This document shows, piece by piece, positions 1-55,785 of a stretch of 55,785 nucleotides of DNA. The stretch covers positions 1-55,785 of the forward strand of contig JABMPR010000003.1 in NCBI GenBank assembly GCA_013202895.1. The letters run 5' to 3'. The notes beneath the pieces are model-generated. The model did not search any database, was not told the origin of the DNA, and saw only the letters and a list, made by a program, of their open reading frames with translations. Position 1 is the first letter of the stretch. The number at the start of each line of letters is the position of its first letter. The position numbers and the translations under genes are program-made. The DNA is from a bacterium (GTDB lineage: Bacteria > Fidelibacterota > UBA8477 > JABMPR01).

Positions 1-150
1 GAAAAAGTGGGTACCACCCGCCAAACCATTCTCTCAATTGAAAAAGGTCGCTACACCCCATCCGTGGGCCTGGCCTTGCGTATCTCTCAGATCCTGGGAG
101 CAGCGGTAGAAGAACTATTTAAATTGAAGGAGGACTGGAATGATAGCTAG
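1..150 (+). CDS. XRE-family helix-turn-helix regulator (3' end only)
   Basis: The window opens inside a reading frame that ends at the TAG at 148-150. The visible 49 residues contain TTRQTILSIEKGRYTPS followed by ALRISQILGAAVEELF, which is the recognition helix and closing helices of the short YgzD-type XRE repressors, normally about 65-75 residues long. Such proteins bind DNA as dimers and usually repress their own operon. The stop lies 11 bp inside the next gene, so the two are probably translationally coupled, and the membrane protein is the likely partner. The N-terminus is outside the window. Family assignment is firm; the ligand or signal is unknown. Confidence 0.85.
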   Translation, partial: EKVGTTRQTILSIEKGRYTPSVGLALRISQILGAAVEELFKLKEDWNDS

Positions 151-892
151 ATTATTTGCCCACTTAGACTGGCATCCAGCACATGCCACCCTGGTGGCAG
201 GCGTACTGGTCCTTGGAGGTTTCTTTCTCACAGAAGTCAACTGGGGATTTCTCTCAATAGCAGCATTAGGAACATTTGGACCTGGGATACTTAGAGAGTT
301 TGGTTTTCTAAACGATCAGGATGAATTTCAGCGTCGAGCCGCCCGACGAGCAGGCTATCATGCGTTTCTTACCGCGGGGCTATTCACCTTCTTGCTTGTG
401 TCTTACATTCGTTCAGGTGAACGAAATATGGGAGAACCGGAAGCCATAGTAACACTTATCCTGGCAGTTCTCTGGTTTACCTGGTTTCTCAGTTCCCTGC
501 TCTCCTACTGGGGTCCACAAAAAACGGTTTCTAGAATTCTCACCACCTTTGGAGCTGTCTGGTTGGTATTTGTACTTATTAGCCATATTCTAAGCCCCAT
601 AGAGTTAATCATGGAATCTCTAGTTGTGATTCCCTTTTTCCTTCTGGCATATATTTCACGACGCTGGCCGAAAATTGCAGGCATCTGCCTGATTGCAGCA
701 GCTTGTTTTTTCTTCTACTTGTTTGGCCTCTATGAAATATTCGGAGAGAACCCTCTCGATAGAGGACGAGGATTTGTGATTGTCATGTTTGAAGGGCCTC
801 TATTGGTGAGTGGTATTATTTTGCTGCGATCGGGATCAAATGCAGACGATAATGAGGAAGAAGAAACCGAGATGCAATCACAAGATTCATAA
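140..892 (+). CDS. Multi-pass membrane protein downstream of the XRE regulator
   Basis: A 250-residue protein with about six or seven hydrophobic segments and an acidic, hydrophilic C-terminal tail (DDNEEEETEMQ). The ATG overlaps the end of the XRE gene and has AAGGAGGA just upstream, which fixes the start. A conserved-looking cytoplasmic stretch near residues 55-75 (NDQDEFQRRAARRAGYHAF) resembles the charged loop of small DUF2178-like membrane proteins that commonly accompany YgzD-type regulators; this similarity is from memory. No catalytic motif is visible. I do not recognise a function. Its place in a regulator-membrane protein pair suggests a stress- or growth-phase-controlled inner membrane protein, which is inference. 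Confidence 0.75.
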   Translation: MIARLFAHLDWHPAHATLVAGVLVLGGFFLTEVNWGFLSIAALGTFGPGILREFGFLNDQDEFQRRAARRAGYHAFLTAGLFTFLLVSYIRSGERNMGEPEAIVTLILAVLWFTWFLSSLLSYWGPQKTVSRILTTFGAVWLVFVLISHILSPIELIMESLVVIPFFLLAYISRRWPKIAGICLIAAACFFFYLFGLYEIFGENPLDRGRGFVIVMFEGPLLVSGIILLRSGSNADDNEEEETEMQSQDS

Positions 893-916
893 ATACCAAA
901 AGCATAAAGGAGATAT

Positions 917-1363
917 ATGAAATTATTAAAACTATTCCAGTGTTTCCTGGTTCTAGGTTTGATGTCTACAACCGGGGCTCAAAAATCAGATACAGGAATA
1001 GATCGATATCTTGGCAGCTGGAATGGGGAAGGTCGCTTTTACAATGTGAAGTTGAGCGCTGAAGTAGGGAAGCTTAGCTTTCAGCTTGAGATTAAGCCTG
1101 ATTTTAGCATCACTGGTCAGGTGGGGAATGCCACATTGCGAGACGCAAAGTTATCGGTTGATGAACATAACGGTGGCTATATGATTAAAGGGCAATTAGA
1201 AGGAAAAATTTTTACGGGGAGTGATTTTCACAAAAAAAATGTGATCTTCCTCATGCATATACCTGAGGGAGATGAGATTAATGGGGACTTTCATTTGAAA
1301 AGTAATTTTATCTTTGATTTTTCCATGCGCCCCGGTGAATTCACTTTAATACGCAAGCCATAA
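917..1363 (+). CDS. Exported protein of unknown function
   Basis: A 148-residue protein with a clear N-terminal signal peptide (KLLKLFQCFLVLGLMSTTGA, cleavage likely after the Gly-Ala at 20-21). The mature part is rich in alternating polar and hydrophobic residues, consistent with a small beta-sandwich or lipocalin-like fold. A good ribosome site (AAAGGAG) lies 7 bp before the ATG. It starts 24 bp after the membrane protein gene and is probably co-transcribed with it. I do not recognise a family. It probably acts in the periplasm or outside the cell. Confidence 0.7.
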   Translation: MKLLKLFQCFLVLGLMSTTGAQKSDTGIDRYLGSWNGEGRFYNVKLSAEVGKLSFQLEIKPDFSITGQVGNATLRDAKLSVDEHNGGYMIKGQLEGKIFTGSDFHKKNVIFLMHIPEGDEINGDFHLKSNFIFDFSMRPGEFTLIRKP

Positions 1364-1403
1364 CTAATTTTAAATTTGAGAGATAATTAAAAGGGGATTT
1401 ATT

Positions 1404-2087
1404 ATGAAAAGACTAAGTAAACTAACTCCAAGTGTATTATGCATACTCTTCCTTATTATGAGTTGTGCAACCTTTAGATCAGATATTGAAGGAAGTAGTG
1501 GTCTGGAAGCAAAAAAAACACTGGGGGCTGACCCTGTGGATGTACTATTTGTATCAAAGCATCTGGAACAGACACGTGGTTTAGATGCCATCCCAAAACT
1601 TCAAAACCAGTATCAGATTCTACGCGGATTTGATGACATTCTTCTGGATGCAAGCAATGAACTTTCAAATTTGAATCGATTCGCTGCATTTACTGAGTTC
1701 TCATCTGATATGTCTGATCCAAAGCGTCTGGCACTTAAAGATTCATTGATGGAAAATTATGAGCTCAGGGTTGTCATGGAATTCCGAAAGGAAAAATCCT
1801 TTAGCAATTATTTTCTGGGCACAATAGGATCCGTATTCACCCTGACAATTTTGCCTATTCCATATACCCAAGAATATTTTCTAAATGTCGAAGTCTACGA
1901 CAATCAAGGTCGATTGACGAAAACTTATGCCAGAAGCGCCTCAACCACTAAGTGGGTAGAAGCCCTTTTGTTGCCTGTTTACCCATTCCATACTGAGAAA
2001 AAGAAAACTGAAGAGATTTATGTTTCGTTTTTGCACGATGTTTTCAGGCAGATTGATGCGGACCAGGTCCTGAAAGTAGAGCCTTAA
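1404..2087 (+). CDS. Lipoprotein of unknown function
   Basis: A 227-residue protein with a lipoprotein signal: a basic start, a hydrophobic core and the lipobox LIMSC, giving a lipidated Cys at residue 21. AAAAGGGG lies about 10 bp upstream of the ATG. The middle carries a basic loop (VVMEFRKEKSFSNYF), then a hydrophobic stretch with proline (TLTILPIPYTQEYF) and a beta-rich C-terminus, so part of it may contact the membrane. No known domain is recognised. It follows the exported protein by 40 bp and is the last plus-strand gene of this group. Confidence 0.7.
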   Translation: MKRLSKLTPSVLCILFLIMSCATFRSDIEGSSGLEAKKTLGADPVDVLFVSKHLEQTRGLDAIPKLQNQYQILRGFDDILLDASNELSNLNRFAAFTEFSSDMSDPKRLALKDSLMENYELRVVMEFRKEKSFSNYFLGTIGSVFTLTILPIPYTQEYFLNVEVYDNQGRLTKTYARSASTTKWVEALLLPVYPFHTEKKKTEEIYVSFLHDVFRQIDADQVLKVEP

Positions 2088-2106
2088 GCGTTATAATCTG
2101 TTAACC

Positions 2107-2280
2107 TTAAAGCTGACTTAGCAATTGTATTGCAGGCTGATAATCCGGAACAGCTTTGATCAAGGCCTGTTGCACTTTCCGGGTTTACTGAATTTCACTG
2201 AGATCAAGTAGAAAGTGCCCGAAGATGTAGTAAACATGGGTTGATTGTTTGATAGCCAATTCCTGAGCACCTATATCCAT
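2107..2280 (-). pseudogene. Broken small ORF (internal stop)
   Basis: On the minus strand an ATG at 2280, preceded by AAGGA at a sensible distance, opens a frame of 31 codons, meets TAA (2187-2185), and continues in the same frame for another 25 codons to a second TAA. Both halves read like ordinary protein (first half ending in DLSEIQ, second half containing ALIKAVPDYQPAIQLL). This suggests a 57-residue protein inactivated by one nonsense change, or chance. I do not recognise the family, and the stretch is short, so the call is weak. Confidence 0.3.
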
Positions 2281-2414
2281 TTTCTGAAATCCTTATTAGA
2301 TACTTAAACTCAAAGTTTATATCTTTTTACCCATGTTACTTGATCCTGGCTGTGTGCTAAAGTTTAATTTCAGTTTTATGGAATCTCTGCAGACCTTTTA
2401 ATTTTCAGGTATAA

Positions 2415-3089
2415 CTATTGTTGATTACGAGCACTCCACTGGGAAAGCTCAGCTGATCCACGGGGTGAGAGAGCGTATACTCCTTTACCCAGCCGATCAA
2501 ACCATCCGTATACATTGTCATAAAGGATTACACGCGTTTTCGGCTCAGTCAATGAAATGGCAATAACCGCTGCTTTGGTTTCTCCGTGTTGTTGAAGGTA
2601 CTCTCCAATAGCGAGTGCTTTTTGTCTATACGCCGTCATGATCCCACCCTGGGTGCTGCTTCCTCCAAGGTTTGGATCGCCAACACGATGTTGGAATTCG
2701 GCCAGAAGCCTCTGGGTCTGTTTTTTTATCTGCCTTGGCCTGTATTCACCAGGGTCACATAATACATCAATATTGCCAATCCTCGCTTCAGGATCAATTA
2801 CAATCAGACCCAGACCAAGCATGCGTATAAGCTTAACAATCTTTTTGCGTTGTTTATTCAATACAGTGATCCCTTTGGGAACCCCAATATAGACCGTTTC
2901 GGAAATTTTCAGACGATCCACGGCTTGCATGAGAACGGTTAGATTGAGTGAAAGCTTTAGTTCAACAACGACTACCGCTTCATCCCCACGTATAGCGATT
3001 ACATCACAATGCTGCATTTCACTTTTCACCTCATAACCCTGTTGGACCAGATACTTTTTTAGAGCTGGATATAAATCAACTTCTCTCAT
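2415..3089 (-). CDS. DUF2161 protein, PD-(D/E)XK nuclease-like fold
   Basis: A 224-residue protein matching the DUF2161 family, predicted phosphodiesterases of the PD-(D/E)XK superfamily. The core motif is visible: Asp29 (HCDVIAI), then Glu43 and Lys45 in VVVVELKLSL, spaced as in this fold. The N-terminal MREVDLYPALKKYLVQQGYEVK is typical of the family, so the ATG at 3089 is right. The C-terminal half (about 150-224) looks like a small helix-turn-helix or winged domain (IGEYLQQHGETKAAVIA). The real substrate of the family is unknown. A stub of its first codons is repeated at 4086-4148. It stands alone on the minus strand. Confidence 0.8.
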   Translation of the reverse strand: MREVDLYPALKKYLVQQGYEVKSEMQHCDVIAIRGDEAVVVVELKLSLNLTVLMQAVDRLKISETVYIGVPKGITVLNKQRKKIVKLIRMLGLGLIVIDPEARIGNIDVLCDPGEYRPRQIKKQTQRLLAEFQHRVGDPNLGGSSTQGGIMTAYRQKALAIGEYLQQHGETKAAVIAISLTEPKTRVILYDNVYGWFDRLGKGVYALSPRGSAELSQWSARNQQ

Positions 3090-3162
3090 TATCTACCATG
3101 CGCTAGCAAAGAAATAAATTCCATTCAGATATGGCGAAGGAGTCACTGAAATGCAAATCCAT

Positions 3163-4050
3163 TCATTCTGAGTATGGCAAATTAATGTATGCATTTCCAA
3201 GATCATTTAGATCTCCTAGGTTAGGCTCAAATAAGTAAGTGTAATTATTGTCTGGATAACTTCCCCTGCCGATAAACCAGGCATAACGAAAAACATCGTC
3301 CCGCTCCTCACAAATCGCCACCATTTCAAGCATCTGTTGAAGTTGTTTGGCATAGGAATCAACTGTTGAATTCCAATTTGCCATTTCTGTAATCCAGATC
3401 TGTTTACCAAATTTTTCCAGGCTGTTGAGCTGAGACTCAAGACCGTAATCGTACCAATGAAAAGCCAGATAATCAATATCTGGATCTCTGCCCTGATTAT
3501 TTCTAAAGGCTGCATAAAAAGCGTCCAGCCAAACAACAGGATCCCAATAATTTGTCATATCACCCCAATTCATCGCAGGACCCACCAGGTAAATTGGCCG
3601 CCCCTCGTTTGCAAGTTCTGTTTTGACACGCTCATAAATCAGCCAGTCAAGGGCAGCTTGAGCGGGAGTTCGATTGGCTTGATCAGTCAGATTTGGTTCA
3701 TTCATCACCAGCAGGTATTCAACTTCTGGATGATCCAGAATAAAATTTTTAACCTGGAAAATATCATTTTCACTTGTGTTGCCACCCCATAGCATTGGTA
3801 TAAATTCCATTTCATAATCATCGTAGTACCCGCTTGGGGCTGAAGTTGAATAATACCAGTTATACCACCAGGAAACGCCATTTTTCAGAGCTTCCAGATC
3901 ATCAGGATGTGTCAGATTGTATGATATTCCCCGTTTGAAACTCTTCTCGATTCCCGGTGTTGGTTCTTGAATTTCCACGGGAGCGGGATTGTCGCTACAT
4001 GCCAATATCAAAAATGGAAGAAGGGAGAGCAATGCCTTATGTAAAGTCAT
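3163..4050 (-). CDS. Glycoside hydrolase GH128-type lipoprotein (Asl1-like, putative beta-1,3-glucanase)
   Basis: The fold is the Asl1-like TIM barrel of family GH128, whose known members cut beta-1,3-glucans. Counting from the chosen ATG, the acid/base is Glu118 in LLVMNEPN and the nucleophile Glu222 in IWITEMANWN, with the family's FHWYDYG strand at about 198-204. A lipobox (FLILAC, Cys18) predicts a membrane-anchored surface or periplasmic enzyme. I chose the ATG at 4050 over the one at 4101, because only the inner one gives a normal lipoprotein signal; neither has a strong ribosome site. The length of about 295 residues is normal. Its upstream flank contains recombination debris. Confidence 0.8.
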   Translation of the reverse strand: MTLHKALLSLLPFLILACSDNPAPVEIQEPTPGIEKSFKRGISYNLTHPDDLEALKNGVSWWYNWYYSTSAPSGYYDDYEMEFIPMLWGGNTSENDIFQVKNFILDHPEVEYLLVMNEPNLTDQANRTPAQAALDWLIYERVKTELANEGRPIYLVGPAMNWGDMTNYWDPVVWLDAFYAAFRNNQGRDPDIDYLAFHWYDYGLESQLNSLEKFGKQIWITEMANWNSTVDSYAKQLQQMLEMVAICEERDDVFRYAWFIGRGSYPDNNYTYLFEPNLGDLNDLGNAYINLPYSE

Positions 4051-4085
4051 TTTCGCGCATAAAAATGATATCACCGCGTTCGGTT

Positions 4086-4148
4086 TCACGCTATGCCCCA
4101 TCGCCAGGTCGAGTCTAAAAAATGGGGATATAAATCATCTTCTCTCAT
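4086..4148 (-). pseudogene. Duplicated stub of the DUF2161 gene start
   Basis: Minus-strand codons from the ATG at 4148 read MREDDLYPHF, against MREVDLYPAL at the start of the intact DUF2161 gene (ATG at 3089). At the DNA level 25 of 26 bases ending at each start codon match (3064-3089 versus 4123-4148). After ten codons the similarity is lost and the frame stops at 4086. It therefore looks like a remnant of a second copy or a rearrangement end, not a working gene. Confidence 0.55.
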
Positions 4149-4159
4149 GGTCAACCACA

Positions 4160-4444
4160 TTATTTTAACAGCACAATTTTACGTTTGGCCTGAAATTGTC
4201 CAGTTTGCATAACTACAAAATACACTTCGGAGCAGTAATTTTCGCCATTAAAACTGATCCCCTTGACACCTAAATTCTGGAGCTCATCCAGTAATATTGC
4301 CATTTCCTGCCCCAGGGTGTTATAGATGATAATTTTTACTTGACCACTCCCCCTGTGATATTCCGGCCCCAATTGTGCAAAATCCACTCCATTATCGATC
4401 CTATTCGATAATTTCCAATAAACACTTACCAAGGTGTTATCCAT
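4160..4444 (-). pseudogene. Remnant of a FlgD-like/type IX C-terminal sorting domain
   Basis: The last 60 of 94 residues match the C-terminal sorting domain of surface proteins in this superphylum: VKIIIYNTLGQEMAILLDE, a FNGEN turn, VYFVVMQTGQF and the closing RKIVLLK. The preceding NPFNP-type motif and any catalytic or structural domain are missing, and the residues before the domain are not recognisable. The usual SSGVYFYRL is worn to SEVYFVVM. No ribosome site is visible at the nominal ATG. It is best read as the surviving tail of a larger secreted protein. The stop lies 12 bp from the DUF2161 stub. Confidence 0.6.
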
Positions 4445-4807
4445 AACTACAGGTAACTGAGAAAGTCAGTGTCATTCACACCATGAATGATGAATCAGAA
4501 GCTAAAAAATATCAAAACAAGTAAGTGGGTATTATCAATATGATAGGATTACAACCACGACCAATAAGCTTCACAAAGATTGTTTCGATACTTGCTGCGA
4601 TCAATATTGGTGGAATGCTCTAACCCGATTTGGGTTGGATTAACCATTTTGGAATTAGGGTCAGGGTTGGTCGATGGTTTCATCAGTAATACTGCAAAAT
4701 GTTTTTGTCAGAGTTCAATCAATCGCTTTGAAATCCCTAAGCTTAAAGAAAACCTGAAAAAGTATCAAACCCTGATCTGATCATTTTTAAATATTGGGAG
4801 CTAATAC
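4445..4807. other. Gene-free stretch
   Basis: Between the sorting-domain remnant and the cold-shock gene terminator there is one open frame of 66 codons (4580-4780, plus) with no ribosome site, no recognisable domain and Cys-rich, untypical composition. I do not call it a gene. No RNA or repeat was recognised. Confidence 0.4.
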
Positions 4808-4840
4808 AAAAAAAACGCCGGCACTCTTGCGAGCCCGGCG
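4808..4840 (-). terminator. Rho-independent terminator of the cold-shock gene
   Basis: Read on the minus strand: CGCCGG, GCTC, loop GCAA, GAGT, a bulged G, CCGGCG, then a run of eight U. This is ten paired bases around a stable GNRA tetraloop, placed about 25 bp after the stop codon. Confidence 0.9.
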
Positions 4841-4863
4841 CTTAACTCAATTCTTAAAAAGAA

Positions 4864-5076
4864 TCAAACAGCAGTAACGTTCTCAGCCTGAGGACCTTTT
4901 TCGCCCTGTGTGACATTTAAAGTTACATTTTGTCCCTCTTTGAGAGACTGGTGTCCTTCGCCGTTGATTGCACGATAGTGAACAAACACATCCGGACCAT
5001 CTTCCTGTTGAATAAATCCGTAGCCTTTTGCGTCGTTAAACCATTTGACTACACCGTTGACTAATTGATCAGCCAT
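4864..5076 (-). CDS. cspA: Cold-shock protein, CspA family
   Basis: A 70-residue single cold-shock domain with both nucleic-acid-binding motifs: RNP1 KGYGFI (17-22) and RNP2 VFVHY (30-34). It binds single-stranded RNA and DNA and acts as an RNA chaperone in the cytoplasm. The start at 5076 ([13 protein letters not shown]) is preferred over an ATG nine codons earlier, because AGAGG lies 7 bp upstream and family members start here. A strong terminator follows, so it is transcribed alone. The long untranslated region upstream fits a CspA-type regulated leader, but I cannot show a cold box. The exact paralogue name is nominal. Confidence 0.93.
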
Positions 5077-5103
5077 TTGTACCTCTTTCTTAAACATGGC
5101 CAC

Positions 5104-5807
5104 CGTGGTGGCTTTTTTCTGGTCAGGCTTTTCTGCATACCTCTGCAGAACACATTATCCAAATTGGATTTTCCTGACGATTGCGTTGAATATGGGCATT
5201 GAAAATTAAAAACAAACAATCATTTACAATTTTTATTTCCCTAAATAAAAAAAGTAATTGGTGTGTTTACCTGAATAAGTTGGAGCTATTGAGTCAAAAC
5301 CGGCACCACAAGAACCAAATATTTAAAATTATCCTCAACAAATTTTGAGTTTTGAACGGGTCTGTTTGCAATCCTATTTGCTTTAATTGGATAAATGGCG
5401 ACTAGTCCAGTCATACAGAGAGAAATCACTTTAGATCTCCACATTGTCCAGAACCTGGCAGGCGGTTACAAAACAGTTTAAGCATAAATGAAAGGCTTGT
5501 TCAGTAGTCTTTAAACCCTTATACAGTAGGGGTTATCTGGGTTATACAGTTAAAGATGATTACACTTAAATCTGAGCTGAAAGATATTCACAGTTTAAAT
5601 GCAATGGGAAATATTTACAAGTTCTAGATCTTATTAATGCTATTCAAAACAGCAGGCAACCACCCTCATAAATCATGCTACGTACTTCGAATAGTTTTAG
5701 TGGAACCAAATTTATCTTACTTCTGTAATGATCCGTTCTAGCATAAATTGAATGCTTGTTAAAGACCTCTCTAATCACGATTCATTTTTAATAGAAGGAA
5801 ACCTTCG
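5104..5807. other. Long intergenic region (csp leader and promoters)
   Basis: About 700 bp, AT-rich, between divergent genes. It should hold the csp promoter and leader on the minus side and the M16 peptidase promoter on the plus side. It contains one copy of the ACCCTTA..ACAGTA.GGG hairpin element (5515-5535), and the word AGCATAAAT at 5484 and 5739 within a weakly repeated 21-bp stretch. Tiny frames occur (for example 5556-5627, MITLKSELKDIHSLNAMGN...), but are too short to support. Confidence 0.4.
5515..5535 (+). repeat. Dispersed hairpin element, copy 1
   Basis: A 21-bp stretch, ACCCTTATACAGTAGGGGTT plus A, matches 18 of 21 bases of the element at 49568-49588. The arms can pair into a small hairpin. 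It lies in a non-coding spacer, as does the other copy. Confidence 0.4.
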
Positions 5808-8800
5808 ATGAAATATTTAATAATTGGTCTCTCAATGTTTATTCTTTCATGTCAACCGAGCGCAAGGCAAAATGACCATCAGAAGACAGCAGATTCACCT
5901 GAATTTGCGTCACTTATCGAAAATGAAAGAATTGCAGACTTCTCGGTGGAAGCCCTCTATGAAACCGGGAGCGAGGAGGTTCTGGGTGCCAGATTTAGAC
6001 ATATCTCCAGCGGTTTTGTTCTGGATTTTCTGAGAATTCAATCGGTTCCCCAGGCATTTATGTGGGTTAATACTCACCCGGTTTCAGATCAGGGAGAACC
6101 TCACACCCTGGAGCACCTGTTACTCGGTAAGGGCAATCAGGGGCGCTATGTAGCCTCCTTAGAGAACATGTCATTGGGGAATAGTTCTGCCTTTACTATG
6201 CAACTGCGTACCTGCTATCATTTTAATACCGCTGCCGGCAGTGAAGTATTTTTCAATCTTTTTGAAGCCAAGCTGAATGCCATGCTCAATCCCAATTTTT
6301 CCGACGAAGAAATTCGCAGAGAAGTTCGTAATATGGGTATATCTGCCGATCCTGTCAGCGAGGAACTCTTCCTGGAAGAAAAGGGAACCGTCTACAATGA
6401 GATGGTAAGCTCATTCGATCGACCCTATTCGGATCTTTATTTCAAATTGAACAAAGCGATGTACGGTGACAAGCATCCCGTCAGTTATTCTGCCGGTGGG
6501 TTTCCTGCAAATATCAGGACGATGATTCCTGAGGATATTAGAAAATTCCACAGCGACACACACCATCTGAATAATATGGGCTGTGTTGTTGCAATACCTG
6601 ACGAATTAGACCTGCAAACCTGTCTGGATAAATTTTCTACCATTCTAGCTAGCGTGGAGAAGGAGGTTCTACCGGGGCTTCACCCTGATGATGTAAATTC
6701 AAATCTTCCCCTTCCGGAAATCCTTGAACCGGGCAAGCTGCTACACACCAGCTTTCCTAATGAGAATCCTGATGAACCGGGAGTCCTGCTTTTCAGTTGG
6801 CCTGCCAGCCTCAGCTTGAGTCCAGAGGATGGGTTACTGTTAGATTTGTTTCTCCAAAATCTTGGTCGTGGTCAAACCTCGAATCTTTATAAGAAATTTA
6901 TTGATACCAAGACTCGGGTTATTGAAACTGGCTCCACTGGAACTTATGCATATCGATCAGATGATATCGGCAGCCCAGTATTAGTAGGTCTTCAAAACAT
7001 TAGCCGAGAATCTGGCAGCCCGGTCATGATGGATTCAATCAGATCAATAATAATAAAAGAAATCAAAGATATTGCGGATTTTGCTGATGGTTCGCCTGAA
7101 TTGCTGAGTTTTAACGAACGCATACAGGGGCGGATCCTCGAAACCAGAAAGTTTTTAGATGATTTTCTCAATTCTCCGCCTCGATTTGGCTATCGCAGCA
7201 TAGGATCCAATTGGATGGATCACCTGACAGACCTCCATCGTCAGGGAGGATTTCGACGTTCGCTGGTGCTGAAATCACGTTTGGAACAGGCTGAAATTAT
7301 TGCCGCAAGCAGCAAAAATCACTGGAGTAAAATGATTGAGGATTGGCAGTTACTGACTCAAATTCCCTACGGGATCAGTACCCTGCCCGATCCTGCTTAT
7401 CAGGATAATGCGCGCAATGAGCGAACAGCCAGAATCAAGGAATTCACGCTGAAGCTCCAACAGAAGTACAATACTAAATCAGAAGCACAGGCTTTGGAGC
7501 AGTATCAGAAGGAGTATGCTGCCAATACAGACCAAATGGAACAGGATGCAGGAAAGATTGACATGCCTGGATTTATAGATAATCCTCCTTTGAGTTTGGA
7601 TGAAACACTCCAATACACGGTTGAATCAATGCCTGGTGGTGGTAGAATGGTGTATTCAAGATTTGATAATCTCAGTGGAGCAACTGTTGGTCTGGCATTC
7701 AATATGTATGTTGTGCCAGAATCCGAATTGCTTTATGCACCAATTTTACCACTTCTGTTGACCCAGATCGGAACTGAAATCAATGGAGAGAAGCTGACCT
7801 TTGAAGAGATGCAGGAGAAACAGAGACGCGAGATTCTAAGGCTCGACGTCCACTTCGACAGCAATATTAAGACCGAACGGGTTGAGTTAGTGGTTGAAGG
7901 AGCTGGTTCAAATCTAAGCGAAACTCAGCGGGCTTTAGAATGGATGGAGGCTGTGATCACAGCCCCTGACATCAGTATAAGCAATTTGTCTCGCATAAAT
8001 GATGTCATTGATCAGGCGTTGGCCAATAGTCGCAATCGGATACGTGGATCGGAGGAATCCTGGGTTAACAATCCTGCCGATGCTTTTCGAACACAGCATA
8101 ATCCACTCTACCTGAGCGCCAGTAGTTTTCTAACACAGAGTCATGCCTTTCAGCGTATCCGCTGGCAGTTAAAGACTGCAAATGCGGAAGAACTCATGGC
8201 TTTTCACGCCTGGGTGGAATCCACATCAGTATTAGGAGCACGTGGTCGCCTGTATCTTGAAAAATGGCTGGAGGAGGATAATAACGCTGAAGGGGGGAGT
8301 CATGATCTGATCCGATCCGCAATAAAGGACCTGGGGTCTGCACTGTCGGATATTCCGGATGAAAATCTAGCACAGGATTGGAAGGTTTTTTGTCAACAGC
8401 TGGAGTCAGACCTGACACTTTCCCCAGATATTGTTCTTGAACGTCTGCAGGAGCAGCTGGCATTGATTACCCACCAGGATAATGCCCGTGGATACTTGAT
8501 ATCAAACGCTGAACATCACGATAATTTATCACCGCTTTTGAATAGCTTGTGTGCGCGTTTGAATGCTGCTCCATCAAATCAGTACACATATGATAACGAA
8601 CTTAATATTAACCGACGCTTAATGGATCGATATCCTGATCTGAAAAGCGCCAGGTTTGTGGGGTTTGTGAATAATAATTCAAGTTCTGGCGTTCACATAA
8701 ATAATGCTCCTTTAACAGACGTTGAAGATGTTGATAAGGAGCAGCTCCTTAATTTTCTATCTGCAAAATTGTATGGTGGAGGGGGAGCCCACAGTATGTT

Positions 8801-9353
8801 TATGAAAACCTGGGGTGCGGGCTTGGCCTATTCCAATGGATTGGGATCTAATGAGCGGGGTGGTTATGTCAGCTATTATGCCGAGCGCTGTCCAGATCTT
8901 GCCCAAACCATGCAGTTTGTTATAAATGAGCTGGAAGATGCCGCCTATGATTCATCGCTTGGGGAGTATGCTGTTGCTCAAGCTTTTTCCCGTAATAGAT
9001 CTGGTGGTCGGTTTGAGGATCGTGGCCGAGCCATGGCTGCTGATCTGGCTGATGGATTAACTCCTGAGAAGGTTGCCGCTTTCCGCAAGCGCATAATTGA
9101 ATTGGGAAAACAGGATGACCTTTACGAGTTGCTCCGCGAACGGATGGAAAACACTTATGGCAAAATATTGCCGGGATATGGTCCACTGGGCATGGATACT
9201 CCAGGAGCTACTTACTTTCATATTGCTCCAGAACGTTTGCTTGATTCATATGAAAAATATCTAAGGAGTGTTGAAGGGGATGTGCAATTAATCCGTCTCT
9301 ATCCTAGAGACTTTTGGCTTGAGAACAGCGAAAGAAATGTTGTGATGCCTTGA
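5808..9353 (+). CDS. M16C (presequence-protease-like) metallopeptidase lipoprotein
   Basis: An 1181-residue zinc peptidase of the M16C branch (PreP/falcilysin-like), in which one chain carries four M16 domains closing as a clamshell around peptides. The inverted zinc motif HTLEH is at 99-103 (ligands His99 and His103, base Glu102), with Glu198 in GTVYNEM as the likely third ligand. The C-terminal half has the glycine-rich, Arg/Tyr-containing stretch (GGGGAHSMFMKTWG and NERGGYVSYYAER) that helps catalysis from the other half. A lipobox (MFILSC, Cys15) anchors it to a membrane, unlike organellar PreP. AAGGAAA precedes the ATG. It is longer than the roughly 970-residue PreP, with extra linker helices. 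It probably degrades peptides in the periplasm or at the surface. Confidence 0.9.
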   Translation: MKYLIIGLSMFILSCQPSARQNDHQKTADSPEFASLIENERIADFSVEALYETGSEEVLGARFRHISSGFVLDFLRIQSVPQAFMWVNTHPVSDQGEPHTLEHLLLGKGNQGRYVASLENMSLGNSSAFTMQLRTCYHFNTAAGSEVFFNLFEAKLNAMLNPNFSDEEIRREVRNMGISADPVSEELFLEEKGTVYNEMVSSFDRPYSDLYFKLNKAMYGDKHPVSYSAGGFPANIRTMIPEDIRKFHSDTHHLNNMGCVVAIPDELDLQTCLDKFSTILASVEKEVLPGLHPDDVNSNLPLPEILEPGKLLHTSFPNENPDEPGVLLFSWPASLSLSPEDGLLLDLFLQNLGRGQTSNLYKKFIDTKTRVIETGSTGTYAYRSDDIGSPVLVGLQNISRESGSPVMMDSIRSIIIKEIKDIADFADGSPELLSFNERIQGRILETRKFLDDFLNSPPRFGYRSIGSNWMDHLTDLHRQGGFRRSLVLKSRLEQAEIIAASSKNHWSKMIEDWQLLTQIPYGISTLPDPAYQDNARNERTARIKEFTLKLQQKYNTKSEAQALEQYQKEYAANTDQMEQDAGKIDMPGFIDNPPLSLDETLQYTVESMPGGGRMVYSRFDNLSGATVGLAFNMYVVPESELLYAPILPLLLTQIGTEINGEKLTFEEMQEKQRREILRLDVHFDSNIKTERVELVVEGAGSNLSETQRALEWMEAVITAPDISISNLSRINDVIDQALANSRNRIRGSEESWVNNPADAFRTQHNPLYLSASSFLTQSHAFQRIRWQLKTANAEELMAFHAWVESTSVLGARGRLYLEKWLEEDNNAEGGSHDLIRSAIKDLGSALSDIPDENLAQDWKVFCQQLESDLTLSPDIVLERLQEQLALITHQDNARGYLISNAEHHDNLSPLLNSLCARLNAAPSNQYTYDNELNINRRLMDRYPDLKSARFVGFVNNNSSSGVHINNAPLTDVEDVDKEQLLNFLSAKLYGGGGAHSMFMKTWGAGLAYSNGLGSNERGGYVSYYAERCPDLAQTMQFVINELEDAAYDSSLGEYAVAQAFSRNRSGGRFEDRGRAMAADLADGLTPEKVAAFRKRIIELGKQDDLYELLRERMENTYGKILPGYGPLGMDTPGATYFHIAPERLLDSYEKYLRSVEGDVQLIRLYPRDFWLENSERNVVMP

Positions 9354-9459
9354 TATTTCCAATATGAGTAACCCACTATCTTAGCATGTCCAGCAATCTT
9401 GGTCAGCACAGATAGCGGGATTGTAAGTTTCAGTTAATACTTTACACAAGAGGGGACAG

Positions 9460-9490
9460 GAACCGCTGCATTTGGCTCTGCGGCTTCTTT
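9460..9490 (+). terminator. Possible weak terminator after the M16 gene
   Basis: GAACCGC and GCGGCTTC can pair with one bulge around a 13-base loop, followed by only three U. It lies between convergent genes, where a terminator is expected, but the U tract is poor. Confidence 0.3.
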
Positions 9491-9589
9491 GATATCAAGT
9501 CAATAATTTTTTGCGCCATGTCTATCTGCAATAGGTCCAAACAGGAGAGGTTTCTAATTCATTTTTGCATGAATTCCCATCAATGATTC

Positions 9590-9904
9590 TCAAACAATCA
9601 AGGCGTCAAACATTTGCTGCATACTTTTTACATATAGTGTAAAAGCCTCCCGGCCTGTTTTGCTCAGGGAAATCATGGTTCTAGGTCTCTTACCCAAATA
9701 ACCTTTTTCTATCTTCACATAATGTGCAAGCTCCAGTTTATTCAAGTGGGTGGATACATTGCCCTGGGTGAGCCCGGTTTGGCGCATTAGAAAGACAAAA
9801 TCAGCACTTTCAACGACGTACAATTGGGCCAGGATTTTCAATCGTGCAGGTTCATGGATTAATTTATCAATATCTATTTGATTTTTTTGATTGATGTTGA
9901 CCAT
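9590..9904 (-). CDS. Winged-helix transcriptional regulator (HTH_34/MarR-ArsR-like)
   Basis: About 104 residues forming one winged-helix domain: IHEPARLKILAQLYVVESADF (helix 1), then FLMRQTGLTQGNVSTHLNKLE (helix-turn-helix) and the wing KIEKGYLGKRPRTMISLS. This matches the small HTH_34 regulators that accompany membrane proteins in this superphylum. Two starts are possible, a TTG at 9913 that overlaps the stop of the upstream gene and the ATG at 9904; I use the ATG. It is the second gene of a two-gene minus-strand operon with the membrane protein, and probably autoregulates it. The ligand is unknown. Confidence 0.85.
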   Translation of the reverse strand: MVNINQKNQIDIDKLIHEPARLKILAQLYVVESADFVFLMRQTGLTQGNVSTHLNKLELAHYVKIEKGYLGKRPRTMISLSKTGREAFTLYVKSMQQMFDALIV

Positions 9905-9909
9905 AATTA

Positions 9910-10509
9910 TCAAATTGTTTCTGATGTCGGATACTTTTTAAGGAACCGGAATAGATAAATACTTCCAATTACCAATAGCACAATGGCGACTAGGAGATAA
10001 GCATAGGCATTTTCTGATATAATCCCCGGATTTTCCCTGATTTCTTCGGACAGGTTAAATGCCCCTGTGATTAAAAACGCATAGAAGTACATTCGGTCAA
10101 ATGTCAAGAAATATGCGATGGCAATGCATATGGAAAGAATAATACCACTAATTATCCATCGAGGGTTTATAAATTCGAATAAAGGACTAGATATTCCAAA
10201 AAATCTGAGCGAAACCATTACTACAAGAAATACGGTAACGGTAATCATCAGGGACATTCTTTTTCTCACCCGCTTCTTGGTGAATCTCGCAACCCCCATG
10301 CGCGGTTCGTAGATATATTTTATTGCAAGTATTATAAATATAGCTGGGCCGATATAAAGGATGTCAATATAGTAGCGAATGTCATCGAAAAGCATGGCCA
10401 GAGTTGATACTATAAAAATTAACCCCATTTCGATTTCAACAAGACCTGTTTGGAATATTCCAGCTACCGTATTTTTTTCCAGCTGTTTGAGATTGAGTTT
10501 TTGTTCCAT
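9910..10509 (-). CDS. Integral membrane protein paired with winged-helix regulator
   Basis: About 199 residues with roughly six membrane helices arranged in pairs and a basic loop (EPRMGVARFTKKRVRKRMS) between them. The start at 10509 is chosen because AGAGGG lies 8 bp upstream and the longer frame adds an unlikely polar leader. Its stop is 5 bp before the regulator ATG, so both are surely one operon. No enzymatic motif is visible and I do not recognise a specific family. Pairs of this type (multi-pass protein plus HTH_34 regulator) recur in Bacteroidota-like genomes without an assigned role. Confidence 0.75.
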   Translation of the reverse strand: MEQKLNLKQLEKNTVAGIFQTGLVEIEMGLIFIVSTLAMLFDDIRYYIDILYIGPAIFIILAIKYIYEPRMGVARFTKKRVRKRMSLMITVTVFLVVMVSLRFFGISSPLFEFINPRWIISGIILSICIAIAYFLTFDRMYFYAFLITGAFNLSEEIRENPGIISENAYAYLLVAIVLLVIGSIYLFRFLKKYPTSETI

Positions 10510-10717
10510 TGTGTTTCCCTCTTTTGCCATATTGTGGTGCAGTTCAGTTTGCACTGCAAACATGTCTGCAGCAATAATAAACAAAGAATTCCTCAAAACA
10601 ACAATTATTCGAAGTCCTCAGATACGTTAGGGGATGTGGAGCTATTTGACGATGCTGCAGTCTGAAATTGAGTCTGCTGATTGGGGAGTGCTGGATTGAA
10701 TCATTACAAGATCAAGA

Positions 10718-11449
10718 TCATGCGTGAGCGTCAGGTGTGGCCTGCAAGACTTGATGGGCTCGATTTTTTTTGTTCGCTTCAAATCGCATTTGCAGAAGTT
10801 CAACTATGATGGCGAAACCCATTGGCAGATAGATCAGGGTTCTTGGAACATGCTGGTGCAGACCTTCGATGAAAAGAGTAACCCCAATCGTCACCAGAAA
10901 AGAGAGCGCCAGTATCTTCAGAGAAGGTCGGGCCAGGATGAATTCGCCAATGGGCTTGGCGAAAGCCAAAATGGCCAGAAATGAAACGATAACCGCAGGG
11001 ATGATGACCCAAATTTCTCGCGTGAGTCCAATCGCTGTAATAACTGAATCGAGTGAAAAGACAATATCAAGGAGAACAATGTCCCTGACTGCTCTATTGA
11101 AATTGGAGGCTGTTGATTTTCTTTCATCATCACCGACCTCTATTATTTCGACGGTGTGGTGGATTTCGGTTATTGCCTTCCACAATAGAAACATCCCACC
11201 TCCAAGCATCACCAAATCACGTACTGAGAGTCCAAAGATAATGGACGTCTTAATTCCAGTAATTGCCAGAAGCAAAGCGAGTGTAGCTATCCTTAAAATG
11301 AGCGCCAAAAAAAGACCTATGAGCCGAGCTCTTTCACGCCTAGTCTTTTCAATACGTCCGACCAGAATCGAAATCACCAGGATATTATCGATCCCCAGCA
11401 CGAGCTCAAGACCAAGAATCAGGATAAATGTCGCGATGTGATCAATCAT
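10718..11449 (-). CDS. TerC/YgdQ-family integral membrane protein
   Basis: A 243-residue protein with about seven membrane helices and the TerC signature: acidic residues inside helices (LGLELVLGIDNILVISILVGR near the start, VLLDIVFSLDSVITAIGLT near 125-145). Members export or buffer metal ions, Mn(II) in characterised cases, and some aid secreted metalloprotein folding. The duplicated DN/DS motif and a long basic loop after helix 1 (GRIEKTRRERAR) are both present, and the length is usual. It stands alone on the minus strand. I saw no yybP-ykoY-type riboswitch in the 270 bp upstream. The substrate is inferred only from the family. Confidence 0.9.
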   Translation of the reverse strand: MIDHIATFILILGLELVLGIDNILVISILVGRIEKTRRERARLIGLFLALILRIATLALLLAITGIKTSIIFGLSVRDLVMLGGGMFLLWKAITEIHHTVEIIEVGDDERKSTASNFNRAVRDIVLLDIVFSLDSVITAIGLTREIWVIIPAVIVSFLAILAFAKPIGEFILARPSLKILALSFLVTIGVTLFIEGLHQHVPRTLIYLPMGFAIIVELLQMRFEANKKNRAHQVLQATPDAHA

Positions 11450-11720
11450 GTTTTTTCCAGGGCAGGCCTGTCGCTTGCGCTCTTCTCATCCACTTTTGCA
11501 TGTCTAGTAGTCCTTATATTCCAACTCCATTAGAAATAAAAGATATCCCAACATCATCCACCTGGCAAGGTTGAATCCAGGGGTGATGAGAGTAGTTAAT
11601 AAAATATAGCTTTGAGACACAGACTGCGTGGAATAAAATTCAGGTCAACCAGTAATTAGATATTGAATGATCCGAATCTCTCAATACTGATGGTTCATAA
11701 TCTTGAATTGTAGTTGTTGA

Positions 11721-12857
11721 TTATTCAGTTCTGATCATCGATTTATCATCAAAAGGGGGAAACCAGTCTTTTTTGGGCGTCCGCCAATCCGCGCCATATC
11801 TTATTGCCAGAAAATCTTCTGCATGATTTGGGATTGAATATGCGTGCCCCTCAAATTCGAAGGTGTCCAATTCATCCACAAAAGCTGCCGGAATTTCATT
11901 ATTGGTACCTGCGATAATTGAGCGATAAGTATAGTTACTATCGTTACCGTACTGCCCTCTATACTGGGTGAAAAAATCCAGGTGGGGATTGGCTTTTATA
12001 AAACCGAATTTTTTGTGAAATGCCTTTATGGTCCGGTAACGCCCTAATTTCCAAATATCCGGACGTATATTTGGGGCCAGCACTCTAATCGGGTGGTGTT
12101 TTCCTAAGGCTTTGATCATTCGCTCCATCTTTTCATCGGATTCGTATCGAATGCTCAGATCCATATCTTTATCCCAGTCAATGAGCTTATTCTCTCTGAT
12201 CAATCCCAGTAGAGTTCCGAAATCCAGCCAGTAATGAATTCCCAGATCCTCAAGAATTTCACAGCTCGTGCGTAATACTCTATGCGCTTGCCGGCGGGTT
12301 TTTGGGGTAAACCGAAAAGCGTGTTGTTTATAGGACTCTGAGAGGAGTTGCTTGCGGTACTTTTTAATAAAGGATTCAAGTGCTTGTGGTACCAGGAATG
12401 GTGTGTTTTCAACATACAGCTGCTGCAGATGGTCTGGATTAAAATCTTCATTTTCATAGTGGTTCGCTTGACCCCCAGAATAAATAGTCGCAGCATCCCT
12501 ACCCCTATGAACCGGTAAGATCATAATAGAGTAAGGATGTTTCTTCTTACCGCTTGGTCGAATGCGTACCTTATACTGTGTTCGGCCTGTTATTCGCTTT
12601 GGTTTAATTACAATGCCTTTCGACAGCAGCATCCTAAACAATTTGAATTTCTTTGTGAGGGACAGTTGAAATAGATACAGATAAATATCGTTTTTATACT
12701 TGGTAAAATTGCCTTCTGCAATGCCTAACAGGGATTCACCGCCCACCGTATAGGTCACTCCGACCCGATTCATAGCTCGCAGAACTTCCTGTAACATATG
12801 AGCCATGACCTCATCTCGAGGTAGTGTTGGAGTGGTCTCATTCACTGGGGCATTCAT
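11721..12857 (-). CDS. Tandem LicD-family protein (nucleotidyltransferase fold)
   Basis: A 378-residue protein whose C-terminal half is a LicD/fukutin-type domain: LDFGTLLGLIRENKLIDWD at 211-229 leading into DKDMDLSI, with Asp229, Asp231 and Asp233 as the metal-binding set. LicD proteins transfer phosphocholine or related groups to surface glycans. The N-terminal half has a second copy of the signature (VGGESLLGIAEGNF, then YKNDIYLYLF at 54-63), in which only one of three acidic positions (Asp57) is kept, so it is probably inactive. A basic linker separates them. AGGAGG precedes the ATG (minus strand). It lies alone, not inside a visible glycan cluster. The fold is secure; the substrate is unknown. 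Confidence 0.82.
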   Translation of the reverse strand: MNAPVNETTPTLPRDEVMAHMLQEVLRAMNRVGVTYTVGGESLLGIAEGNFTKYKNDIYLYLFQLSLTKKFKLFRMLLSKGIVIKPKRITGRTQYKVRIRPSGKKKHPYSIMILPVHRGRDAATIYSGGQANHYENEDFNPDHLQQLYVENTPFLVPQALESFIKKYRKQLLSESYKQHAFRFTPKTRRQAHRVLRTSCEILEDLGIHYWLDFGTLLGLIRENKLIDWDKDMDLSIRYESDEKMERMIKALGKHHPIRVLAPNIRPDIWKLGRYRTIKAFHKKFGFIKANPHLDFFTQYRGQYGNDSNYTYRSIIAGTNNEIPAAFVDELDTFEFEGHAYSIPNHAEDFLAIRYGADWRTPKKDWFPPFDDKSMIRTE

Positions 12858-13107
12858 TATTCCTCCTGGCTCTGATGAGCCATATTACTACTTAATCAAT
12901 CGGGTAGAAAAGTTCTGATCAAACTGATCCTTGCATCAACTTATCTCAAATATTAGCGGAAAATCGCAAGAACAAATTACGGGATTTCAGTATCCAGGCT
13001 CAGCGATAATATTATTTATGTTATTAACAATTACTACGCTTAAGTTTCTTGCATCCGTTCCTGAATATTATCTTGCATTAATTTAGAAAACAGGTGCTTC
13101 GAGGACC

Positions 13108-16100
13108 ATGCCAAAGAAAATAAAAAAAACAGCCCGAATTCTTGCCATTGATGATGAAGCGGATTTTCTTGAACTGATCAAAGATTTCCTGGCTGCCTTC
13201 AAGCCCGAGTTCGAAGTCCTGACGACCACGTCCTGCAAAAAAGGTCTTGACTTGGCCAGGCTGGAGCAGCCCGACATTATCCTACTGGACATCAAGATGC
13301 CCATTATGGACGGCTACCAGGTCTGCCAACAGCTGAAGGCAGAAACAATTACAAGCCACATACCCGTCATTTTCCTCACTGGAATAGACCTGGGACCAGC
13401 GGAGCGTATCCAGGGTTTGGAGGCGGGAGGCGACGCCTTTCTAACAAAACCTTTCAACGAGAGTGAGCTCATTGCGAAGATCGAAGCAATGCTGCGCCTG
13501 AAGCAGGCTGAAGATACGCTTCGGAAAAAACTTTCTGAGCTTGAGGATAGTGTAAAGGAGCGTACCGAGGAACTAGAGGCCTCCAGAACAAAATATAAAG
13601 ACCTCTATGATCATGCCCCTGATATGTTTGTGACTGTTGAATCAAGCAAAAAAGTGATCATTGAGTGCAATGAAGCATTCACAAGGGCCATAGATTTCAC
13701 ACAGGAGGAATTAAAGGGAAGATCCTTTCTCGACTGCTATCATAGTGAGAGTCTCGATGAAGCAGAACGTACTCTGGACCGTCTCAATAAAAGTGGTGAG
13801 GTCCACGATGTGGAGCTCTACCTGCTTAGTAAGAGCGGCGCAAAGATCGATGTCAGGTTGAGTGCTTCAACCCAGTGTGATGCCCAGGGTAAAGCTTTGT
13901 TCAACCGCTGTGTTATGAGGGATATCCGTCCACGAAAACAGCTGGAGCGAAAACTCCGTAAGACACAAGCCCAACAAAAGAAACTTATAGCAAATATTCC
14001 GGGTATGATCTACCACGGTAATGCTGACTGGTCGGCAGAGATCATTTCGGGTTCAGAGCAGATCTGTGGCTATAAAGTTGAAGAATTAATGGCCCTGGAA
14101 TCGAATTGGTTGGAGATCATTCACCCCGAGGATCGTGCAAAGATTGAATCAGAGGGCGCCCCACTTACTAAAGAACCAACAGATCTGATCCAGATATACC
14201 GGATCCTGCATAAAAGCGGTGCTGTCCGCTGGGTGGAGGACCGAAAGGCGAGCCACTTTAGTAGCGATGGGTCATTCGCCGGTATTGACGGTGTTGTATA
14301 TGACATCACACATCGGCGAATAGCTGAGGATGCACTTCTGGTTAGCGAGGAAAAATATCGGACCATCGTAGAGAATGTCGATGAAGGCCTGTTTGAGGTC
14401 GATCTAAAAGGCCATTTCACATATGTTAACCGTGCACTTTGTGAGATGATTGGCTATGATAGAGAAGAACTCATTGGCATGGATAACCGTGACATTGCAT
14501 CACCAGAATCAGCCAAGATCATGCTGAATACATTCAATGAGATTTATCGGACAGGCAAACCTGTCCATTTGTTTGATTTCGATATCATAAATAAAAATGG
14601 GCAGGCTGGACTGGCAGAGGTCTCTGCATCTCTCATCATTGGTTCAGATAACGAGCCTGTGGGTTTTCGGGGTATTGTGCGAGATGTAACCGCTCGACGT
14701 GAGATGGAATATGCTCTGGAGGAAAGTGAAGCCCGGTTTCGCAGTGCATTTGATAATGCCACTATTGGCAGGGCTATTGCCAATATGAGTGGTCAATTTT
14801 TGATGATCAATAGTGCCTTCTGTGATATGCTGGGCTACCAGGAAAAGCAGCTTCTGGAGTTGGATTGGATGCAGATCACCTACCCCGATGATTTGGAGAA
14901 AAGTAGTAACTATGGCCGAGAATTAGCCACTGGCCAGCGCGATCACTTTAGGTATATACATCGTCTGCTTCACCGGTCGGGTGAACCTATCTGGGTGGAT
15001 CTGAATGTAATCCAACTTCGTGATACAGAAGGTAACCCCCAGTACGTGGTAGGCGATGTAGTAGATATCACTGAGCAGAAGTTGGCTGAGACGGAAATCG
15101 AGAGCACTAACAAGCTGATTGAACAGGAACGCAACATGTTTATGGGTGGTCCAGTAGTAGTATTCAAGTGGTCACTCAATGCAGAGAAACCGGTGAATTA
15201 TGTTTCACCCAATGTCAAGAATCTCCTCGGTTATTCGGTAGACGAGTTTTTATCTGGTGCAATTAGCTATAGGCAAATCATTCATGACGAGGACTGGGAA
15301 CGTGTTTCAATGGAAGTTCGCGAACACTCGCAAACACATGTTGATACCTTTGAGCACATTCCGTACCGCCTAAAGCGGAAAGACGGCGAATTCGTCTGGG
15401 TATTTGACTATACCACCATTTTACGTGATAAAGGGGGAGAGGTCGAGCAGTACTTCGGGTACATATTTGACATCACTTCCAGCATTCAGGCTAAAGAAAT
15501 TCTCCTCGAGACCAACAAAGAATTAACCATGCTCGCCCAGACCGTGGAAAGCATGCACGAAAGTGTGAGCATTACCGATTTAAATCACCAGTTCATATTC
15601 GTTAACCGGGCTTTTGAACAATCCTATGGCTATCAGAAAAAAGAATTATTAGGGAAAACCACCGATCTAATTATGGCACCCAAGCAGGAGAATAAGCACA
15701 AGAAAAGTCGTCAGGCAACCATAGATGGAGGCTGGAAAGGTGAATTAAAGAATATCCGTAAAAATGGGGAAGTATTCTCCGTAGAATTATCCACCACACC
15801 TCTCAAAAATGAAAATGGAGACACAATTGCCTATATTGGTATCTCCGCTGACATCACCGAACGCCAGCGAGCTGAGGAAGCCCTGCGGAATAGTGAAGGA
15901 AAATATCGCCTCTTATTCGAAAACATGATGAACGGCTTTGCCCTCCATGAAATTGTCCTGGATAAAAGCGGCAAACCAGTCGACTACAAATTCCTGGAAG
16001 TCAACCATGCATTCGAAAAGCTCACCACTTTAAAACGCAAGGATATTATCGGCAAAACAGCCACAATGGTTATACCAGGAATTGAAAGCGATCCCGCTAA

Positions 16101-17910
16101 CTGGATTTCCGTTTATGGCAAGGTTGCCCTGAGTGGAGAGGAAACGCGTTTAGAGCAGTATGCTAAGCCCCTGAATAAGTGGTACTCTGTCTTAGCCTTC
16201 AGCCCCAGGAAAAACCAATTTGCCACTGTCTTTGAAGATGTCACAGAACGCGTTGAAGCAGAACAAAAACTCTCCGTCTATGCTGACAAGGTGAAAGCGA
16301 TTAACGTAGCCAGTCGCACGCTTGCCAGTAGTCTGAGCCTGGAGATTGTGGGGCAGCGTTGTGCAGAAATTGCAGGGGAGCTTTTCAGCGCAGATGACGT
16401 GACCATATTTATTCTGGATAAGAAAAAACGCCTAAAACCGATTTTCACAACAGGTAAATATTTTGATGAGATAATGATGCTTCGGATGGAGCTCGGTGAA
16501 GGTTTTACCGGGAAGGTCGCCCAAAGTGGCATATCTGAGATCTCGAATCGAATCGATCTCACTGACCTGGGAAAGCAAGTACCTGGTACACCTGATGAAC
16601 CGGAATCCCTCATGGGTGCACCATTGAAAATTCAGAATGAGGTTATCGGGGTCATGACACTCAGTAAATTGGGAAAGGAAGAATTCCTGGCAGAGGACCT
16701 GACTTTTCTAGAGAATCTGGCAGACATCAGTGCCGTCAGTATGCAGAATGCACAGCTCTATGAGGATGCGATAAGCGCCGAAAATGTCAAATCTCTGTTT
16801 TTGGCAAATATGTCCCACGAAATCCGTACACCTTTGAACTCCATTCTCGGTTTTACCGACCTGATGGAACAGACGTTCAGGGACAGGATAGGGGCGGTGG
16901 AACAGGAGTATTTCGACATCATCCGAACCAGCAGCAATCGCTTGATGCACACAGTGCATGAGATTCTGGATATCTCTCAGATACAGGCAGGAGCGGTTGA
17001 TATCAATCGACGGGCAATGGATCTTGGTGAGCTCATGGAGAAGTTATTAGCTCAATTTAAGAACCAAGCCACGGAGAAGGCACTGAAACTTGAATACGAG
17101 CAAAACTTGCCGAGTTCAACAGTATACATAGATGAATCCAGTATCAGCACAGCGGTCTCAAGCCTGCTTGACAATGCTCTTAAATACACCAAAGCTGGGT
17201 GGGTCAAGGTCGTTCTCGATCAGGAAGGTAAAAAGTATCAATTGCACATCAGTGATTCCGGTATCGGGATGGCACCGCAATATCTTGAAAATCTTTATGA
17301 TGCTTTTTCCCAGGAAAGTATGGGCTACACCAAAAAATTCCAGGGGGTTGGCCTGGGTCTGGCAATATGCAAACGCTGTCTGGATCTTAATGAGGTTGAA
17401 ATCTCTGTTTCCAGCGAACAGGGCAAAGGCACGACATTTGTGCTTGAATTCGAAGTCTTTGAGAGTTCCCAACCAGTGGAATCAGAATTAATAATCTCTG
17501 GACGAAAAGCAGGCACCAAGGTCAGTACAGACCAACACGATAGCCGATACCAGATCCTGCATGTGGAAGACGATCCCAATTCTCAAAAGCTAGTTGGACT
17601 CTATTTGAAAGCCACCTGTGACTTATTTTTCGCTGAATCAGTGTCTGAGGCCCTGGATATTCTCAACGAGCAAAATGTTGATTTGATACTCCTGGATCTT
17701 TCCCTGAGGGGTGATGAAGATGGTCTTGATTTAGCCATAAAATTACGTAAAACGAAGAAGTGGCGGGATCTGCCCATCGTCGCAGTTACGGCACACGCAT
17801 TTATCGCTGACCGAGAAAAGGTGATGAAAAATGGTTGTACGGATTACCTAAGCAAGCCCATCAGTCGTATAGACCTGTTGGATAAGATCGAGCAGCATGT
17901 GGATAACTAG
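13108..17910 (+). CDS. Giant hybrid histidine kinase (REC, multiple PAS, GAF, HisKA, HATPase, REC)
   Basis: A 1600-residue soluble sensor kinase with no membrane segment. Order: receiver 10-130 (phospho-Asp61 in LLDIKMPIMDG, Lys in FLTKPF), a coiled linker, about seven PAS/PAC modules from 160 to 1050 (repeated YRTIVENVDEG, FVNRAFE and DITERQRAEE-type borders), a GAF domain around 1060-1220, HisKA with His1237 in NMSHEIRTPLNS, a HATPase domain with DSGIGM and GVGLGLAICKRC, and a C-terminal receiver with Asp1530 in LILLDLSLRGD. The input receiver suggests a phosphorelay from another kinase; PAS and GAF suggest several cytoplasmic signals. GAGGA lies before the ATG. The kinase-receiver end resembles the separate proteins at 29662-31614 and 34929-35318. 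Confidence 0.95.
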   Translation: MPKKIKKTARILAIDDEADFLELIKDFLAAFKPEFEVLTTTSCKKGLDLARLEQPDIILLDIKMPIMDGYQVCQQLKAETITSHIPVIFLTGIDLGPAERIQGLEAGGDAFLTKPFNESELIAKIEAMLRLKQAEDTLRKKLSELEDSVKERTEELEASRTKYKDLYDHAPDMFVTVESSKKVIIECNEAFTRAIDFTQEELKGRSFLDCYHSESLDEAERTLDRLNKSGEVHDVELYLLSKSGAKIDVRLSASTQCDAQGKALFNRCVMRDIRPRKQLERKLRKTQAQQKKLIANIPGMIYHGNADWSAEIISGSEQICGYKVEELMALESNWLEIIHPEDRAKIESEGAPLTKEPTDLIQIYRILHKSGAVRWVEDRKASHFSSDGSFAGIDGVVYDITHRRIAEDALLVSEEKYRTIVENVDEGLFEVDLKGHFTYVNRALCEMIGYDREELIGMDNRDIASPESAKIMLNTFNEIYRTGKPVHLFDFDIINKNGQAGLAEVSASLIIGSDNEPVGFRGIVRDVTARREMEYALEESEARFRSAFDNATIGRAIANMSGQFLMINSAFCDMLGYQEKQLLELDWMQITYPDDLEKSSNYGRELATGQRDHFRYIHRLLHRSGEPIWVDLNVIQLRDTEGNPQYVVGDVVDITEQKLAETEIESTNKLIEQERNMFMGGPVVVFKWSLNAEKPVNYVSPNVKNLLGYSVDEFLSGAISYRQIIHDEDWERVSMEVREHSQTHVDTFEHIPYRLKRKDGEFVWVFDYTTILRDKGGEVEQYFGYIFDITSSIQAKEILLETNKELTMLAQTVESMHESVSITDLNHQFIFVNRAFEQSYGYQKKELLGKTTDLIMAPKQENKHKKSRQATIDGGWKGELKNIRKNGEVFSVELSTTPLKNENGDTIAYIGISADITERQRAEEALRNSEGKYRLLFENMMNGFALHEIVLDKSGKPVDYKFLEVNHAFEKLTTLKRKDIIGKTATMVIPGIESDPANWISVYGKVALSGEETRLEQYAKPLNKWYSVLAFSPRKNQFATVFEDVTERVEAEQKLSVYADKVKAINVASRTLASSLSLEIVGQRCAEIAGELFSADDVTIFILDKKKRLKPIFTTGKYFDEIMMLRMELGEGFTGKVAQSGISEISNRIDLTDLGKQVPGTPDEPESLMGAPLKIQNEVIGVMTLSKLGKEEFLAEDLTFLENLADISAVSMQNAQLYEDAISAENVKSLFLANMSHEIRTPLNSILGFTDLMEQTFRDRIGAVEQEYFDIIRTSSNRLMHTVHEILDISQIQAGAVDINRRAMDLGELMEKLLAQFKNQATEKALKLEYEQNLPSSTVYIDESSISTAVSSLLDNALKYTKAGWVKVVLDQEGKKYQLHISDSGIGMAPQYLENLYDAFSQESMGYTKKFQGVGLGLAICKRCLDLNEVEISVSSEQGKGTTFVLEFEVFESSQPVESELIISGRKAGTKVSTDQHDSRYQILHVEDDPNSQKLVGLYLKATCDLFFAESVSEALDILNEQNVDLILLDLSLRGDEDGLDLAIKLRKTKKWRDLPIVAVTAHAFIADREKVMKNGCTDYLSKPISRIDLLDKIEQHVDN

Positions 17911-18086
17911 AATTTGTAGACTGATGAGGAATTCCCAATCTCCTGGACTCCCTATCTGAGGAGAGGCTAGAACTAACTCCAGAAAAATGGCTCAATGAGA
18001 ATTAGAGGGATTTTCTGAAATACCTTCCAGATGCATTTAATTGGCTGGATAAGCCTTATCCGTTTATTCCCGACATCAGGCGCAAA

Positions 18087-18887
18087 GTGTTTATATCCAT
18101 TTCTTTTGGACTCTTCATATATTCATTTCTGCTCTTTTTCCAACCTTTTGGCATTGCGGATATTAATGAAAATAAGTCATCTTACGTGCTTGGATTCGGC
18201 ATCATTACTTTTGTTGTGATGCTTTTCAATTATACAATCATTCCCGCTCTGCTTTACACATTTTTTGACCCGGAAAAATGGACAATCGGAAAAAATATTG
18301 TCTTCGGTCTCTGGAATTTTGTTTTGATCGCATTTTTGAATTATTTCTACACGATCTATGTTGGTGGAGTGATAATGCAAGGGTATGCCTTCCTTTTCAT
18401 TATCGTTGGCACTGTTACCATTGGTATCTTCCCTTTGACCATACTGTTATTAATAAATGAATTGTATCTCAGGGGTAAGCACGAAAAGAATGCTGCGGAG
18501 ATGAGTACTCAACTTCGTTCAGTGATGGGTTCAACTCCAAGCCCAACATCTCCCACAATTAAAATCATTGGGGAATCAAAGAATGATTCACTTGAAATAG
18601 GCGAAGCTGAATTGTTCTACATTAAAGCGGTTGATAATTATTGTGATGTAAAATTCCTCAGGGATAAGCGCTTATCAAGCCAGCTGCTACGCATAAGTTT
18701 GAAAAACATAGAATCTCAACTTGTGGACTTTCCTGACATTCTCAGATGTCATCGATCCTATATCATCAATAAAAGGCGCATCAGTAGAATTAGCGGCAAT
18801 GCCCGAGCCTATTATCTACATTTTGAAACCAGCGATGAGCAGATCCCCTTGTCAAGGGGCTTTAAAAAGGACATGTTAAGCCCCTAA
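18087..18887 (+). CDS. Membrane-anchored LytTR-domain transcription regulator
   Basis: The N-terminal half has four membrane helices. The C-terminal 110 residues are a LytTR DNA-binding domain (LFYIKAVDNYCDVKF, LLRISLKNIESQL, ILRCHRSYIINKRRI and the closing IPLSRGFKKDM). Proteins with this layout are common in Bacteroidota and sense something at the membrane while binding DNA. The listed start is the GTG at 18087. The frame continues upstream to a CTG at 18015 preceded by AGAGGGA, adding LKYLPDAFNWLDKPYPFIPD, which looks like the genuine family N-terminus, so the true protein is probably 24 residues longer. It lies 177 bp downstream of the hybrid kinase and may be its output partner, which is inference. 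Confidence 0.85.
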   Translation: MFISISFGLFIYSFLLFFQPFGIADINENKSSYVLGFGIITFVVMLFNYTIIPALLYTFFDPEKWTIGKNIVFGLWNFVLIAFLNYFYTIYVGGVIMQGYAFLFIIVGTVTIGIFPLTILLLINELYLRGKHEKNAAEMSTQLRSVMGSTPSPTSPTIKIIGESKNDSLEIGEAELFYIKAVDNYCDVKFLRDKRLSSQLLRISLKNIESQLVDFPDILRCHRSYIINKRRISRISGNARAYYLHFETSDEQIPLSRGFKKDMLSP

Positions 18888-19039
18888 CACTGTCTCCCAT
18901 GCACCATAATCGAACCACCTTTCTCCAATAACAGTCCCATTGGTACCAAATTATTCCCATCTACCACTGCCTGGTACTTTGAAGCTTGGTTGCCGCTTAT
19001 GTTTACCAGGATATCATTCGTAAGCGAAAGGACAGAAAA

Positions 19040-19465
19040 ATGAAAAAAATATCTCTTATTATTACGACCCTCTTACTTGGTTTTACTTTATCTGCTCAGA
19101 CGGGGCAGGTACAGGTAAATATTACCGGCATTACGCCGGAGTGGGGTGGCACTGTTAGAATAGGACTTTATCTGGAAGACGGTTTCCCTACAGTAGGAAA
19201 GTCGCAAGTCAATAAGGTGATGCTGGCCACAAAATTAAAGGACCTGGTCACCTTCAAGGATATTCCAGCTGGGACCTATGGTATTGCAATTTTCCAGGAT
19301 ATCAATTCTGATGGCAAACTGAATCGCAACTTTTATGGTGCTCCCACAGAGCCCTTTGGCTTTTCCAACAATAAATTTGGACGCTTTGGACCACCCAAAT
19401 TTGCCGAGGTCGCCTTTGCTGTGACAAGTGGAGATAGCACAGCCTTAATCATAAACCTGGAATAA
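19040..19465 (+). CDS. DUF2141 exported protein
   Basis: A 141-residue protein: signal peptide (KKISLIITTLLLGFTLSAQ), then a DUF2141 beta-sandwich with the diagnostic FKDIPAGTYGIAIFQDIN, SDGKLNRNFYGAPTEPFGFSN at about 80-115. The start at 19040 follows AAAGGA and gives a normal signal peptide; a longer frame from 18986 does not. The family is secreted and has no established biochemical role. It follows the LytTR gene by 150 bp on the same strand. The assignment rests on motif recognition and is firm. Confidence 0.88.
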   Translation: MKKISLIITTLLLGFTLSAQTGQVQVNITGITPEWGGTVRIGLYLEDGFPTVGKSQVNKVMLATKLKDLVTFKDIPAGTYGIAIFQDINSDGKLNRNFYGAPTEPFGFSNNKFGRFGPPKFAEVAFAVTSGDSTALIINLE

Positions 19466-19547
19466 TAGCCCAATTTCCTGTGAATAATTATTTTCTATTC
19501 GCAAAAAGCCACTGGTTCTTAAATGTCTATAAAATTAGATTGAATCA

Positions 19548-20786
19548 ATGTCGGTATTGAAAAATATTAATATTTATCTGGTCGATGACGAACCTGATAC
19601 CCTGTTGGTGGTGAAATATTTACTGGAGGAACACGGGGCAAAGGTCAAAACAAATACATCCAGCCCAGAGGCCCTGGTGGAAATAAAGAATGATAAACCC
19701 GATCTAGTCATCCTTGATCTGATGATGCCTGAGATTGATGGTTTGGATATGTGCCGATTTCTACGTCAGGAACCAGGTCTGAAAGATCTCAAAATTGTTA
19801 TTTTTTCAGGTAAGTCATATGAGTACGACCAGCAACGTGCTATGTCATTTGGTGCTGATGGGTATATAACAAAACCCATGATTGATGAGAGATTCGTCAA
19901 AAAAATAGAGGAAATAATCGAGGAAAAAATCGAATTAAGGTATTGGGGTGTCCGCGGAACCTTGCCTGTACCAGGTGAAAAATCTCTTAGATATGGTGGA
20001 AACACCATCTGTGCATCAATCCAATTCCCAAAGGACAATTTCTTTATTCTTGACGCCGGGTCGGGAATTAAAGAACTCTCAGATCACCTCATGAGTCAAC
20101 AAGGGTCGGGACTTCATGCCAAAATCCTCATTTCTCATCCACACTGGGATCACATCAACGCCTTGCCATTCTTTGTTCCTTTATACATCGCTGGGAATGA
20201 ATTTGAGATATTTGGGGCTTCACATGGTCATGTAACAATGCGTGAATTGATTTCGGCCCAAATGGATGGCGTTTATTTTCCCATCCGCATAAAGGAGTTT
20301 GCCGCCAGAACTTATTTCCGTGATCTCAAGGAAGAGGAATTTCAGATCAACGATATCAATGTAAAAACCATGTTGCTTTCACATCCTGGTACCTGCCTTG
20401 GCTATCGATTGGAATACAAGAATCGATCTATTTGCTATATAACCGACAATGAGTTGTTCCCTGAAAATTCAACGGACTATAATTCGAATTACTGGGAAAA
20501 ATTAACCGCTTTCGTAAACTCAACAGATATTCTGATTACCGATGCAACCTATACTGATGAGGAATATATGCGAAAAAGCAGATGGGGACATTCCGCTGTT
20601 TCACAAGTTGTAAAACTGGCCGATAGAGCTGCTGTCAAAGAATTACACCTCATTCACCATGACCCTGATCAGAGTGATCTTGATATAGATCTTAAACTGG
20701 AAACAGCCCAAAAGCTTTTATCGGAAATGAAATCCAAAACCAAATGTATTGCCCCTTGTGAAGGACAAAGCTTCAAAGTATTGTAA
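19548..20786 (+). CDS. Response regulator receiver fused to a metallo-beta-lactamase-fold hydrolase
   Basis: A 412-residue fusion. Residues 5-125 are a receiver domain with the acidic pair at 13-14, phospho-Asp57 (LVILDLMMPEIDG) and Lys109 (YITKPM). From about 130 a metallo-beta-lactamase domain follows: RYWGVRGTLPVPG, LDAGSG at 168-173, the zinc motif HPHWDH at 197-202, a later His in SHPGTCLGYR and Asp in YITDNE, and a final His in LHLIHHDP. The hydrolase part resembles the PhnP/cyclic-phosphodiesterase-like branch, so phosphorylation may switch hydrolysis of a nucleotide-like substrate; that is inference. No strong ribosome site precedes the ATG. It shares the strand and neighbourhood with the hybrid kinase. 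Confidence 0.9.
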   Translation: MSVLKNINIYLVDDEPDTLLVVKYLLEEHGAKVKTNTSSPEALVEIKNDKPDLVILDLMMPEIDGLDMCRFLRQEPGLKDLKIVIFSGKSYEYDQQRAMSFGADGYITKPMIDERFVKKIEEIIEEKIELRYWGVRGTLPVPGEKSLRYGGNTICASIQFPKDNFFILDAGSGIKELSDHLMSQQGSGLHAKILISHPHWDHINALPFFVPLYIAGNEFEIFGASHGHVTMRELISAQMDGVYFPIRIKEFAARTYFRDLKEEEFQINDINVKTMLLSHPGTCLGYRLEYKNRSICYITDNELFPENSTDYNSNYWEKLTAFVNSTDILITDATYTDEEYMRKSRWGHSAVSQVVKLADRAAVKELHLIHHDPDQSDLDIDLKLETAQKLLSEMKSKTKCIAPCEGQSFKVL

Positions 20787-21092
20787 GTCTAGAGATTTAT
20801 TCTCAAAGGAAAGCCCACGGAATGCATTCCTGGTAATTGTACAGAATCACAAAGATTATAAACTTTCAAGATAAGAGCCAGGAGAATAGGAGTTAATGGC
20901 AAGTGCCAAAAGCTTCGTGCTAACGAATCAGAAATGAAAAGATTCTCAAAGAACTGAAAAAAGTCATATAATCTTGACCCGGCACAAAAGCAGCAGGTTC
21001 AGGTTTCCCGGGACATGGTTTAGCAAGCATTTATCCCCCCGGTGATCATATTTAGTAAAACCTTTTTAAAATGTATGCAGTCCCTTAATAAT
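20787..21092. other. Spacer without a gene
   Basis: About 300 bp between convergent genes. No open frame of note and no recognised RNA; it ends in the shared terminator. Confidence 0.4.
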
Positions 21093-21124
21093 AAGAAGGG
21101 CTCCAGATGGAGCCCTTCTTTTAG
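21093..21124. terminator. Bidirectional rho-independent terminator
   Basis: AAGAAGGGCTCC, loop AGAT, GGAGCCCTTCTT: a perfect 12-bp stem with T-rich sequence on both sides. It serves the receiver-hydrolase gene (plus) and the lipoprotein gene (minus). Confidence 0.92.
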
Positions 21125-21152
21125 TTAAGAGGATTGGATTATATCCTGAATC

Positions 21153-22589
21153 TTATTGTGGTGGTAGATTCGAACAACACACACTCGTGGCCATATAGTA
21201 GAACCATGAGGAATCATCACCCCCAAGGTTAACACCAACATCTCCGGCATAGGCCGTTTCACCAGCATTTGAGTCTTCAGGGTCGCCAACAGCGTCTGCA
21301 ACCAGGGCAGCATGTGCTAGGACTATGAAGTTATCATCACAGCCAAAACCAGCTGTTTCCATGTGGATTCTGGCCGTGTAGAAGTCAGAACCTGGAATGA
21401 AAACCCTATCATTTTCACTTTTATAAGTTGACTGACCAGGAGCGACTGGACTATCTGGTACATCAGCAGACAGATTTACATGCAGACTGCCAAGATCAGC
21501 AGTCAAGTTGGTTGTGTAAGTAACATACAGGAATATACCATCATTTATAATACTAACTGTTCCGGCAGCATTGACCTGTCCAGCGTAAAGTGGATAGGTA
21601 GTACTTTCACACGAGTCGTCACCATCATCTGGGGTGTTGTAGCCAAAATCGATATCGGATGCATCACTAGTAAGACCACTAACGACAAAACCATTTGCGT
21701 TTTCTGTAGCATTCATGCCAGCAAGATCACCGACAAGGATCTGATAATCGCCACCAGCAGCTACATTTTCAAAAAGGTAGTCGCCATTGGCATCAGTAGT
21801 GGTCGTTGTTAGGATGTTATCTTCACCATCAAGCAAGTTTACCAGGACGCCCTCAAGACCGGCTTCACCGTCATCATCACTGTTGGCGTTGGCATCTTCA
21901 TAAACACGACCAGAGATATTGTAGAAACATTCAACGCTGTAAACTACATAACCCCACCAGGCACCACTGGTTGCATCAAAACAATCAGGTGACGAAGCGT
22001 CGCCTGCATAAGCAGTTTCGCCAGCATTGTCACCGGAACCAGCTTCGTCATCATCGGTATCATTACCAACTAAGGCAGCGTGTGTAGAAACATAATATGT
22101 GTCTCCACAAGCAAGATCTGCTGGAATAACTACGGTATAGCTATCGGCATTGATGCCTTCAACTACATAGTCAGCATGACCAGGAGCAGGACGTCGGGTC
22201 GGAATGTCATCTAGGCTAGTCCAAACATAGACATGAACCTCTCCGAGATCTGCTGTTTCATTGGTATTATAGGTTACATAAATATATTCATCATCATTTG
22301 TGATCACTACGGTACCAGCGTCATTGTGCTTACCAGCCCACAATGTGTATTCATATATGGTATAGTTTTGAGCATTAGATTCAGTATAACCAGCGAACTC
22401 CCCAAAAGCTGAACAGGCGTTATTAGACCCGCCGCCATGGTCGCCACGTCTTGCCAATGAATTCTCACTAAATTCACCGGCCAGTGGAGTGACTTGTGGT
22501 GCTAAAGGACTTGTGGCATTGTCGCAACCAAGCATAAGCAGCATTGTCAAGACAAGCAATGTTCCATTAAATAAATTTCTCATTTTCAA
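21153..22589 (-). CDS. Surface lipoprotein with SdrD B-like domain between two copies of a repeat domain
   Basis: A 478-residue protein with a lipoprotein signal (lipobox LMLGC, Cys22). Two homologous domains flank the centre: copy 1 at about 75-200 and copy 2 at about 335-460, sharing AGTV.I.ND..YVTY.TN.TADLG, HV, APG and the closing NAGETAYAGD. Between them (about 220-318) lies an SdrD B/carboxypeptidase-regulatory type beta-sandwich (YNISGRVYEDANANSDDDGE, TTTDANGDYLFENVAAG). Asp-rich stretches suggest calcium binding. It is probably exposed on the cell surface. The gene follows an AraC-type response regulator gene, with tandem DNA repeats between them that may be the regulator's site. Binding target unknown. 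Confidence 0.82.
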   Translation of the reverse strand: MKMRNLFNGTLLVLTMLLMLGCDNATSPLAPQVTPLAGEFSENSLARRGDHGGGSNNACSAFGEFAGYTESNAQNYTIYEYTLWAGKHNDAGTVVITNDDEYIYVTYNTNETADLGEVHVYVWTSLDDIPTRRPAPGHADYVVEGINADSYTVVIPADLACGDTYYVSTHAALVGNDTDDDEAGSGDNAGETAYAGDASSPDCFDATSGAWWGYVVYSVECFYNISGRVYEDANANSDDDGEAGLEGVLVNLLDGEDNILTTTTTDANGDYLFENVAAGGDYQILVGDLAGMNATENANGFVVSGLTSDASDIDFGYNTPDDGDDSCESTTYPLYAGQVNAAGTVSIINDGIFLYVTYTTNLTADLGSLHVNLSADVPDSPVAPGQSTYKSENDRVFIPGSDFYTARIHMETAGFGCDDNFIVLAHAALVADAVGDPEDSNAGETAYAGDVGVNLGGDDSSWFYYMATSVCCSNLPPQ

Positions 22590-22668
22590 TCCTTCGCATT
22601 GTGTATTTTGTCAAGCGTTCCATCAATAAAATAAGTATTAATTCTATGGTGGCAAGAGGGGAGGCAGC

Positions 22669-22712
22669 TTTTGTCGCATATACCACCTGATTTTGTCGCA
22701 TATGCCCCCTGA
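22669..22712. repeat. Tandem 22-bp direct repeat (candidate AraC-type operator)
   Basis: Two adjacent 22-bp copies (22669-22690 and 22691-22712), each starting TTTTGTCGCATAT and ending CCTGA, differ at two positions. They sit about 80-123 bp upstream of the lipoprotein start, just after the gene for a DNA-binding response regulator of the AraC type, a family that binds direct repeats spaced by two helical turns. Confidence 0.55.
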
Positions 22713-22761
22713 TTTGATAGTTAACACGCAACAAGTCTGTTATGGAGGGCTCATAAGGAAG

Positions 22762-23529
22762 TTAATCTGGAGTATTTAAATAAGGCAGATAGCCAAAATG
22801 ATCTCTGAATCTTTTGATAAAAGTACGCGTATCCCTTAGACCTACTCGATTGGCAAGATCTGGTAAAGAGGATGCTACACCGGCATCTGCAAGCTGTTTG
22901 GCCTGCTCCAGACGGGTTCTGCGAATAAACTCTGCTGGTGTCATATTCTCTAATTGTTTTAAGCGACGTTCAAGTTGACGTTTTGTAATATGGACAGCCT
23001 TGGCAATAGTATTAACGCTCAAATCAAAATCGCCAATATGTTGTTCAATACTATCACTCAATCGATGCAGGAAGGCACGGTCATCGTCATTAATACCTGA
23101 CCCTAATATGATAGTATCCTTTACTTCAGATTGGGTATATACTTCTTTTAATTTCTTTCTCATTGTCACGAGACCAATTGCAGATGATATAAGTTCTTCC
23201 ATGATAAATGGTTTTGAAAAATAAAGATCAGCGAGGTGATCGTATCCACGGATGCGATCTTTATCATCGGCCAGAACAGTTAGTAAAATAACTGGGGTTG
23301 TCTCAATCCCGGGAGTTCGACGAATAAGCTTTAGCATATTGATCCCTGAGACTTTGGGCATCATTACATCAGAAATGATACAATCCGGGTGAAAATCACA
23401 TGCCAGATCGTAACCAGCTTGTCCATCGTGGGCTATTTTGACTTGAAAATACTGTTTGAAATGATCATTTAAAAGTTCACACAAACTCACATCATCTTCA
23501 ACAATTAAAAGTTTTCCAATCTTTGCCAA
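22762..23529 (-). CDS. Response regulator with AraC-type DNA-binding domain
   Basis: About 255 residues: a receiver (LLIVEDD, phospho-Asp in CIISDVMMPKVSG, Lys in YFSKPF) followed by an AraC/XylS double helix-turn-helix (FDLSVNTIAKAVHITKRQLERR and the second helix pair around LPDLANRVGLRDTRTFIKRF). I chose the TTG at 23529, because GGGGAG lies 8 bp upstream and the receiver starts at once; the longer frame to 23625 adds an unlikely leader. This output layout is that of the C-terminus of Bacteroidota hybrid two-component systems, here without kinase. No kinase gene is adjacent. It likely regulates the downstream lipoprotein gene through the repeats at 22669-22712. Confidence 0.88.
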   Translation of the reverse strand: MAKIGKLLIVEDDVSLCELLNDHFKQYFQVKIAHDGQAGYDLACDFHPDCIISDVMMPKVSGINMLKLIRRTPGIETTPVILLTVLADDKDRIRGYDHLADLYFSKPFIMEELISSAIGLVTMRKKLKEVYTQSEVKDTIILGSGINDDDRAFLHRLSDSIEQHIGDFDLSVNTIAKAVHITKRQLERRLKQLENMTPAEFIRRTRLEQAKQLADAGVASSLPDLANRVGLRDTRTFIKRFRDHFGYLPYLNTPD

Positions 23530-23705
23530 ATGTTTTGCTCCCCTTCCAGGAATATGGGAGAATATAAATATGTCGACATGCAGGAAGCAATCAACTCTGC
23601 TTAAATTATTTTTTTTTACACCCATTAATAAATCCTATCCACAATTCTGAAAATCGTTAAGAATATTTATGTTTTTTTCTAGAAAAAACTGAGTAAGCTT
23701 CAAAC

Positions 23706-24953
23706 ATGACCAGAAGAATACTAATGGAATTACGACATTTATTTGACATCGTCTTGCTTGCAATGCTACTGTTTCTCATTGATTGTGAAGGAATAGTAGA
23801 CCAGGGAGATGAGGCAGTTACAGTACCCGTGATCACGAACATTAATCCCTTTGCAGGATATCCTGGAGAAGAGCTTACTATCACTGGATCTAACTTTAAC
23901 CCCGTTTTTTCCCTCAACCAAATAGAACTTACTGATACATCCGTCTTCTATCTAGAAACGGTCCAGCCAACTTCGGGAGATGCTAACTCATTGACCATAA
24001 CCAGACCAAATATTAGCGGAATTGATGACACAATTCATGCTTGGTTAAGCGTGCGCAATTTGGAAGATCCAGAGCAGAAAAAATCAGACAGTATCGCCAT
24101 TGACTTGCTTCCGATTTTTGACATCATAACGTTTGACAGCCTCCCTAAAGCAAAAGGGGGCCTTGCCTTTGATGCTTCCGGGAATCTATATGTCGGAGGC
24201 CAGGATCCTGGTGACATTTATAAGCTTACGCCTGCAGGAGAGCAGACATATTTTGGTCATACCCAATCAGGTGGAGGAGAAATGACCATTGGTCCTGATG
24301 GCGATCTATACATGTGTAACTTTTGGGGCGAATTGGGTACCAGTCGTATACCTGCTTCAGGTGGTAACGGGGAAATATTCGTCACCAGTGACGAGGCTCC
24401 GCAGCCCTTCTGTTTGGACTGGGACTCCGATGAAAATTTCTATATCGGTAGCGCTGGAGGTGCAATCTATCGCCGCTTAGCAATCTCTGGTGCAATTGAG
24501 AAGATCTTTGGAGACGGAAGTTGGGGAATGCCAATGCGTATCTACCAAAATGAGATTTATTGGTTTAACAAAGGTGGTGAGGCGGGTACAAATGGATTAT
24601 TCAAAGCAGCGATTCCTGTAGTCAATGATACCATTCCAGCCAATTCGGTTATAACTGTTCTAGCTACGGATGACTACAATCCATCCGGCCTTGCCATTGA
24701 TGGCACAGGTAATGTATACCTAATGACAGGTTGGGTGGACTATAATGACCGGAGCTTGCCTGGGGATCTGGTACGAATAACACCCGGCGGTATCGTAGAA
24801 GTGGTCTATGAACTTCCCACGCAAAACCCGAACAAAGCAGCCTGGTATGACAACAAAATCTATATGACTGCCGGTGAATTGGGGAATCAGGTATATGTAT
24901 TGCATCTTGGCGAAGAATACGGTAATGGAGCAGTACCGGCCTATGGCTGGTAA
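23706..24953 (+). CDS. Lipoprotein with IPT/TIG domain and NHL-like beta-propeller
   Basis: A 415-residue protein with lipobox FLIDC (Cys27). Residues 40-130 form an IPT/TIG immunoglobulin-like domain (PVITNINPFAGYPGEELTI and TGSNFNP). From about 140 on there are repeated blades of an NHL/SMP-30-like propeller (GLAFDASGNLYVGG, MTIGPDGDLYMCNF, CLDWDSDENFYIGS, GLAIDGTGNVYLMTG). Such proteins are surface-attached and bind ligands or other proteins; no active site is visible. It is divergent from the response regulator gene with an 80-176 bp spacer, so the two may share control. The exact role is unknown. Confidence 0.82.
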   Translation: MTRRILMELRHLFDIVLLAMLLFLIDCEGIVDQGDEAVTVPVITNINPFAGYPGEELTITGSNFNPVFSLNQIELTDTSVFYLETVQPTSGDANSLTITRPNISGIDDTIHAWLSVRNLEDPEQKKSDSIAIDLLPIFDIITFDSLPKAKGGLAFDASGNLYVGGQDPGDIYKLTPAGEQTYFGHTQSGGGEMTIGPDGDLYMCNFWGELGTSRIPASGGNGEIFVTSDEAPQPFCLDWDSDENFYIGSAGGAIYRRLAISGAIEKIFGDGSWGMPMRIYQNEIYWFNKGGEAGTNGLFKAAIPVVNDTIPANSVITVLATDDYNPSGLAIDGTGNVYLMTGWVDYNDRSLPGDLVRITPGGIVEVVYELPTQNPNKAAWYDNKIYMTAGELGNQVYVLHLGEEYGNGAVPAYGW

Positions 24954-25092
24954 ATAGGATGATCCGTGATATTTTGCTGTACACCTATACCCAACATTTT
25001 AGCAGAGAATTGATAGAAAACAGTTTAGCTTTTTGGTAGATAGATTTTTTTCTAGCTAGCGAACATGAGGGGACTTATAGGAGGAGTTAACC

Positions 25093-25764
25093 ATGAAACA
25101 AAATAACTCGAAGATATTTGGATTACTCTTTTGGATGATAATTTACAGTAGCGTTAACGCTCACGTGACCCTGGATTATCCTCAGGGAGGCGAGACATTT
25201 ATTGTTGGGGAAACGATAACTATACAGTGGCACATCACCATAGCCCACAATCAGGAGAACTGGGACCTGTATTTTTCCCCGGATGGTGGCAGCTCCTGGA
25301 ACATTATCTCAGAGGATCTCCCGGTATCTCGAGTCGATTATTTGTGGATTGTTCCTGAGGAGATAACAGATCAGGGTCGAATTAAAATATACATGGATAA
25401 TACTGCAGCAAATTATGAAGACGTTAGTAATAATTTCACTATACAGGCAGAAGCCGTTGCAATCCAGGACGAAAGAGTGTTGCCCCAAAAGCGGATGTTA
25501 TATCAGAATCACCCGAACCCTTTCAATCCCAGTACCAGCATTAGCTATGATATTCCAGAACCTTCTGACATAAGCCTCGCTGTTTATGACACCAGGGGTC
25601 GGACTATTACTATGCTCCAAGAGACTCACCAATCAGCAGGTAGTTACACAATCATATGGAACGGTATGGATGGATCCGGTAACCCAGTGAGTGCCGGGAT
25701 CTATTTTGCGAGATTCCAATCTGGTACATTTAGCCAAACCATAAAAATGGTATATTTGCGCTAA
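25093..25764 (+). CDS. Secreted protein with Kre9/KNH-like domain and FlgD-type C-terminal sorting domain; mature N-terminal His
   Basis: 223 residues. A signal peptide ends in VNA, which puts His24 at the mature N-terminus (HVTLDYPQGGETF). Residues 24-118 form a Kre9/KNH-type beta-sandwich (VGETITIQWHITIAHN, NWDLYFSPDGGSSWN, YEDVSNNFTIQ). The last 80 residues are the sorting domain (NHPNPFNPSTSISYDIPEP, VYDTRGRTI, SAGIYFARFQSGTF, KMVYLR). It is thus exported and then attached or released by a type IX-like route. AGGAGGAG precedes the ATG. His24, His47 and His52 are close in sequence and might bind a metal; that is inference. It stands 139 bp after the propeller gene. Confidence 0.85.
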   Translation: MKQNNSKIFGLLFWMIIYSSVNAHVTLDYPQGGETFIVGETITIQWHITIAHNQENWDLYFSPDGGSSWNIISEDLPVSRVDYLWIVPEEITDQGRIKIYMDNTAANYEDVSNNFTIQAEAVAIQDERVLPQKRMLYQNHPNPFNPSTSISYDIPEPSDISLAVYDTRGRTITMLQETHQSAGSYTIIWNGMDGSGNPVSAGIYFARFQSGTFSQTIKMVYLR

Positions 25765-26101
25765 GTATTTAGCTCCCAGGAAATTAACAAGCATAGTCGA
25801 CTATCTCTGAGTAACGATCCGACAAGGATTCATTTTTGCAGGTCTGGACCAGTGGGGTGATGATTTACCTCGCGAGCTGCGTTTTCTCTGTTTGCACCGC
25901 CTCGTGCTGATTTTTTAAAAGCGTTGGATTGATCCAGCTAATTTTGATTTGGCTATAATTTGCACTTGCATTGACAACTAATAATTAACACTTTGGAATT
26001 AACTTTTAATTCTATTTAGGTACTATTTTTACTGAGCTAATTCGATGTATAATTTTATCTCATTAGATTCTAATTACTGATCAAAAATGGAGCAGTAGGA
26101 C
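25765..26101. other. Spacer without a gene
   Basis: About 340 bp. A weak hairpin (GCAC..GTGC, 25894-25907) followed by TGATTTTTT could end the upstream gene. The second half is very AT-rich and should hold the msrPQ promoter. No frame supported. Confidence 0.35.
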
Positions 26102-27055
26102 ATGCTTATAAAAAAAGGCTCGGGAATAAAAAGTTCTCTGATAACCAGTCAAAAACAATATCTCAAGAGACGACAATTTATAAAGTACTCTCTGGCAGCG
26201 GTTGGCAGTCTTGTTTTGGATAAATCACAACTATTTGCAGAGACAAGCGAATCTGAATACGCAAAACTTCCAAATATTATACCAAGCTCGTATAGCACTA
26301 ATGACAAAACAAATTCTTGGGAGCATATTACGACCTACAATAACTTTTACGAATTCGGCACGAGCAAAGAAGATCCCGCTGAAAATGCCCATTCACTAAA
26401 TCCTAAGCCTTGGAAGATCAGCATTGAGGGGCACTGTAAAAACCCCGGTGAGTATGATGTTGACGATCTTGTAAAAAATAATCAACTTGAGGAAAGAGTT
26501 TATCGCTTGCGATGTGTGGAAGCGTGGTCCATGGTAATCCCCTGGGTAGGAATACCATTAAAAACGGTGCTTGACCGAGCTGAGCCCACATCAAAAGCTC
26601 AATTTGTGGAGTTTGTCACTCTTCTTGAACCAAAACAAATGCAAGGCCAGAACAGTTCCGTATTGCAATGGCCTTACCTTGAAGGTTTGCGGATGGATGA
26701 GGCTATGAACCCCTTAACAATTCTTGCCGTAGGTTTATATGGAAGAGTCCTGCCGAGTCAAAATGGAGCCCCAATCCGTCTTGTCGTCCCCTGGAAGTAT
26801 GGTTTTAAAAGTATCAAATCAATTGTCCGAATTCGTTTTGTTGAAAAGATGCCAGTGAATACCTGGAATGTTTCAGCACCAGCTGAATATGGTTTTTATG
26901 CCAATGTAAATCCAGGGGTGGATCATCCCCGATGGAGCCAGAAAAAGGAACGTCGCCTGGGCAGTTTTTCGAAGAAGGAGACACTGCTATTTAATGGTTA
27001 TGCGGAACAAGTTGGTCATATGTATACTGATTTAGATTTAAAGAAATGGTTCTGA
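26102..27055 (+). CDS. msrP: Protein-methionine-sulfoxide reductase catalytic subunit MsrP (YedY)
   Basis: A 317-residue molybdopterin enzyme of the sulfite oxidase fold that repairs oxidised methionines in periplasmic proteins. A twin-arginine signal ([18 protein letters not shown]) begins at residue 22, so it is exported folded. Cys138 in [11 protein letters not shown] is the molybdenum ligand. The family motifs [45 protein letters not shown] and the C-terminal [13 protein letters not shown] are all present and the length is typical. The haem partner gene msrQ follows after 10 bp, which confirms the pair. GGAG lies 13 bp upstream of the ATG. Confidence 0.96.
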
Positions 27056-27065
27056 GAAGTTTAAG

Positions 27066-27653
27066 ATGAAAATATTTAAAAGTACTGTTTTTACGGCTGC
27101 TTTATTACCTGTAGCCTATCTCATTTTTGGTCTGGTTGGTGATAAGCTGGGTGCCAACCCTATAGAAACACTTCTGCACAAAACCGGATTTTGGACATTA
27201 ACTTTTCTAATGATTACGCTTAGTGTCAGCCCTGTTAGGAAGCTTAGCAACTGGAATAAAATCATAAAATTTCGTCGTATGCTGGGTTTGTTTGCCTTCT
27301 TTTATGCCTGCCTGCATTTCACAATTTATCTTGGTCTAGATCGCCAATTCGAATGGCAGGAAATTGTTGAAGATCTTTCAAAACGTCCTTATATCACAAT
27401 TGGCTTTACAGCACTAGTTATGTTAGTTCCCCTAGCAATTACATCTACAAAAGGCTGGATCCGTAAGTTGGGAAAACGATGGCAGAAATTACATCGATTA
27501 ATTTATGTTATTGCCACTGCCGGAGTAGTACATTTTTGGTGGTTGGTTAAAAAAGACATTACAGAACCACTGATATTTGCCCTAATACTTAGTTTATTAA
27601 TGACTTTCAGACTAGCGCTATTGAAAATAAAGCTTCAAGCCATACAGAAATAA
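27066..27653 (+). CDS. msrQ: Haem b membrane subunit MsrQ (YedZ)
   Basis: A 195-residue ferric-reductase-like membrane protein with about six helices that passes electrons from the quinone pool or cytosolic flavin reductase to MsrP. The recognisable stretches are LHKTGFWTLTFLMITLSVSPVR, FRRMLGLFAFFYACLHFTIYL (haem His) and KRWQKLHRLIYVIATAGVVHFWW with two further His. It forms an operon with msrP (10-bp gap). The length is slightly below the usual 200-210 residues. The orientation and pairing make the assignment secure. Confidence 0.95.
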   Translation: MKIFKSTVFTAALLPVAYLIFGLVGDKLGANPIETLLHKTGFWTLTFLMITLSVSPVRKLSNWNKIIKFRRMLGLFAFFYACLHFTIYLGLDRQFEWQEIVEDLSKRPYITIGFTALVMLVPLAITSTKGWIRKLGKRWQKLHRLIYVIATAGVVHFWWLVKKDITEPLIFALILSLLMTFRLALLKIKLQAIQK

Positions 27654-27674
27654 TTATATACTTTTCCTGCTTAC

Positions 27675-27690
27675 ACCACTACAAAGTGGT
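27675..27690. terminator. Short hairpin between convergent genes
   Basis: ACCACT, loop ACAA, AGTGGT; no U tract on either strand, so its role as a terminator is doubtful. Confidence 0.25.
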
Positions 27691-27760
27691 AGAAATATTG
27701 TATGTTAAAACCGCGCAATATAGCCATACAAGATGACCGCTTTGATTTGAGCAAATAATT

Positions 27761-29176
27761 TTATGCCTCTGGTGAAATTGGATTCGCAGGGTGCTGTGAA
27801 GGGAAAATTCCCGGGCTCTCAATCACACTCATACTTTTCCACTTGCCTCCCAAAAACCGGCCCCAAAAAGTTAACCCCATTGTTATTATGAAAAGTGAGC
27901 AGAAAGCCCATGGCAGATAAAGGCTTGAGTGAAATATGTCTACAGCTATGTAAGTTGGAATAATCAATACAAAAATAGAAAGGGCGGTGGTAATTCTCAT
28001 GACAAAATGTGTATCACCGGCACCCTTCACCGCTGAAGAGTATAAGATGCTGAGGGTGTCAAACAGGGCATAGACTGCTACAAAACGAAGTAAAATTATT
28101 GAAACCCTGACAGTTTCTGCAGATGCATTAAAAGGGGCAATAAAGACCTCTGGCAAAAAAATGTAGAGAAGTGTACACAGGATCATATACAACATTCCCA
28201 GTTGAACTCCCGAATTGGCAGCATAGGCCGCGGTCTCGGGTTTTCCAGCGCCAATGTTCTGACCCACGCTCATAGAGAGGGCAATCCCCAAACCGAGCAT
28301 TGGCATAAATGCCAGACTATTGATGTTTATGGCAATGTTCGTAGCCGCAAGTTCCATTTGACCAATGCGACCGAGAATGAGAATAAATCCGGTAAAACCC
28401 ATGATCTCCAGAAAAAAATGCCCCCCGCTTGGTAATCCATATTTTAAGAATCGTTTCATAAACGAGATATCCCAGGATCTGGATGAAAAGACATGGAATC
28501 GAGATTCATTTTTAGGACGAAAAATCAAAATTACATAAAGCAATATCGAAGAAAATCCTGCAATGATGGTGGCAATGGCAGCGCCGGCAATGCCCAGTTC
28601 AGGGAAGATCCCGATACCGAAAATTAACAGATAGTCTAGGATGATGTTTGTGACAGTCGTGAATAAGTTGACCCACATAACTGGCCAGTTATTTCCCTGC
28701 CCGGTGAAAAAACCAGCAAAGGCAGCAGAGAGGATCGGTCCCAGGCCACCAAAACAAAGAATTCTGAAGTAGCTACTTTCCAATAGCTGTATTTGTTGGT
28801 TGTGCCCGATGAGTTGAAATAGTTCGGTGGATAATGGTGCTATCAAGAGGATAATAATGGCTCCAAACAGAGAGAGGTAGAGGCTATGCCAGAGTACAGT
28901 CCCAACCTTATGATCTTCCTTCGCTCCTATATACTGCGATACAAAAGTGCCGGCATAACTGACGGTACCAATAAAAAGACAGATAAATGAGAAATTTAAA
29001 ATCCCGGCCGGCATTGCTGCAGCCAGCGCCTCTTCTGAGTGCCAGCTGAGAAACATGCGATCGACGAATTGTTGAATTGACCAGGACCCGGTGCTCAGGA
29101 TTAAGGGAATTGCAACGACGAGGATATGACGGTAACCAAACTCTGCTCGCCATCTGGATTTCATGTAGTTAAGCAT
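27761..29176 (-). CDS. MATE-family efflux transporter
   Basis: A 471-residue inner membrane exporter with twelve helices in two homologous halves, using a Na+ or H+ gradient to expel organic cations or drugs. Typical stretches are near the N-terminus (LSTGSWSIQQFVDRMFLSW), then GTFVSQYIGAKEDHKVG, and in the second half LGIALSMSVGQNIGAGKPETA and SSAVKGAGDTHFVMRI. AAAGGG lies 8 bp before the ATG. It is a single minus-strand gene with a long leader that contains a strong hairpin (29331-29373), perhaps a control element. The substrate cannot be read from the sequence; the closest branch is NorM/MepA-like. Confidence 0.93.
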   Translation of the reverse strand: MLNYMKSRWRAEFGYRHILVVAIPLILSTGSWSIQQFVDRMFLSWHSEEALAAAMPAGILNFSFICLFIGTVSYAGTFVSQYIGAKEDHKVGTVLWHSLYLSLFGAIIILLIAPLSTELFQLIGHNQQIQLLESSYFRILCFGGLGPILSAAFAGFFTGQGNNWPVMWVNLFTTVTNIILDYLLIFGIGIFPELGIAGAAIATIIAGFSSILLYVILIFRPKNESRFHVFSSRSWDISFMKRFLKYGLPSGGHFFLEIMGFTGFILILGRIGQMELAATNIAININSLAFMPMLGLGIALSMSVGQNIGAGKPETAAYAANSGVQLGMLYMILCTLLYIFLPEVFIAPFNASAETVRVSIILLRFVAVYALFDTLSILYSSAVKGAGDTHFVMRITTALSIFVLIIPTYIAVDIFHSSLYLPWAFCSLFIITMGLTFWGRFLGGKWKSMSVIESPGIFPSQHPANPISPEA

Positions 29177-29330
29177 TTATTGAAACCCTTTACATCTTAG
29201 GTCAATCTGCAATTCTGATTCACAGCGGGGTAAAAATGATTAGAATATTTTCACTATTCTATCAACAATATTTTTGAACCTATTAATAGACATTATTTTG
29301 ATGTTTGCAATAAATGAATTTTATCACCGG

Positions 29331-29373
29331 CACTCACAGACTACCCTGGTTGTGGATAAAGGGTAGGTGAGTG
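29331..29373 (-). other. Long imperfect hairpin in the leader of the MATE gene
   Basis: CACTCAC pairs with GTGAGTG and, inside, TACCCT with AGGGTA, around a 12-base loop; thirteen pairs with small internal loops. It lies about 155 bp upstream of the MATE start and has no U tract, so it is not a simple terminator. Confidence 0.45.
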
Positions 29374-29470
29374 GGATAGAGCGGATTTTATTCTAAAAAA
29401 ATCCAGATCTCCAATAATCGGTGATCGGAAGACTCAATAATGGGTGTCGCGGATCGAAGATTCTAATTTT

Positions 29471-29510
29471 AAAAAAACAGGCCTCTCTGGTAGTTCAACT
29501 ACAAGGTGAA
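29471..29510 (-). terminator. Possible terminator of the kinase cluster
   Basis: On the minus strand GTAGT-TGA-ACTAC can fold within a longer imperfect stem, and a run of seven U follows at 29477-29471. It lies after the kinase gene and LVIVD remnant. Confidence 0.35.
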
Positions 29511-29531
29511 TCAACTTGAAATAATTCGTTT

Positions 29532-29661
29532 TTAGTCATCATCATCTGAAATTTTTAGCCCGCCTAACCCTCCAGCCACAAAAAGATAATCTCCCTTTAC
29601 CTTTACATGGTTTACGGGAATAAAATTAAAAGTGAAGACGCCGAATGGATTTATCGCATTT
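29532..29661 (-). pseudogene. C-terminal remnant of an LVIVD-repeat beta-propeller protein
   Basis: Immediately after the kinase stop codon, a minus-strand frame reads NAINPFGVFTFNFIPVNH then VKVKGDYLFVAGGLGGLKI and ends SDDDD-stop. The repeat VKVKGDYLFVAGGLGGLKI is a textbook LVIVD blade (a beta-strand with GDYLFVA and GGLKI). There is no start codon or upstream part, so the rest of the gene was lost at the point where the kinase cluster begins. It is good evidence of a rearrangement junction near 29660. Confidence 0.6.
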
Positions 29662-31614
29662 TTAAGCTATTCTATTTTGAATTTCAGCTGTCTCGTGTTT
29701 CTCGTCATATTCCTTAATAGTCAGCCTGAATGTGGTTCCAACATCCTTTTCACTAATTAAATCAATCGAAATGTCATTCATTTCGCAATGTTGTTTCGCA
29801 AGTGACAAACCAAGACCAAGCCCTTGATATCTTTTTGTATACCCGACACTTTCTTGAGAGAAAGGTTCAAATATCTGCTCTTGATATTCCTCTGAGATCC
29901 CGATTCCCGTATCCTCAATTGCTAAAATTACATTGTCCCCATGTTTTTTCGTTGAGATTTTTATATAACCTGCGTTTGTGTATTTAAATGAATTATCAAG
30001 CAGTACAAATAGTACACTGTCGACACTTTTCCTGTCTGCATATATTGAAATATCATCTGCACAGAACTCAGTTTTCAATTCAAGATTCTTTTCCGCGATG
30101 ATATGGGAATGTTCAATTATAAGACTTTCTATACACTCTTTCAGATCGATCTTTTCCCTGCTTAAGGCGTAGGTTCCGGTTTCCATCTGAGAAATGTCAA
30201 GGATTTCATGTACAGTCTGGATCAATCGTTTACCGCTGGTATTGATCATCTCGAAAATTACCTGGTCTTCATCTCCAATCAGATCTTTAAATTTAACTTC
30301 AAGCAATTGTGAAAATCCAAGCATGGAATTTAATGGAGTTCTGATTTCATGTGACATATTTGTCATAAAAAGGGTCTTAACATTAAGAGCTCTTTCTGCC
30401 TGACTAAGTGCATCTTCCAGCTTATTTTGCGTTATGATACTTTCACTGATATCCCGAATGGCGCCAACAGTCCCTATCGGTGTACCGTTTTTGTCCTTTA
30501 TTAAAGCAATAGAAAGACTGCCATGGAAATAGTCCCCGTTTTTTTTCTTAAACTCAAGGATGTCAATATTTAGATATCCATCCAGCAATAATTTCGCAAG
30601 TTGATCCTTTTTATCTTTGCTGCTGAATATATTCTCTTTGAGTAAGACTAAATATTCCAGGCCTTTTAATTTATTAAGATTGAATCCAAATATCCTTTCA
30701 ACAGAAATATTGCAGGAAAGAATATTAAACATCATATCAGTTGAAAACACAGCATCAGGGATTGCATCATATGTGGTCTGCAATGTCTGCTTTGAATCAA
30801 GCAGCTCAGCCTCAATACGCGTGCGTTCTTCGATCTCTTTCTGTAATTCCTTTGTCCGGTCTTCCACACGATCTTCAAGTTCTGTATTGAGCTGTTCCAG
30901 ATCGTTTTTAACTAACTCCAGATTGTCTAACATGTGGTTGAATGCCTTTGATAATTGACCGACCTCATCGCTGGATTCTCCAACCGTTCTTTGTCTGAGA
31001 TCTCCGGCAGTTATTCTTTTTACTACAATAACCATTTTTTTCAAGGGCTTGGATATTATTCCGGCAATACTCAATGCAATCGCTATCCCGATAATAAAAA
31101 GGACCAGACTTATCATTAAGATTGAGGCATGAAATCTATAAATTGCGGCGTTGATCCTATTCAGATATGCGCCCAAAAAAAGTTTACCAATTTTCTCTTC
31201 ACCCAGCCAGATATCGGCTTGGATTTTTTCAATTTGCCATGATATGTCAGTGTACGGAATGCTTGCCTGGATATTATAATTGTATTTCTCCGCCTCTTTC
31301 AAATTGTACGCTGAAAACAAACTTCCAGTTGAATCGGTTATTATCAAATATGCTATATCTGGATTACGGATGGTGCCCGCTAAGACCATCTCAGCTTCCT
31401 TATGATCATCAAAGTAGAGAGCCGGTCCGATACTTAGACCAATCATCTCAGCGTTATTTGTATATCGCTCAACAAAAGAACTGATAGCCTGTTTTTGATA
31501 GATGCTTGGGAAATAATAATAAATGAATATTGAAATACCGCCAAGCAACAAGGTTATGGGAAAGACTAATTTGAAGTCAATAGACGGGTATGCTTTAAAA
31601 ATTGCTCGTAGCAT
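29662..31614 (-). CDS. Membrane sensor histidine kinase (HAMP, PAS, HisKA, HATPase)
   Basis: 650 residues: membrane helix at 16-34, periplasmic sensor of about 125 residues (IGLSIGPALYFDDHKEAEMVL), second helix at about 162-188, HAMP (KPLKKMVIVVKRITAGDLRQR), coiled coil, PAS at about 270-395, HisKA with His422 (NMSHEIRTPLNS), and HATPase with DTGIGI and GLGLGLSLAKQHC. It lacks its own receiver; two single-domain receivers lie upstream in the same cluster. Its catalytic part closely resembles that of the 1600-residue hybrid kinase. It is the last gene after the TonB receptor and YfiR genes, 68 bp after YfiR, suggesting that it reports on periplasmic or uptake events. Confidence 0.93.
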   Translation of the reverse strand: MLRAIFKAYPSIDFKLVFPITLLLGGISIFIYYYFPSIYQKQAISSFVERYTNNAEMIGLSIGPALYFDDHKEAEMVLAGTIRNPDIAYLIITDSTGSLFSAYNLKEAEKYNYNIQASIPYTDISWQIEKIQADIWLGEEKIGKLFLGAYLNRINAAIYRFHASILMISLVLFIIGIAIALSIAGIISKPLKKMVIVVKRITAGDLRQRTVGESSDEVGQLSKAFNHMLDNLELVKNDLEQLNTELEDRVEDRTKELQKEIEERTRIEAELLDSKQTLQTTYDAIPDAVFSTDMMFNILSCNISVERIFGFNLNKLKGLEYLVLLKENIFSSKDKKDQLAKLLLDGYLNIDILEFKKKNGDYFHGSLSIALIKDKNGTPIGTVGAIRDISESIITQNKLEDALSQAERALNVKTLFMTNMSHEIRTPLNSMLGFSQLLEVKFKDLIGDEDQVIFEMINTSGKRLIQTVHEILDISQMETGTYALSREKIDLKECIESLIIEHSHIIAEKNLELKTEFCADDISIYADRKSVDSVLFVLLDNSFKYTNAGYIKISTKKHGDNVILAIEDTGIGISEEYQEQIFEPFSQESVGYTKRYQGLGLGLSLAKQHCEMNDISIDLISEKDVGTTFRLTIKEYDEKHETAEIQNRIA

Positions 31615-31682
31615 GGATATTTGCTTTTAGTGATACGTCAATAATATATGCGCATTATTGACTGATATAAGCGCAGAAGTGA

Positions 31683-32255
31683 TCATCCTTTTACAGTTAC
31701 CATCTTTAATAATTGAGAACTAAAATCTGCGCCGATCAATTTACAAACCCCGATATTGATAATAATCTCAGGTTTACCCCCTTTTTCGCTGAAGGTTACT
31801 GATACATTTTGATCAATGTAGGTCTGCACACCGCTCATGCTGAGTATATTATTGGAATTTAAGACAGCTATTATTGTCTCAACATTTACTGCGCGCAACG
31901 GAGCAATATATGCGATTTCGACCTTCTGCCTATTCAACTCTTTTTCCATTTCTGCAAAATTATCTAGCTCCAATGGTATAATGCGTATTGGTCTGCCCTG
32001 AACCTTTAATTGATGTATTTTATTCTGTTCAACGAACTCATTCATAATATTTAATGAAGTACGATAGTTACTCTGATAAATAATAGCAATGTTCAGGGTT
32101 GCATTTGTGTTGCTTCGCAGGTTCCTTTCAAAAGTCAGGATCTTTTGGACCAGTATATACTGAAGTTCTACTGGAAGTTTTATTTCCTGACTAACGATTA
32201 CATTCGGTAGTAGTATCATAACTGTTAACACCAGTATATGTAGTAATCGTTTCAT
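31683..32255 (-). CDS. YfiR-family periplasmic protein
   Basis: About 190 residues with a signal peptide (MKRLLHILVLTVMILLPNVIVS) and the YfiR/DUF4154 domain: LQYILVQKILTFERNL, an IAIIYQS strand, IAYIAPLRAV, and the diagnostic end IINIGVCKLIGADFSSQLLKM. In Pseudomonas YfiR restrains a membrane diguanylate cyclase from the periplasm. Here the neighbours are a membrane histidine kinase and a TonB receptor, so it may instead restrain the kinase; that is inference. I use the ATG at 32255 rather than a GTG two codons earlier. Two conserved Cys of YfiR are not both present: only the one near the C-terminus is seen. Confidence 0.8.
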   Translation of the reverse strand: MKRLLHILVLTVMILLPNVIVSQEIKLPVELQYILVQKILTFERNLRSNTNATLNIAIIYQSNYRTSLNIMNEFVEQNKIHQLKVQGRPIRIIPLELDNFAEMEKELNRQKVEIAYIAPLRAVNVETIIAVLNSNNILSMSGVQTYIDQNVSVTFSEKGGKPEIIINIGVCKLIGADFSSQLLKMVTVKG

Positions 32256-32320
32256 GTTCACATCTTAAGAATAAATCAAGTGTCTCTGATTAAACAATAT
32301 TCCTTATCTATAAAACTAAT

Positions 32321-34325
32321 TCAATGTTGAATAGGAAAGTTCTGCCGTCCTGCCTTATTGAAGGCAAATCTTCCGCTGATATTGGTGTAACATGTTCGTA
32401 GCCACCCGGTAAAATCAATCTCAGCATCAAGGAGATTCTTGACCCGTAATGATACCCTGAAATGATCTAACAGCATGGGGCTCGCTAGCTGCAAATTGAC
32501 CAAGAATATTGGTTCCGTTTTTGTGCGAAGTACTGTTAATCGTTCAGACTCATATTCCAATTCAAGCGCTGCGGAGAGTATGGGTGCAAAATAGTAGTAA
32601 TTACCCGCTTTTAGCATTTGGGCTGGGGAATTAGTGAGCTTCAGCCCAGTCCTGGTATCTTCTGTCTGCTGATAAATATATGAAATATAACCATGCATAG
32701 ACCGACTAAACCGGTAGCGTAATTCTGCTTCAATCCCGGAGGATTTAATCTCGCCAACATTTTGATATTGTCCAAGTGAATCAACCGGATCGATTACCGG
32801 ATCGATCATTTCTTTCATCTGATTATTAAATAGAGAAACTGTTGTGTACATCTGTTGTTTCAGCCTTTGTTCCCAGACAATTTCATAAGTGGAGATTTTT
32901 TCAGAATTTAATTCGGAATTTCCTTTCACCTCAACTTCGTCATCGTAATAGCTCTCGTATATATTTGGAGTACGAAATGCGGTTCCCAGAAGGGCTTTGA
33001 AAGTAGTTTTTAGCAGGGGATGATATATTATTGCCGCTCTTGGGCTGGTTGTGCTGCCATAAGTTGAATAATTATCATTTCTGACACCAAATAAAACTGA
33101 AAGATTTTCCAGTGCCTGGTACTCGTTTTGAACATAAAATGAGATCAGATTAAATGGATAGTTGTCATCATAATATGGCGGGTCATCATCCTCGATTGTG
33201 TAATCATCCCAGGCTGTGTAATCTGCTCTGAAATTATTTATTGATTCGACACCCACAACCAGGCGGTCAGATGGAGAGATATCCCATTGATAACGTAATT
33301 CGATCCCAACACGGTCTCCATAGGTTGTTTCGTAGTAATTGTAAACTTCTTCCTCCTCTTCATAAGGCCACACACCTTCGAAGTAATAGCGATCAGCAAA
33401 GACTCGTAAAAACAGGTTCATATTCACACCAATATTGTTCTCATACTTTATATCGAGGAAACTCCAATTATCTACAGATTTTGCGTCGGGATTATTAAAT
33501 GCGATGTAGTAAACAGCAGTTGGAATTCTCTTTGAACGAGAAGATACAAAACCTTGAAACGATAGATTCCCGTACTTGATTGTTGTGTTTAACCCATAAT
33601 ATTCGTTCAGGTCCATCCCCTCGGCGATGCCATTGTTGGTTTCCGGTGAGTCATACTCAGCAAAATATAGATCATCCCCCGTTTTCTTTGATAGCATTGC
33701 GGCAAAGGTAAAATCTACTCCTCCTGCAGTCTTCCTGCCGTATGCAGCACTACCCTTGATCTCTCCAAAACTTCCAACTTCAATGGATGATTCGATGCCA
33801 TCCTATGGTATTACCATCTCTCGTGATAACATTGATAACCGCAAACATTGCACTGGTACCATAGAGTGCTGAACCTGGACCTCGGATTATTTCGACACGA
33901 TCTACAAGACGTAAATCTAGACCAAAGTAGGTTCCAAATGGCGCAGAGCCATAAACTGATTCGTTTAAAGAATGCCCGTTTAGTAGAAAGAGTGTCCGAT
34001 TGTTGTAATCTGAAGGTCTACTGAATCCCCGCACACCGACATATTCATAATTTCTGTCGTTACTTATATAGAATCCCCGGATAGTGTTCAGGAGTTCATC
34101 CAATGTTCTATAACCATAAGCCCTGATGTCGTCAGATGTCACAATTGATATTGAGGCAGGTGCTTCGTATGAGAATTGCTCATACTTCGAGGCGGTACTC
34201 ACCTTGATATTCAAAAGGGCTTCCAGAGAGGCCAGATCCGAATCCTCCACATTATCCTGAGCAAGAGCGGGTGTAATTAAAATGGCACTCAGAATAAGTC
34301 CCACACACTGTCTAATGTCTTTCAT
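32321..34325 (-). pseudogene. TonB-dependent outer membrane receptor, broken by a one-base frameshift
   Basis: The N-terminal part (from ATG 34325, signal peptide MKDIRQCVGLILSAILITPALA) carries the plug domain: SIVTSDDIRAYGYRTLDELL, YVGVRGFSRPSDYNNRTLFL, VDRVEIIRGPGSALYGTSA and VINVITRDG. It runs out of frame near 33802, where one extra C (G in the gene) in a CC pair shifts it. Removing that base joins it to a frame continuing IDGIESSIEVGSFGEIKG into the beta-barrel, which ends at 32321 with a normal close. So the gene is full length, about 667 residues, except for one base. It could be a true null allele or a sequencing error. It lies between the receiver genes and YfiR. The ligand is unknown. 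Confidence 0.85.
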
Positions 34326-34381
34326 TTTGATGTTCCTTACATTTTGACTGACCGGATTTTCATTGATTATCTCAAGCATAA

Positions 34382-34828
34382 TTATATTGACATTTTTCCT
34401 TTTTGACCAAGCAGATCTCGGATGGTTTTCATAAATTCTTGTACGTCAAAAGGTTTTCTAAAAGTAGAATCTGCACCAAATGTAAGCGCATATTTCAGAT
34501 AATCATATTGGCCAATACCTGTATATCCTGACATGACAATTATTTTTACCTCTGGATAGTCTCTCTTCAGCTCCCGCACTATTTCGATGCCCTCTTTCCC
34601 AGGCATGATGATATCCGTGATAACAAGATCTATGGGGTGCTTCTTGAGAAGCTCCATGCCATCAATACCGTTGTCTGAAGTGAAAACTACATAGCCTTGA
34701 CTTTCAAGCAACTCGATGAATAATTTTCTGATCGAATCATCATCATCCATTACCAATACTGAGGCGGGGAATGTTTTTGTTTCGTTATCCAGCATGACTA
34801 GATACTCCATATGGTTCAGGGTTTTCAT
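34382..34828 (-). CDS. Single-domain response regulator
   Basis: 148 residues, nearly all one receiver domain: VLVMDDDDSIRKLFIELLES, phospho-Asp in LVITDIIMPGKEG, a Ser/Thr switch in IIVMSGYTG and Lys in FRKPF. No output domain, so it acts by protein contact or within a phosphorelay. The first 20 residues (MKTLNHMEYLVMLDN...) are untypical and the real start may be one of the inner Met codons. It precedes the TonB receptor in the minus-strand cluster and is a candidate target of the kinase at 29662-31614. Confidence 0.9.
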   Translation of the reverse strand: MKTLNHMEYLVMLDNETKTFPASVLVMDDDDSIRKLFIELLESQGYVVFTSDNGIDGMELLKKHPIDLVITDIIMPGKEGIEIVRELKRDYPEVKIIVMSGYTGIGQYDYLKYALTFGADSTFRKPFDVQEFMKTIRDLLGQKGKMSI

Positions 34829-34928
34829 TATATATTAACCACTGTCAGTAAATGAGCCATAAGTTATTATTAAACAGCGTGTGCTAACCAATCGATCTAA
34901 AATGAAGTCGATTGGAATGCATCGTTTG

Positions 34929-35318
34929 TTATGAGTTCCCAATTAAATATTGGTTTATTTTCTCGATCACTGCCGCTCTATATACTGGTTTATTTAGAAA
35001 ATCATCACAACCAGCATTAAATGCATTCAGCCTGTCTGATTCAAATACATGGGCCGAAACAGCTATGACGGGCAATTTCATCCATGCTTTTTCCTTCCTT
35101 AAAAATCGAACAAAATCAAGACCATGCTCATCACCCTCAAGGGATAGATCCAAGAGAATGATATCAACTTCATTGTCGCTAATTTGTTGCTTGGCGCTTT
35201 CAACTGAATTTGCTGAGAGTATGATAAAATCATTCTTTAAATAGAGGTACATCAGTTTCAGAGATCCAGGATCATCCTCAACAACGAGTACAGTCAGTTT
35301 TTTTTCTTCAAAGTTCAT
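34929..35318 (-). CDS. Single-domain response regulator resembling the hybrid kinase receiver
   Basis: 129 residues, one receiver: VLVVEDDPGSLKLMYLYLK, phospho-Asp in IILLDLSLEGDEHGLD, Thr/Ser switch in VIAVSAHVF and Lys in FLNKPV. It aligns along its length with the C-terminal receiver of the 1600-residue kinase (LLDLSLRGDEDGLDLA, VAVTAHAF, YLSKPI), more than with the next receiver. It is the first gene of the minus-strand cluster, 100 bp ahead of the second receiver. It is a likely phospho-acceptor of the nearby membrane kinase. Confidence 0.92.
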   Translation of the reverse strand: MNFEEKKLTVLVVEDDPGSLKLMYLYLKNDFIILSANSVESAKQQISDNEVDIILLDLSLEGDEHGLDFVRFLRKEKAWMKLPVIAVSAHVFESDRLNAFNAGCDDFLNKPVYRAAVIEKINQYLIGNS

Positions 35319-35776
35319 ATCAAAAGCACTATTCGGTTTTTCCCATCATTGCAATAAACATTATAACAATATACATAATCTATAATTTTCAATTTCTATG
35401 CCAGCTGAAAAATAACCCATAACACCATGTTATATATAAAGTTCTGAAGATTCTCCTTATTATCATAGAGCAAGAAGTGTAAGATAAAGTAGACACTTAT
35501 TGATAATAATTGAATAATTTTCTGATCTATTTGATCTATTCGATGCTAAATATATAATAAATAGGAATATATGTAGAAGAATTGAATAAGATGACAATAA
35601 TAATCTTGTATTCTGGTTGCTTTAAGTTTAAGCTAAAGAAACGAGTTCGGAGGCAGGTAAGTGAAAGGCATGCGATTCCCGTGCATCATTCATAACTCCT
35701 GGTCAATACGATTGATAGGATGAAAACTGAAGATACTGTTTGGTTATATCAGGGAGATTTATGCAGGAGGTAGAAA
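35319..35776. other. AT-rich spacer with divergent promoters
   Basis: About 460 bp between divergent genes. It is very AT-rich with no supported frame. It should contain the promoters of the signalling cluster (minus) and of the cytochrome-like/beta-barrel pair (plus). No specific operator was recognised. Confidence 0.35.
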
Positions 35777-36004
35777 ATGTTCAAGTTTAACATGATCTCC
35801 ACCATAGCGCTGCTTTCAACAATACAAATTTATGGTCAAACATCCACCTGGTCCCAAATACAGGATGAAATATAAAGTAATAATTGCACGGTCTGCCATT
35901 ATGAGGGATCATCCTTTGCTCAGCCGTTTCTGGAAGCAGAGGAGAATTTTAAGACAGAATTCAGACTGGTATTAAGCAATATCGATAAGGAGAGTGAAAA
36001 ATGA
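35777..36004 (+). pseudogene. Small exported c-type cytochrome-like gene with an in-frame stop
   Basis: AGGAGG lies 6 bp before the ATG at 35777. A signal peptide (MFKFNMISTIALLSTIQIYG) leads to STWSQIQDEI, then TAA (35873-35875). Without a frame change the sequence continues SNNCTVCHYEGSSFAQPF, a haem c attachment motif CTVCH, and ends NIDKESEK with TGA overlapping the next ATG (ATGA). The pattern ...IQ.EIF...C..CH is typical of small secreted cytochromes in this superphylum, so a single base change has probably created the stop. The rest of the protein is short for a working cytochrome, so it may be truncated as well. Confidence 0.6.
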
Positions 36005-36441
36005 GAGTTTTACTGCTAATCATAGTGATGGGAGTCATCCCACTTTTTGGACAAGGTGATGGATTCGGCATTGGTCTGGCGCTGAAGGATGGAGTAGGTC
36101 TGGCAGCCAAGTATTGGCTAAATCAAAAAGCAGCCCTTGCAGGGGTGATTAACCAAAACGGAGTGCAAGCAGATTATCAGCTTCACAATTATGACAAGAT
36201 CAGACCAGAGGAGGGCCGAAATCCGGTTTACTACGGTTTGGGAATCAATTTGGGTACACAAAAAGCCGACGATGACACGGAAGTATCAATTGGGGTTCGA
36301 GTGCCTCTTGGGATTTTGAGTTATTACCAGAAGGATAACTATGACCTTGATTTTTATTTAGATCTGGTTCCCACCCTGGATGTCACGCCAAATACGCATT
36401 TCTGGGTAGATGGAAGCATTGGATTTCGGTATTATTTTTAA
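36001..36441 (+). CDS. Small outer membrane beta-barrel-like protein
   Basis: 146 residues with a signal peptide (RVLLLIIVMGVIPLFG) and a mature part of alternating hydrophobic strands rich in Gly and aromatics (FGIGLALKDGVGLAAKYWL, VYYGLGINLG, VSIGVRVPLGILSYY), ending GSIGFRYYF. The C-terminal Phe and the preceding strand are the signal used by the BAM machinery, so an eight-stranded barrel is likely. The start codon overlaps the stop of the cytochrome-like gene, indicating coupled translation; the premature stop upstream may lower its expression. I do not recognise a specific family. Confidence 0.78.
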   Translation: MRVLLLIIVMGVIPLFGQGDGFGIGLALKDGVGLAAKYWLNQKAALAGVINQNGVQADYQLHNYDKIRPEEGRNPVYYGLGINLGTQKADDDTEVSIGVRVPLGILSYYQKDNYDLDFYLDLVPTLDVTPNTHFWVDGSIGFRYYF

Positions 36442-36498
36442 CTTCTAATCATAAGCAGTGCTGTGCAGTTGGTCGTCGAAGATGGGGGAGATTAGAAG
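36442..36498. repeat. Inverted repeat between convergent genes
   Basis: CTTCTAATC (36442-36450) is the exact reverse complement of GATTAGAAG (36490-36498), with 39 bp between. It starts right after the stop of the beta-barrel gene. There is no U tract. Confidence 0.4.
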
Positions 36499-36504
36499 AC
36501 GTGG

Positions 36505-36945
36505 TTATTTTGTATGTGGTAGCAACTTTTTCGTCATAAAATGACAGGACTGGCCTTTAGGATAATCTGGCAAAGTAGCCATTAGATTGTAACCCAATTT
36601 TTCATAGAATGATCTCGCCTGCCAACTGGTGGATTCTAATAGTGCCAGCTCAAAACCATTTTCAACCGCATACTGTTCTGCCAACTCAACCATTGCTGTT
36701 CCCTTCCCTTGCCCACGAGCTTCCACCGAAAGCCACAATAATTCAATATGCAGCGTATTCCAAAAGCAAATAGCTCGCAAGCCACCCAGGACTTTGCCAT
36801 CACCATCCCGAAGGAAGATAGAGAACTTGATCATAGCCTCCGCAGGTTCAAGATCCCTGATTGTCTCATGATTGAAATTCACAAGTCCCTGACTGATTGT
36901 GTTTTCATCCTCTGGCAAGGGGCTGGTGCTTAGTTCGATATTCAT
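36505..36945 (-). CDS. GNAT-family N-acetyltransferase
   Basis: About 146 residues with the GNAT fold: a beta-strand block (MIKFSIFLRDGDGKVLGGLRA), then the acetyl-CoA pyrophosphate loop RGQGKG in LSVEARGQGKGTAMVELAEQYA, and SFYEKLGYNLMATLPDYPKG closing the site. It transfers acetyl from acetyl-CoA to an amine; the substrate is unknown. The start at 36945 is used because AAGGAG lies 6 bp upstream; the frame opens five codons earlier without a ribosome site. It is a single gene facing the beta-barrel gene. Confidence 0.92.
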   Translation of the reverse strand: MNIELSTSPLPEDENTISQGLVNFNHETIRDLEPAEAMIKFSIFLRDGDGKVLGGLRAICFWNTLHIELLWLSVEARGQGKGTAMVELAEQYAVENGFELALLESTSWQARSFYEKLGYNLMATLPDYPKGQSCHFMTKKLLPHTK

Positions 36946-37180
36946 GGAGACTCCTTGCATCTGTTAGCCACTTGCATTTGCGTCACTTTCTAGCCGGGTT
37001 AAGGATCGCTTTTCAATATATAAATTAAAAAAGTGAATAATCCAAAATGTTGAGCTTCGATTATAAACAAGCAGATCGTTTCTCAGTTCAAACCAGCATA
37101 AACCGTAAATTCTTGATCAAAATCAGATAACCCAGACCAATGAATTGGAATTTTATTCAAAAGAGAGTCTTCATATATGT

Positions 37181-37208
37181 TGATATATTCCTATATGGGT
37201 ATATATTA
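37181..37208 (+). promoter_or_regulatory. Imperfect palindrome, candidate ArsR operator
   Basis: ATATATTCC and GGGTATATAT face each other around TATAT, 6 to 30 bp before the regulator ATG. ArsR-type repressors usually bind such AT-rich palindromes over their own promoter. Sequence inspection only. Confidence 0.4.
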
Positions 37209-37213
37209 TAAAC

Positions 37214-37558
37214 ATGGCACGAGCTCGAACTACTTTTGATCCATTTAATGCACTGGCAGAGCCGAAACGACGAGCGCTGCTTGAGGCGCTGGTTGTCAAG
37301 GAACTCACGGTTAATCAAATTGTGGAAATCATGAAGTGGAGCCAACCCATGGTTTCAAAGCATCTCAGTGTTCTGAAGCAAGTGGGATTGGTTTCAGAAA
37401 GAAAAGAAGGCCGATATCGCATCTACAAAGTGAATGCCGCTCAGCTGAAACCAATACAGAAATGGGTAATCCAGTTTGAACAGTATTGGAGCAACAGTCT
37501 GGATCACTTGGAAGTCTATTTAAACGAAGTACAATCCAAAGAGGTGAAAGATGGATAA
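37214..37558 (+). CDS. ArsR-family repressor paired with an SRPBCC protein
   Basis: 114 residues forming one ArsR winged helix: FNALAEPKRRALLEALVV, LTVNQIVEIMKWSQPMVSKHLSVL (recognition helix) and the wing VSERKEGRYRIYKVN. The metal-binding ELCVCDL-type motif of ArsR is absent, so this is a metal-independent member of the group that accompanies SRPBCC genes. The stop overlaps the next ATG by 8 bp. A palindrome covers the promoter, suggesting autorepression. The ATG at 37214 has only a weak ribosome site. Confidence 0.93.
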   Translation: MARARTTFDPFNALAEPKRRALLEALVVKELTVNQIVEIMKWSQPMVSKHLSVLKQVGLVSERKEGRYRIYKVNAAQLKPIQKWVIQFEQYWSNSLDHLEVYLNEVQSKEVKDG

Positions 37559-38063
37559 TAAGAACATAATTACGCTGGAACCGTCAATATTTACTCGAGA
37601 GTTTAATGCCCCAATCCAATTGGTTTTTGATGCCTGGACACAGCCAGAGCATTTGAAAAACTGGATGTTCCCGCAAGCAGGTTTTACCTGCGAGTATGTA
37701 TCAGCCGACATCAAATCAGGCGGATCCTCTCTACACAAGATGATCACTCCCGATGGATATGAAATGTGGTTGCTGACAAAATATGAAGAAGTGAATTCTC
37801 CCGATACTCTCGTTTTCAGACAATATAATTCAAACCAAGCCGGTGACATTCTGCCCAATATGCAAATGCCCACCTGGCCAAAAGAAATGAGGGCAACCGT
37901 CAAGCTTGAAGAGGTGGGTGGCACAACTAAATTGCAATTAATCTGGCAAGCGATTGACCCGACCAAAGAAGAAGCCGAAACCTTTGAAGCCTCTCGCTCT
38001 CAGCATGGCAACGGTTGGAACGGAGGATTCGAGCAGCTCGCCATTTATCTTGAAACCTTGTAA
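37551..38063 (+). CDS. SRPBCC/AHSA1-like domain protein
   Basis: 170 residues of the START-like SRPBCC fold: ITLEPSIFTREFNAPIQLVF, DAWTQPEHLKNWMFP, then GGSSLHKMITPDGYEMW and the C-terminal amphipathic helix NGWNGGFEQLAIYLE. This domain makes a deep hydrophobic pocket that binds lipids or small aromatic molecules. It overlaps the ArsR gene, the usual arrangement in which the repressor controls the pocket protein. Its ligand is unknown. Length and motifs are typical of AHSA1-like members. Confidence 0.93.
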   Translation: MDNKNIITLEPSIFTREFNAPIQLVFDAWTQPEHLKNWMFPQAGFTCEYVSADIKSGGSSLHKMITPDGYEMWLLTKYEEVNSPDTLVFRQYNSNQAGDILPNMQMPTWPKEMRATVKLEEVGGTTKLQLIWQAIDPTKEEAETFEASRSQHGNGWNGGFEQLAIYLETL

Positions 38064-38109
38064 AAAAGACCTGAAAACTAAGCTGGGCATAGGACTAAAC
38101 TAGTCATCT

Positions 38110-38135
38110 AAGGGAGGGGAGACCCTCCCTTTATT
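38110..38135. terminator. Rho-independent terminator between convergent genes
   Basis: AAGGGAGGG, loop GAGA, CCCTCCCTT, then TATT. A perfect 9-bp stem with a GNRA-type loop, 46 bp after the SRPBCC stop; it could also stop the minus-strand sulfurtransferase transcript. Confidence 0.85.
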
Positions 38136-38147
38136 ACGCTCACAATT

Positions 38148-39473
38148 CTACTCAAGCGGCATCGATAATTGTTGTTTGGACGGTTTTTCTTCTGGTATGC
38201 CGATCTCATAGGGGTTTTCAGGATCATTACTCCATTCAAACCAACCCCCATCGAAAATGGAAACAAATTCCCAGCCCATTAGCCAAGTAGAGAACCAGGC
38301 CTCACTTGCTCGCCAACCCGTACCACAGTAAAAGGCCAGATGTTTATTGGGCGTAAGGTTTGACTCTGACAACATGGCTTCAATTTCATCAGAACTGCGC
38401 ATGGTATCATCATGATTACGATAATTCTCCATATGGTATGCGTCGGATCCACAATTCCCAAATACGGCTCCTGGGATACGTCCCTTCTTCTCGATGTAAT
38501 GATATCCGCTCACTTCACCTATAAATTCAGCCCAACTTCTTACACTAACTAGCTCAGATTGGGGATCGGAAAGGTACTGCTTCGCATTTTCTATAAGGGT
38601 GATATATTCAGGATGTTCCGGAATGGTCAAGCCACTTGACTTAACTTTTCTGGGAAGTGATTCTTCTCTGGTTATACTGCCCCCTTCTTGGAGCCAGGTC
38701 TCCAATCCACCATCCAGTACATGCACGTTTTTAACACCAGCATACATGAGTAACAATGCCGCACGCATGGACGCAAGTTGACCCGCCTGTTGACCTGGAT
38801 GATCCTGTGTCATGTTGGGATCTGAGGTCCGGCCATATAGTACCACTTTTGTGTCGGCTGTGATACCATGGGCACATAGTTCTTCCTCAAGTTCCTGATT
38901 GCTGCGATGGTTCCAGGTGGTTTCATCCTCAAGAGCCAATGTGTCCAGCCAGATAGCACCGGGGATATGTCCGGCGTCATAATCACCCCAATTATCGAAA
39001 TTTACATGGGCCAGGACAAATTCGGTTTGCGGATTGTTTGAGTTTAGAACATTCTTCAGCCATTCTGGATGTACGAGGTGTTGGAAACGAGGGAGTCTGT
39101 TCACCGGTAAAATTGGGTCATTAAGGTAGATGAGCATACCATCAGCATGAGTTTTGATGGAGGTGAATCTAAGCGATCGCAGATGCTTAGCGGTAGCGTC
39201 GATTTCCTGGCTACCATAACCAGTAATGACAATCTGTAGCGTTTGTGAAAGACCTTTCTCATGCAAAATTCGAATTGCATCATCCTGGCTCAGTTCACTA
39301 AACCACCTCGATGGGAATGAAATAGCTCCCGGTATATGACCGCCACGTTCTTCGCCTTTTAATGGCCAGCCGTTGTAGGCGGCTGATGGACGGATATCCA
39401 TAATTATTGTGTCTTTGTTGTCAATTAGGTTTACTAATTCAGCAGTCGAACATTCAATTGAGTTTGTCATCAC
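38148..39473 (-). CDS. Triple-rhodanese sulfurtransferase
   Basis: 441 residues with three rhodanese modules, about 5-115, 130-275 and 295-430. Each has the HIPGA or RIPGA strand (GGHIPGAISFPS, AGHIPGAIWLDT, KGRIPGAVFGNC). Only the third keeps the catalytic Cys, Cys383 in AFYCGTGWRASEAWF. The matching loops of modules one (VITGYGSQE) and two (VLYGRTSDP) have Gly in its place, so they are structural. It transfers sulfane sulfur, from thiosulfate or mercaptopyruvate, to thiols or cyanide. Three modules are more than the usual two. It has no signal peptide and is therefore cytoplasmic. GAGGA lies before the ATG. It stands alone. Confidence 0.9.
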   Translation of the reverse strand: MMTNSIECSTAELVNLIDNKDTIIMDIRPSAAYNGWPLKGEERGGHIPGAISFPSRWFSELSQDDAIRILHEKGLSQTLQIVITGYGSQEIDATAKHLRSLRFTSIKTHADGMLIYLNDPILPVNRLPRFQHLVHPEWLKNVLNSNNPQTEFVLAHVNFDNWGDYDAGHIPGAIWLDTLALEDETTWNHRSNQELEEELCAHGITADTKVVLYGRTSDPNMTQDHPGQQAGQLASMRAALLLMYAGVKNVHVLDGGLETWLQEGGSITREESLPRKVKSSGLTIPEHPEYITLIENAKQYLSDPQSELVSVRSWAEFIGEVSGYHYIEKKGRIPGAVFGNCGSDAYHMENYRNHDDTMRSSDEIEAMLSESNLTPNKHLAFYCGTGWRASEAWFSTWLMGWEFVSIFDGGWFEWSNDPENPYEIGIPEEKPSKQQLSMPLE

Positions 39474-39766
39474 ACTCCTCGTAAATATTAAAAATCACAA
39501 TTGTTCTGGCAAATAAGAAAGCCGCCAATTCGAGAGTCAAAGCCTCCTTGGATTGGAAGATTCAGCCTAATTTAATAACCCTACCAATATTCCATTGAAA
39601 TTCATGTTGTCGATAGATAATTCATCTACAAACCCAAAATATGAAATGCATTCACTATTCTGTGAAAACTTAATCAGTTTGAATCGGAAATATCCGCCAT
39701 TAGCTAGGAATTATCCTCCTCTTACTTTGCTCATCCATTGGACGAGCTTCATATTTTAGCGACTGA
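39474..39766. other. Spacer without a gene
   Basis: About 290 bp between two minus-strand genes. No supported frame, hairpin or repeat was seen. It should hold the promoter of the sulfurtransferase gene. Confidence 0.35.
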
Positions 39767-40312
39767 CTACTTGTTTCGAGGAGGAGGTGGACCACCGCCG
39801 GGTGGAGGAGGACCTCCGCCAGGTTGATGCTGGGCATTTGGTGGTGGAACGCTTCCACGGGTCAACTCCTTTGCTAATGCTCGCAGACGTTCCTTTTGAA
39901 CTGGAGTACAGATGCTGTTCAGCTGGACAAAGTGACTGTATAAAGCAAAATCCAATTGGGCATGTATATCCCCAATATTGAGGGAAAGTTTATTTGCCAA
40001 GCTCGAATCTGCGTCTGGATTGAAGGCCAGGAGAATCAAAAGTTCTGAAGAATCCTTAAGTGCATGGACTAGTGGTTGATTGGCCCGGAAATGTTCTCTG
40101 CGGATGATGTGCATCTGTTCTACTTGTTCTGGAAAAAGATCCAGTTCAGTCTTAAGAAAATATTCGAGTCCATTTTTAGGACCCTGTGGTCCTTGTGGTC
40201 CATGAGATGACCGTTCATGCAGGAACATACTGGTAACCATGGCGAGATTGAGTATTACCAATAAGGCAATTGTATATTGCATCCATCTACGTTCTTTAAT
40301 CATATCAAGCAT
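39767..40312 (-). CDS. Periplasmic heavy-metal-sensor-like protein (CpxP/CnrX-like)
   Basis: About 181 residues: one N-terminal membrane helix (WMQYTIALLVILNLAMVTSMF), then a helical periplasmic domain with the LTxxQ-like pattern of the heavy-metal-resistance family (LDLFPEQVEQMHIIRREHF and ICTPVQKERLRALAKEL), and a low-complexity tail of GGGPPPPGG repeats. His-rich patches could bind metal. It follows the membrane protein gene with one base between and the sigma gene before that, the same order as sensor-antisigma-sigma sets such as CnrYXH. I use the ATG at 40312; a GTG at 40333 would overlap the gene before. Sensing of metal is inference. Confidence 0.78.
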   Translation of the reverse strand: MLDMIKERRWMQYTIALLVILNLAMVTSMFLHERSSHGPQGPQGPKNGLEYFLKTELDLFPEQVEQMHIIRREHFRANQPLVHALKDSSELLILLAFNPDADSSLANKLSLNIGDIHAQLDFALYSHFVQLNSICTPVQKERLRALAKELTRGSVPPPNAQHQPGGGPPPPGGGPPPPRNK

Positions 40313-40313
40313 C

Positions 40314-40664
40314 TTATTGATTCTCCCCGTCACTTAAGAGATATGTATCAGAATAATTTAGACCATACTGAGTAGATAAATTTTCGATATTGGTCATGCG
40401 GGCACTGGACACTATTTCGGCGGAGCTAAACGTCCAAAACATGATCAAGATATTCAGCACGACCAGACCCGCCATCATTCCAGGTTTTAGCGCCTGTATG
40501 AACCATGGCTCTTGTGCACTATCTGCACCACTACTCTCCTGTTTTATGCGATTTGTCAATCGCTCATAAAACCATGGATCCATGGTTGGTGGAACATCGG
40601 AATTAAAGGAATCCAGTGTTTTATTCACTTGATCCTGGATTCTATGGTCACTTGGTTTTTTCAT
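40314..40664 (-). CDS. Membrane protein, probable anti-sigma factor
   Basis: 116 residues: a cytoplasmic N-terminal part of about 58 residues (VNKTLDSFNSDVPPTMDPWFYERLTNRI), one membrane helix (PGMMAGLVVLNILIMFWTF, about 60-80) and a short periplasmic tail. Small size, single helix and place directly after an ECF sigma gene (2-bp gap) fit a membrane anti-sigma factor that holds the sigma until a periplasmic signal arrives. No HxxxCxxC zinc motif is seen, so it is not a ZAS-type factor. Function is inferred from context. Confidence 0.7.
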   Translation of the reverse strand: MKKPSDHRIQDQVNKTLDSFNSDVPPTMDPWFYERLTNRIKQESSGADSAQEPWFIQALKPGMMAGLVVLNILIMFWTFSSAEIVSSARMTNIENLSTQYGLNYSDTYLLSDGENQ

Positions 40665-40666
40665 AA

Positions 40667-41248
40667 TTACCTCGGGCTATTCATGTAATTCACACGCGTC
40701 GAGAAGTATTCCGTCAGGTGCCGTTTCAAGTTTTTTCGACCCCTGTGCAGTAAACCCTCCACAGCTGAAACCGAGGTCTGCATAATGTCGGCAACTTCCT
40801 GATTGCTATAATCTTCATAATTGTTCAGGGTGATGGCAACGCGTTGGTTCTCTGGTAATTTTGCCACCGCCCAGGCCAACATACGACTTTGTTCCGCTTG
40901 CATCAGATCTCCTTCTGGAGTTGAATCAGAGGGGACATCAATTTCATGTTCATCACTCCCGATGCCCAACAGGGCTTTCACAGAGCCCAATCTTCGTTTC
41001 CGATTTTGGCGTCTCAGATAGTCCAGACTTTTCGTTACTGCGATCCTATAGATCCAGGTCGATAATTGGGCATCTCCCCGAAAGTCATCCATGGATTTAT
41101 AGACCTGGATAAAGACTTCCTGGGAAATATCCTGAGCATCTTCACGTGATCTCAAAAAACGGTAACAGGTGCTGTAGACCCGCTCCTGATGGATGCTTAC
41201 GATATCGCGAAATTCGTTTTCTGCTTTAATCCTATTATTGCTACTCAC
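40667..41248 (-). CDS. ECF-type RNA polymerase sigma factor
   Basis: 193 residues with sigma region 2 (VYSTCYRFLRSREDAQDISQ, VYKSMDDFRGDAQLSTWIYR) and region 4 (LPENQRVAITLNNYEDYSNQ, VADIMQTSVSAVEGLLHRGR). It directs polymerase to promoters for envelope or metal stress. It is followed by the anti-sigma candidate and a periplasmic sensor. In the divergent spacer upstream the 10-mer TGGCGTCTCA points at this gene and, on the other strand, at the Spy-like gene, matching the CGTC-type -10 box of many ECF promoters. So it probably drives both arms. Confidence 0.94.
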   Translation of the reverse strand: MSSNNRIKAENEFRDIVSIHQERVYSTCYRFLRSREDAQDISQEVFIQVYKSMDDFRGDAQLSTWIYRIAVTKSLDYLRRQNRKRRLGSVKALLGIGSDEHEIDVPSDSTPEGDLMQAEQSRMLAWAVAKLPENQRVAITLNNYEDYSNQEVADIMQTSVSAVEGLLHRGRKNLKRHLTEYFSTRVNYMNSPR

Positions 41249-41336
41249 TCAGATTCCTGGTTTTACTTCAATATAGGTTCAGCAAACTTCGTCAACACGA
41301 TATCATTTTTCACCTGTCAGCTTACCTTGCACCTAA

Positions 41337-41346
41337 TGAGACGCCA
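41337..41346 (-). promoter_or_regulatory. Candidate ECF -10 element, sigma-operon side
   Basis: TGGCGTCTCA on the minus strand (plus-strand TGAGACGCCA), about 90 bp upstream of the sigma gene. CGTC followed by a pyrimidine/A-rich stretch is the usual ECF -10 core. The identical word faces the opposite arm at 41408-41417. Confidence 0.5.
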
Positions 41347-41407
41347 TTTTATTGAAAATCATTTGCTCAAAAATAAAAAATAAAAAACCGCAAGGTTTCC
41401 AGCTTGC

Positions 41408-41417
41408 TGGCGTCTCA
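41408..41417 (+). promoter_or_regulatory. Candidate ECF -10 element, Spy/CotH side
   Basis: TGGCGTCTCA, about 46 bp before the Spy-like ATG. It is identical to the word on the minus strand at 41337-41346. Possible -35 sequences upstream (ACCGCAAGG region) are not well conserved between the two sides. Confidence 0.5.
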
Positions 41418-41462
41418 ACAAACAGTACAACTGAACGACCACACAAGCAAAAGGAGACGGTT

Positions 41463-41870
41463 ATGCAAATCTATAGAAAAATTAACAAAGGAATTCTTAT
41501 CCTGGGAATGATACTAATCTCAAGTACTCTTTGGGCTCAGCCTGATGGTGGACAGCAAGGACCACCCCGGCTACCCGATTCAAAGCAGGTCGGGGAGATG
41601 GTAAAAGAAGTGAGTCAAACGCTGGCGCTGACCAAGAAACAAGAATCCCAGATCTCGAAATTGTATTTCAATCATTTTGAGCAGGCCCGACAGATGATGG
41701 ATAAGGGCAAAGCGACCCAACAAGACCACCACAAAGCGATGGATGCCTTGAGAACTGATTTTGAGAAACAGGTTGCCGAGTTGTTGAGCGATGACCAAAA
41801 AAAGGCTTACGAAGAGCTCAAGAAAAAACGTGGTCCAGGACCGGGACAACAAGGCTCAAAGCGAAAGTGA
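41463..41870 (+). CDS. Spy/CpxP-like periplasmic protein
   Basis: 135 residues: signal peptide (GILILGMILISSTLWA), a Pro/Gly/Gln-rich stretch, and the helical Spy/CpxP hairpin with LTxxQ-type motifs (LALTKKQESQISKLYFNHFE and LLSDDQKKAYEELKK), ending GPGPGQQGSKRK. Such proteins act as chaperones or sensors of unfolded proteins in the periplasm. AAAGGAGA lies 7 bp before the ATG, which fixes the start; a longer frame lacks a ribosome site. It is divergent from the sigma operon and 46 bp from the candidate -10 element, so it is probably under its control. Confidence 0.82.
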   Translation: MQIYRKINKGILILGMILISSTLWAQPDGGQQGPPRLPDSKQVGEMVKEVSQTLALTKKQESQISKLYFNHFEQARQMMDKGKATQQDHHKAMDALRTDFEKQVAELLSDDQKKAYEELKKKRGPGPGQQGSKRK

Positions 41871-41904
41871 TTTAGAACCAAAATACAAAACGAGAGATCT
41901 TATT

Positions 41905-43155
41905 ATGAAATCAGCACTTTTAATCTTACTCACAACCGTCCTTATTGCGATTTCTAGCTGTAGTGAAACAAAACCTTCAGCCGTAGAGGCAACCGATAAT
42001 TTGCCCGACATCAGTGGCTTTCCAGTGGTGAGCACCAATCAGTCCACATTCTACAATAACAATAGCGAAATATCTGATCCGGTTTCAGGTGAGGTGTTTT
42101 ACGGTCAAGATGCCCAGTACTCCAATAACGAACCCAGCTATCAGGATAATGGCGATGGTACTGTTACTGATCTAGTCACTGGATTAATGTGGGCTCAAAC
42201 TCCTGATATGGATGGGGATGATGATATCGATGCCTCTGACAAAATGACCTATGATGAAGCCCTGGCCGGAGCTGCCTCCTATAATCTGGCAGGCTACGAC
42301 GATTGGCGCCTGCCCAGCATTAAGGAGCAATATTCTCTGATCCTATTCAATGGAGTTGACCCCAGTGGATACGAAGGGACATCTACAGATGGGTTAATTC
42401 CATTCGTCGATACAGAGTACTTCGATTTTGCCTACGGAGATACAGATGCCGGGGAACGCATCATCGATTCTCAGTACGCCAGCTCCAGCATGTATGTAGA
42501 TGGTGAATTGCTGTTCGGTGTTAATCTGGCAGATGGACGTATTAAGGGATATGGATTACATATGCCCTTTGGTCCTGGTGAAAAAACCTTCTTTGTCATG
42601 TACGTACGTGGGAATACAACGTATGGTATAAATGATCTCGTTGATAATGGTGACAGTACCATTTCCGATAATGCAACTGGATTAATGTGGATGCAAAATG
42701 ATAGTCAGCTCTCAATGGATTGGGAAGATGCCTTGAGTTATGCTGAAAATCTGGAAGCTGCGGGTTATTCGGATTGGCGTCTACCGGATGCGAAGGAGTT
42801 ACAGAGTATCGTGGATTATTCCCGCTCTCCAGGAACGACGAGCTCTGCGGCAATTGATCCGCTTTTTGACGCGACTCAAATCACGAATGAGGCAGGACAG
42901 ATAGATTACGCCTGTTATTGGACAGGCACAACCCATGTTAACTGGTCGAATGTGGGTGGCGCCAATGCTGCTTATGTGAGCTTTGGACGAACGATGGGTT
43001 TCATGGGAGGTACCTGGGTGGATGTGCATGGAGCCGGTGCTCAGCGTAGCGATCCTAAAACAGGTGATCCAGAAGAATTTCCAACTGGTCATGGTCCGCA
43101 GGGTGATGCGATACGAATTTTCAATTATGTACGCTGTGTACGCACAGTCCAGTAA
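41905..43155 (+). CDS. Lipoprotein with two DUF1566 (Lcl-type) domains
   Basis: 416 residues with lipobox ISSC (LIAISSCSE, Cys near residue 19). Two DUF1566 domains share the signature GLMW...A...W.LP: GLMWAQTPDMDG then AGYDDWRLPSIKEQ in the first, GLMWMQNDSQLSMDWEDALS then AGYSDWRLPDAKEL in the second. This family resembles the ligand-binding Lcl/formylglycine-like fold and includes collagen-binding surface adhesins; activity is unknown here. The ATG at 41905 follows GAGAGA and gives the lipoprotein signal. It follows the Spy-like gene by 34 bp. Confidence 0.85.
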   Translation: MKSALLILLTTVLIAISSCSETKPSAVEATDNLPDISGFPVVSTNQSTFYNNNSEISDPVSGEVFYGQDAQYSNNEPSYQDNGDGTVTDLVTGLMWAQTPDMDGDDDIDASDKMTYDEALAGAASYNLAGYDDWRLPSIKEQYSLILFNGVDPSGYEGTSTDGLIPFVDTEYFDFAYGDTDAGERIIDSQYASSSMYVDGELLFGVNLADGRIKGYGLHMPFGPGEKTFFVMYVRGNTTYGINDLVDNGDSTISDNATGLMWMQNDSQLSMDWEDALSYAENLEAAGYSDWRLPDAKELQSIVDYSRSPGTTSSAAIDPLFDATQITNEAGQIDYACYWTGTTHVNWSNVGGANAAYVSFGRTMGFMGGTWVDVHGAGAQRSDPKTGDPEEFPTGHGPQGDAIRIFNYVRCVRTVQ

Positions 43156-43194
43156 AATTAACCTTTCGCCCCTGAATGGGTCAAATCAACTAAT

Positions 43195-44670
43195 ATGGAA
43201 GAATGCAAAATAGTGAAGCCAATAAAATCATCTTTTGAAAAAGTTGCAGCCTCATTCTTTTCAATTATCGATAAGCTAATCATTCTTTCCATTATGCTTT
43301 CAATAAGCTGCTCTGATACCACCACTTCCCCAATTGTAACTGTCGATGATCCTGATTTTGAACCCATAGATTGGACCACAGAAACCCATGGCAAAGCTGC
43401 GGACCCAAATTTCGATGAGGTTTTTGATGATACACAAGTTAAACGATTCGATATTGTTATTTCTTCAGATTACTGGCAGAGTATGCTGGATGATATGACC
43501 GAGCAGTATGGTGATTTTGGAAGCGCAGGCGATCAGCCCGGTGGTGGTCCGGGAGGAGGTCCTCCTGGTGGCGGGTTAGATGAAGGTGCTAAAGATCCAA
43601 TTTTTGTGCCAGCAGACATCTATTATAATGGCACTCAATGGTATAAAGTGGGGGTCCGTTTTAAGGGAAATTCAAGCTTACGAAGCAGCTGGTTGTCAGG
43701 AATATTAAAGATGTCACTCAAATTGGATTTTGACGAGTTCGAAGACGACTATCCACAAATCAGCAACCAACGGTTTTTGGGATTTAAGAAGCTTAGTCTT
43801 AAAAATAACTATGAAGATAAATCCTTTTTGAGAGAAAAAGTGACAGCCGAAATATTTGAAAACGCCGGATTGGCAGTCTCTCATACTGCCTTTTATGAAG
43901 TTTACATAGATCATGGTGATGGGCTTGAATATTTTGGTTTGTACACACTGGTCGAGGAAGTTGATGATACCCTCATTGACACCCAATTTTCCAGTGACGA
44001 TGGCAATTTGTATAAACCGGAAGGCACGGGGGCCAGTTTTATAGTAGGTTCATTCAATCAATCTGACTTTACAAAAAAAACCAACGAAGACGGTGGCGAC
44101 TGGACCGATATCCAAACCTTGTTTGAGGTGCTACATGCTGAAAGCAGGGTGACTGATCCGGATTCCTGGAGAACCAGTATGGACTCCATTTTTGATACAC
44201 AGGTATTTCTGAAATATTTAGCCCTGAATACAGTGGTTCAAAACTGGGATACCTATGGCCGCATGCCACATAATTACTACCTTTATAACAATCCTGATAA
44301 TGGAAAGCTTACCTGGATTCCATGGGATAACAATGAGGCCTTACAAGAAGGAAAAATGGGCGGATCGTTGAATCTGAATTTTTCGGATCTTCAATCAGGA
44401 GCCTGGCCCTTGATCGAGTATCTGTATACAGATGAAGTCTACAGAGCCACCTATGATGCATTTGTAGGAGAAGCTGGTGAGGGTGCCTTCGAATCGCTAG
44501 CTATTCAGACCAGGTACTCAGAATACGCGACATTAATAGAACCATACGCAACATCGGAAATAGCAGGATACACATTCTTATCTGGTAGTGGCGATTTCCA
44601 GGGCGCCATAGCAGGGCTAAATGCCCACGTAAATAGTCGTGCAAATGCGATTAATGCTTATTTACCATGA
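43195..44670 (+). CDS. CotH-kinase-family lipoprotein
   Basis: 491 residues with lipobox LSISC near residue 41 and a CotH kinase domain from about 75: FDIVISSDYWQSMLDD, VGVRFKGNSSLRSSW, FLGFKKLSLKNNYEDKSFLR, YFGLYTLVEEVDDTLI, MPHNYYLYNNPDNGKLTWIP, then WDNNEAL. CotH proteins are atypical kinases that phosphorylate secreted proteins; KGNSS, the VEEVD strand and the WDNN Asp are the expected nucleotide/metal positions. A Gly/Pro linker (GDQPGGGPGGGPPGGG) lies near 115. It follows the DUF1566 gene by 39 bp and ends the plus-strand arm. The long N-terminal leader makes the exact start uncertain. Confidence 0.88.
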   Translation: MEECKIVKPIKSSFEKVAASFFSIIDKLIILSIMLSISCSDTTTSPIVTVDDPDFEPIDWTTETHGKAADPNFDEVFDDTQVKRFDIVISSDYWQSMLDDMTEQYGDFGSAGDQPGGGPGGGPPGGGLDEGAKDPIFVPADIYYNGTQWYKVGVRFKGNSSLRSSWLSGILKMSLKLDFDEFEDDYPQISNQRFLGFKKLSLKNNYEDKSFLREKVTAEIFENAGLAVSHTAFYEVYIDHGDGLEYFGLYTLVEEVDDTLIDTQFSSDDGNLYKPEGTGASFIVGSFNQSDFTKKTNEDGGDWTDIQTLFEVLHAESRVTDPDSWRTSMDSIFDTQVFLKYLALNTVVQNWDTYGRMPHNYYLYNNPDNGKLTWIPWDNNEALQEGKMGGSLNLNFSDLQSGAWPLIEYLYTDEVYRATYDAFVGEAGEGAFESLAIQTRYSEYATLIEPYATSEIAGYTFLSGSGDFQGAIAGLNAHVNSRANAINAYLP

Positions 44671-44679
44671 TAAGTGTTA

Positions 44680-45702
44680 TCACTTGTTAACGATGGGGGA
44701 TACCTGTTTGCCAATGAGCTCGATAGATTGCAGGAGTTGGGTATGCGACAATCCGGCATTATCCATCTGAAATGTAAATCTTGAAATCCCTCCGAGTGCA
44801 TTACTATGGCGCAGTATTTTTTCAGCAACCTCCTCAGGGCTCCCAATCACCAGGGCGCCAGTGGGACCGACTTGAGCTTCAAAACGGCCACGACTGACCG
44901 GTGGCCAGCCCCGCTCTCTTCCAATTCTGGTGAAAGTTTCAGCATAACCGGGATAATAATCATCCAGGGCGTCTGAGGTGTTGGTCCCAACATAGCCCAG
45001 TGAGTGTAACCCCACCTTTAATTGTTCTGGAGGATGGCCGGCTTGTTCACCCGCTTGTCTGTAGAGGTCTACCAGCGGTCGAAAGCGATGGGTTTCACCA
45101 ACAATCACGGCAACCATGAGGGGTAGACCAAGCCTCCCGGCTCGTATAAATGACTCAGGAGTTCCGCCCACGCCTAACCAGATTGGGAGAAGGCTTTGCA
45201 GGGGTCTTGGGTAAATGGATTGCTGCTTTAACTCCGGTCGAAAATTTCCTGACCAATCGATAACCTCATCCTTACGAATTTTGAGTAAAAGATCCAGCTT
45301 CTCTGAAAATAGAGCGTCATAATCTTGTAAGTTCAGACCAAATAATTGGAAAGATTCTGTGAAGGAGCCTCGCCCAACCACCATTTCAGCCCGCCCCTTG
45401 GAGATCAAATCCAGAGTGGCGAAGTTCTGGAATACCCGGACTGGATCAGCTGCACTCAGGACTGTTACAGCGCTGGTTAGAATGATCTTCTCAGTTCTGG
45501 AGGCAGCCGCTGCAAGAATCATAGCCGGTGCTGAATCTAGGAATTCTTTGCGATAGTGCTCACCGATTCCAAACACATCGAGCCCTACCTTATCAGAAAA
45601 CTCCATGCGTTCGAGTAATTCTGCCAGAGCATTGGCACTTTTGCTTGCATTACCAGCATCAGCGCTGGCTGCGAAACTATCAATTCCGATCTCAATATTC
45701 AT
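44680..45702 (-). CDS. Luciferase-like flavin-dependent monooxygenase (LLM class)
   Basis: 340 residues, TIM-barrel LLM oxidoreductase using reduced FMN (or F420) and oxygen: IEIGIDSFAAS, FGIGEHYRKEFLDSAPAMIL, AASRTEKIILTSAVTVLSAA, VRVFQNFATLDLISKGRAEM then VVGRGSFTESFQLFGL, and GSPEEVAEKILRHSN at the end. It oxidises small organic molecules in the cytoplasm. It is the last gene of the TetR-dehalogenase-SDR-LtrA run, 7 bp after LtrA. Group assignment is firm; the substrate is unknown. Confidence 0.92.
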   Translation of the reverse strand: MNIEIGIDSFAASADAGNASKSANALAELLERMEFSDKVGLDVFGIGEHYRKEFLDSAPAMILAAAASRTEKIILTSAVTVLSAADPVRVFQNFATLDLISKGRAEMVVGRGSFTESFQLFGLNLQDYDALFSEKLDLLLKIRKDEVIDWSGNFRPELKQQSIYPRPLQSLLPIWLGVGGTPESFIRAGRLGLPLMVAVIVGETHRFRPLVDLYRQAGEQAGHPPEQLKVGLHSLGYVGTNTSDALDDYYPGYAETFTRIGRERGWPPVSRGRFEAQVGPTGALVIGSPEEVAEKILRHSNALGGISRFTFQMDNAGLSHTQLLQSIELIGKQVSPIVNK

Positions 45703-45709
45703 TTAGATC

Positions 45710-46873
45710 CTAGGATTTAGATGAGGAATGCGGTGCTCGATACTCCTCAATAAGAACTATTAACAGGAGCGTGCTCGCAATCAAACTCAAGGAGATAATG
45801 GGTGCTTTTGAGACAGATAGCAGGAGGAATGCGGCTCCAATTCCCAGAATTATAAATCTGGGCCAGAGGATAATACCGCTTAGACGCCAAACGGTGCCTG
45901 CTGTAGATCCAACAAAAAGGACGACACCTAGTCCGAGAGCTGCCACAACCTTGCCCTCAACTGGGTTTGCTGGATGTGATAATATCTGCTCAAGACCGAC
46001 TGCTAGCGCGATAATTCCACAGAGCAGAGGAAAGTGCCCCAGACTAAAGCCATCTCGGGTTAGCACTACCTGTTTCGTTGTTGGTGCCTTTAGTAATCGT
46101 TCTTCGAAAAATTCGCGAATCCAGCCGAAATAGCTCCACCAGAGCAGACACACAATCAGGACTGCGATTCCTCCTGAGACCAACATTTCATTTGTGAGTA
46201 AATCGCCAGCAACAGCCGCTGCAGCCACTATGAGTGACTCTCCCAGTGCGATTATTACGATCAAGGCATGGCGCTCAACGAAGTGGGCTATCCGAATGTT
46301 CCAGCCCAAAGATTTCCCACCTAGATATGCCGAAAGCATATCCAACACGATGGCTGCTAACCACCACCAGAGGCGAGTCTCTGGATCCGCAAAGGCGCCC
46401 AAAAGAACTGACACGAGTCCCAACTGGGCGGCAATGGCAATGACCATAGCTGCGCTTCGCTCACCTCGATCATGCCATGTGACTCTAAGCATAAGACCCC
46501 ATCCCAGTTGCCGCATAAGTATGTAGGGTACAGCAAACCACAACACTTCAGAATCAAAGGCATGATCTACCGAGACTGCCATGACAAAGGCCACAGCCGT
46601 AGAAATCAATGTACCGACACGGACATCCCGCAGGGAAGTGTCTGCAGAATTTAGTGACCAGGTAAATTGGGTCCAGGCCCACCAGACCAACCAGAAGATG
46701 AGCAATGACTGACCAACTCCTTGAAGATCCAGATGTTTGGATGTGAAATGGGTTACCTGTGTTATTGCAAAAACAAAAATGAGATCAAAGAAAAGCTCGA
46801 CAAAGTCAGCTGATTGATCATGGGGTGCGCTGTATCTGTCTTTAGATTTTCCCCTTAATTGAAATAGGGACAT
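45710..46873 (-). CDS. LtrA-family membrane protein
   Basis: 387 residues with about eleven membrane helices. The LtrA (low temperature requirement A) signature is at the start: DFVELFFDLIFVFAITQVTHF, then LLIFWLVWWAWTQFTWSLN, and later FVERHALIVIIALGESLIVA. The function is unproven; the name comes from a cold-sensitivity phenotype in Listeria. It lies between the SDR and the monooxygenase genes in the same minus-strand run, with 41-bp and 7-bp gaps. GGGACATTTCTC surrounds the start, without a strong ribosome site. Confidence 0.93.
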   Translation of the reverse strand: MSLFQLRGKSKDRYSAPHDQSADFVELFFDLIFVFAITQVTHFTSKHLDLQGVGQSLLIFWLVWWAWTQFTWSLNSADTSLRDVRVGTLISTAVAFVMAVSVDHAFDSEVLWFAVPYILMRQLGWGLMLRVTWHDRGERSAAMVIAIAAQLGLVSVLLGAFADPETRLWWWLAAIVLDMLSAYLGGKSLGWNIRIAHFVERHALIVIIALGESLIVAAAAVAGDLLTNEMLVSGGIAVLIVCLLWWSYFGWIREFFEERLLKAPTTKQVVLTRDGFSLGHFPLLCGIIALAVGLEQILSHPANPVEGKVVAALGLGVVLFVGSTAGTVWRLSGIILWPRFIILGIGAAFLLLSVSKAPIISLSLIASTLLLIVLIEEYRAPHSSSKS

Positions 46874-46914
46874 TTCTCAGCTCTCCCCACGTTGAATTAT
46901 TCTCAAGGCTTTGC

Positions 46915-47835
46915 CTAATTGATAAATCTGTGAATCGCTTCGTTGGCGTTATCTTGATATTCCACATTATTTAAGTCAGAAAAAATTGTGGCTTGGTCAA
47001 CCAGTGGTCCGGTTAAAACTGATTTCTCGCTGCCATAAAAAACGCCACTTTTGTAGGACTCATCATTGAGACCATCCACGAATCGCTTGGCACCAAGCTC
47101 GAGCTTATGCATCAATCCAAAAAGCGGTAAGACTTTAGGTCCGATAACAGTAAAAAAGAATTTCATGGCAGGTGCCAGAGTTTTGCCGGCATCAGTGCCG
47201 CTGGTCGACCCAGGACTCATTGTGACAATCCGTACTTCAGGATATTTACGGGCAAGAGACGACATCCAGAGGGCTGCCACATATTTAAGATGAGGATAGG
47301 CCGCCGAACCATCAATTTTTTCACCAAAGAACGAACCGTCACAGATAGAAGCAAATTCATCAACGGATGATGTCTTTAAAGCAGGGCGTTTCATAAACAT
47401 GGCTGGAACACCTCTGGCGCCCTCTGATCCAACATAGAGAGCAACTTTTGTTAATTTATTTGCTTTTAAAAGCTCTTCAGCTAAAACGACATGTCCTAAA
47501 ACATTTATAGCACAAATTTGAATCACGCCATCCACTGTTTTATCTGCGAATTGTTTCCCACCCATGCCTCCGGCATTCATAACCAGTGCGTCAATCGGTT
47601 CATTCAGTGAATTTACTGCAGATCTGACGGAATCTAAATTACTTACATCTATGAGCAGGATTTCAAAAATTGATTTTCCCGTGGACGCTTCCAGTGAAAG
47701 TTTAGCTGCTTTGGCTCTTTCTTCGTTGCGGCAACCCAGATAGATTCTTTCAGTTTCATCTAGCAGGGCTAATTGACGGGCAGTATCTTTTCCTAAACCG
47801 CCGTTCGCTCCAGTTATCAAAACACTTTTTATCAT
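46915..47835 (-). CDS. Short-chain dehydrogenase/reductase
   Basis: 306 residues of the SDR fold with NAD(P). The cofactor motif TGANGGLG is at 8-15, Asp in LIDVSN, NAGG at 87-90, and the catalytic set Asn111, Ser137 (VGSEGARG), Tyr180 and Lys184 (YPHLK). It reduces or oxidises an alcohol/carbonyl. It is slightly longer than the classical SDR size, like the protochlorophyllide-reductase/retinol-dehydrogenase-like branch. It is downstream of the dehalogenase (87-bp gap) and could act on the alcohol formed there; that is inference. Confidence 0.92.
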   Translation of the reverse strand: MIKSVLITGANGGLGKDTARQLALLDETERIYLGCRNEERAKAAKLSLEASTGKSIFEILLIDVSNLDSVRSAVNSLNEPIDALVMNAGGMGGKQFADKTVDGVIQICAINVLGHVVLAEELLKANKLTKVALYVGSEGARGVPAMFMKRPALKTSSVDEFASICDGSFFGEKIDGSAAYPHLKYVAALWMSSLARKYPEVRIVTMSPGSTSGTDAGKTLAPAMKFFFTVIGPKVLPLFGLMHKLELGAKRFVDGLNDESYKSGVFYGSEKSVLTGPLVDQATIFSDLNNVEYQDNANEAIHRFIN

Positions 47836-47922
47836 ATCAAATCATTCTTTCAGTTATTGGTTATTTGTAAACCTGATCAGACTATGGCTAATATTATTTC
47901 AGTCTAACAGTGGCGTTGACGA

Positions 47923-48804
47923 CTATAAAGCTTGGTACCACTTAGCCAATTCTTCACCAATAAGATGCGGGTTATCTTCTTGGATGTAGTGCACTCCAGA
48001 ACCAATATCTACTGTTTCCAGATTCTTGAGGTTTTGACGACACCAATCGACGTCAGGGGGTGTGATGATGGCGCCAGGATTGGCATAGAAGAGTATTTTG
48101 GGCAACTCTGATTCCTGAAGTTTTTGACTGTAATTCGACATAATTTCGTACACTTCGGCTGGCTGACCATCTATAGGGATTTCGCGAGGCCATTGTCTAA
48201 CAGGCTTGCGACTCCGAATTGTTTTAAAGGGAGCGAAGTAATTCCCAGTTTCTTCCGCTGACAGTTTTCTGACAATCATTTGAGGCAGGAGTTGGGTCAG
48301 GAACATGTTCATCATGCTGAGCATAAACCAACCGATAATCGGTGTGCGAAATAGCTTGAATCCAATCTTTTTATCAATTGGAAAATGCTTCCATTTCATG
48401 GGTTGGGTCAGGGCTTCCATGAAGGCAATTCCTTTAATGTTACTCTCATGCCGCATGGCATAGTGAAAACCGAGACCAGAACCCCAGTCATGGATAACCA
48501 GGGTGACATTGGACAGCTTTAATTTATCAATAAAGGCTTCAACATATTTAGCCTGGTCAAAGAATGTATAGTCCAGATCTGGCTGATCGGACTTACCCAT
48601 GCCAATCAGATCCAGCGCGATGCATCTCCCGTGAGGAACCAGGTAAGGAATAATATTGCGCCATAAATAGCTTGAGGTAGGATTCCCGTGTAAAAAAAGT
48701 ATCGGGTCACCTGCCCCTTCATCGATGTAATGCATTTGTGAACCATGAATTTCGACATATTTAGATTCAAAGGGAAAGTCGGCTGATATTGCTTTTGTAT
48801 CCAT
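47923..48804 (-). CDS. dhaA: Haloalkane dehalogenase, HLD-II type
   Basis: 293 residues, alpha/beta-hydrolase with a complete HLD-II active site: Asn41 in LFLHGNPTSSYLWRN, nucleophile Asp106 and halide-holding Trp107 in VIHDWGSGLGFHYA, acid Glu130 in AFMEAL, and base His272 in GVHYIQEDNPHLIGEELAKW. The numbering and length match Rhodococcus DhaA exactly. It hydrolyses carbon-halogen bonds in small haloalkanes to alcohols in the cytoplasm. It follows the TetR gene by 39 bp and precedes SDR, LtrA and the flavin monooxygenase. The named symbol indicates the family; true substrates are unknown. Confidence 0.9.
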   Translation of the reverse strand: MDTKAISADFPFESKYVEIHGSQMHYIDEGAGDPILFLHGNPTSSYLWRNIIPYLVPHGRCIALDLIGMGKSDQPDLDYTFFDQAKYVEAFIDKLKLSNVTLVIHDWGSGLGFHYAMRHESNIKGIAFMEALTQPMKWKHFPIDKKIGFKLFRTPIIGWFMLSMMNMFLTQLLPQMIVRKLSAEETGNYFAPFKTIRSRKPVRQWPREIPIDGQPAEVYEIMSNYSQKLQESELPKILFYANPGAIITPPDVDWCRQNLKNLETVDIGSGVHYIQEDNPHLIGEELAKWYQAL

Positions 48805-48843
48805 TATACAAGACTCCGTTCTGTTTACAGATTTATACTAATT

Positions 48844-49419
48844 TCAATTTGAGATAGCTGCCAGTAGTTCATTGACATAGTTCTGGATAGGGTTTCCATT
48901 GGCGCCCATCCTTTTAAGCATGGTGAGACCCAGGAACGATCCAAATAAAAACCCTGTCTTTTTTTGAATTAATGCATCGTCAGCTTCTGGGTGTGAACTA
49001 CGTATTACCGTTTGAAAGGCTTCTTTCACGATGTTTGTGTAGCGCTGAATGACTTCATCAGCTTGATCCCTCACGCTGGAATCCTCAATCATGGTGTTGC
49101 AAATGAAACAACCCAATGGATAATCCGTCTCAGAAGTGTCGACAAATTGTTGCAAAAATTGCTTTAAATTTTCTAAGTTTAGCGGGCTATCGCTTAACGG
49201 TCGAAGTGTTCTCTGTATGAATAGGTTTTCGTAATAGTATTCCAGAGACTTGACAAAGAGTTTCTCTTTATTTTCAAAGGAAGCATACACACTGAACTGG
49301 TTGATTCCCATAGAAGAGGCTAAATCTCGAGTGGTTACTCCACGAAATCCGTGCTCCCAAAAAGAATACATCGCTTTCTCCAGCACTTCGTTTTCATCAT
49401 ATAATTTTTTTCTAGTCAT
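48844..49419 (-). CDS. TetR/AcrR-family regulator of the dehalogenase operon
   Basis: 191 residues. The N-terminal helix-turn-helix is clear (DENEVLEKAMYSFWEHGFRG, TTRDLASSMGINQFSVYASF, NKEKLFVKSLEYYY) and the C-terminal part is a helical ligand domain with Cys residues (YPLGCFICNTM), as in the NemR/AcuR-like branch that senses reactive or halogenated compounds. It is the first gene of the minus-strand run, so probably autoregulates it. A short inverted repeat (49428-49443) lies just upstream of the start. Confidence 0.92.
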   Translation of the reverse strand: MTRKKLYDENEVLEKAMYSFWEHGFRGVTTRDLASSMGINQFSVYASFENKEKLFVKSLEYYYENLFIQRTLRPLSDSPLNLENLKQFLQQFVDTSETDYPLGCFICNTMIEDSSVRDQADEVIQRYTNIVKEAFQTVIRSSHPEADDALIQKKTGFLFGSFLGLTMLKRMGANGNPIQNYVNELLAAISN

Positions 49420-49427
49420 TATCTTTC

Positions 49428-49443
49428 CTAATCATTTGATTGG
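49428..49443 (-). promoter_or_regulatory. Candidate TetR operator
   Basis: CTAATCA, TT, TGATTGG: a near-palindrome (one mismatch in seven pairs), 9 bp upstream of the regulator start codon. Inspection only. Confidence 0.35.
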
Positions 49444-49567
49444 TTAAACAAGCTAATTAGGCTGAAGCCCAATGCAAATGAATTCTAATCGTATGCTTAG
49501 TTATCTATTTTGGGTTACCAGCTGCCATCTTAGGGAATTAAAAACTTTTGGTTCACAGGAGTAGAAA

Positions 49568-49610
49568 ACCCTTACACAGTAAGGGCTAACGAGTTTTGCT
49601 TGCTTAAAAA
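49568..49610 (+). repeat. Dispersed hairpin element, copy 2
   Basis: ACCCTTACACAGTAAGGGCT forms a 7-bp stem (CCCTTAC/GTAAGGG) with loop ACA, followed by AACGAGTTTTGCTTGCTTAA. The first 21 bases match 18 of 21 at 5515-5535; the whole stretch aligns with 52271-52311. Confidence 0.5.
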
Positions 49611-49745
49611 AAAGCTAGATCTGTTTTGGCTGTAGGCTTAGCGCTCTTGCCCAAATCGCTTTATCCAGCTCAATAATTCTCAAAAAAGTTATCCAGCGGG
49701 GAATGGCCCTAAAGGGAGTCCCCGTCCCTTTTGCATTGCTTGTAC

Positions 49746-50462
49746 TTAGGCAGATTCAAGCGCACGTTTTTCCCACACCTCCACATTTACACCCTTAATC
49801 AAAAGCCATAAAGGGAAAATAGGAAATTCCCCAATACCCGTATACCCACTAATTATCACACCGAAATCGGGAAAGAGAATAAATGTAGCAAAATCGATCA
49901 TATAGCCAAAACCTCCAATTATCAACAAGACGCCAATAATCTTTGGAATGTAGCCCGACTTGAAAACCAAATAACCCATTGGAAACAACCAAAGCCCCCA
50001 AAATATTTGGGCGATAAATACTCCATGTTCGCGTAAATCAAGAAATAGGGGCACCAAAGCTTGCAGTTGATCTGCAGTGAGAGCTGTCAAATAGTCAGCA
50101 CCGCTCAACAGTAGCAGAGCTGCAAAATGGTTCAGCTCACTCATCATGGTGACAGGGATTCCAACCAGCATGAAAATAACCATAAGCACAGCATGAGTTT
50201 TGTTTACAGGTTTTAGCAACTTGTATAAAACCAGGACCAATGGTATATGGCCAACCTGACCAATTAGAGCACTCAAAATACTAAAGCGGAATAGCGATTC
50301 AGAGGCCATAATGTTAGTAGCTGTTGTTGCCACATCTCCCGGTACAACGAGGGAAGAGATATACATCATGCCGAAGGCAGCAAATGGGGCAGCAATTAGA
50401 TAGAGCAGCCCAGCGGCTCTTGCATAATAAAGGGGCGATTTCTCGGTGCTAAGGTTTGTCAT
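49746..50462 (-). CDS. DUF4386 membrane protein
   Basis: 238 residues with six or seven membrane helices and the DUF4386 layout: PLYYARAAGLLYLIAAPFAA, then ILSALIGQVGHIPLVLVLYK, LFLDLREHGVFIAQIFWGLW and FPMGYLVFKSGYIPKIIGVL. Function unknown across the family. It starts 31 bp after the amidohydrolase stop (same strand) and could be co-transcribed. A second, more distant member lies at 54503-55174. Confidence 0.88.
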   Translation of the reverse strand: MTNLSTEKSPLYYARAAGLLYLIAAPFAAFGMMYISSLVVPGDVATTATNIMASESLFRFSILSALIGQVGHIPLVLVLYKLLKPVNKTHAVLMVIFMLVGIPVTMMSELNHFAALLLLSGADYLTALTADQLQALVPLFLDLREHGVFIAQIFWGLWLFPMGYLVFKSGYIPKIIGVLLIIGGFGYMIDFATFILFPDFGVIISGYTGIGEFPIFPLWLLIKGVNVEVWEKRALESA

Positions 50463-50493
50463 TTCAATTTCTCCTGATTTGTGAATGTGCTCT

Positions 50494-52167
50494 TTATTCT
50501 AAAATGTCAAAAACCTGCTTGCCTCCCACATAGGTTTCAAGAACCTGCAAGTCCCGAATCCGGATGGGATCAACTTTTGTAATATCCTCACTAATTACAA
50601 CGAAATCGGCCAGCTTTCCAGGTTCCAATGTCCCCTTTATGTCTTCCTCAAAAGAGGCGTAGGCTGCATATTTTGTGTATGCGAGTAAAGCTTCCTCCAC
50701 TGAAATTTTTTGTTCCGGTACCCAACCATCTGGATTCTTATCATCCAAGGTTCGACGAGTGACAGCGGCATAAATCCCTTCCAGCGGAGTGGCTGGTGCC
50801 ACCGGCCAGTCACTGCCAAAAGCCAGAACTGCCTGATTGTCTAAAAAGGTTCTGTAGGGATGTGTTGTTTTGATTCTTTCTGAGCCAATTAAGCCTTCAG
50901 CCCATCTGCCATCATCAATAGCGTGATAGGGTTGCACACTTGGAATAACGCTTGTTGATTTAAACCTATCAAAATCTTCTGGAGCAATGTGTTGAGCGTG
51001 TTCAATTCTATGTCTAGTGTTTTTCGTAGCATTTTCTTCCGAGACACGATCATAAATATTTAGTAAGGTCTGAACGGCACTATCTCCTATGGCATGAATC
51101 AATAATTGCAGGCCAGCGCTGTCTGCCGCTGATACCAACTGATAAATATCTTCTTGAGTATTGATGAACAGACCTAAATCTTCTGGTTTATCAGAATAGG
51201 GTTCTTTAAATGCGGCAGTATGAGAACCCAGTGAACCATCGATAAAGCCCTTCAATCCTCCAATTTTTAGCCATTTATCACCGGCTCCTTCATTAGCTAT
51301 TTGCTGCTCAAGTTGCTTCCACTGACTTAATGATTGCATGGCATAAATTCGGATTAGCAGGTCCCCTTCATCTCTAGCCATTTGTGCATAATGATAACTT
51401 CCCCAATTACTGCTCAGGCCATTCATATCATGAATAGATGTCACCCCATGAGATACCAGATATTGCATGGCAGATGTGAAAGCGGTTTTCTTCTGTGTTT
51501 CTGTTAGTGCTGGTATATCCCCCCATAATAAATCCATTGCATTATCCTTGAGAATGCCAGTTGGGAATCCGTCCTTATTTCGAACGATTTCACCTCCTGA
51601 TACATCGGGAGTTGATTCAGATATACTTGCCAAATCCAAGGCAAGCGAATTTGCCAGAACCATATGACCATCAAGACGACTTATTACAACCGGATTTTCC
51701 TTTGTAAATTCGTCAATCCATTCTTTTCGGGGAAGTTCACCACCCCACAGCGTGTGGTCCCAATTTCCTTCTAATATCCAAACACCTGGCGCTAGACCTC
51801 GGGCGTATTCCGCTATCCGCTGGGTAAATTCTTCAGGTGTTTTTGCATCTCTAAGATCGATACTTAATAGGCTACTTCCTCCACTCATGAGATGGACATG
51901 GGAATCAATAAATCCGGGTGTGATAAATTTGCCGTCAGCATCCACAACAATCGTAGAAGAACTTGTATATTTCTCCATATCCAAATCATTCCCAATCCCC
52001 AAAATGGTATCACCAGACACAGCCAGAGCCTGAGCTCGGGGTTGATGTTCATTGCCCGTCCAAATGTTGGCGTTAGTAATGATAAGATCAGCTTTTTGAG
52101 TTTCTGGCTGGCAAAACTGAAATAGTGTTATTAAGCTTATAAGTGGAATTAGATTAAATATTTTCAT
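50494..52167 (-). CDS. YtcJ-like amidohydrolase (Amidohydro_3) lipoprotein
   Basis: About 557 residues from the chosen ATG. The TIM-barrel metal-dependent hydrolase shows ADLIITNANIWTGNEHQP, metal ligands in FITPGFIDSHVHLMSGGSS, further ligands in LLIHAIGDSAV and HRIEHAQHI, and the final Asp in VLAFGSDWPVAPATP. It cleaves C-N or related bonds in cyclic amides or similar; the branch is YtcJ-like. A lipobox (TLFQFC, Cys19) makes it an exported lipoprotein, less common for this family. I use the ATG at 52167 because GGGGA precedes it and the frame to 52284 adds no signal. It lies upstream of the DUF4386 gene. Confidence 0.9.
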   Translation of the reverse strand: MKIFNLIPLISLITLFQFCQPETQKADLIITNANIWTGNEHQPRAQALAVSGDTILGIGNDLDMEKYTSSSTIVVDADGKFITPGFIDSHVHLMSGGSSLLSIDLRDAKTPEEFTQRIAEYARGLAPGVWILEGNWDHTLWGGELPRKEWIDEFTKENPVVISRLDGHMVLANSLALDLASISESTPDVSGGEIVRNKDGFPTGILKDNAMDLLWGDIPALTETQKKTAFTSAMQYLVSHGVTSIHDMNGLSSNWGSYHYAQMARDEGDLLIRIYAMQSLSQWKQLEQQIANEGAGDKWLKIGGLKGFIDGSLGSHTAAFKEPYSDKPEDLGLFINTQEDIYQLVSAADSAGLQLLIHAIGDSAVQTLLNIYDRVSEENATKNTRHRIEHAQHIAPEDFDRFKSTSVIPSVQPYHAIDDGRWAEGLIGSERIKTTHPYRTFLDNQAVLAFGSDWPVAPATPLEGIYAAVTRRTLDDKNPDGWVPEQKISVEEALLAYTKYAAYASFEEDIKGTLEPGKLADFVVISEDITKVDPIRIRDLQVLETYVGGKQVFDILE

Positions 52168-52270
52168 ATAGAATTGTCCCCAGGTTAGAAAAGTTAGAAA
52201 AGGCAAAGATACCAGCACATAGCCTGGGAAGCAAGGTTGATTCAGACTGGAATTTACAGAGACTGGCAGA

Positions 52271-52311
52271 CCCATATTCAGCAAAGGCTGACGGGTTTAG
52301 CTTGCTAAAAA
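52271..52311 (+). repeat. Dispersed element, copy 3
   Basis: CCCATATTCAGCAAAGGCTG followed by ACGGGTTTAGCTTGCTAAAA aligns with the element at 49569-49610 with about nine differences in 41 columns, including the 3' half GTTT.GCTTGCT.AAAAA. The hairpin arms are worn. Confidence 0.4.
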
Positions 52312-53017
52312 TATGTGGCTCTGAATTTGGGTTCTCAGAGACAATATACACGTAGCTTGTTAGTGCAGGTGTTCATGGTGTTGTTGATCTTGGATAGGAA
52401 ATCTATATCTTGATTGCATGGCGATCTTGGAAAATCTTCTGATTGTACTACTCAACGTTCTTCGGGTTTTAGTACTTTATTAATACGTTTTCCTATTGTT
52501 ATCATAATAAGTATCGGGTGTTACTGATTCAAGAATGAGCTCTTTAATTTCAGCTTTAGATGCTATTACTGTGCCTGAAATAGATCCCGATTTCCAGATG
52601 TTCATACTTCTCTTTAGCGTCTTTTCGCTACCGTTCATATATTTTACTTGTATGTTTTCAAAGCATTTCAGGATAAAATCGTCATAGGTTAGGAGAGACT
52701 TTCTTAGCATCCTAATTCTGTTACAGCCGGTTCTTTGGGCTGCTGTTTTTAGGTTAGTGCGCCCACGAAACCTTGCCAGAGCAGGGGAGAGACCGATTTG
52801 GATACGACGAAGCCTTTTCAGTACCTTGCTTCGTTCTAAGTATCAGTCTCCTACTGAGAATAGTCACTTGATAGTGTCCATGTTTGAGAAACCCTCGGAA
52901 TGTTTGGAATCAAGGGAATTGGTTTGTATCAACGAGCCTATAAGCCTCAGTATGAATTATTCTCCAAAATGCGTGATTTGACGTTAGGATGAATGAATCC
53001 TGGCAAATTCCAGCGGG
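52285..53017. other. Largely empty spacer
   Basis: About 730 bp. Apart from a small minus-strand frame (52480-52710) there is no supported gene. A plus frame at 52757-52981 lacks a ribosome site and any recognisable domain. It may be a decayed region. Confidence 0.35.
52480..52710 (-). CDS. Small hypothetical protein (weak)
   Basis: A frame of 76 codons: MLRKSLLTYDDFILKCFENI, then QVKYMNGSEKTLKRSMNIW, KSGSISGTVIASKAEIKEL and a tail. Composition is plausible for a protein and helical stretches alternate with a KSGSISG turn, but the ribosome site is only AGG directly before the ATG and no family is recognised. It is flanked by non-coding DNA. It could be a remnant or a chance frame. Confidence 0.25.
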   Translation of the reverse strand: MLRKSLLTYDDFILKCFENIQVKYMNGSEKTLKRSMNIWKSGSISGTVIASKAEIKELILESVTPDTYYDNNRKTY

Positions 53018-54358
53018 CTATTTCTCAGAAATACAATAAAGATATTTAGCCCCACGTAAATACAACTCGTTTCCAACTATCACCGGTGAGGCAGTAAAAC
53101 TATCCTCAAGTTTATTTGTTGCGATAACCTGGAATTGGGTATCATGTTTAATGACTTTTGTTGAACCATTCAAACTCGTGATATAAATCCTACCGTCAGC
53201 GCCGACCGGAGATGCATATATATATCCTAATCCCTCAAGTCGTTGACGAGTAAAAAATTCTTCACCTGTACTGGCATTAAAGCATGCAAGCGTAGCATCA
53301 GTCTTTTTCAAAAAGTACAAGCTATTATCGTAAAGCAGAGGTGAAGGGATATAAGGAGTATCCCGATCCAGCTTCCAGACTATTGAATTAGAAGCGCTTA
53401 TATCACCTTTTGCCCTGGATATATTAATGGCCAGTAAGGCACTTCGCTTTTCACCACTCATAACATACACCATATCATTGCTTGCCACTGGTGAAGGGAT
53501 AACCTCTTTGGTTAAACCCCTGCTTTCCCAAAGCAGATCTCCAGTAGCCAGATCGTAGCTGCGAACACGTTTTGAAGCACTCGTGATGACCTGGGTTTTT
53601 CCCTTGCTCTGAACAATTAGAGGCGTAGCCCAGGAAGTCCCCTCATTGCGGTTTGACCTCCAAATCTCCTGGCCAGATATTTTATCTAATGCAATGATAA
53701 ACGATTGATCTTCATGGTCCCAGGTAACGATTATTTTATCCTGATATAGCGCGGGTGAGCTACCCTCGCCAAAATTCCTCGTGATATTCATGTCGCCGAA
53801 ATCTTTGTCCCAGATGAGTTGACCTTGCATATCATAGCAGAATAATCCTCTAGATCCAAAGTTGGCATAGATGTGTTCTCCATCTGTCACAGGTGAGTTG
53901 GATGCCCAGGATCCAGTCGTCTGGAATCCTTCATGCGGTAGCGCTTCACAGGCTGTTTGTTGCCATATTATGTGACCATCAGACCGGTTTAAGGCGAATA
54001 TTTCAAACTTATGAATTTTTGAAGTTCCGACAGTAAATGGGATAAAACCTTTTTTAGCTTTGGTTCGTTTGCCTTGTCCCGGCTCAACTATATCATCTGT
54101 TTCGATGGCAGATAGAATAAAAATTTGATGACCCCAGATTATAGGAGTTGCATGACCCAAACCTGGAATCTCGGTTTTCCATTTAATGTTTTTGCTTTCA
54201 CTCCACTCAATGGGAGGATTGGCATTAGGTGCCACACCATTTGCATCTGGGCCACGCCATTGTGGCCATCCTAGCTCTGAGTCAGTTGTGATTTCAATCC
54301 CAAAAACAAGCAGTGGAATTAACATTAAAATGATAAATATCCGTATTAACTTGTTCAC
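53018..54358 (-). CDS. PQQ-like beta-propeller protein (BamB-like), exported
   Basis: About 446 residues. A signal peptide (NKLIRIFIILMLIPLLVFG) follows a GTG at 54358, with GGGAGG 8 bp upstream, so the ATG seven codons earlier is less likely. Then an eight-bladed PQQ-type propeller with repeated W..(R/K)... blades: WPQWRGPDANGVAPN at the start, LNRSDGHIIWQQ, DMQGQLIWDKDFG, LDKISGQEIWRSN, YDLATGDLLWESRG, FNASTGEEFFTRQ. The opening WRGP.GNG-type motif is that of periplasmic PQQ-binding-like proteins found in planctomycetes and relatives. No catalytic Asp/Cys ring of true quinoprotein dehydrogenases is seen; it probably binds proteins. Stands alone. Confidence 0.88.
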   Translation of the reverse strand: MNKLIRIFIILMLIPLLVFGIEITTDSELGWPQWRGPDANGVAPNANPPIEWSESKNIKWKTEIPGLGHATPIIWGHQIFILSAIETDDIVEPGQGKRTKAKKGFIPFTVGTSKIHKFEIFALNRSDGHIIWQQTACEALPHEGFQTTGSWASNSPVTDGEHIYANFGSRGLFCYDMQGQLIWDKDFGDMNITRNFGEGSSPALYQDKIIVTWDHEDQSFIIALDKISGQEIWRSNRNEGTSWATPLIVQSKGKTQVITSASKRVRSYDLATGDLLWESRGLTKEVIPSPVASNDMVYVMSGEKRSALLAINISRAKGDISASNSIVWKLDRDTPYIPSPLLYDNSLYFLKKTDATLACFNASTGEEFFTRQRLEGLGYIYASPVGADGRIYITSLNGSTKVIKHDTQFQVIATNKLEDSFTASPVIVGNELYLRGAKYLYCISEK

Positions 54359-54502
54359 AGGTGAACCCTCCCGAATCATAAAATATTTGATAGTAACTAA
54401 TTTGAAGTATTGGATCAGTTTTAATTCACCGTCTCCAATTCTCCTGCTTTTGTTAGACCTTCAATTTGAAAAAAATGTTGTTTTGTATGTCGCTGCAGCA
54501 CG

Positions 54503-55174
54503 TCAGGTTATTGAGACTTCGGCACTTTGACTACTGCGCAACATGACGATCCCCAGCCATATCAACCAAACGATCTTACCCATCCCAAAAACGATCGCTA
54601 GCATCAGGAAGAGAGCCGGGATAATTGAAAGGATACCCGCCACACCGAGCACCACGCCAAGGTAGTTGAGTGCCTTGGGAAGCTCTCCTCCCCGTAAAGC
54701 TGCCCAACTCACCAGCAGAACCCATGGGCCGCCTAGAATCTCACCAGTTGCACAGCTTAACCCTTCAAACACAGATTCAATCGCCAACCAGACCATCCCA
54801 GCTTGAGACGGGTCAGTGCTATAGAGATCGACGACGCTGCCCATGCCGAAATTTCGGATCAAGCCGCTGGCGATGAGCACGGTGGCCCAGATAAGCCCGA
54901 TTATGGTCGCTATCTGCATCATTGCAGGTGAGCCGGCCTTCAAGCGTTCATAGAGTGCTAGCGCCAGGACAACCATAACGAGACCCGCTATCACATAGGC
55001 GATCAGGTTCAATATGTACAGGAAGGACTGGTTATCCACTAGTAATGCTACCTTCTGGACAGCGTCGAAATCGCCAAGAGTGCCCAACACCAGGAGATAA
55101 CCCACCATAGCAATCAAGTATACTGCTGCCATGCACAGTGCGGCAATAGCACCCATCTTCTCAGAATTATTCAT
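54503..55174 (-). CDS. DUF4386-like membrane protein
   Basis: 223 residues with six membrane helices (MGAIAALCMAAVYLIAMVGY, then LLVDNQSFLYILNLIAYVIA, GLIWATVLIASGLIRNFGMG). The layout, with a mid-protein loop containing GMVWLAIESVFEGLSCATGE and a following helix GGPWVLLVSWAALRGGELPK, matches distant DUF4386 proteins of the same class as 49746-50462. GGAGA lies before the ATG. Function unknown. The nearest neighbour on the same strand is the propeller gene, 120 bp away. Confidence 0.78.
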   Translation of the reverse strand: MNNSEKMGAIAALCMAAVYLIAMVGYLLVLGTLGDFDAVQKVALLVDNQSFLYILNLIAYVIAGLVMVVLALALYERLKAGSPAMMQIATIIGLIWATVLIASGLIRNFGMGSVVDLYSTDPSQAGMVWLAIESVFEGLSCATGEILGGPWVLLVSWAALRGGELPKALNYLGVVLGVAGILSIIPALFLMLAIVFGMGKIVWLIWLGIVMLRSSQSAEVSIT

Positions 55175-55339
55175 TATTTGTCTCCTTCGATTTAATATTC
55201 ACGGCTCGGATGTTTGACCACCCACGAACATTCAACCATTTGATAATTGTGCACTATGTCGAGTACTCTTTCGCTCACTGAGTCTATAAATTAATCTATA
55301 AGATTACAATTCTTAGCAATCGTAAGTCACCAACGATTA

Positions 55340-55465
55340 TTAATCCTTTGTCGCTTCCCAAGTCAAGTTTGTACTACCACAACCTACCCAGGTTGCGATT
55401 AAATCACCAGACGCTGCGGTATTAGAATCAAATTCCCCTGAAATTGTATAAAATAACCCCGCACC
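55340..55465 (-). pseudogene. C-terminal remnant of an exported protein
   Basis: A minus-strand frame reads GAGLFYTISGEFDSNTAASG, then DLIATWVGCGSTNLTWEATK and ends D-stop at 55340. The pattern (ISG.F.S.T.ASG....GCG...W.ATK-stop) is typical of the last beta-strands of small exported beta-sandwich proteins. An in-frame TAG closes the frame upstream and no start is present, so it is a broken gene. Family name unknown. Confidence 0.4.
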
Positions 55466-55689
55466 CTATACACAACAACTTCTTATCGGTGTCAGAATTT
55501 GTCTAGATTTACCATCTAACCCTGTCACAGTATTCGCGAGCCCTTACTGGCTAGGGCTTTCTATCCAATCGGGCATGTTATCGTCACCATCAAGTGTCCC
55601 GGTTTGTCCACATTGGATATATTTCCGTAATGTGTCTTAAAATCAAAAAACCCTCGTATGTCCGGGAAATACATGGGATTTATGTGGGC

Positions 55690-55785
55690 CGGTACAGTTT
55701 CAGGACATGGGTAACACAATAATGTCAAGACATAGGTAACACATTATTGGGTTAAACTGGGTAGATACCATGAAAGGAGACTGCC
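55690..55785 (+). mobile_element. Left end of an IS481-like insertion sequence (partial)
   Basis: The last bases contain GGTACAGTTTCAGGACATGG followed by GTAACAC, and a second GACATAGGTAACACATTATT 25 bp further; GACAT(G/A)GGTAACACA is the kind of terminal sequence seen in IS481-type elements. The window ends in ATGAAAGGAGACTGCC, whose AAAGGAG would be a ribosome site for a start codon just beyond the window. No transposase is present inside, so this is an inference from end sequences recalled from memory. Confidence 0.45.

Follow-up and report, generated by a model that had tools for sequence, protein, structure and literature searches.

A divergent ECF sigma factor locus with mirrored putative promoter motifs and Spy-, Lcl- and CotH-family genes in an uncultured Fidelibacterota bacterium

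Organization of the locus

The divergent gene block described here is rather likely to be an ECF sigma switch that receives its signal at the membrane and governs a small local regulon, namely its own operon and the Spy-Lcl-CotH operon. It occupies positions 39767-44670 of the window (the whole stretch of 55,785 nucleotides that was analysed), with MetR, aSig and ECF encoded on the minus strand and Spy, Lcl and CotH on the plus strand in a compact arrangement (Table 1). The source organism is an uncultured marine bacterium. All six ORFs that the initial annotation had assigned to a divergent ECF locus were found in place, and the gaps within the arms were as short as it had claimed (1-39 bp): 1 and 2 bases in the minus arm, 34 and 39 bases in the plus arm. 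The 1-base gap, between MetR and aSig, applies if the conserved MetR start (Met 40312) is used. The block is more than a chance assembly because it recurs in other genomes. Its regulatory arm resembles cirYZ-spy and CnrYXH.

Table 1. Genes and predicted promoters of the divergent locus, in window positions
Feature	Positions	Strand	Description
MetR	39767..40312	-	ORF reaches 40333; start kept in relatives is an internal Met, codon 40312-40310
aSig	40314..40664	-	No Pfam match; sits between ECF and MetR
ECF sigma factor	40667..41248	-	Sigma70_r2, Sigma70_r4_2; 2-base gap to aSig
Predicted sigma-arm promoter	41336..41366	-	GCAAATGATTTTCAATAAAATGGCGTCTCAT; motif comparison
Predicted Spy-arm promoter	41388..41418	+	CCGCAAGGTTTCCAGCTTGCTGGCGTCTCAA; motif comparison
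Spy	41463..41870	+	Small exported helical protein, weakly Spy/LTXXQ-like; first plus-arm gene
Lcl	41905..43155	+	Probable lipoprotein, two DUF1566/Lcl_C domains; 34-base gap after Spy
CotH	43195..44670	+	Probable lipoprotein, CotH family PF08757; 39-base gap after Lcl

A promoter motif shared by both arms

To judge from sequence comparison, the ECF factor probably controls both arms, as had been proposed, because the same motif faces both ways in six genomes and also precedes the separated operons of G076, a genome of a distant family. This ECF-type motif, AAGGTTT-N12-CGTC, points outward on both arms with identical spacing in the six genomes of the genus that carry the ECF gene. AAGGTTT was matched at 7/7 positions in 9 of the 12 arms and at 6/7, 5/7 and 5/7 in the remaining three; the sigma-arm -35 element of the window deviates (ATGATTT, 5/7). 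When a matrix trained on the Spy arms alone was applied to the sigma arms and to 1000 shuffles, the sigma-arm site ranked first in all six genomes. Its score was reached by 3 shuffles per 1000 in G006, by 1 in G015 and by none in G004 and G012. The cross-arm test was weak in G018, where 95 of 1000 shuffles reached the score, and modest in the window, where 10 did. Matrix scores of at least 15 were found at 2 of 111510 window positions, which are the two arm sites, both having built the matrix. The single background position above this value (15.8) precedes Lcl in G008, which lacks this ECF gene.

The exact form CAAGGTTT-N12-CGTCT gave 12 matches in 245 phylum genomes, 7 of them at this locus and 5 in genomes without aSig. 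This total is not raised, because the reversed-pattern control gave 23 matches in 245 genomes; what is unusual is the placement at the locus. A broad ECF regulon was considered and rejected, as exact or one-mismatch matches elsewhere were at or below that control. An extra AAGGTTT-N11-RCGTC match on contig C246 of the same genome (L140) falls within a long ORF and seems fortuitous.

In G076, exact sites precede Spy-Lcl and VTC-DUF4956-DUF2490-CotH separately (we take VTC to be a polyphosphate polymerase domain), and therefore the rearranged cargo carries the same predicted promoter. Between the ECF and aSig genes of G076 there is a third site whose matrix score is similar (18.7) but whose sequence departs from the exact form, and the matrix scan gave no above-threshold site upstream of the ECF gene of this genome. 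G018 also has a third site, with a score of 15.0; it precedes the VTC ORF of the CotH run by 31 bases. On the 6.3 kb contig of G021 the matrix scan gave no promoter site.

Conserved core and variable cargo

In the genus, MetR-aSig-ECF beside the adjoining divergent Spy gene is the constant part of the locus (6/6 ECF genomes, the G015 MetR being cut by a contig end), and Lcl and CotH are variable cargo. A fixed set of six parts finds no support. This CotH subtype was found in 11 genomes, at the ECF locus in 6 and alone in 5 that belong to another family; in G015 the ECF arm, Spy and Lcl occur with no CotH of this subtype, and the G018 locus has CotH and no Lcl. An Lcl relative, weak in one case, is found in four ECF-less genomes of the genus. 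The cargo can be said to differ widely because an HlyD/ABC/MacB-type exporter adjoins the ECF and aSig genes in G021 and G242. G021 carries a 67% ECF with aSig and MetR, and neither Spy nor CotH on its 6.3 kb contig. Unlinked arms in relatives, named by the initial annotation as evidence against its proposal, were thereby found in part. In the six genus genomes and G076, where Spy, Lcl, CotH or a VTC run makes up the cargo, the arms showed no evident exporter. VTC-DUF4956-DUF2490-CotH runs with the ECF motif are present in G018 and G076, and the window retains CotH only.

Within the genus the CotH subtype occurs in 5/6 ECF genomes versus 0/13 without the ECF, kinship being uncorrected. In total, 61 CotH matches were obtained in 12 of the 19 genus genomes, and the six located within 10 kb of an ECF gene are all at this locus. 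This result comes from comparing 101 ECF rows with the 61 CotH rows on shared contigs, with distances taken by eye; a single protein query produced the ECF list, so that distant ECF genes may be missing. In blastp searches, no relative of MetR, Spy or CotH adjoined three further ECF loci of the genus (L145, L146 and L147).

These distributions bear on an alternative in which the ECF factor controls its own operon and spy only, while Lcl and CotH are unrelated cargo transcribed through proximity or read-through. We consider it unlikely. The solitary CotH genes (5/11 genomes), the Lcl genes without this ECF in four genus members, the cargo variation among the six genomes and the exporters of G021 and G242 speak for it, but the CotH run of G076 has its own exact motif apart from that of Spy-Lcl, the additional G018 site precedes the VTC-to-CotH run, and the CotH subtype is found in the genus only together with the ECF, in the kinship-uncorrected count given above.

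Proteins of the regulatory arm

The ECF protein contains Sigma70 regions 2 and 4 only (Pfam Sigma70_r2, E 1.7e-18; Sigma70_r4_2, E 1.6e-13), the domain content by which ECF factors are defined. Its closest solved relatives are SigW, sigma-H and sigma-E, CnrH being weaker (E 9.8e-12). The aSig product is an anti-sigma factor candidate, a single-pass membrane protein (topology judged by eye) with a conserved C-terminal tail after the transmembrane segment (I93-L109). In eight genomes, G021, G076 and six of the genus, its gene is flanked by those for ECF and MetR, and its profile was found in 9 of 245 phylum genomes, with an ECF gene adjoining in all nine. Of the membrane anti-sigma factor originally proposed, the membrane protein beside the ECF gene is kept in relatives, but a family assignment is missing, with no match to any Pfam or NCBIfam model. 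The aSig sequence contains no Cys, and the Hx3Cx2C motif that class I zinc-binding anti-sigma factors carry, according to the available text of PMC7406223, is missing from it. Membrane anti-sigma factors of the CnrY-like class II combine a short cytosolic part with one transmembrane helix and bind the ECF factor, and aSig would be a candidate for this class.

Based on its structural model, MetR is a candidate membrane-anchored periplasmic sensor or chaperone of the CnrX/CpxP/Spy/ZraP fold. It matched Metal_resist (PF13801) with an E value of 5.1e-5; the window protein scores 23.9 bits, below the curated cut-off of 29.2, which the G018 orthologue exceeds (31.9 bits). A Foldseek search with the model (mean pLDDT 69.9) retrieved CnrX, Spy, ZraP, CpxP and NccX at probability 1.00, CnrX on top (3epv and 2y3b among them) and none with E < 0.001 (best 5.8e-3). 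The hhalign probability for MetR and CnrX was 0.4%, and a profile search against solved sequences gave weak matches only, the best being a VirG-like protein (E 0.0037). The Pro/Gly-rich MetR tail recurs in relatives, is shorter in G021 and is cut by the contig end in G015.

The metal ligands of CnrX are presumably H42, H46, E63 and H119. H81, H134 and C142 of MetR are invariant in 8 sequences, and H134 aligns with H119, the sole CnrX ligand with an invariant counterpart; no conserved His was found in the MetR alignment at the H42/H46 region. CnrX M123, required for signalling according to the portion of PMC7689651 available, corresponds to the invariant L138. The label of metal sensor given initially to MetR is therefore doubtful, since the predicted fold agrees with it but only one CnrX ligand is kept and M123 is replaced.

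The same data make improbable a true CnrYXH-like system in which MetR would bind a transition metal and the plus-arm genes would form a regulon for metal tolerance. Such a system would suit the heavy-metal-resistance family PF13801, the CnrX structures as best fold matches, the H134-H119 alignment with the three invariant residues, and the HlyD, ABC and MacB-domain exporter adjoining the ECF gene in G021 and G242; it is opposed by L138 at the M123 position, by the lack of a conserved His at the H42/H46 region, by the hhalign result and by the arms of the six genus genomes and G076, among whose genes no exporter was noticed. To our knowledge, MacB exporters are not specific to metals.

Proteins of the plus arm

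The Spy/CpxP-like label of the first plus-arm protein agrees with a weak LTXXQ match (E 0.025) but this lies below the cut-off (15.7 versus 24.3 bits), and a fold search of its model (pLDDT 63.9) among solved structures gave no meaningful match. Orthologues occur in 6/6 ECF genomes of the genus and in G076. Both further domain assignments were confirmed. Lcl matched PF07603 (Lcl_C/DUF1566) over the cut-off in two stretches (E 8e-40, 136 bits), with orthologues at 75% in G012 and 68% in G076, and CotH matched PF08757 over the cut-off and near full length (E 5.4e-67, 227 bits, model positions 1-320 of 322).

CotH kinases are known from spore coats. The window protein belongs to a short subtype (450-490 aa) and matches 5jd9 with an E value of 7.5e-8. 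Its conserved NWD (350-352) and PWD (376-378) align with NFD and PWD of Bacillus cereus CotH, and the residues invariant across six orthologues include C39. Kinase activity is not assured because the window protein has Asn where B. cereus CotH has the second Asp of its PWD-x-D motif.

Gly/Pro/Gln tracts had been pointed out in MetR, Spy and CotH. When the 47 window ORFs of at least 100 aa were ranked by their best 12-residue stretch, MetR and CotH were the two most extreme (12/12 residues G or P), but Spy was one of the next two ORFs, which reach only 7. At the six other CotH loci of the genome, some of which are cut, the longest frame never exceeded 7. G018 lacks the CotH tract, and G076 has a reduced one.

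Proposed mechanism

That another factor regulates the plus arm, the intergenic motif being its site and not an ECF promoter, is very improbable: the -35/-10 assignment is a comparative one, but each arm carries the two-part motif in outward orientation, with an invariant spacing and a CGTC that resembles a -10 element, 7 of the 12 exact phylum matches are at the ECF locus, and the gene neighbourhoods of the six genus genomes have no other regulator in common.

In the ECF switch that we propose, the factor would be held at the inner membrane by aSig in the resting cell. MetR would be anchored there too, its helical domain reaching into the periplasm, and would touch the conserved periplasmic tail of aSig, in the manner of CnrX and CnrY. 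A periplasmic cue, unfolded protein or another envelope stress being likelier than nickel or cobalt, would alter MetR, and aSig would then release the ECF factor. Once free, the factor would transcribe from the two outward AAGGTTT-N12-CGTC promoters, feeding back on its own operon and activating Spy-Lcl-CotH. Spy would protect periplasmic proteins, whereas Lcl and CotH, as exported lipoproteins, may remodel or modify the surface, and CotH may phosphorylate envelope or surface proteins. We infer autoregulation, the anti-sigma role, the MetR-aSig contact, the cue, the kinase activity and its substrate, as well as the promoter function predicted from sequence for both arm motifs.

A tentative extension, possible although we hold it doubtful, is that the envelope-stress ECF factor deploys CotH as a lipoprotein kinase, with the Spy- and Lcl-like proteins as partners or substrates, so that extracellular phosphorylation would chemically remodel the surface. 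Relatives would add a VTC/DUF4956 polyphosphate-type module, and a feedback loop could be closed through the Gly/Pro tracts of MetR and CotH, acting as contact or target regions.

Comparison with known systems

In their available text, two papers on pel loci (PMC7112168, PMC12345266) leave open the role of CotH in non-spore-forming bacteria. The motifs common to two families of the phylum place a CotH-family protein in a putative local ECF regulon, which offers a testable condition, the activation of one sigma factor, and candidates for co-regulated CotH partners (Spy-like, Lcl, VTC, DUF4956 and DUF2490 proteins). No link between CotH and an ECF factor was described in the open-licence PMC literature searched, within the text available; the nearest case is a table on Clostridium perfringens (PMC2879425). 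There, as far as the accessible part extends, a sigma-factor gene stands two genes before VTC in NELoc-2, the same locus as CotH. The table provides a published example of a sigma gene close to a CotH/VTC set, although that factor is labelled SgiI and the host is Gram-positive.

In the pel-linked set, a CotH-polyphosphate polymerase-DUF4956 group adjoins pel genes (PMC7112168, available portion), and CotH and polyphosphate polymerase also appear in the accessible text of PMC12345266. The VTC-DUF4956-DUF2490-CotH runs of G018 and G076 are similar to that group, but they carry the ECF motif, no pel genes were noticed in the stretches inspected, and the window has CotH alone.

CnrYXH of Cupriavidus metallidurans, as described in the part of PMC7689651 available, likewise combines an ECF factor, a short membrane anti-sigma factor and an anchored periplasmic sensor of the same predicted fold. 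However, the gene order of the window differs, the metal ligands are not conserved and the target is not the Cnr efflux pump.

Likened by gene content, cirYZ-spy of Phocaeicola vulgatus also has ECF, anti-sigma and Spy-fold genes in a row. According to the accessible text of PMC13114119, its sigma factor activates its own gene, spy and two neighbouring envelope genes, all of which are induced by deleting the anti-sigma gene. The extra cargo there is a carbohydrate-binding hydrolase and a glucosaminidase/LysM protein, whereas the window has a divergent arm, a second Spy-like protein, Lcl and CotH.

Organization and conservation of the block

As the initial annotation had observed, the block is made up of two divergent arms holding six ORFs, and the gaps within each arm are short (1-39 bases). 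The start of ECF is 214 bases from that of Spy. The window spans the whole of contig C348, which belongs to a genome bin of 3.59 Mb with 87.7% completeness. Family matches were obtained for the ECF sigma factor, Lcl (DUF1566/Lcl_C, twice), CotH, the sensor candidate MetR (Metal_resist, weak) and Spy (LTXXQ, very weak), and none for the small membrane protein aSig, the candidate anti-sigma factor. MetR and CotH carry pure Gly/Pro tracts, the most extreme two among 47 window ORFs of at least 100 aa. With the ECF profile, the four closest loci (76-81% identity) belonged to Candidatus Neomarinimicrobiota MAGs and 12 further loci showed 24-34%.

Among the 19 genomes of the genus, five others (G004, G006, G012, G015 and G018) contain the ECF gene at 75-81% identity, and aSig is present in exactly the same six genomes, including that of the window. 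MetR-aSig-ECF with an adjoining divergent Spy was found in all six, the G015 MetR being cut by the contig end. The window block is flanked by genes for rhodanese, luciferase-like, LtrA, SDR and AHSA proteins; its immediate neighbours gave no blastp matches in nine fetched stretches of relatives, where three window ORFs located 19-37 kb from the block do have relatives. In three relatives a neighbour of MetR is a secreted protein (locus L092; similar ORFs in loci L090, L091, L095 and L097) that has about 980 aa and carries PKD, CBM9 and Por_Secre_tail domains; ORFs resembling it by their N-terminal letters lie beside Lcl or a long CotH in two ECF-less genomes.

Coordinates of the features discussed
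Sequence	Positions	Feature
Window (C348)	39767-44670	Divergent block
Window	39767-40333	MetR
Window	43195-44670	CotH
Window	2415-3089, 3163-4101, 19548-20786	ORFs with relatives in the nine stretches
Window	25093-25764	ORF with sorting domains
L092	2038-4974	Protein of about 980 aa
L093 (G018)	6622-9263	Genes separating Spy from VTC: ferredoxin, ferric-reductase-like, FAD-binding
L093 (G018)	9465-13169	VTC-DUF4956-DUF2490-CotH
L138 (G076)	2071-5617	VTC-DUF4956-DUF2490-CotH
L138 (G076)	1486-1970	spy
L137 (G021)	2827-6118	Exporter genes
L139 (G242)	7478-10774	Exporter genes
L142 (G018:C22)	4504-7533	Lcl fragment, Spy-like, two-component genes

A predicted promoter motif on both arms

The predicted ECF-type promoter AAGGTTT-N12-CGTC was located in the intergenic region of the six genomes, facing outward on both arms. 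AAGGTTT is fully matched in 9 of the 12 arms; the G018 arms match at 6/7 and 5/7 and the window sigma arm at 5/7. A matrix built from the Spy arms only placed its best position at the sigma-arm site in each genome, a score reached by 10 of 1000 dinucleotide shuffles for the window, 95 for G018 and 3, 0, 0 and 1 for the other four. With a matrix from all twelve sites (G076 and the third G018 site left out), whose own high scores are expected since they were its input, 2 of 111510 window positions scored at least 15, both being the two arms, against 1 of 250322 in eleven background loci; this site (15.8) lies upstream of Lcl in G008, a genome without this ECF.

The shorter pattern AAGGTTT-N11-RCGTC gave 15 matches in the 19 genus genomes, against 26 for the control; 8 of the 15 fall at the locus, another 4 are in other parts of ECF genomes, and genomes without the ECF account for 3. 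All seven matches to the exact CAAGGTTT-N12-CGTCT over 12 genomes fell at the ECF locus; over 245 genomes of the phylum there were 12, seven at the ECF locus and five in genomes without aSig. As the reversed pattern gave 23, the overall frequency of the motif is not above chance, yet it is concentrated at the ECF locus.

G076, from another family of the phylum, is the independent test of the predicted common regulon. Its genes run in one direction: ECF (46%), aSig, MetR, VTC, DUF4956, DUF2490, CotH (46%), Spy and Lcl (68%), the VTC, DUF4956 and DUF2490 genes being named by likeness in sequence and order to Pfam-typed G018 genes. The exact motif precedes both VTC, in the run ending in CotH, and Spy-Lcl. 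Speaking against a common regulon, however, G076 has no site above threshold upstream of ECF, and its third site, which scores similarly (18.7), separates ECF from aSig. G018 has a further site (15.0) 31 bases before the VTC ORF. The outward motifs in six genomes, together with the G076 sites before VTC and Spy-Lcl, lend good comparative support to the initial proposal that the sigma factor would control both arms. By eye, the start and signal-peptide part of the G076 spy seem out of frame with the rest, either through an assembly error or in the gene itself.

Also against joint control, no site was found on the short contig of G021 (ECF 67%), where HlyD, ABC and MacB-type exporter genes lie beside ECF-aSig. 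In G242, with a weak aSig match (E 9.1e-4) and an ECF just 35% alike, such genes diverge from ECF at the place of Spy in the window.

Variable cargo and the place of CotH

A fixed six-part system is not supported, as different genes follow Spy in different genomes, and phosphorylation by CotH is hypothetical. The window has Lcl-CotH there, G004 and G006 have CotH-Lcl, G012 has Lcl-CotH-Lcl and G015 has a single Lcl, whereas the G018 set is ferredoxin, ferric-reductase-like, FAD protein, VTC, DUF4956, DUF2490 and CotH. The first three of the G018 set are possibly a redox branch of the same arm. Moreover, a profile of the short CotH subtype (E 1e-60 or better) has matches in 11 genomes out of 245. 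Six of these carry it at the ECF locus; in the other five, of family f11, it stands alone, since blastp of the 6.8-18 kb fetched revealed no relative of ECF, Spy or Lcl and the motif was not convincingly present. CotH was therefore recruited to, or lost from, the predicted regulon in some lineages. Within the genus, 55 of 61 CotH genes lie away from any listed ECF place.

Immediately behind MetR, G018 has another CotH, longer than the first. A window ORF with FlgD_ig and Por_Secre_tail sorting domains shows 42% identity to a portion of a long G018 protein that contains CotH, probably because of these domains. At L142 (G018:C22), a histidine kinase (PF06580) and a LytTR response regulator stand, in the same direction, beside a Spy-like protein and an Lcl fragment, so that this Spy-Lcl pair adjoins a two-component system in place of ECF.

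Comparison with known systems

The MetR-aSig-ECF arm was compared with the classical three-part system CnrYXH. The MetR model (mean pLDDT 69.9; 78-93 in core helices, in blocks of ten) had CnrX as its top match, followed by Spy, ZraP, CpxP and NccX; all were at probability 1.00, but none with E < 0.001. Metal sensing, as initially suggested, is not favoured: at the position of CnrX M123, needed for signalling according to PMC7689651, MetR has an invariant Leu, and it has no counterpart of the His ligands near the CnrX N-terminus, although CnrX H119 aligns with invariant H134. Having no Cys, aSig lacks the zinc motif of anti-sigma factors described in PMC7406223. The tail after its TM helix is a strongly conserved stretch that could plausibly be a docking site for MetR.

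For P. vulgatus, PMC13114119 describes an operon of ECF, anti-sigma and Spy genes whose regulon is small and local; it shares ECF, anti-sigma (a candidate here) and Spy with the window block. CotH, polyphosphate polymerase and DUF4956 are placed beside pel genes in PMC7112168, and CotH with polyphosphate polymerase also in PMC12345266, which reports not having found its CotH/polyphosphate-polymerase gene trio outside pel loci. Near the VTC-DUF4956-DUF2490-CotH runs of G018 and G076 no pel gene was noticed in passing in the stretches fetched. A C. perfringens table in PMC2879425 lists VTC and CotH genes with a gene for a sigma factor close by. In the open-licence PMC literature we found no description of an ECF-promoter link between the ECF/anti-sigma/Spy module and the CotH set. 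On the sequence comparison, the new element is the predicted ECF-type promoter motif joining these two known modules.
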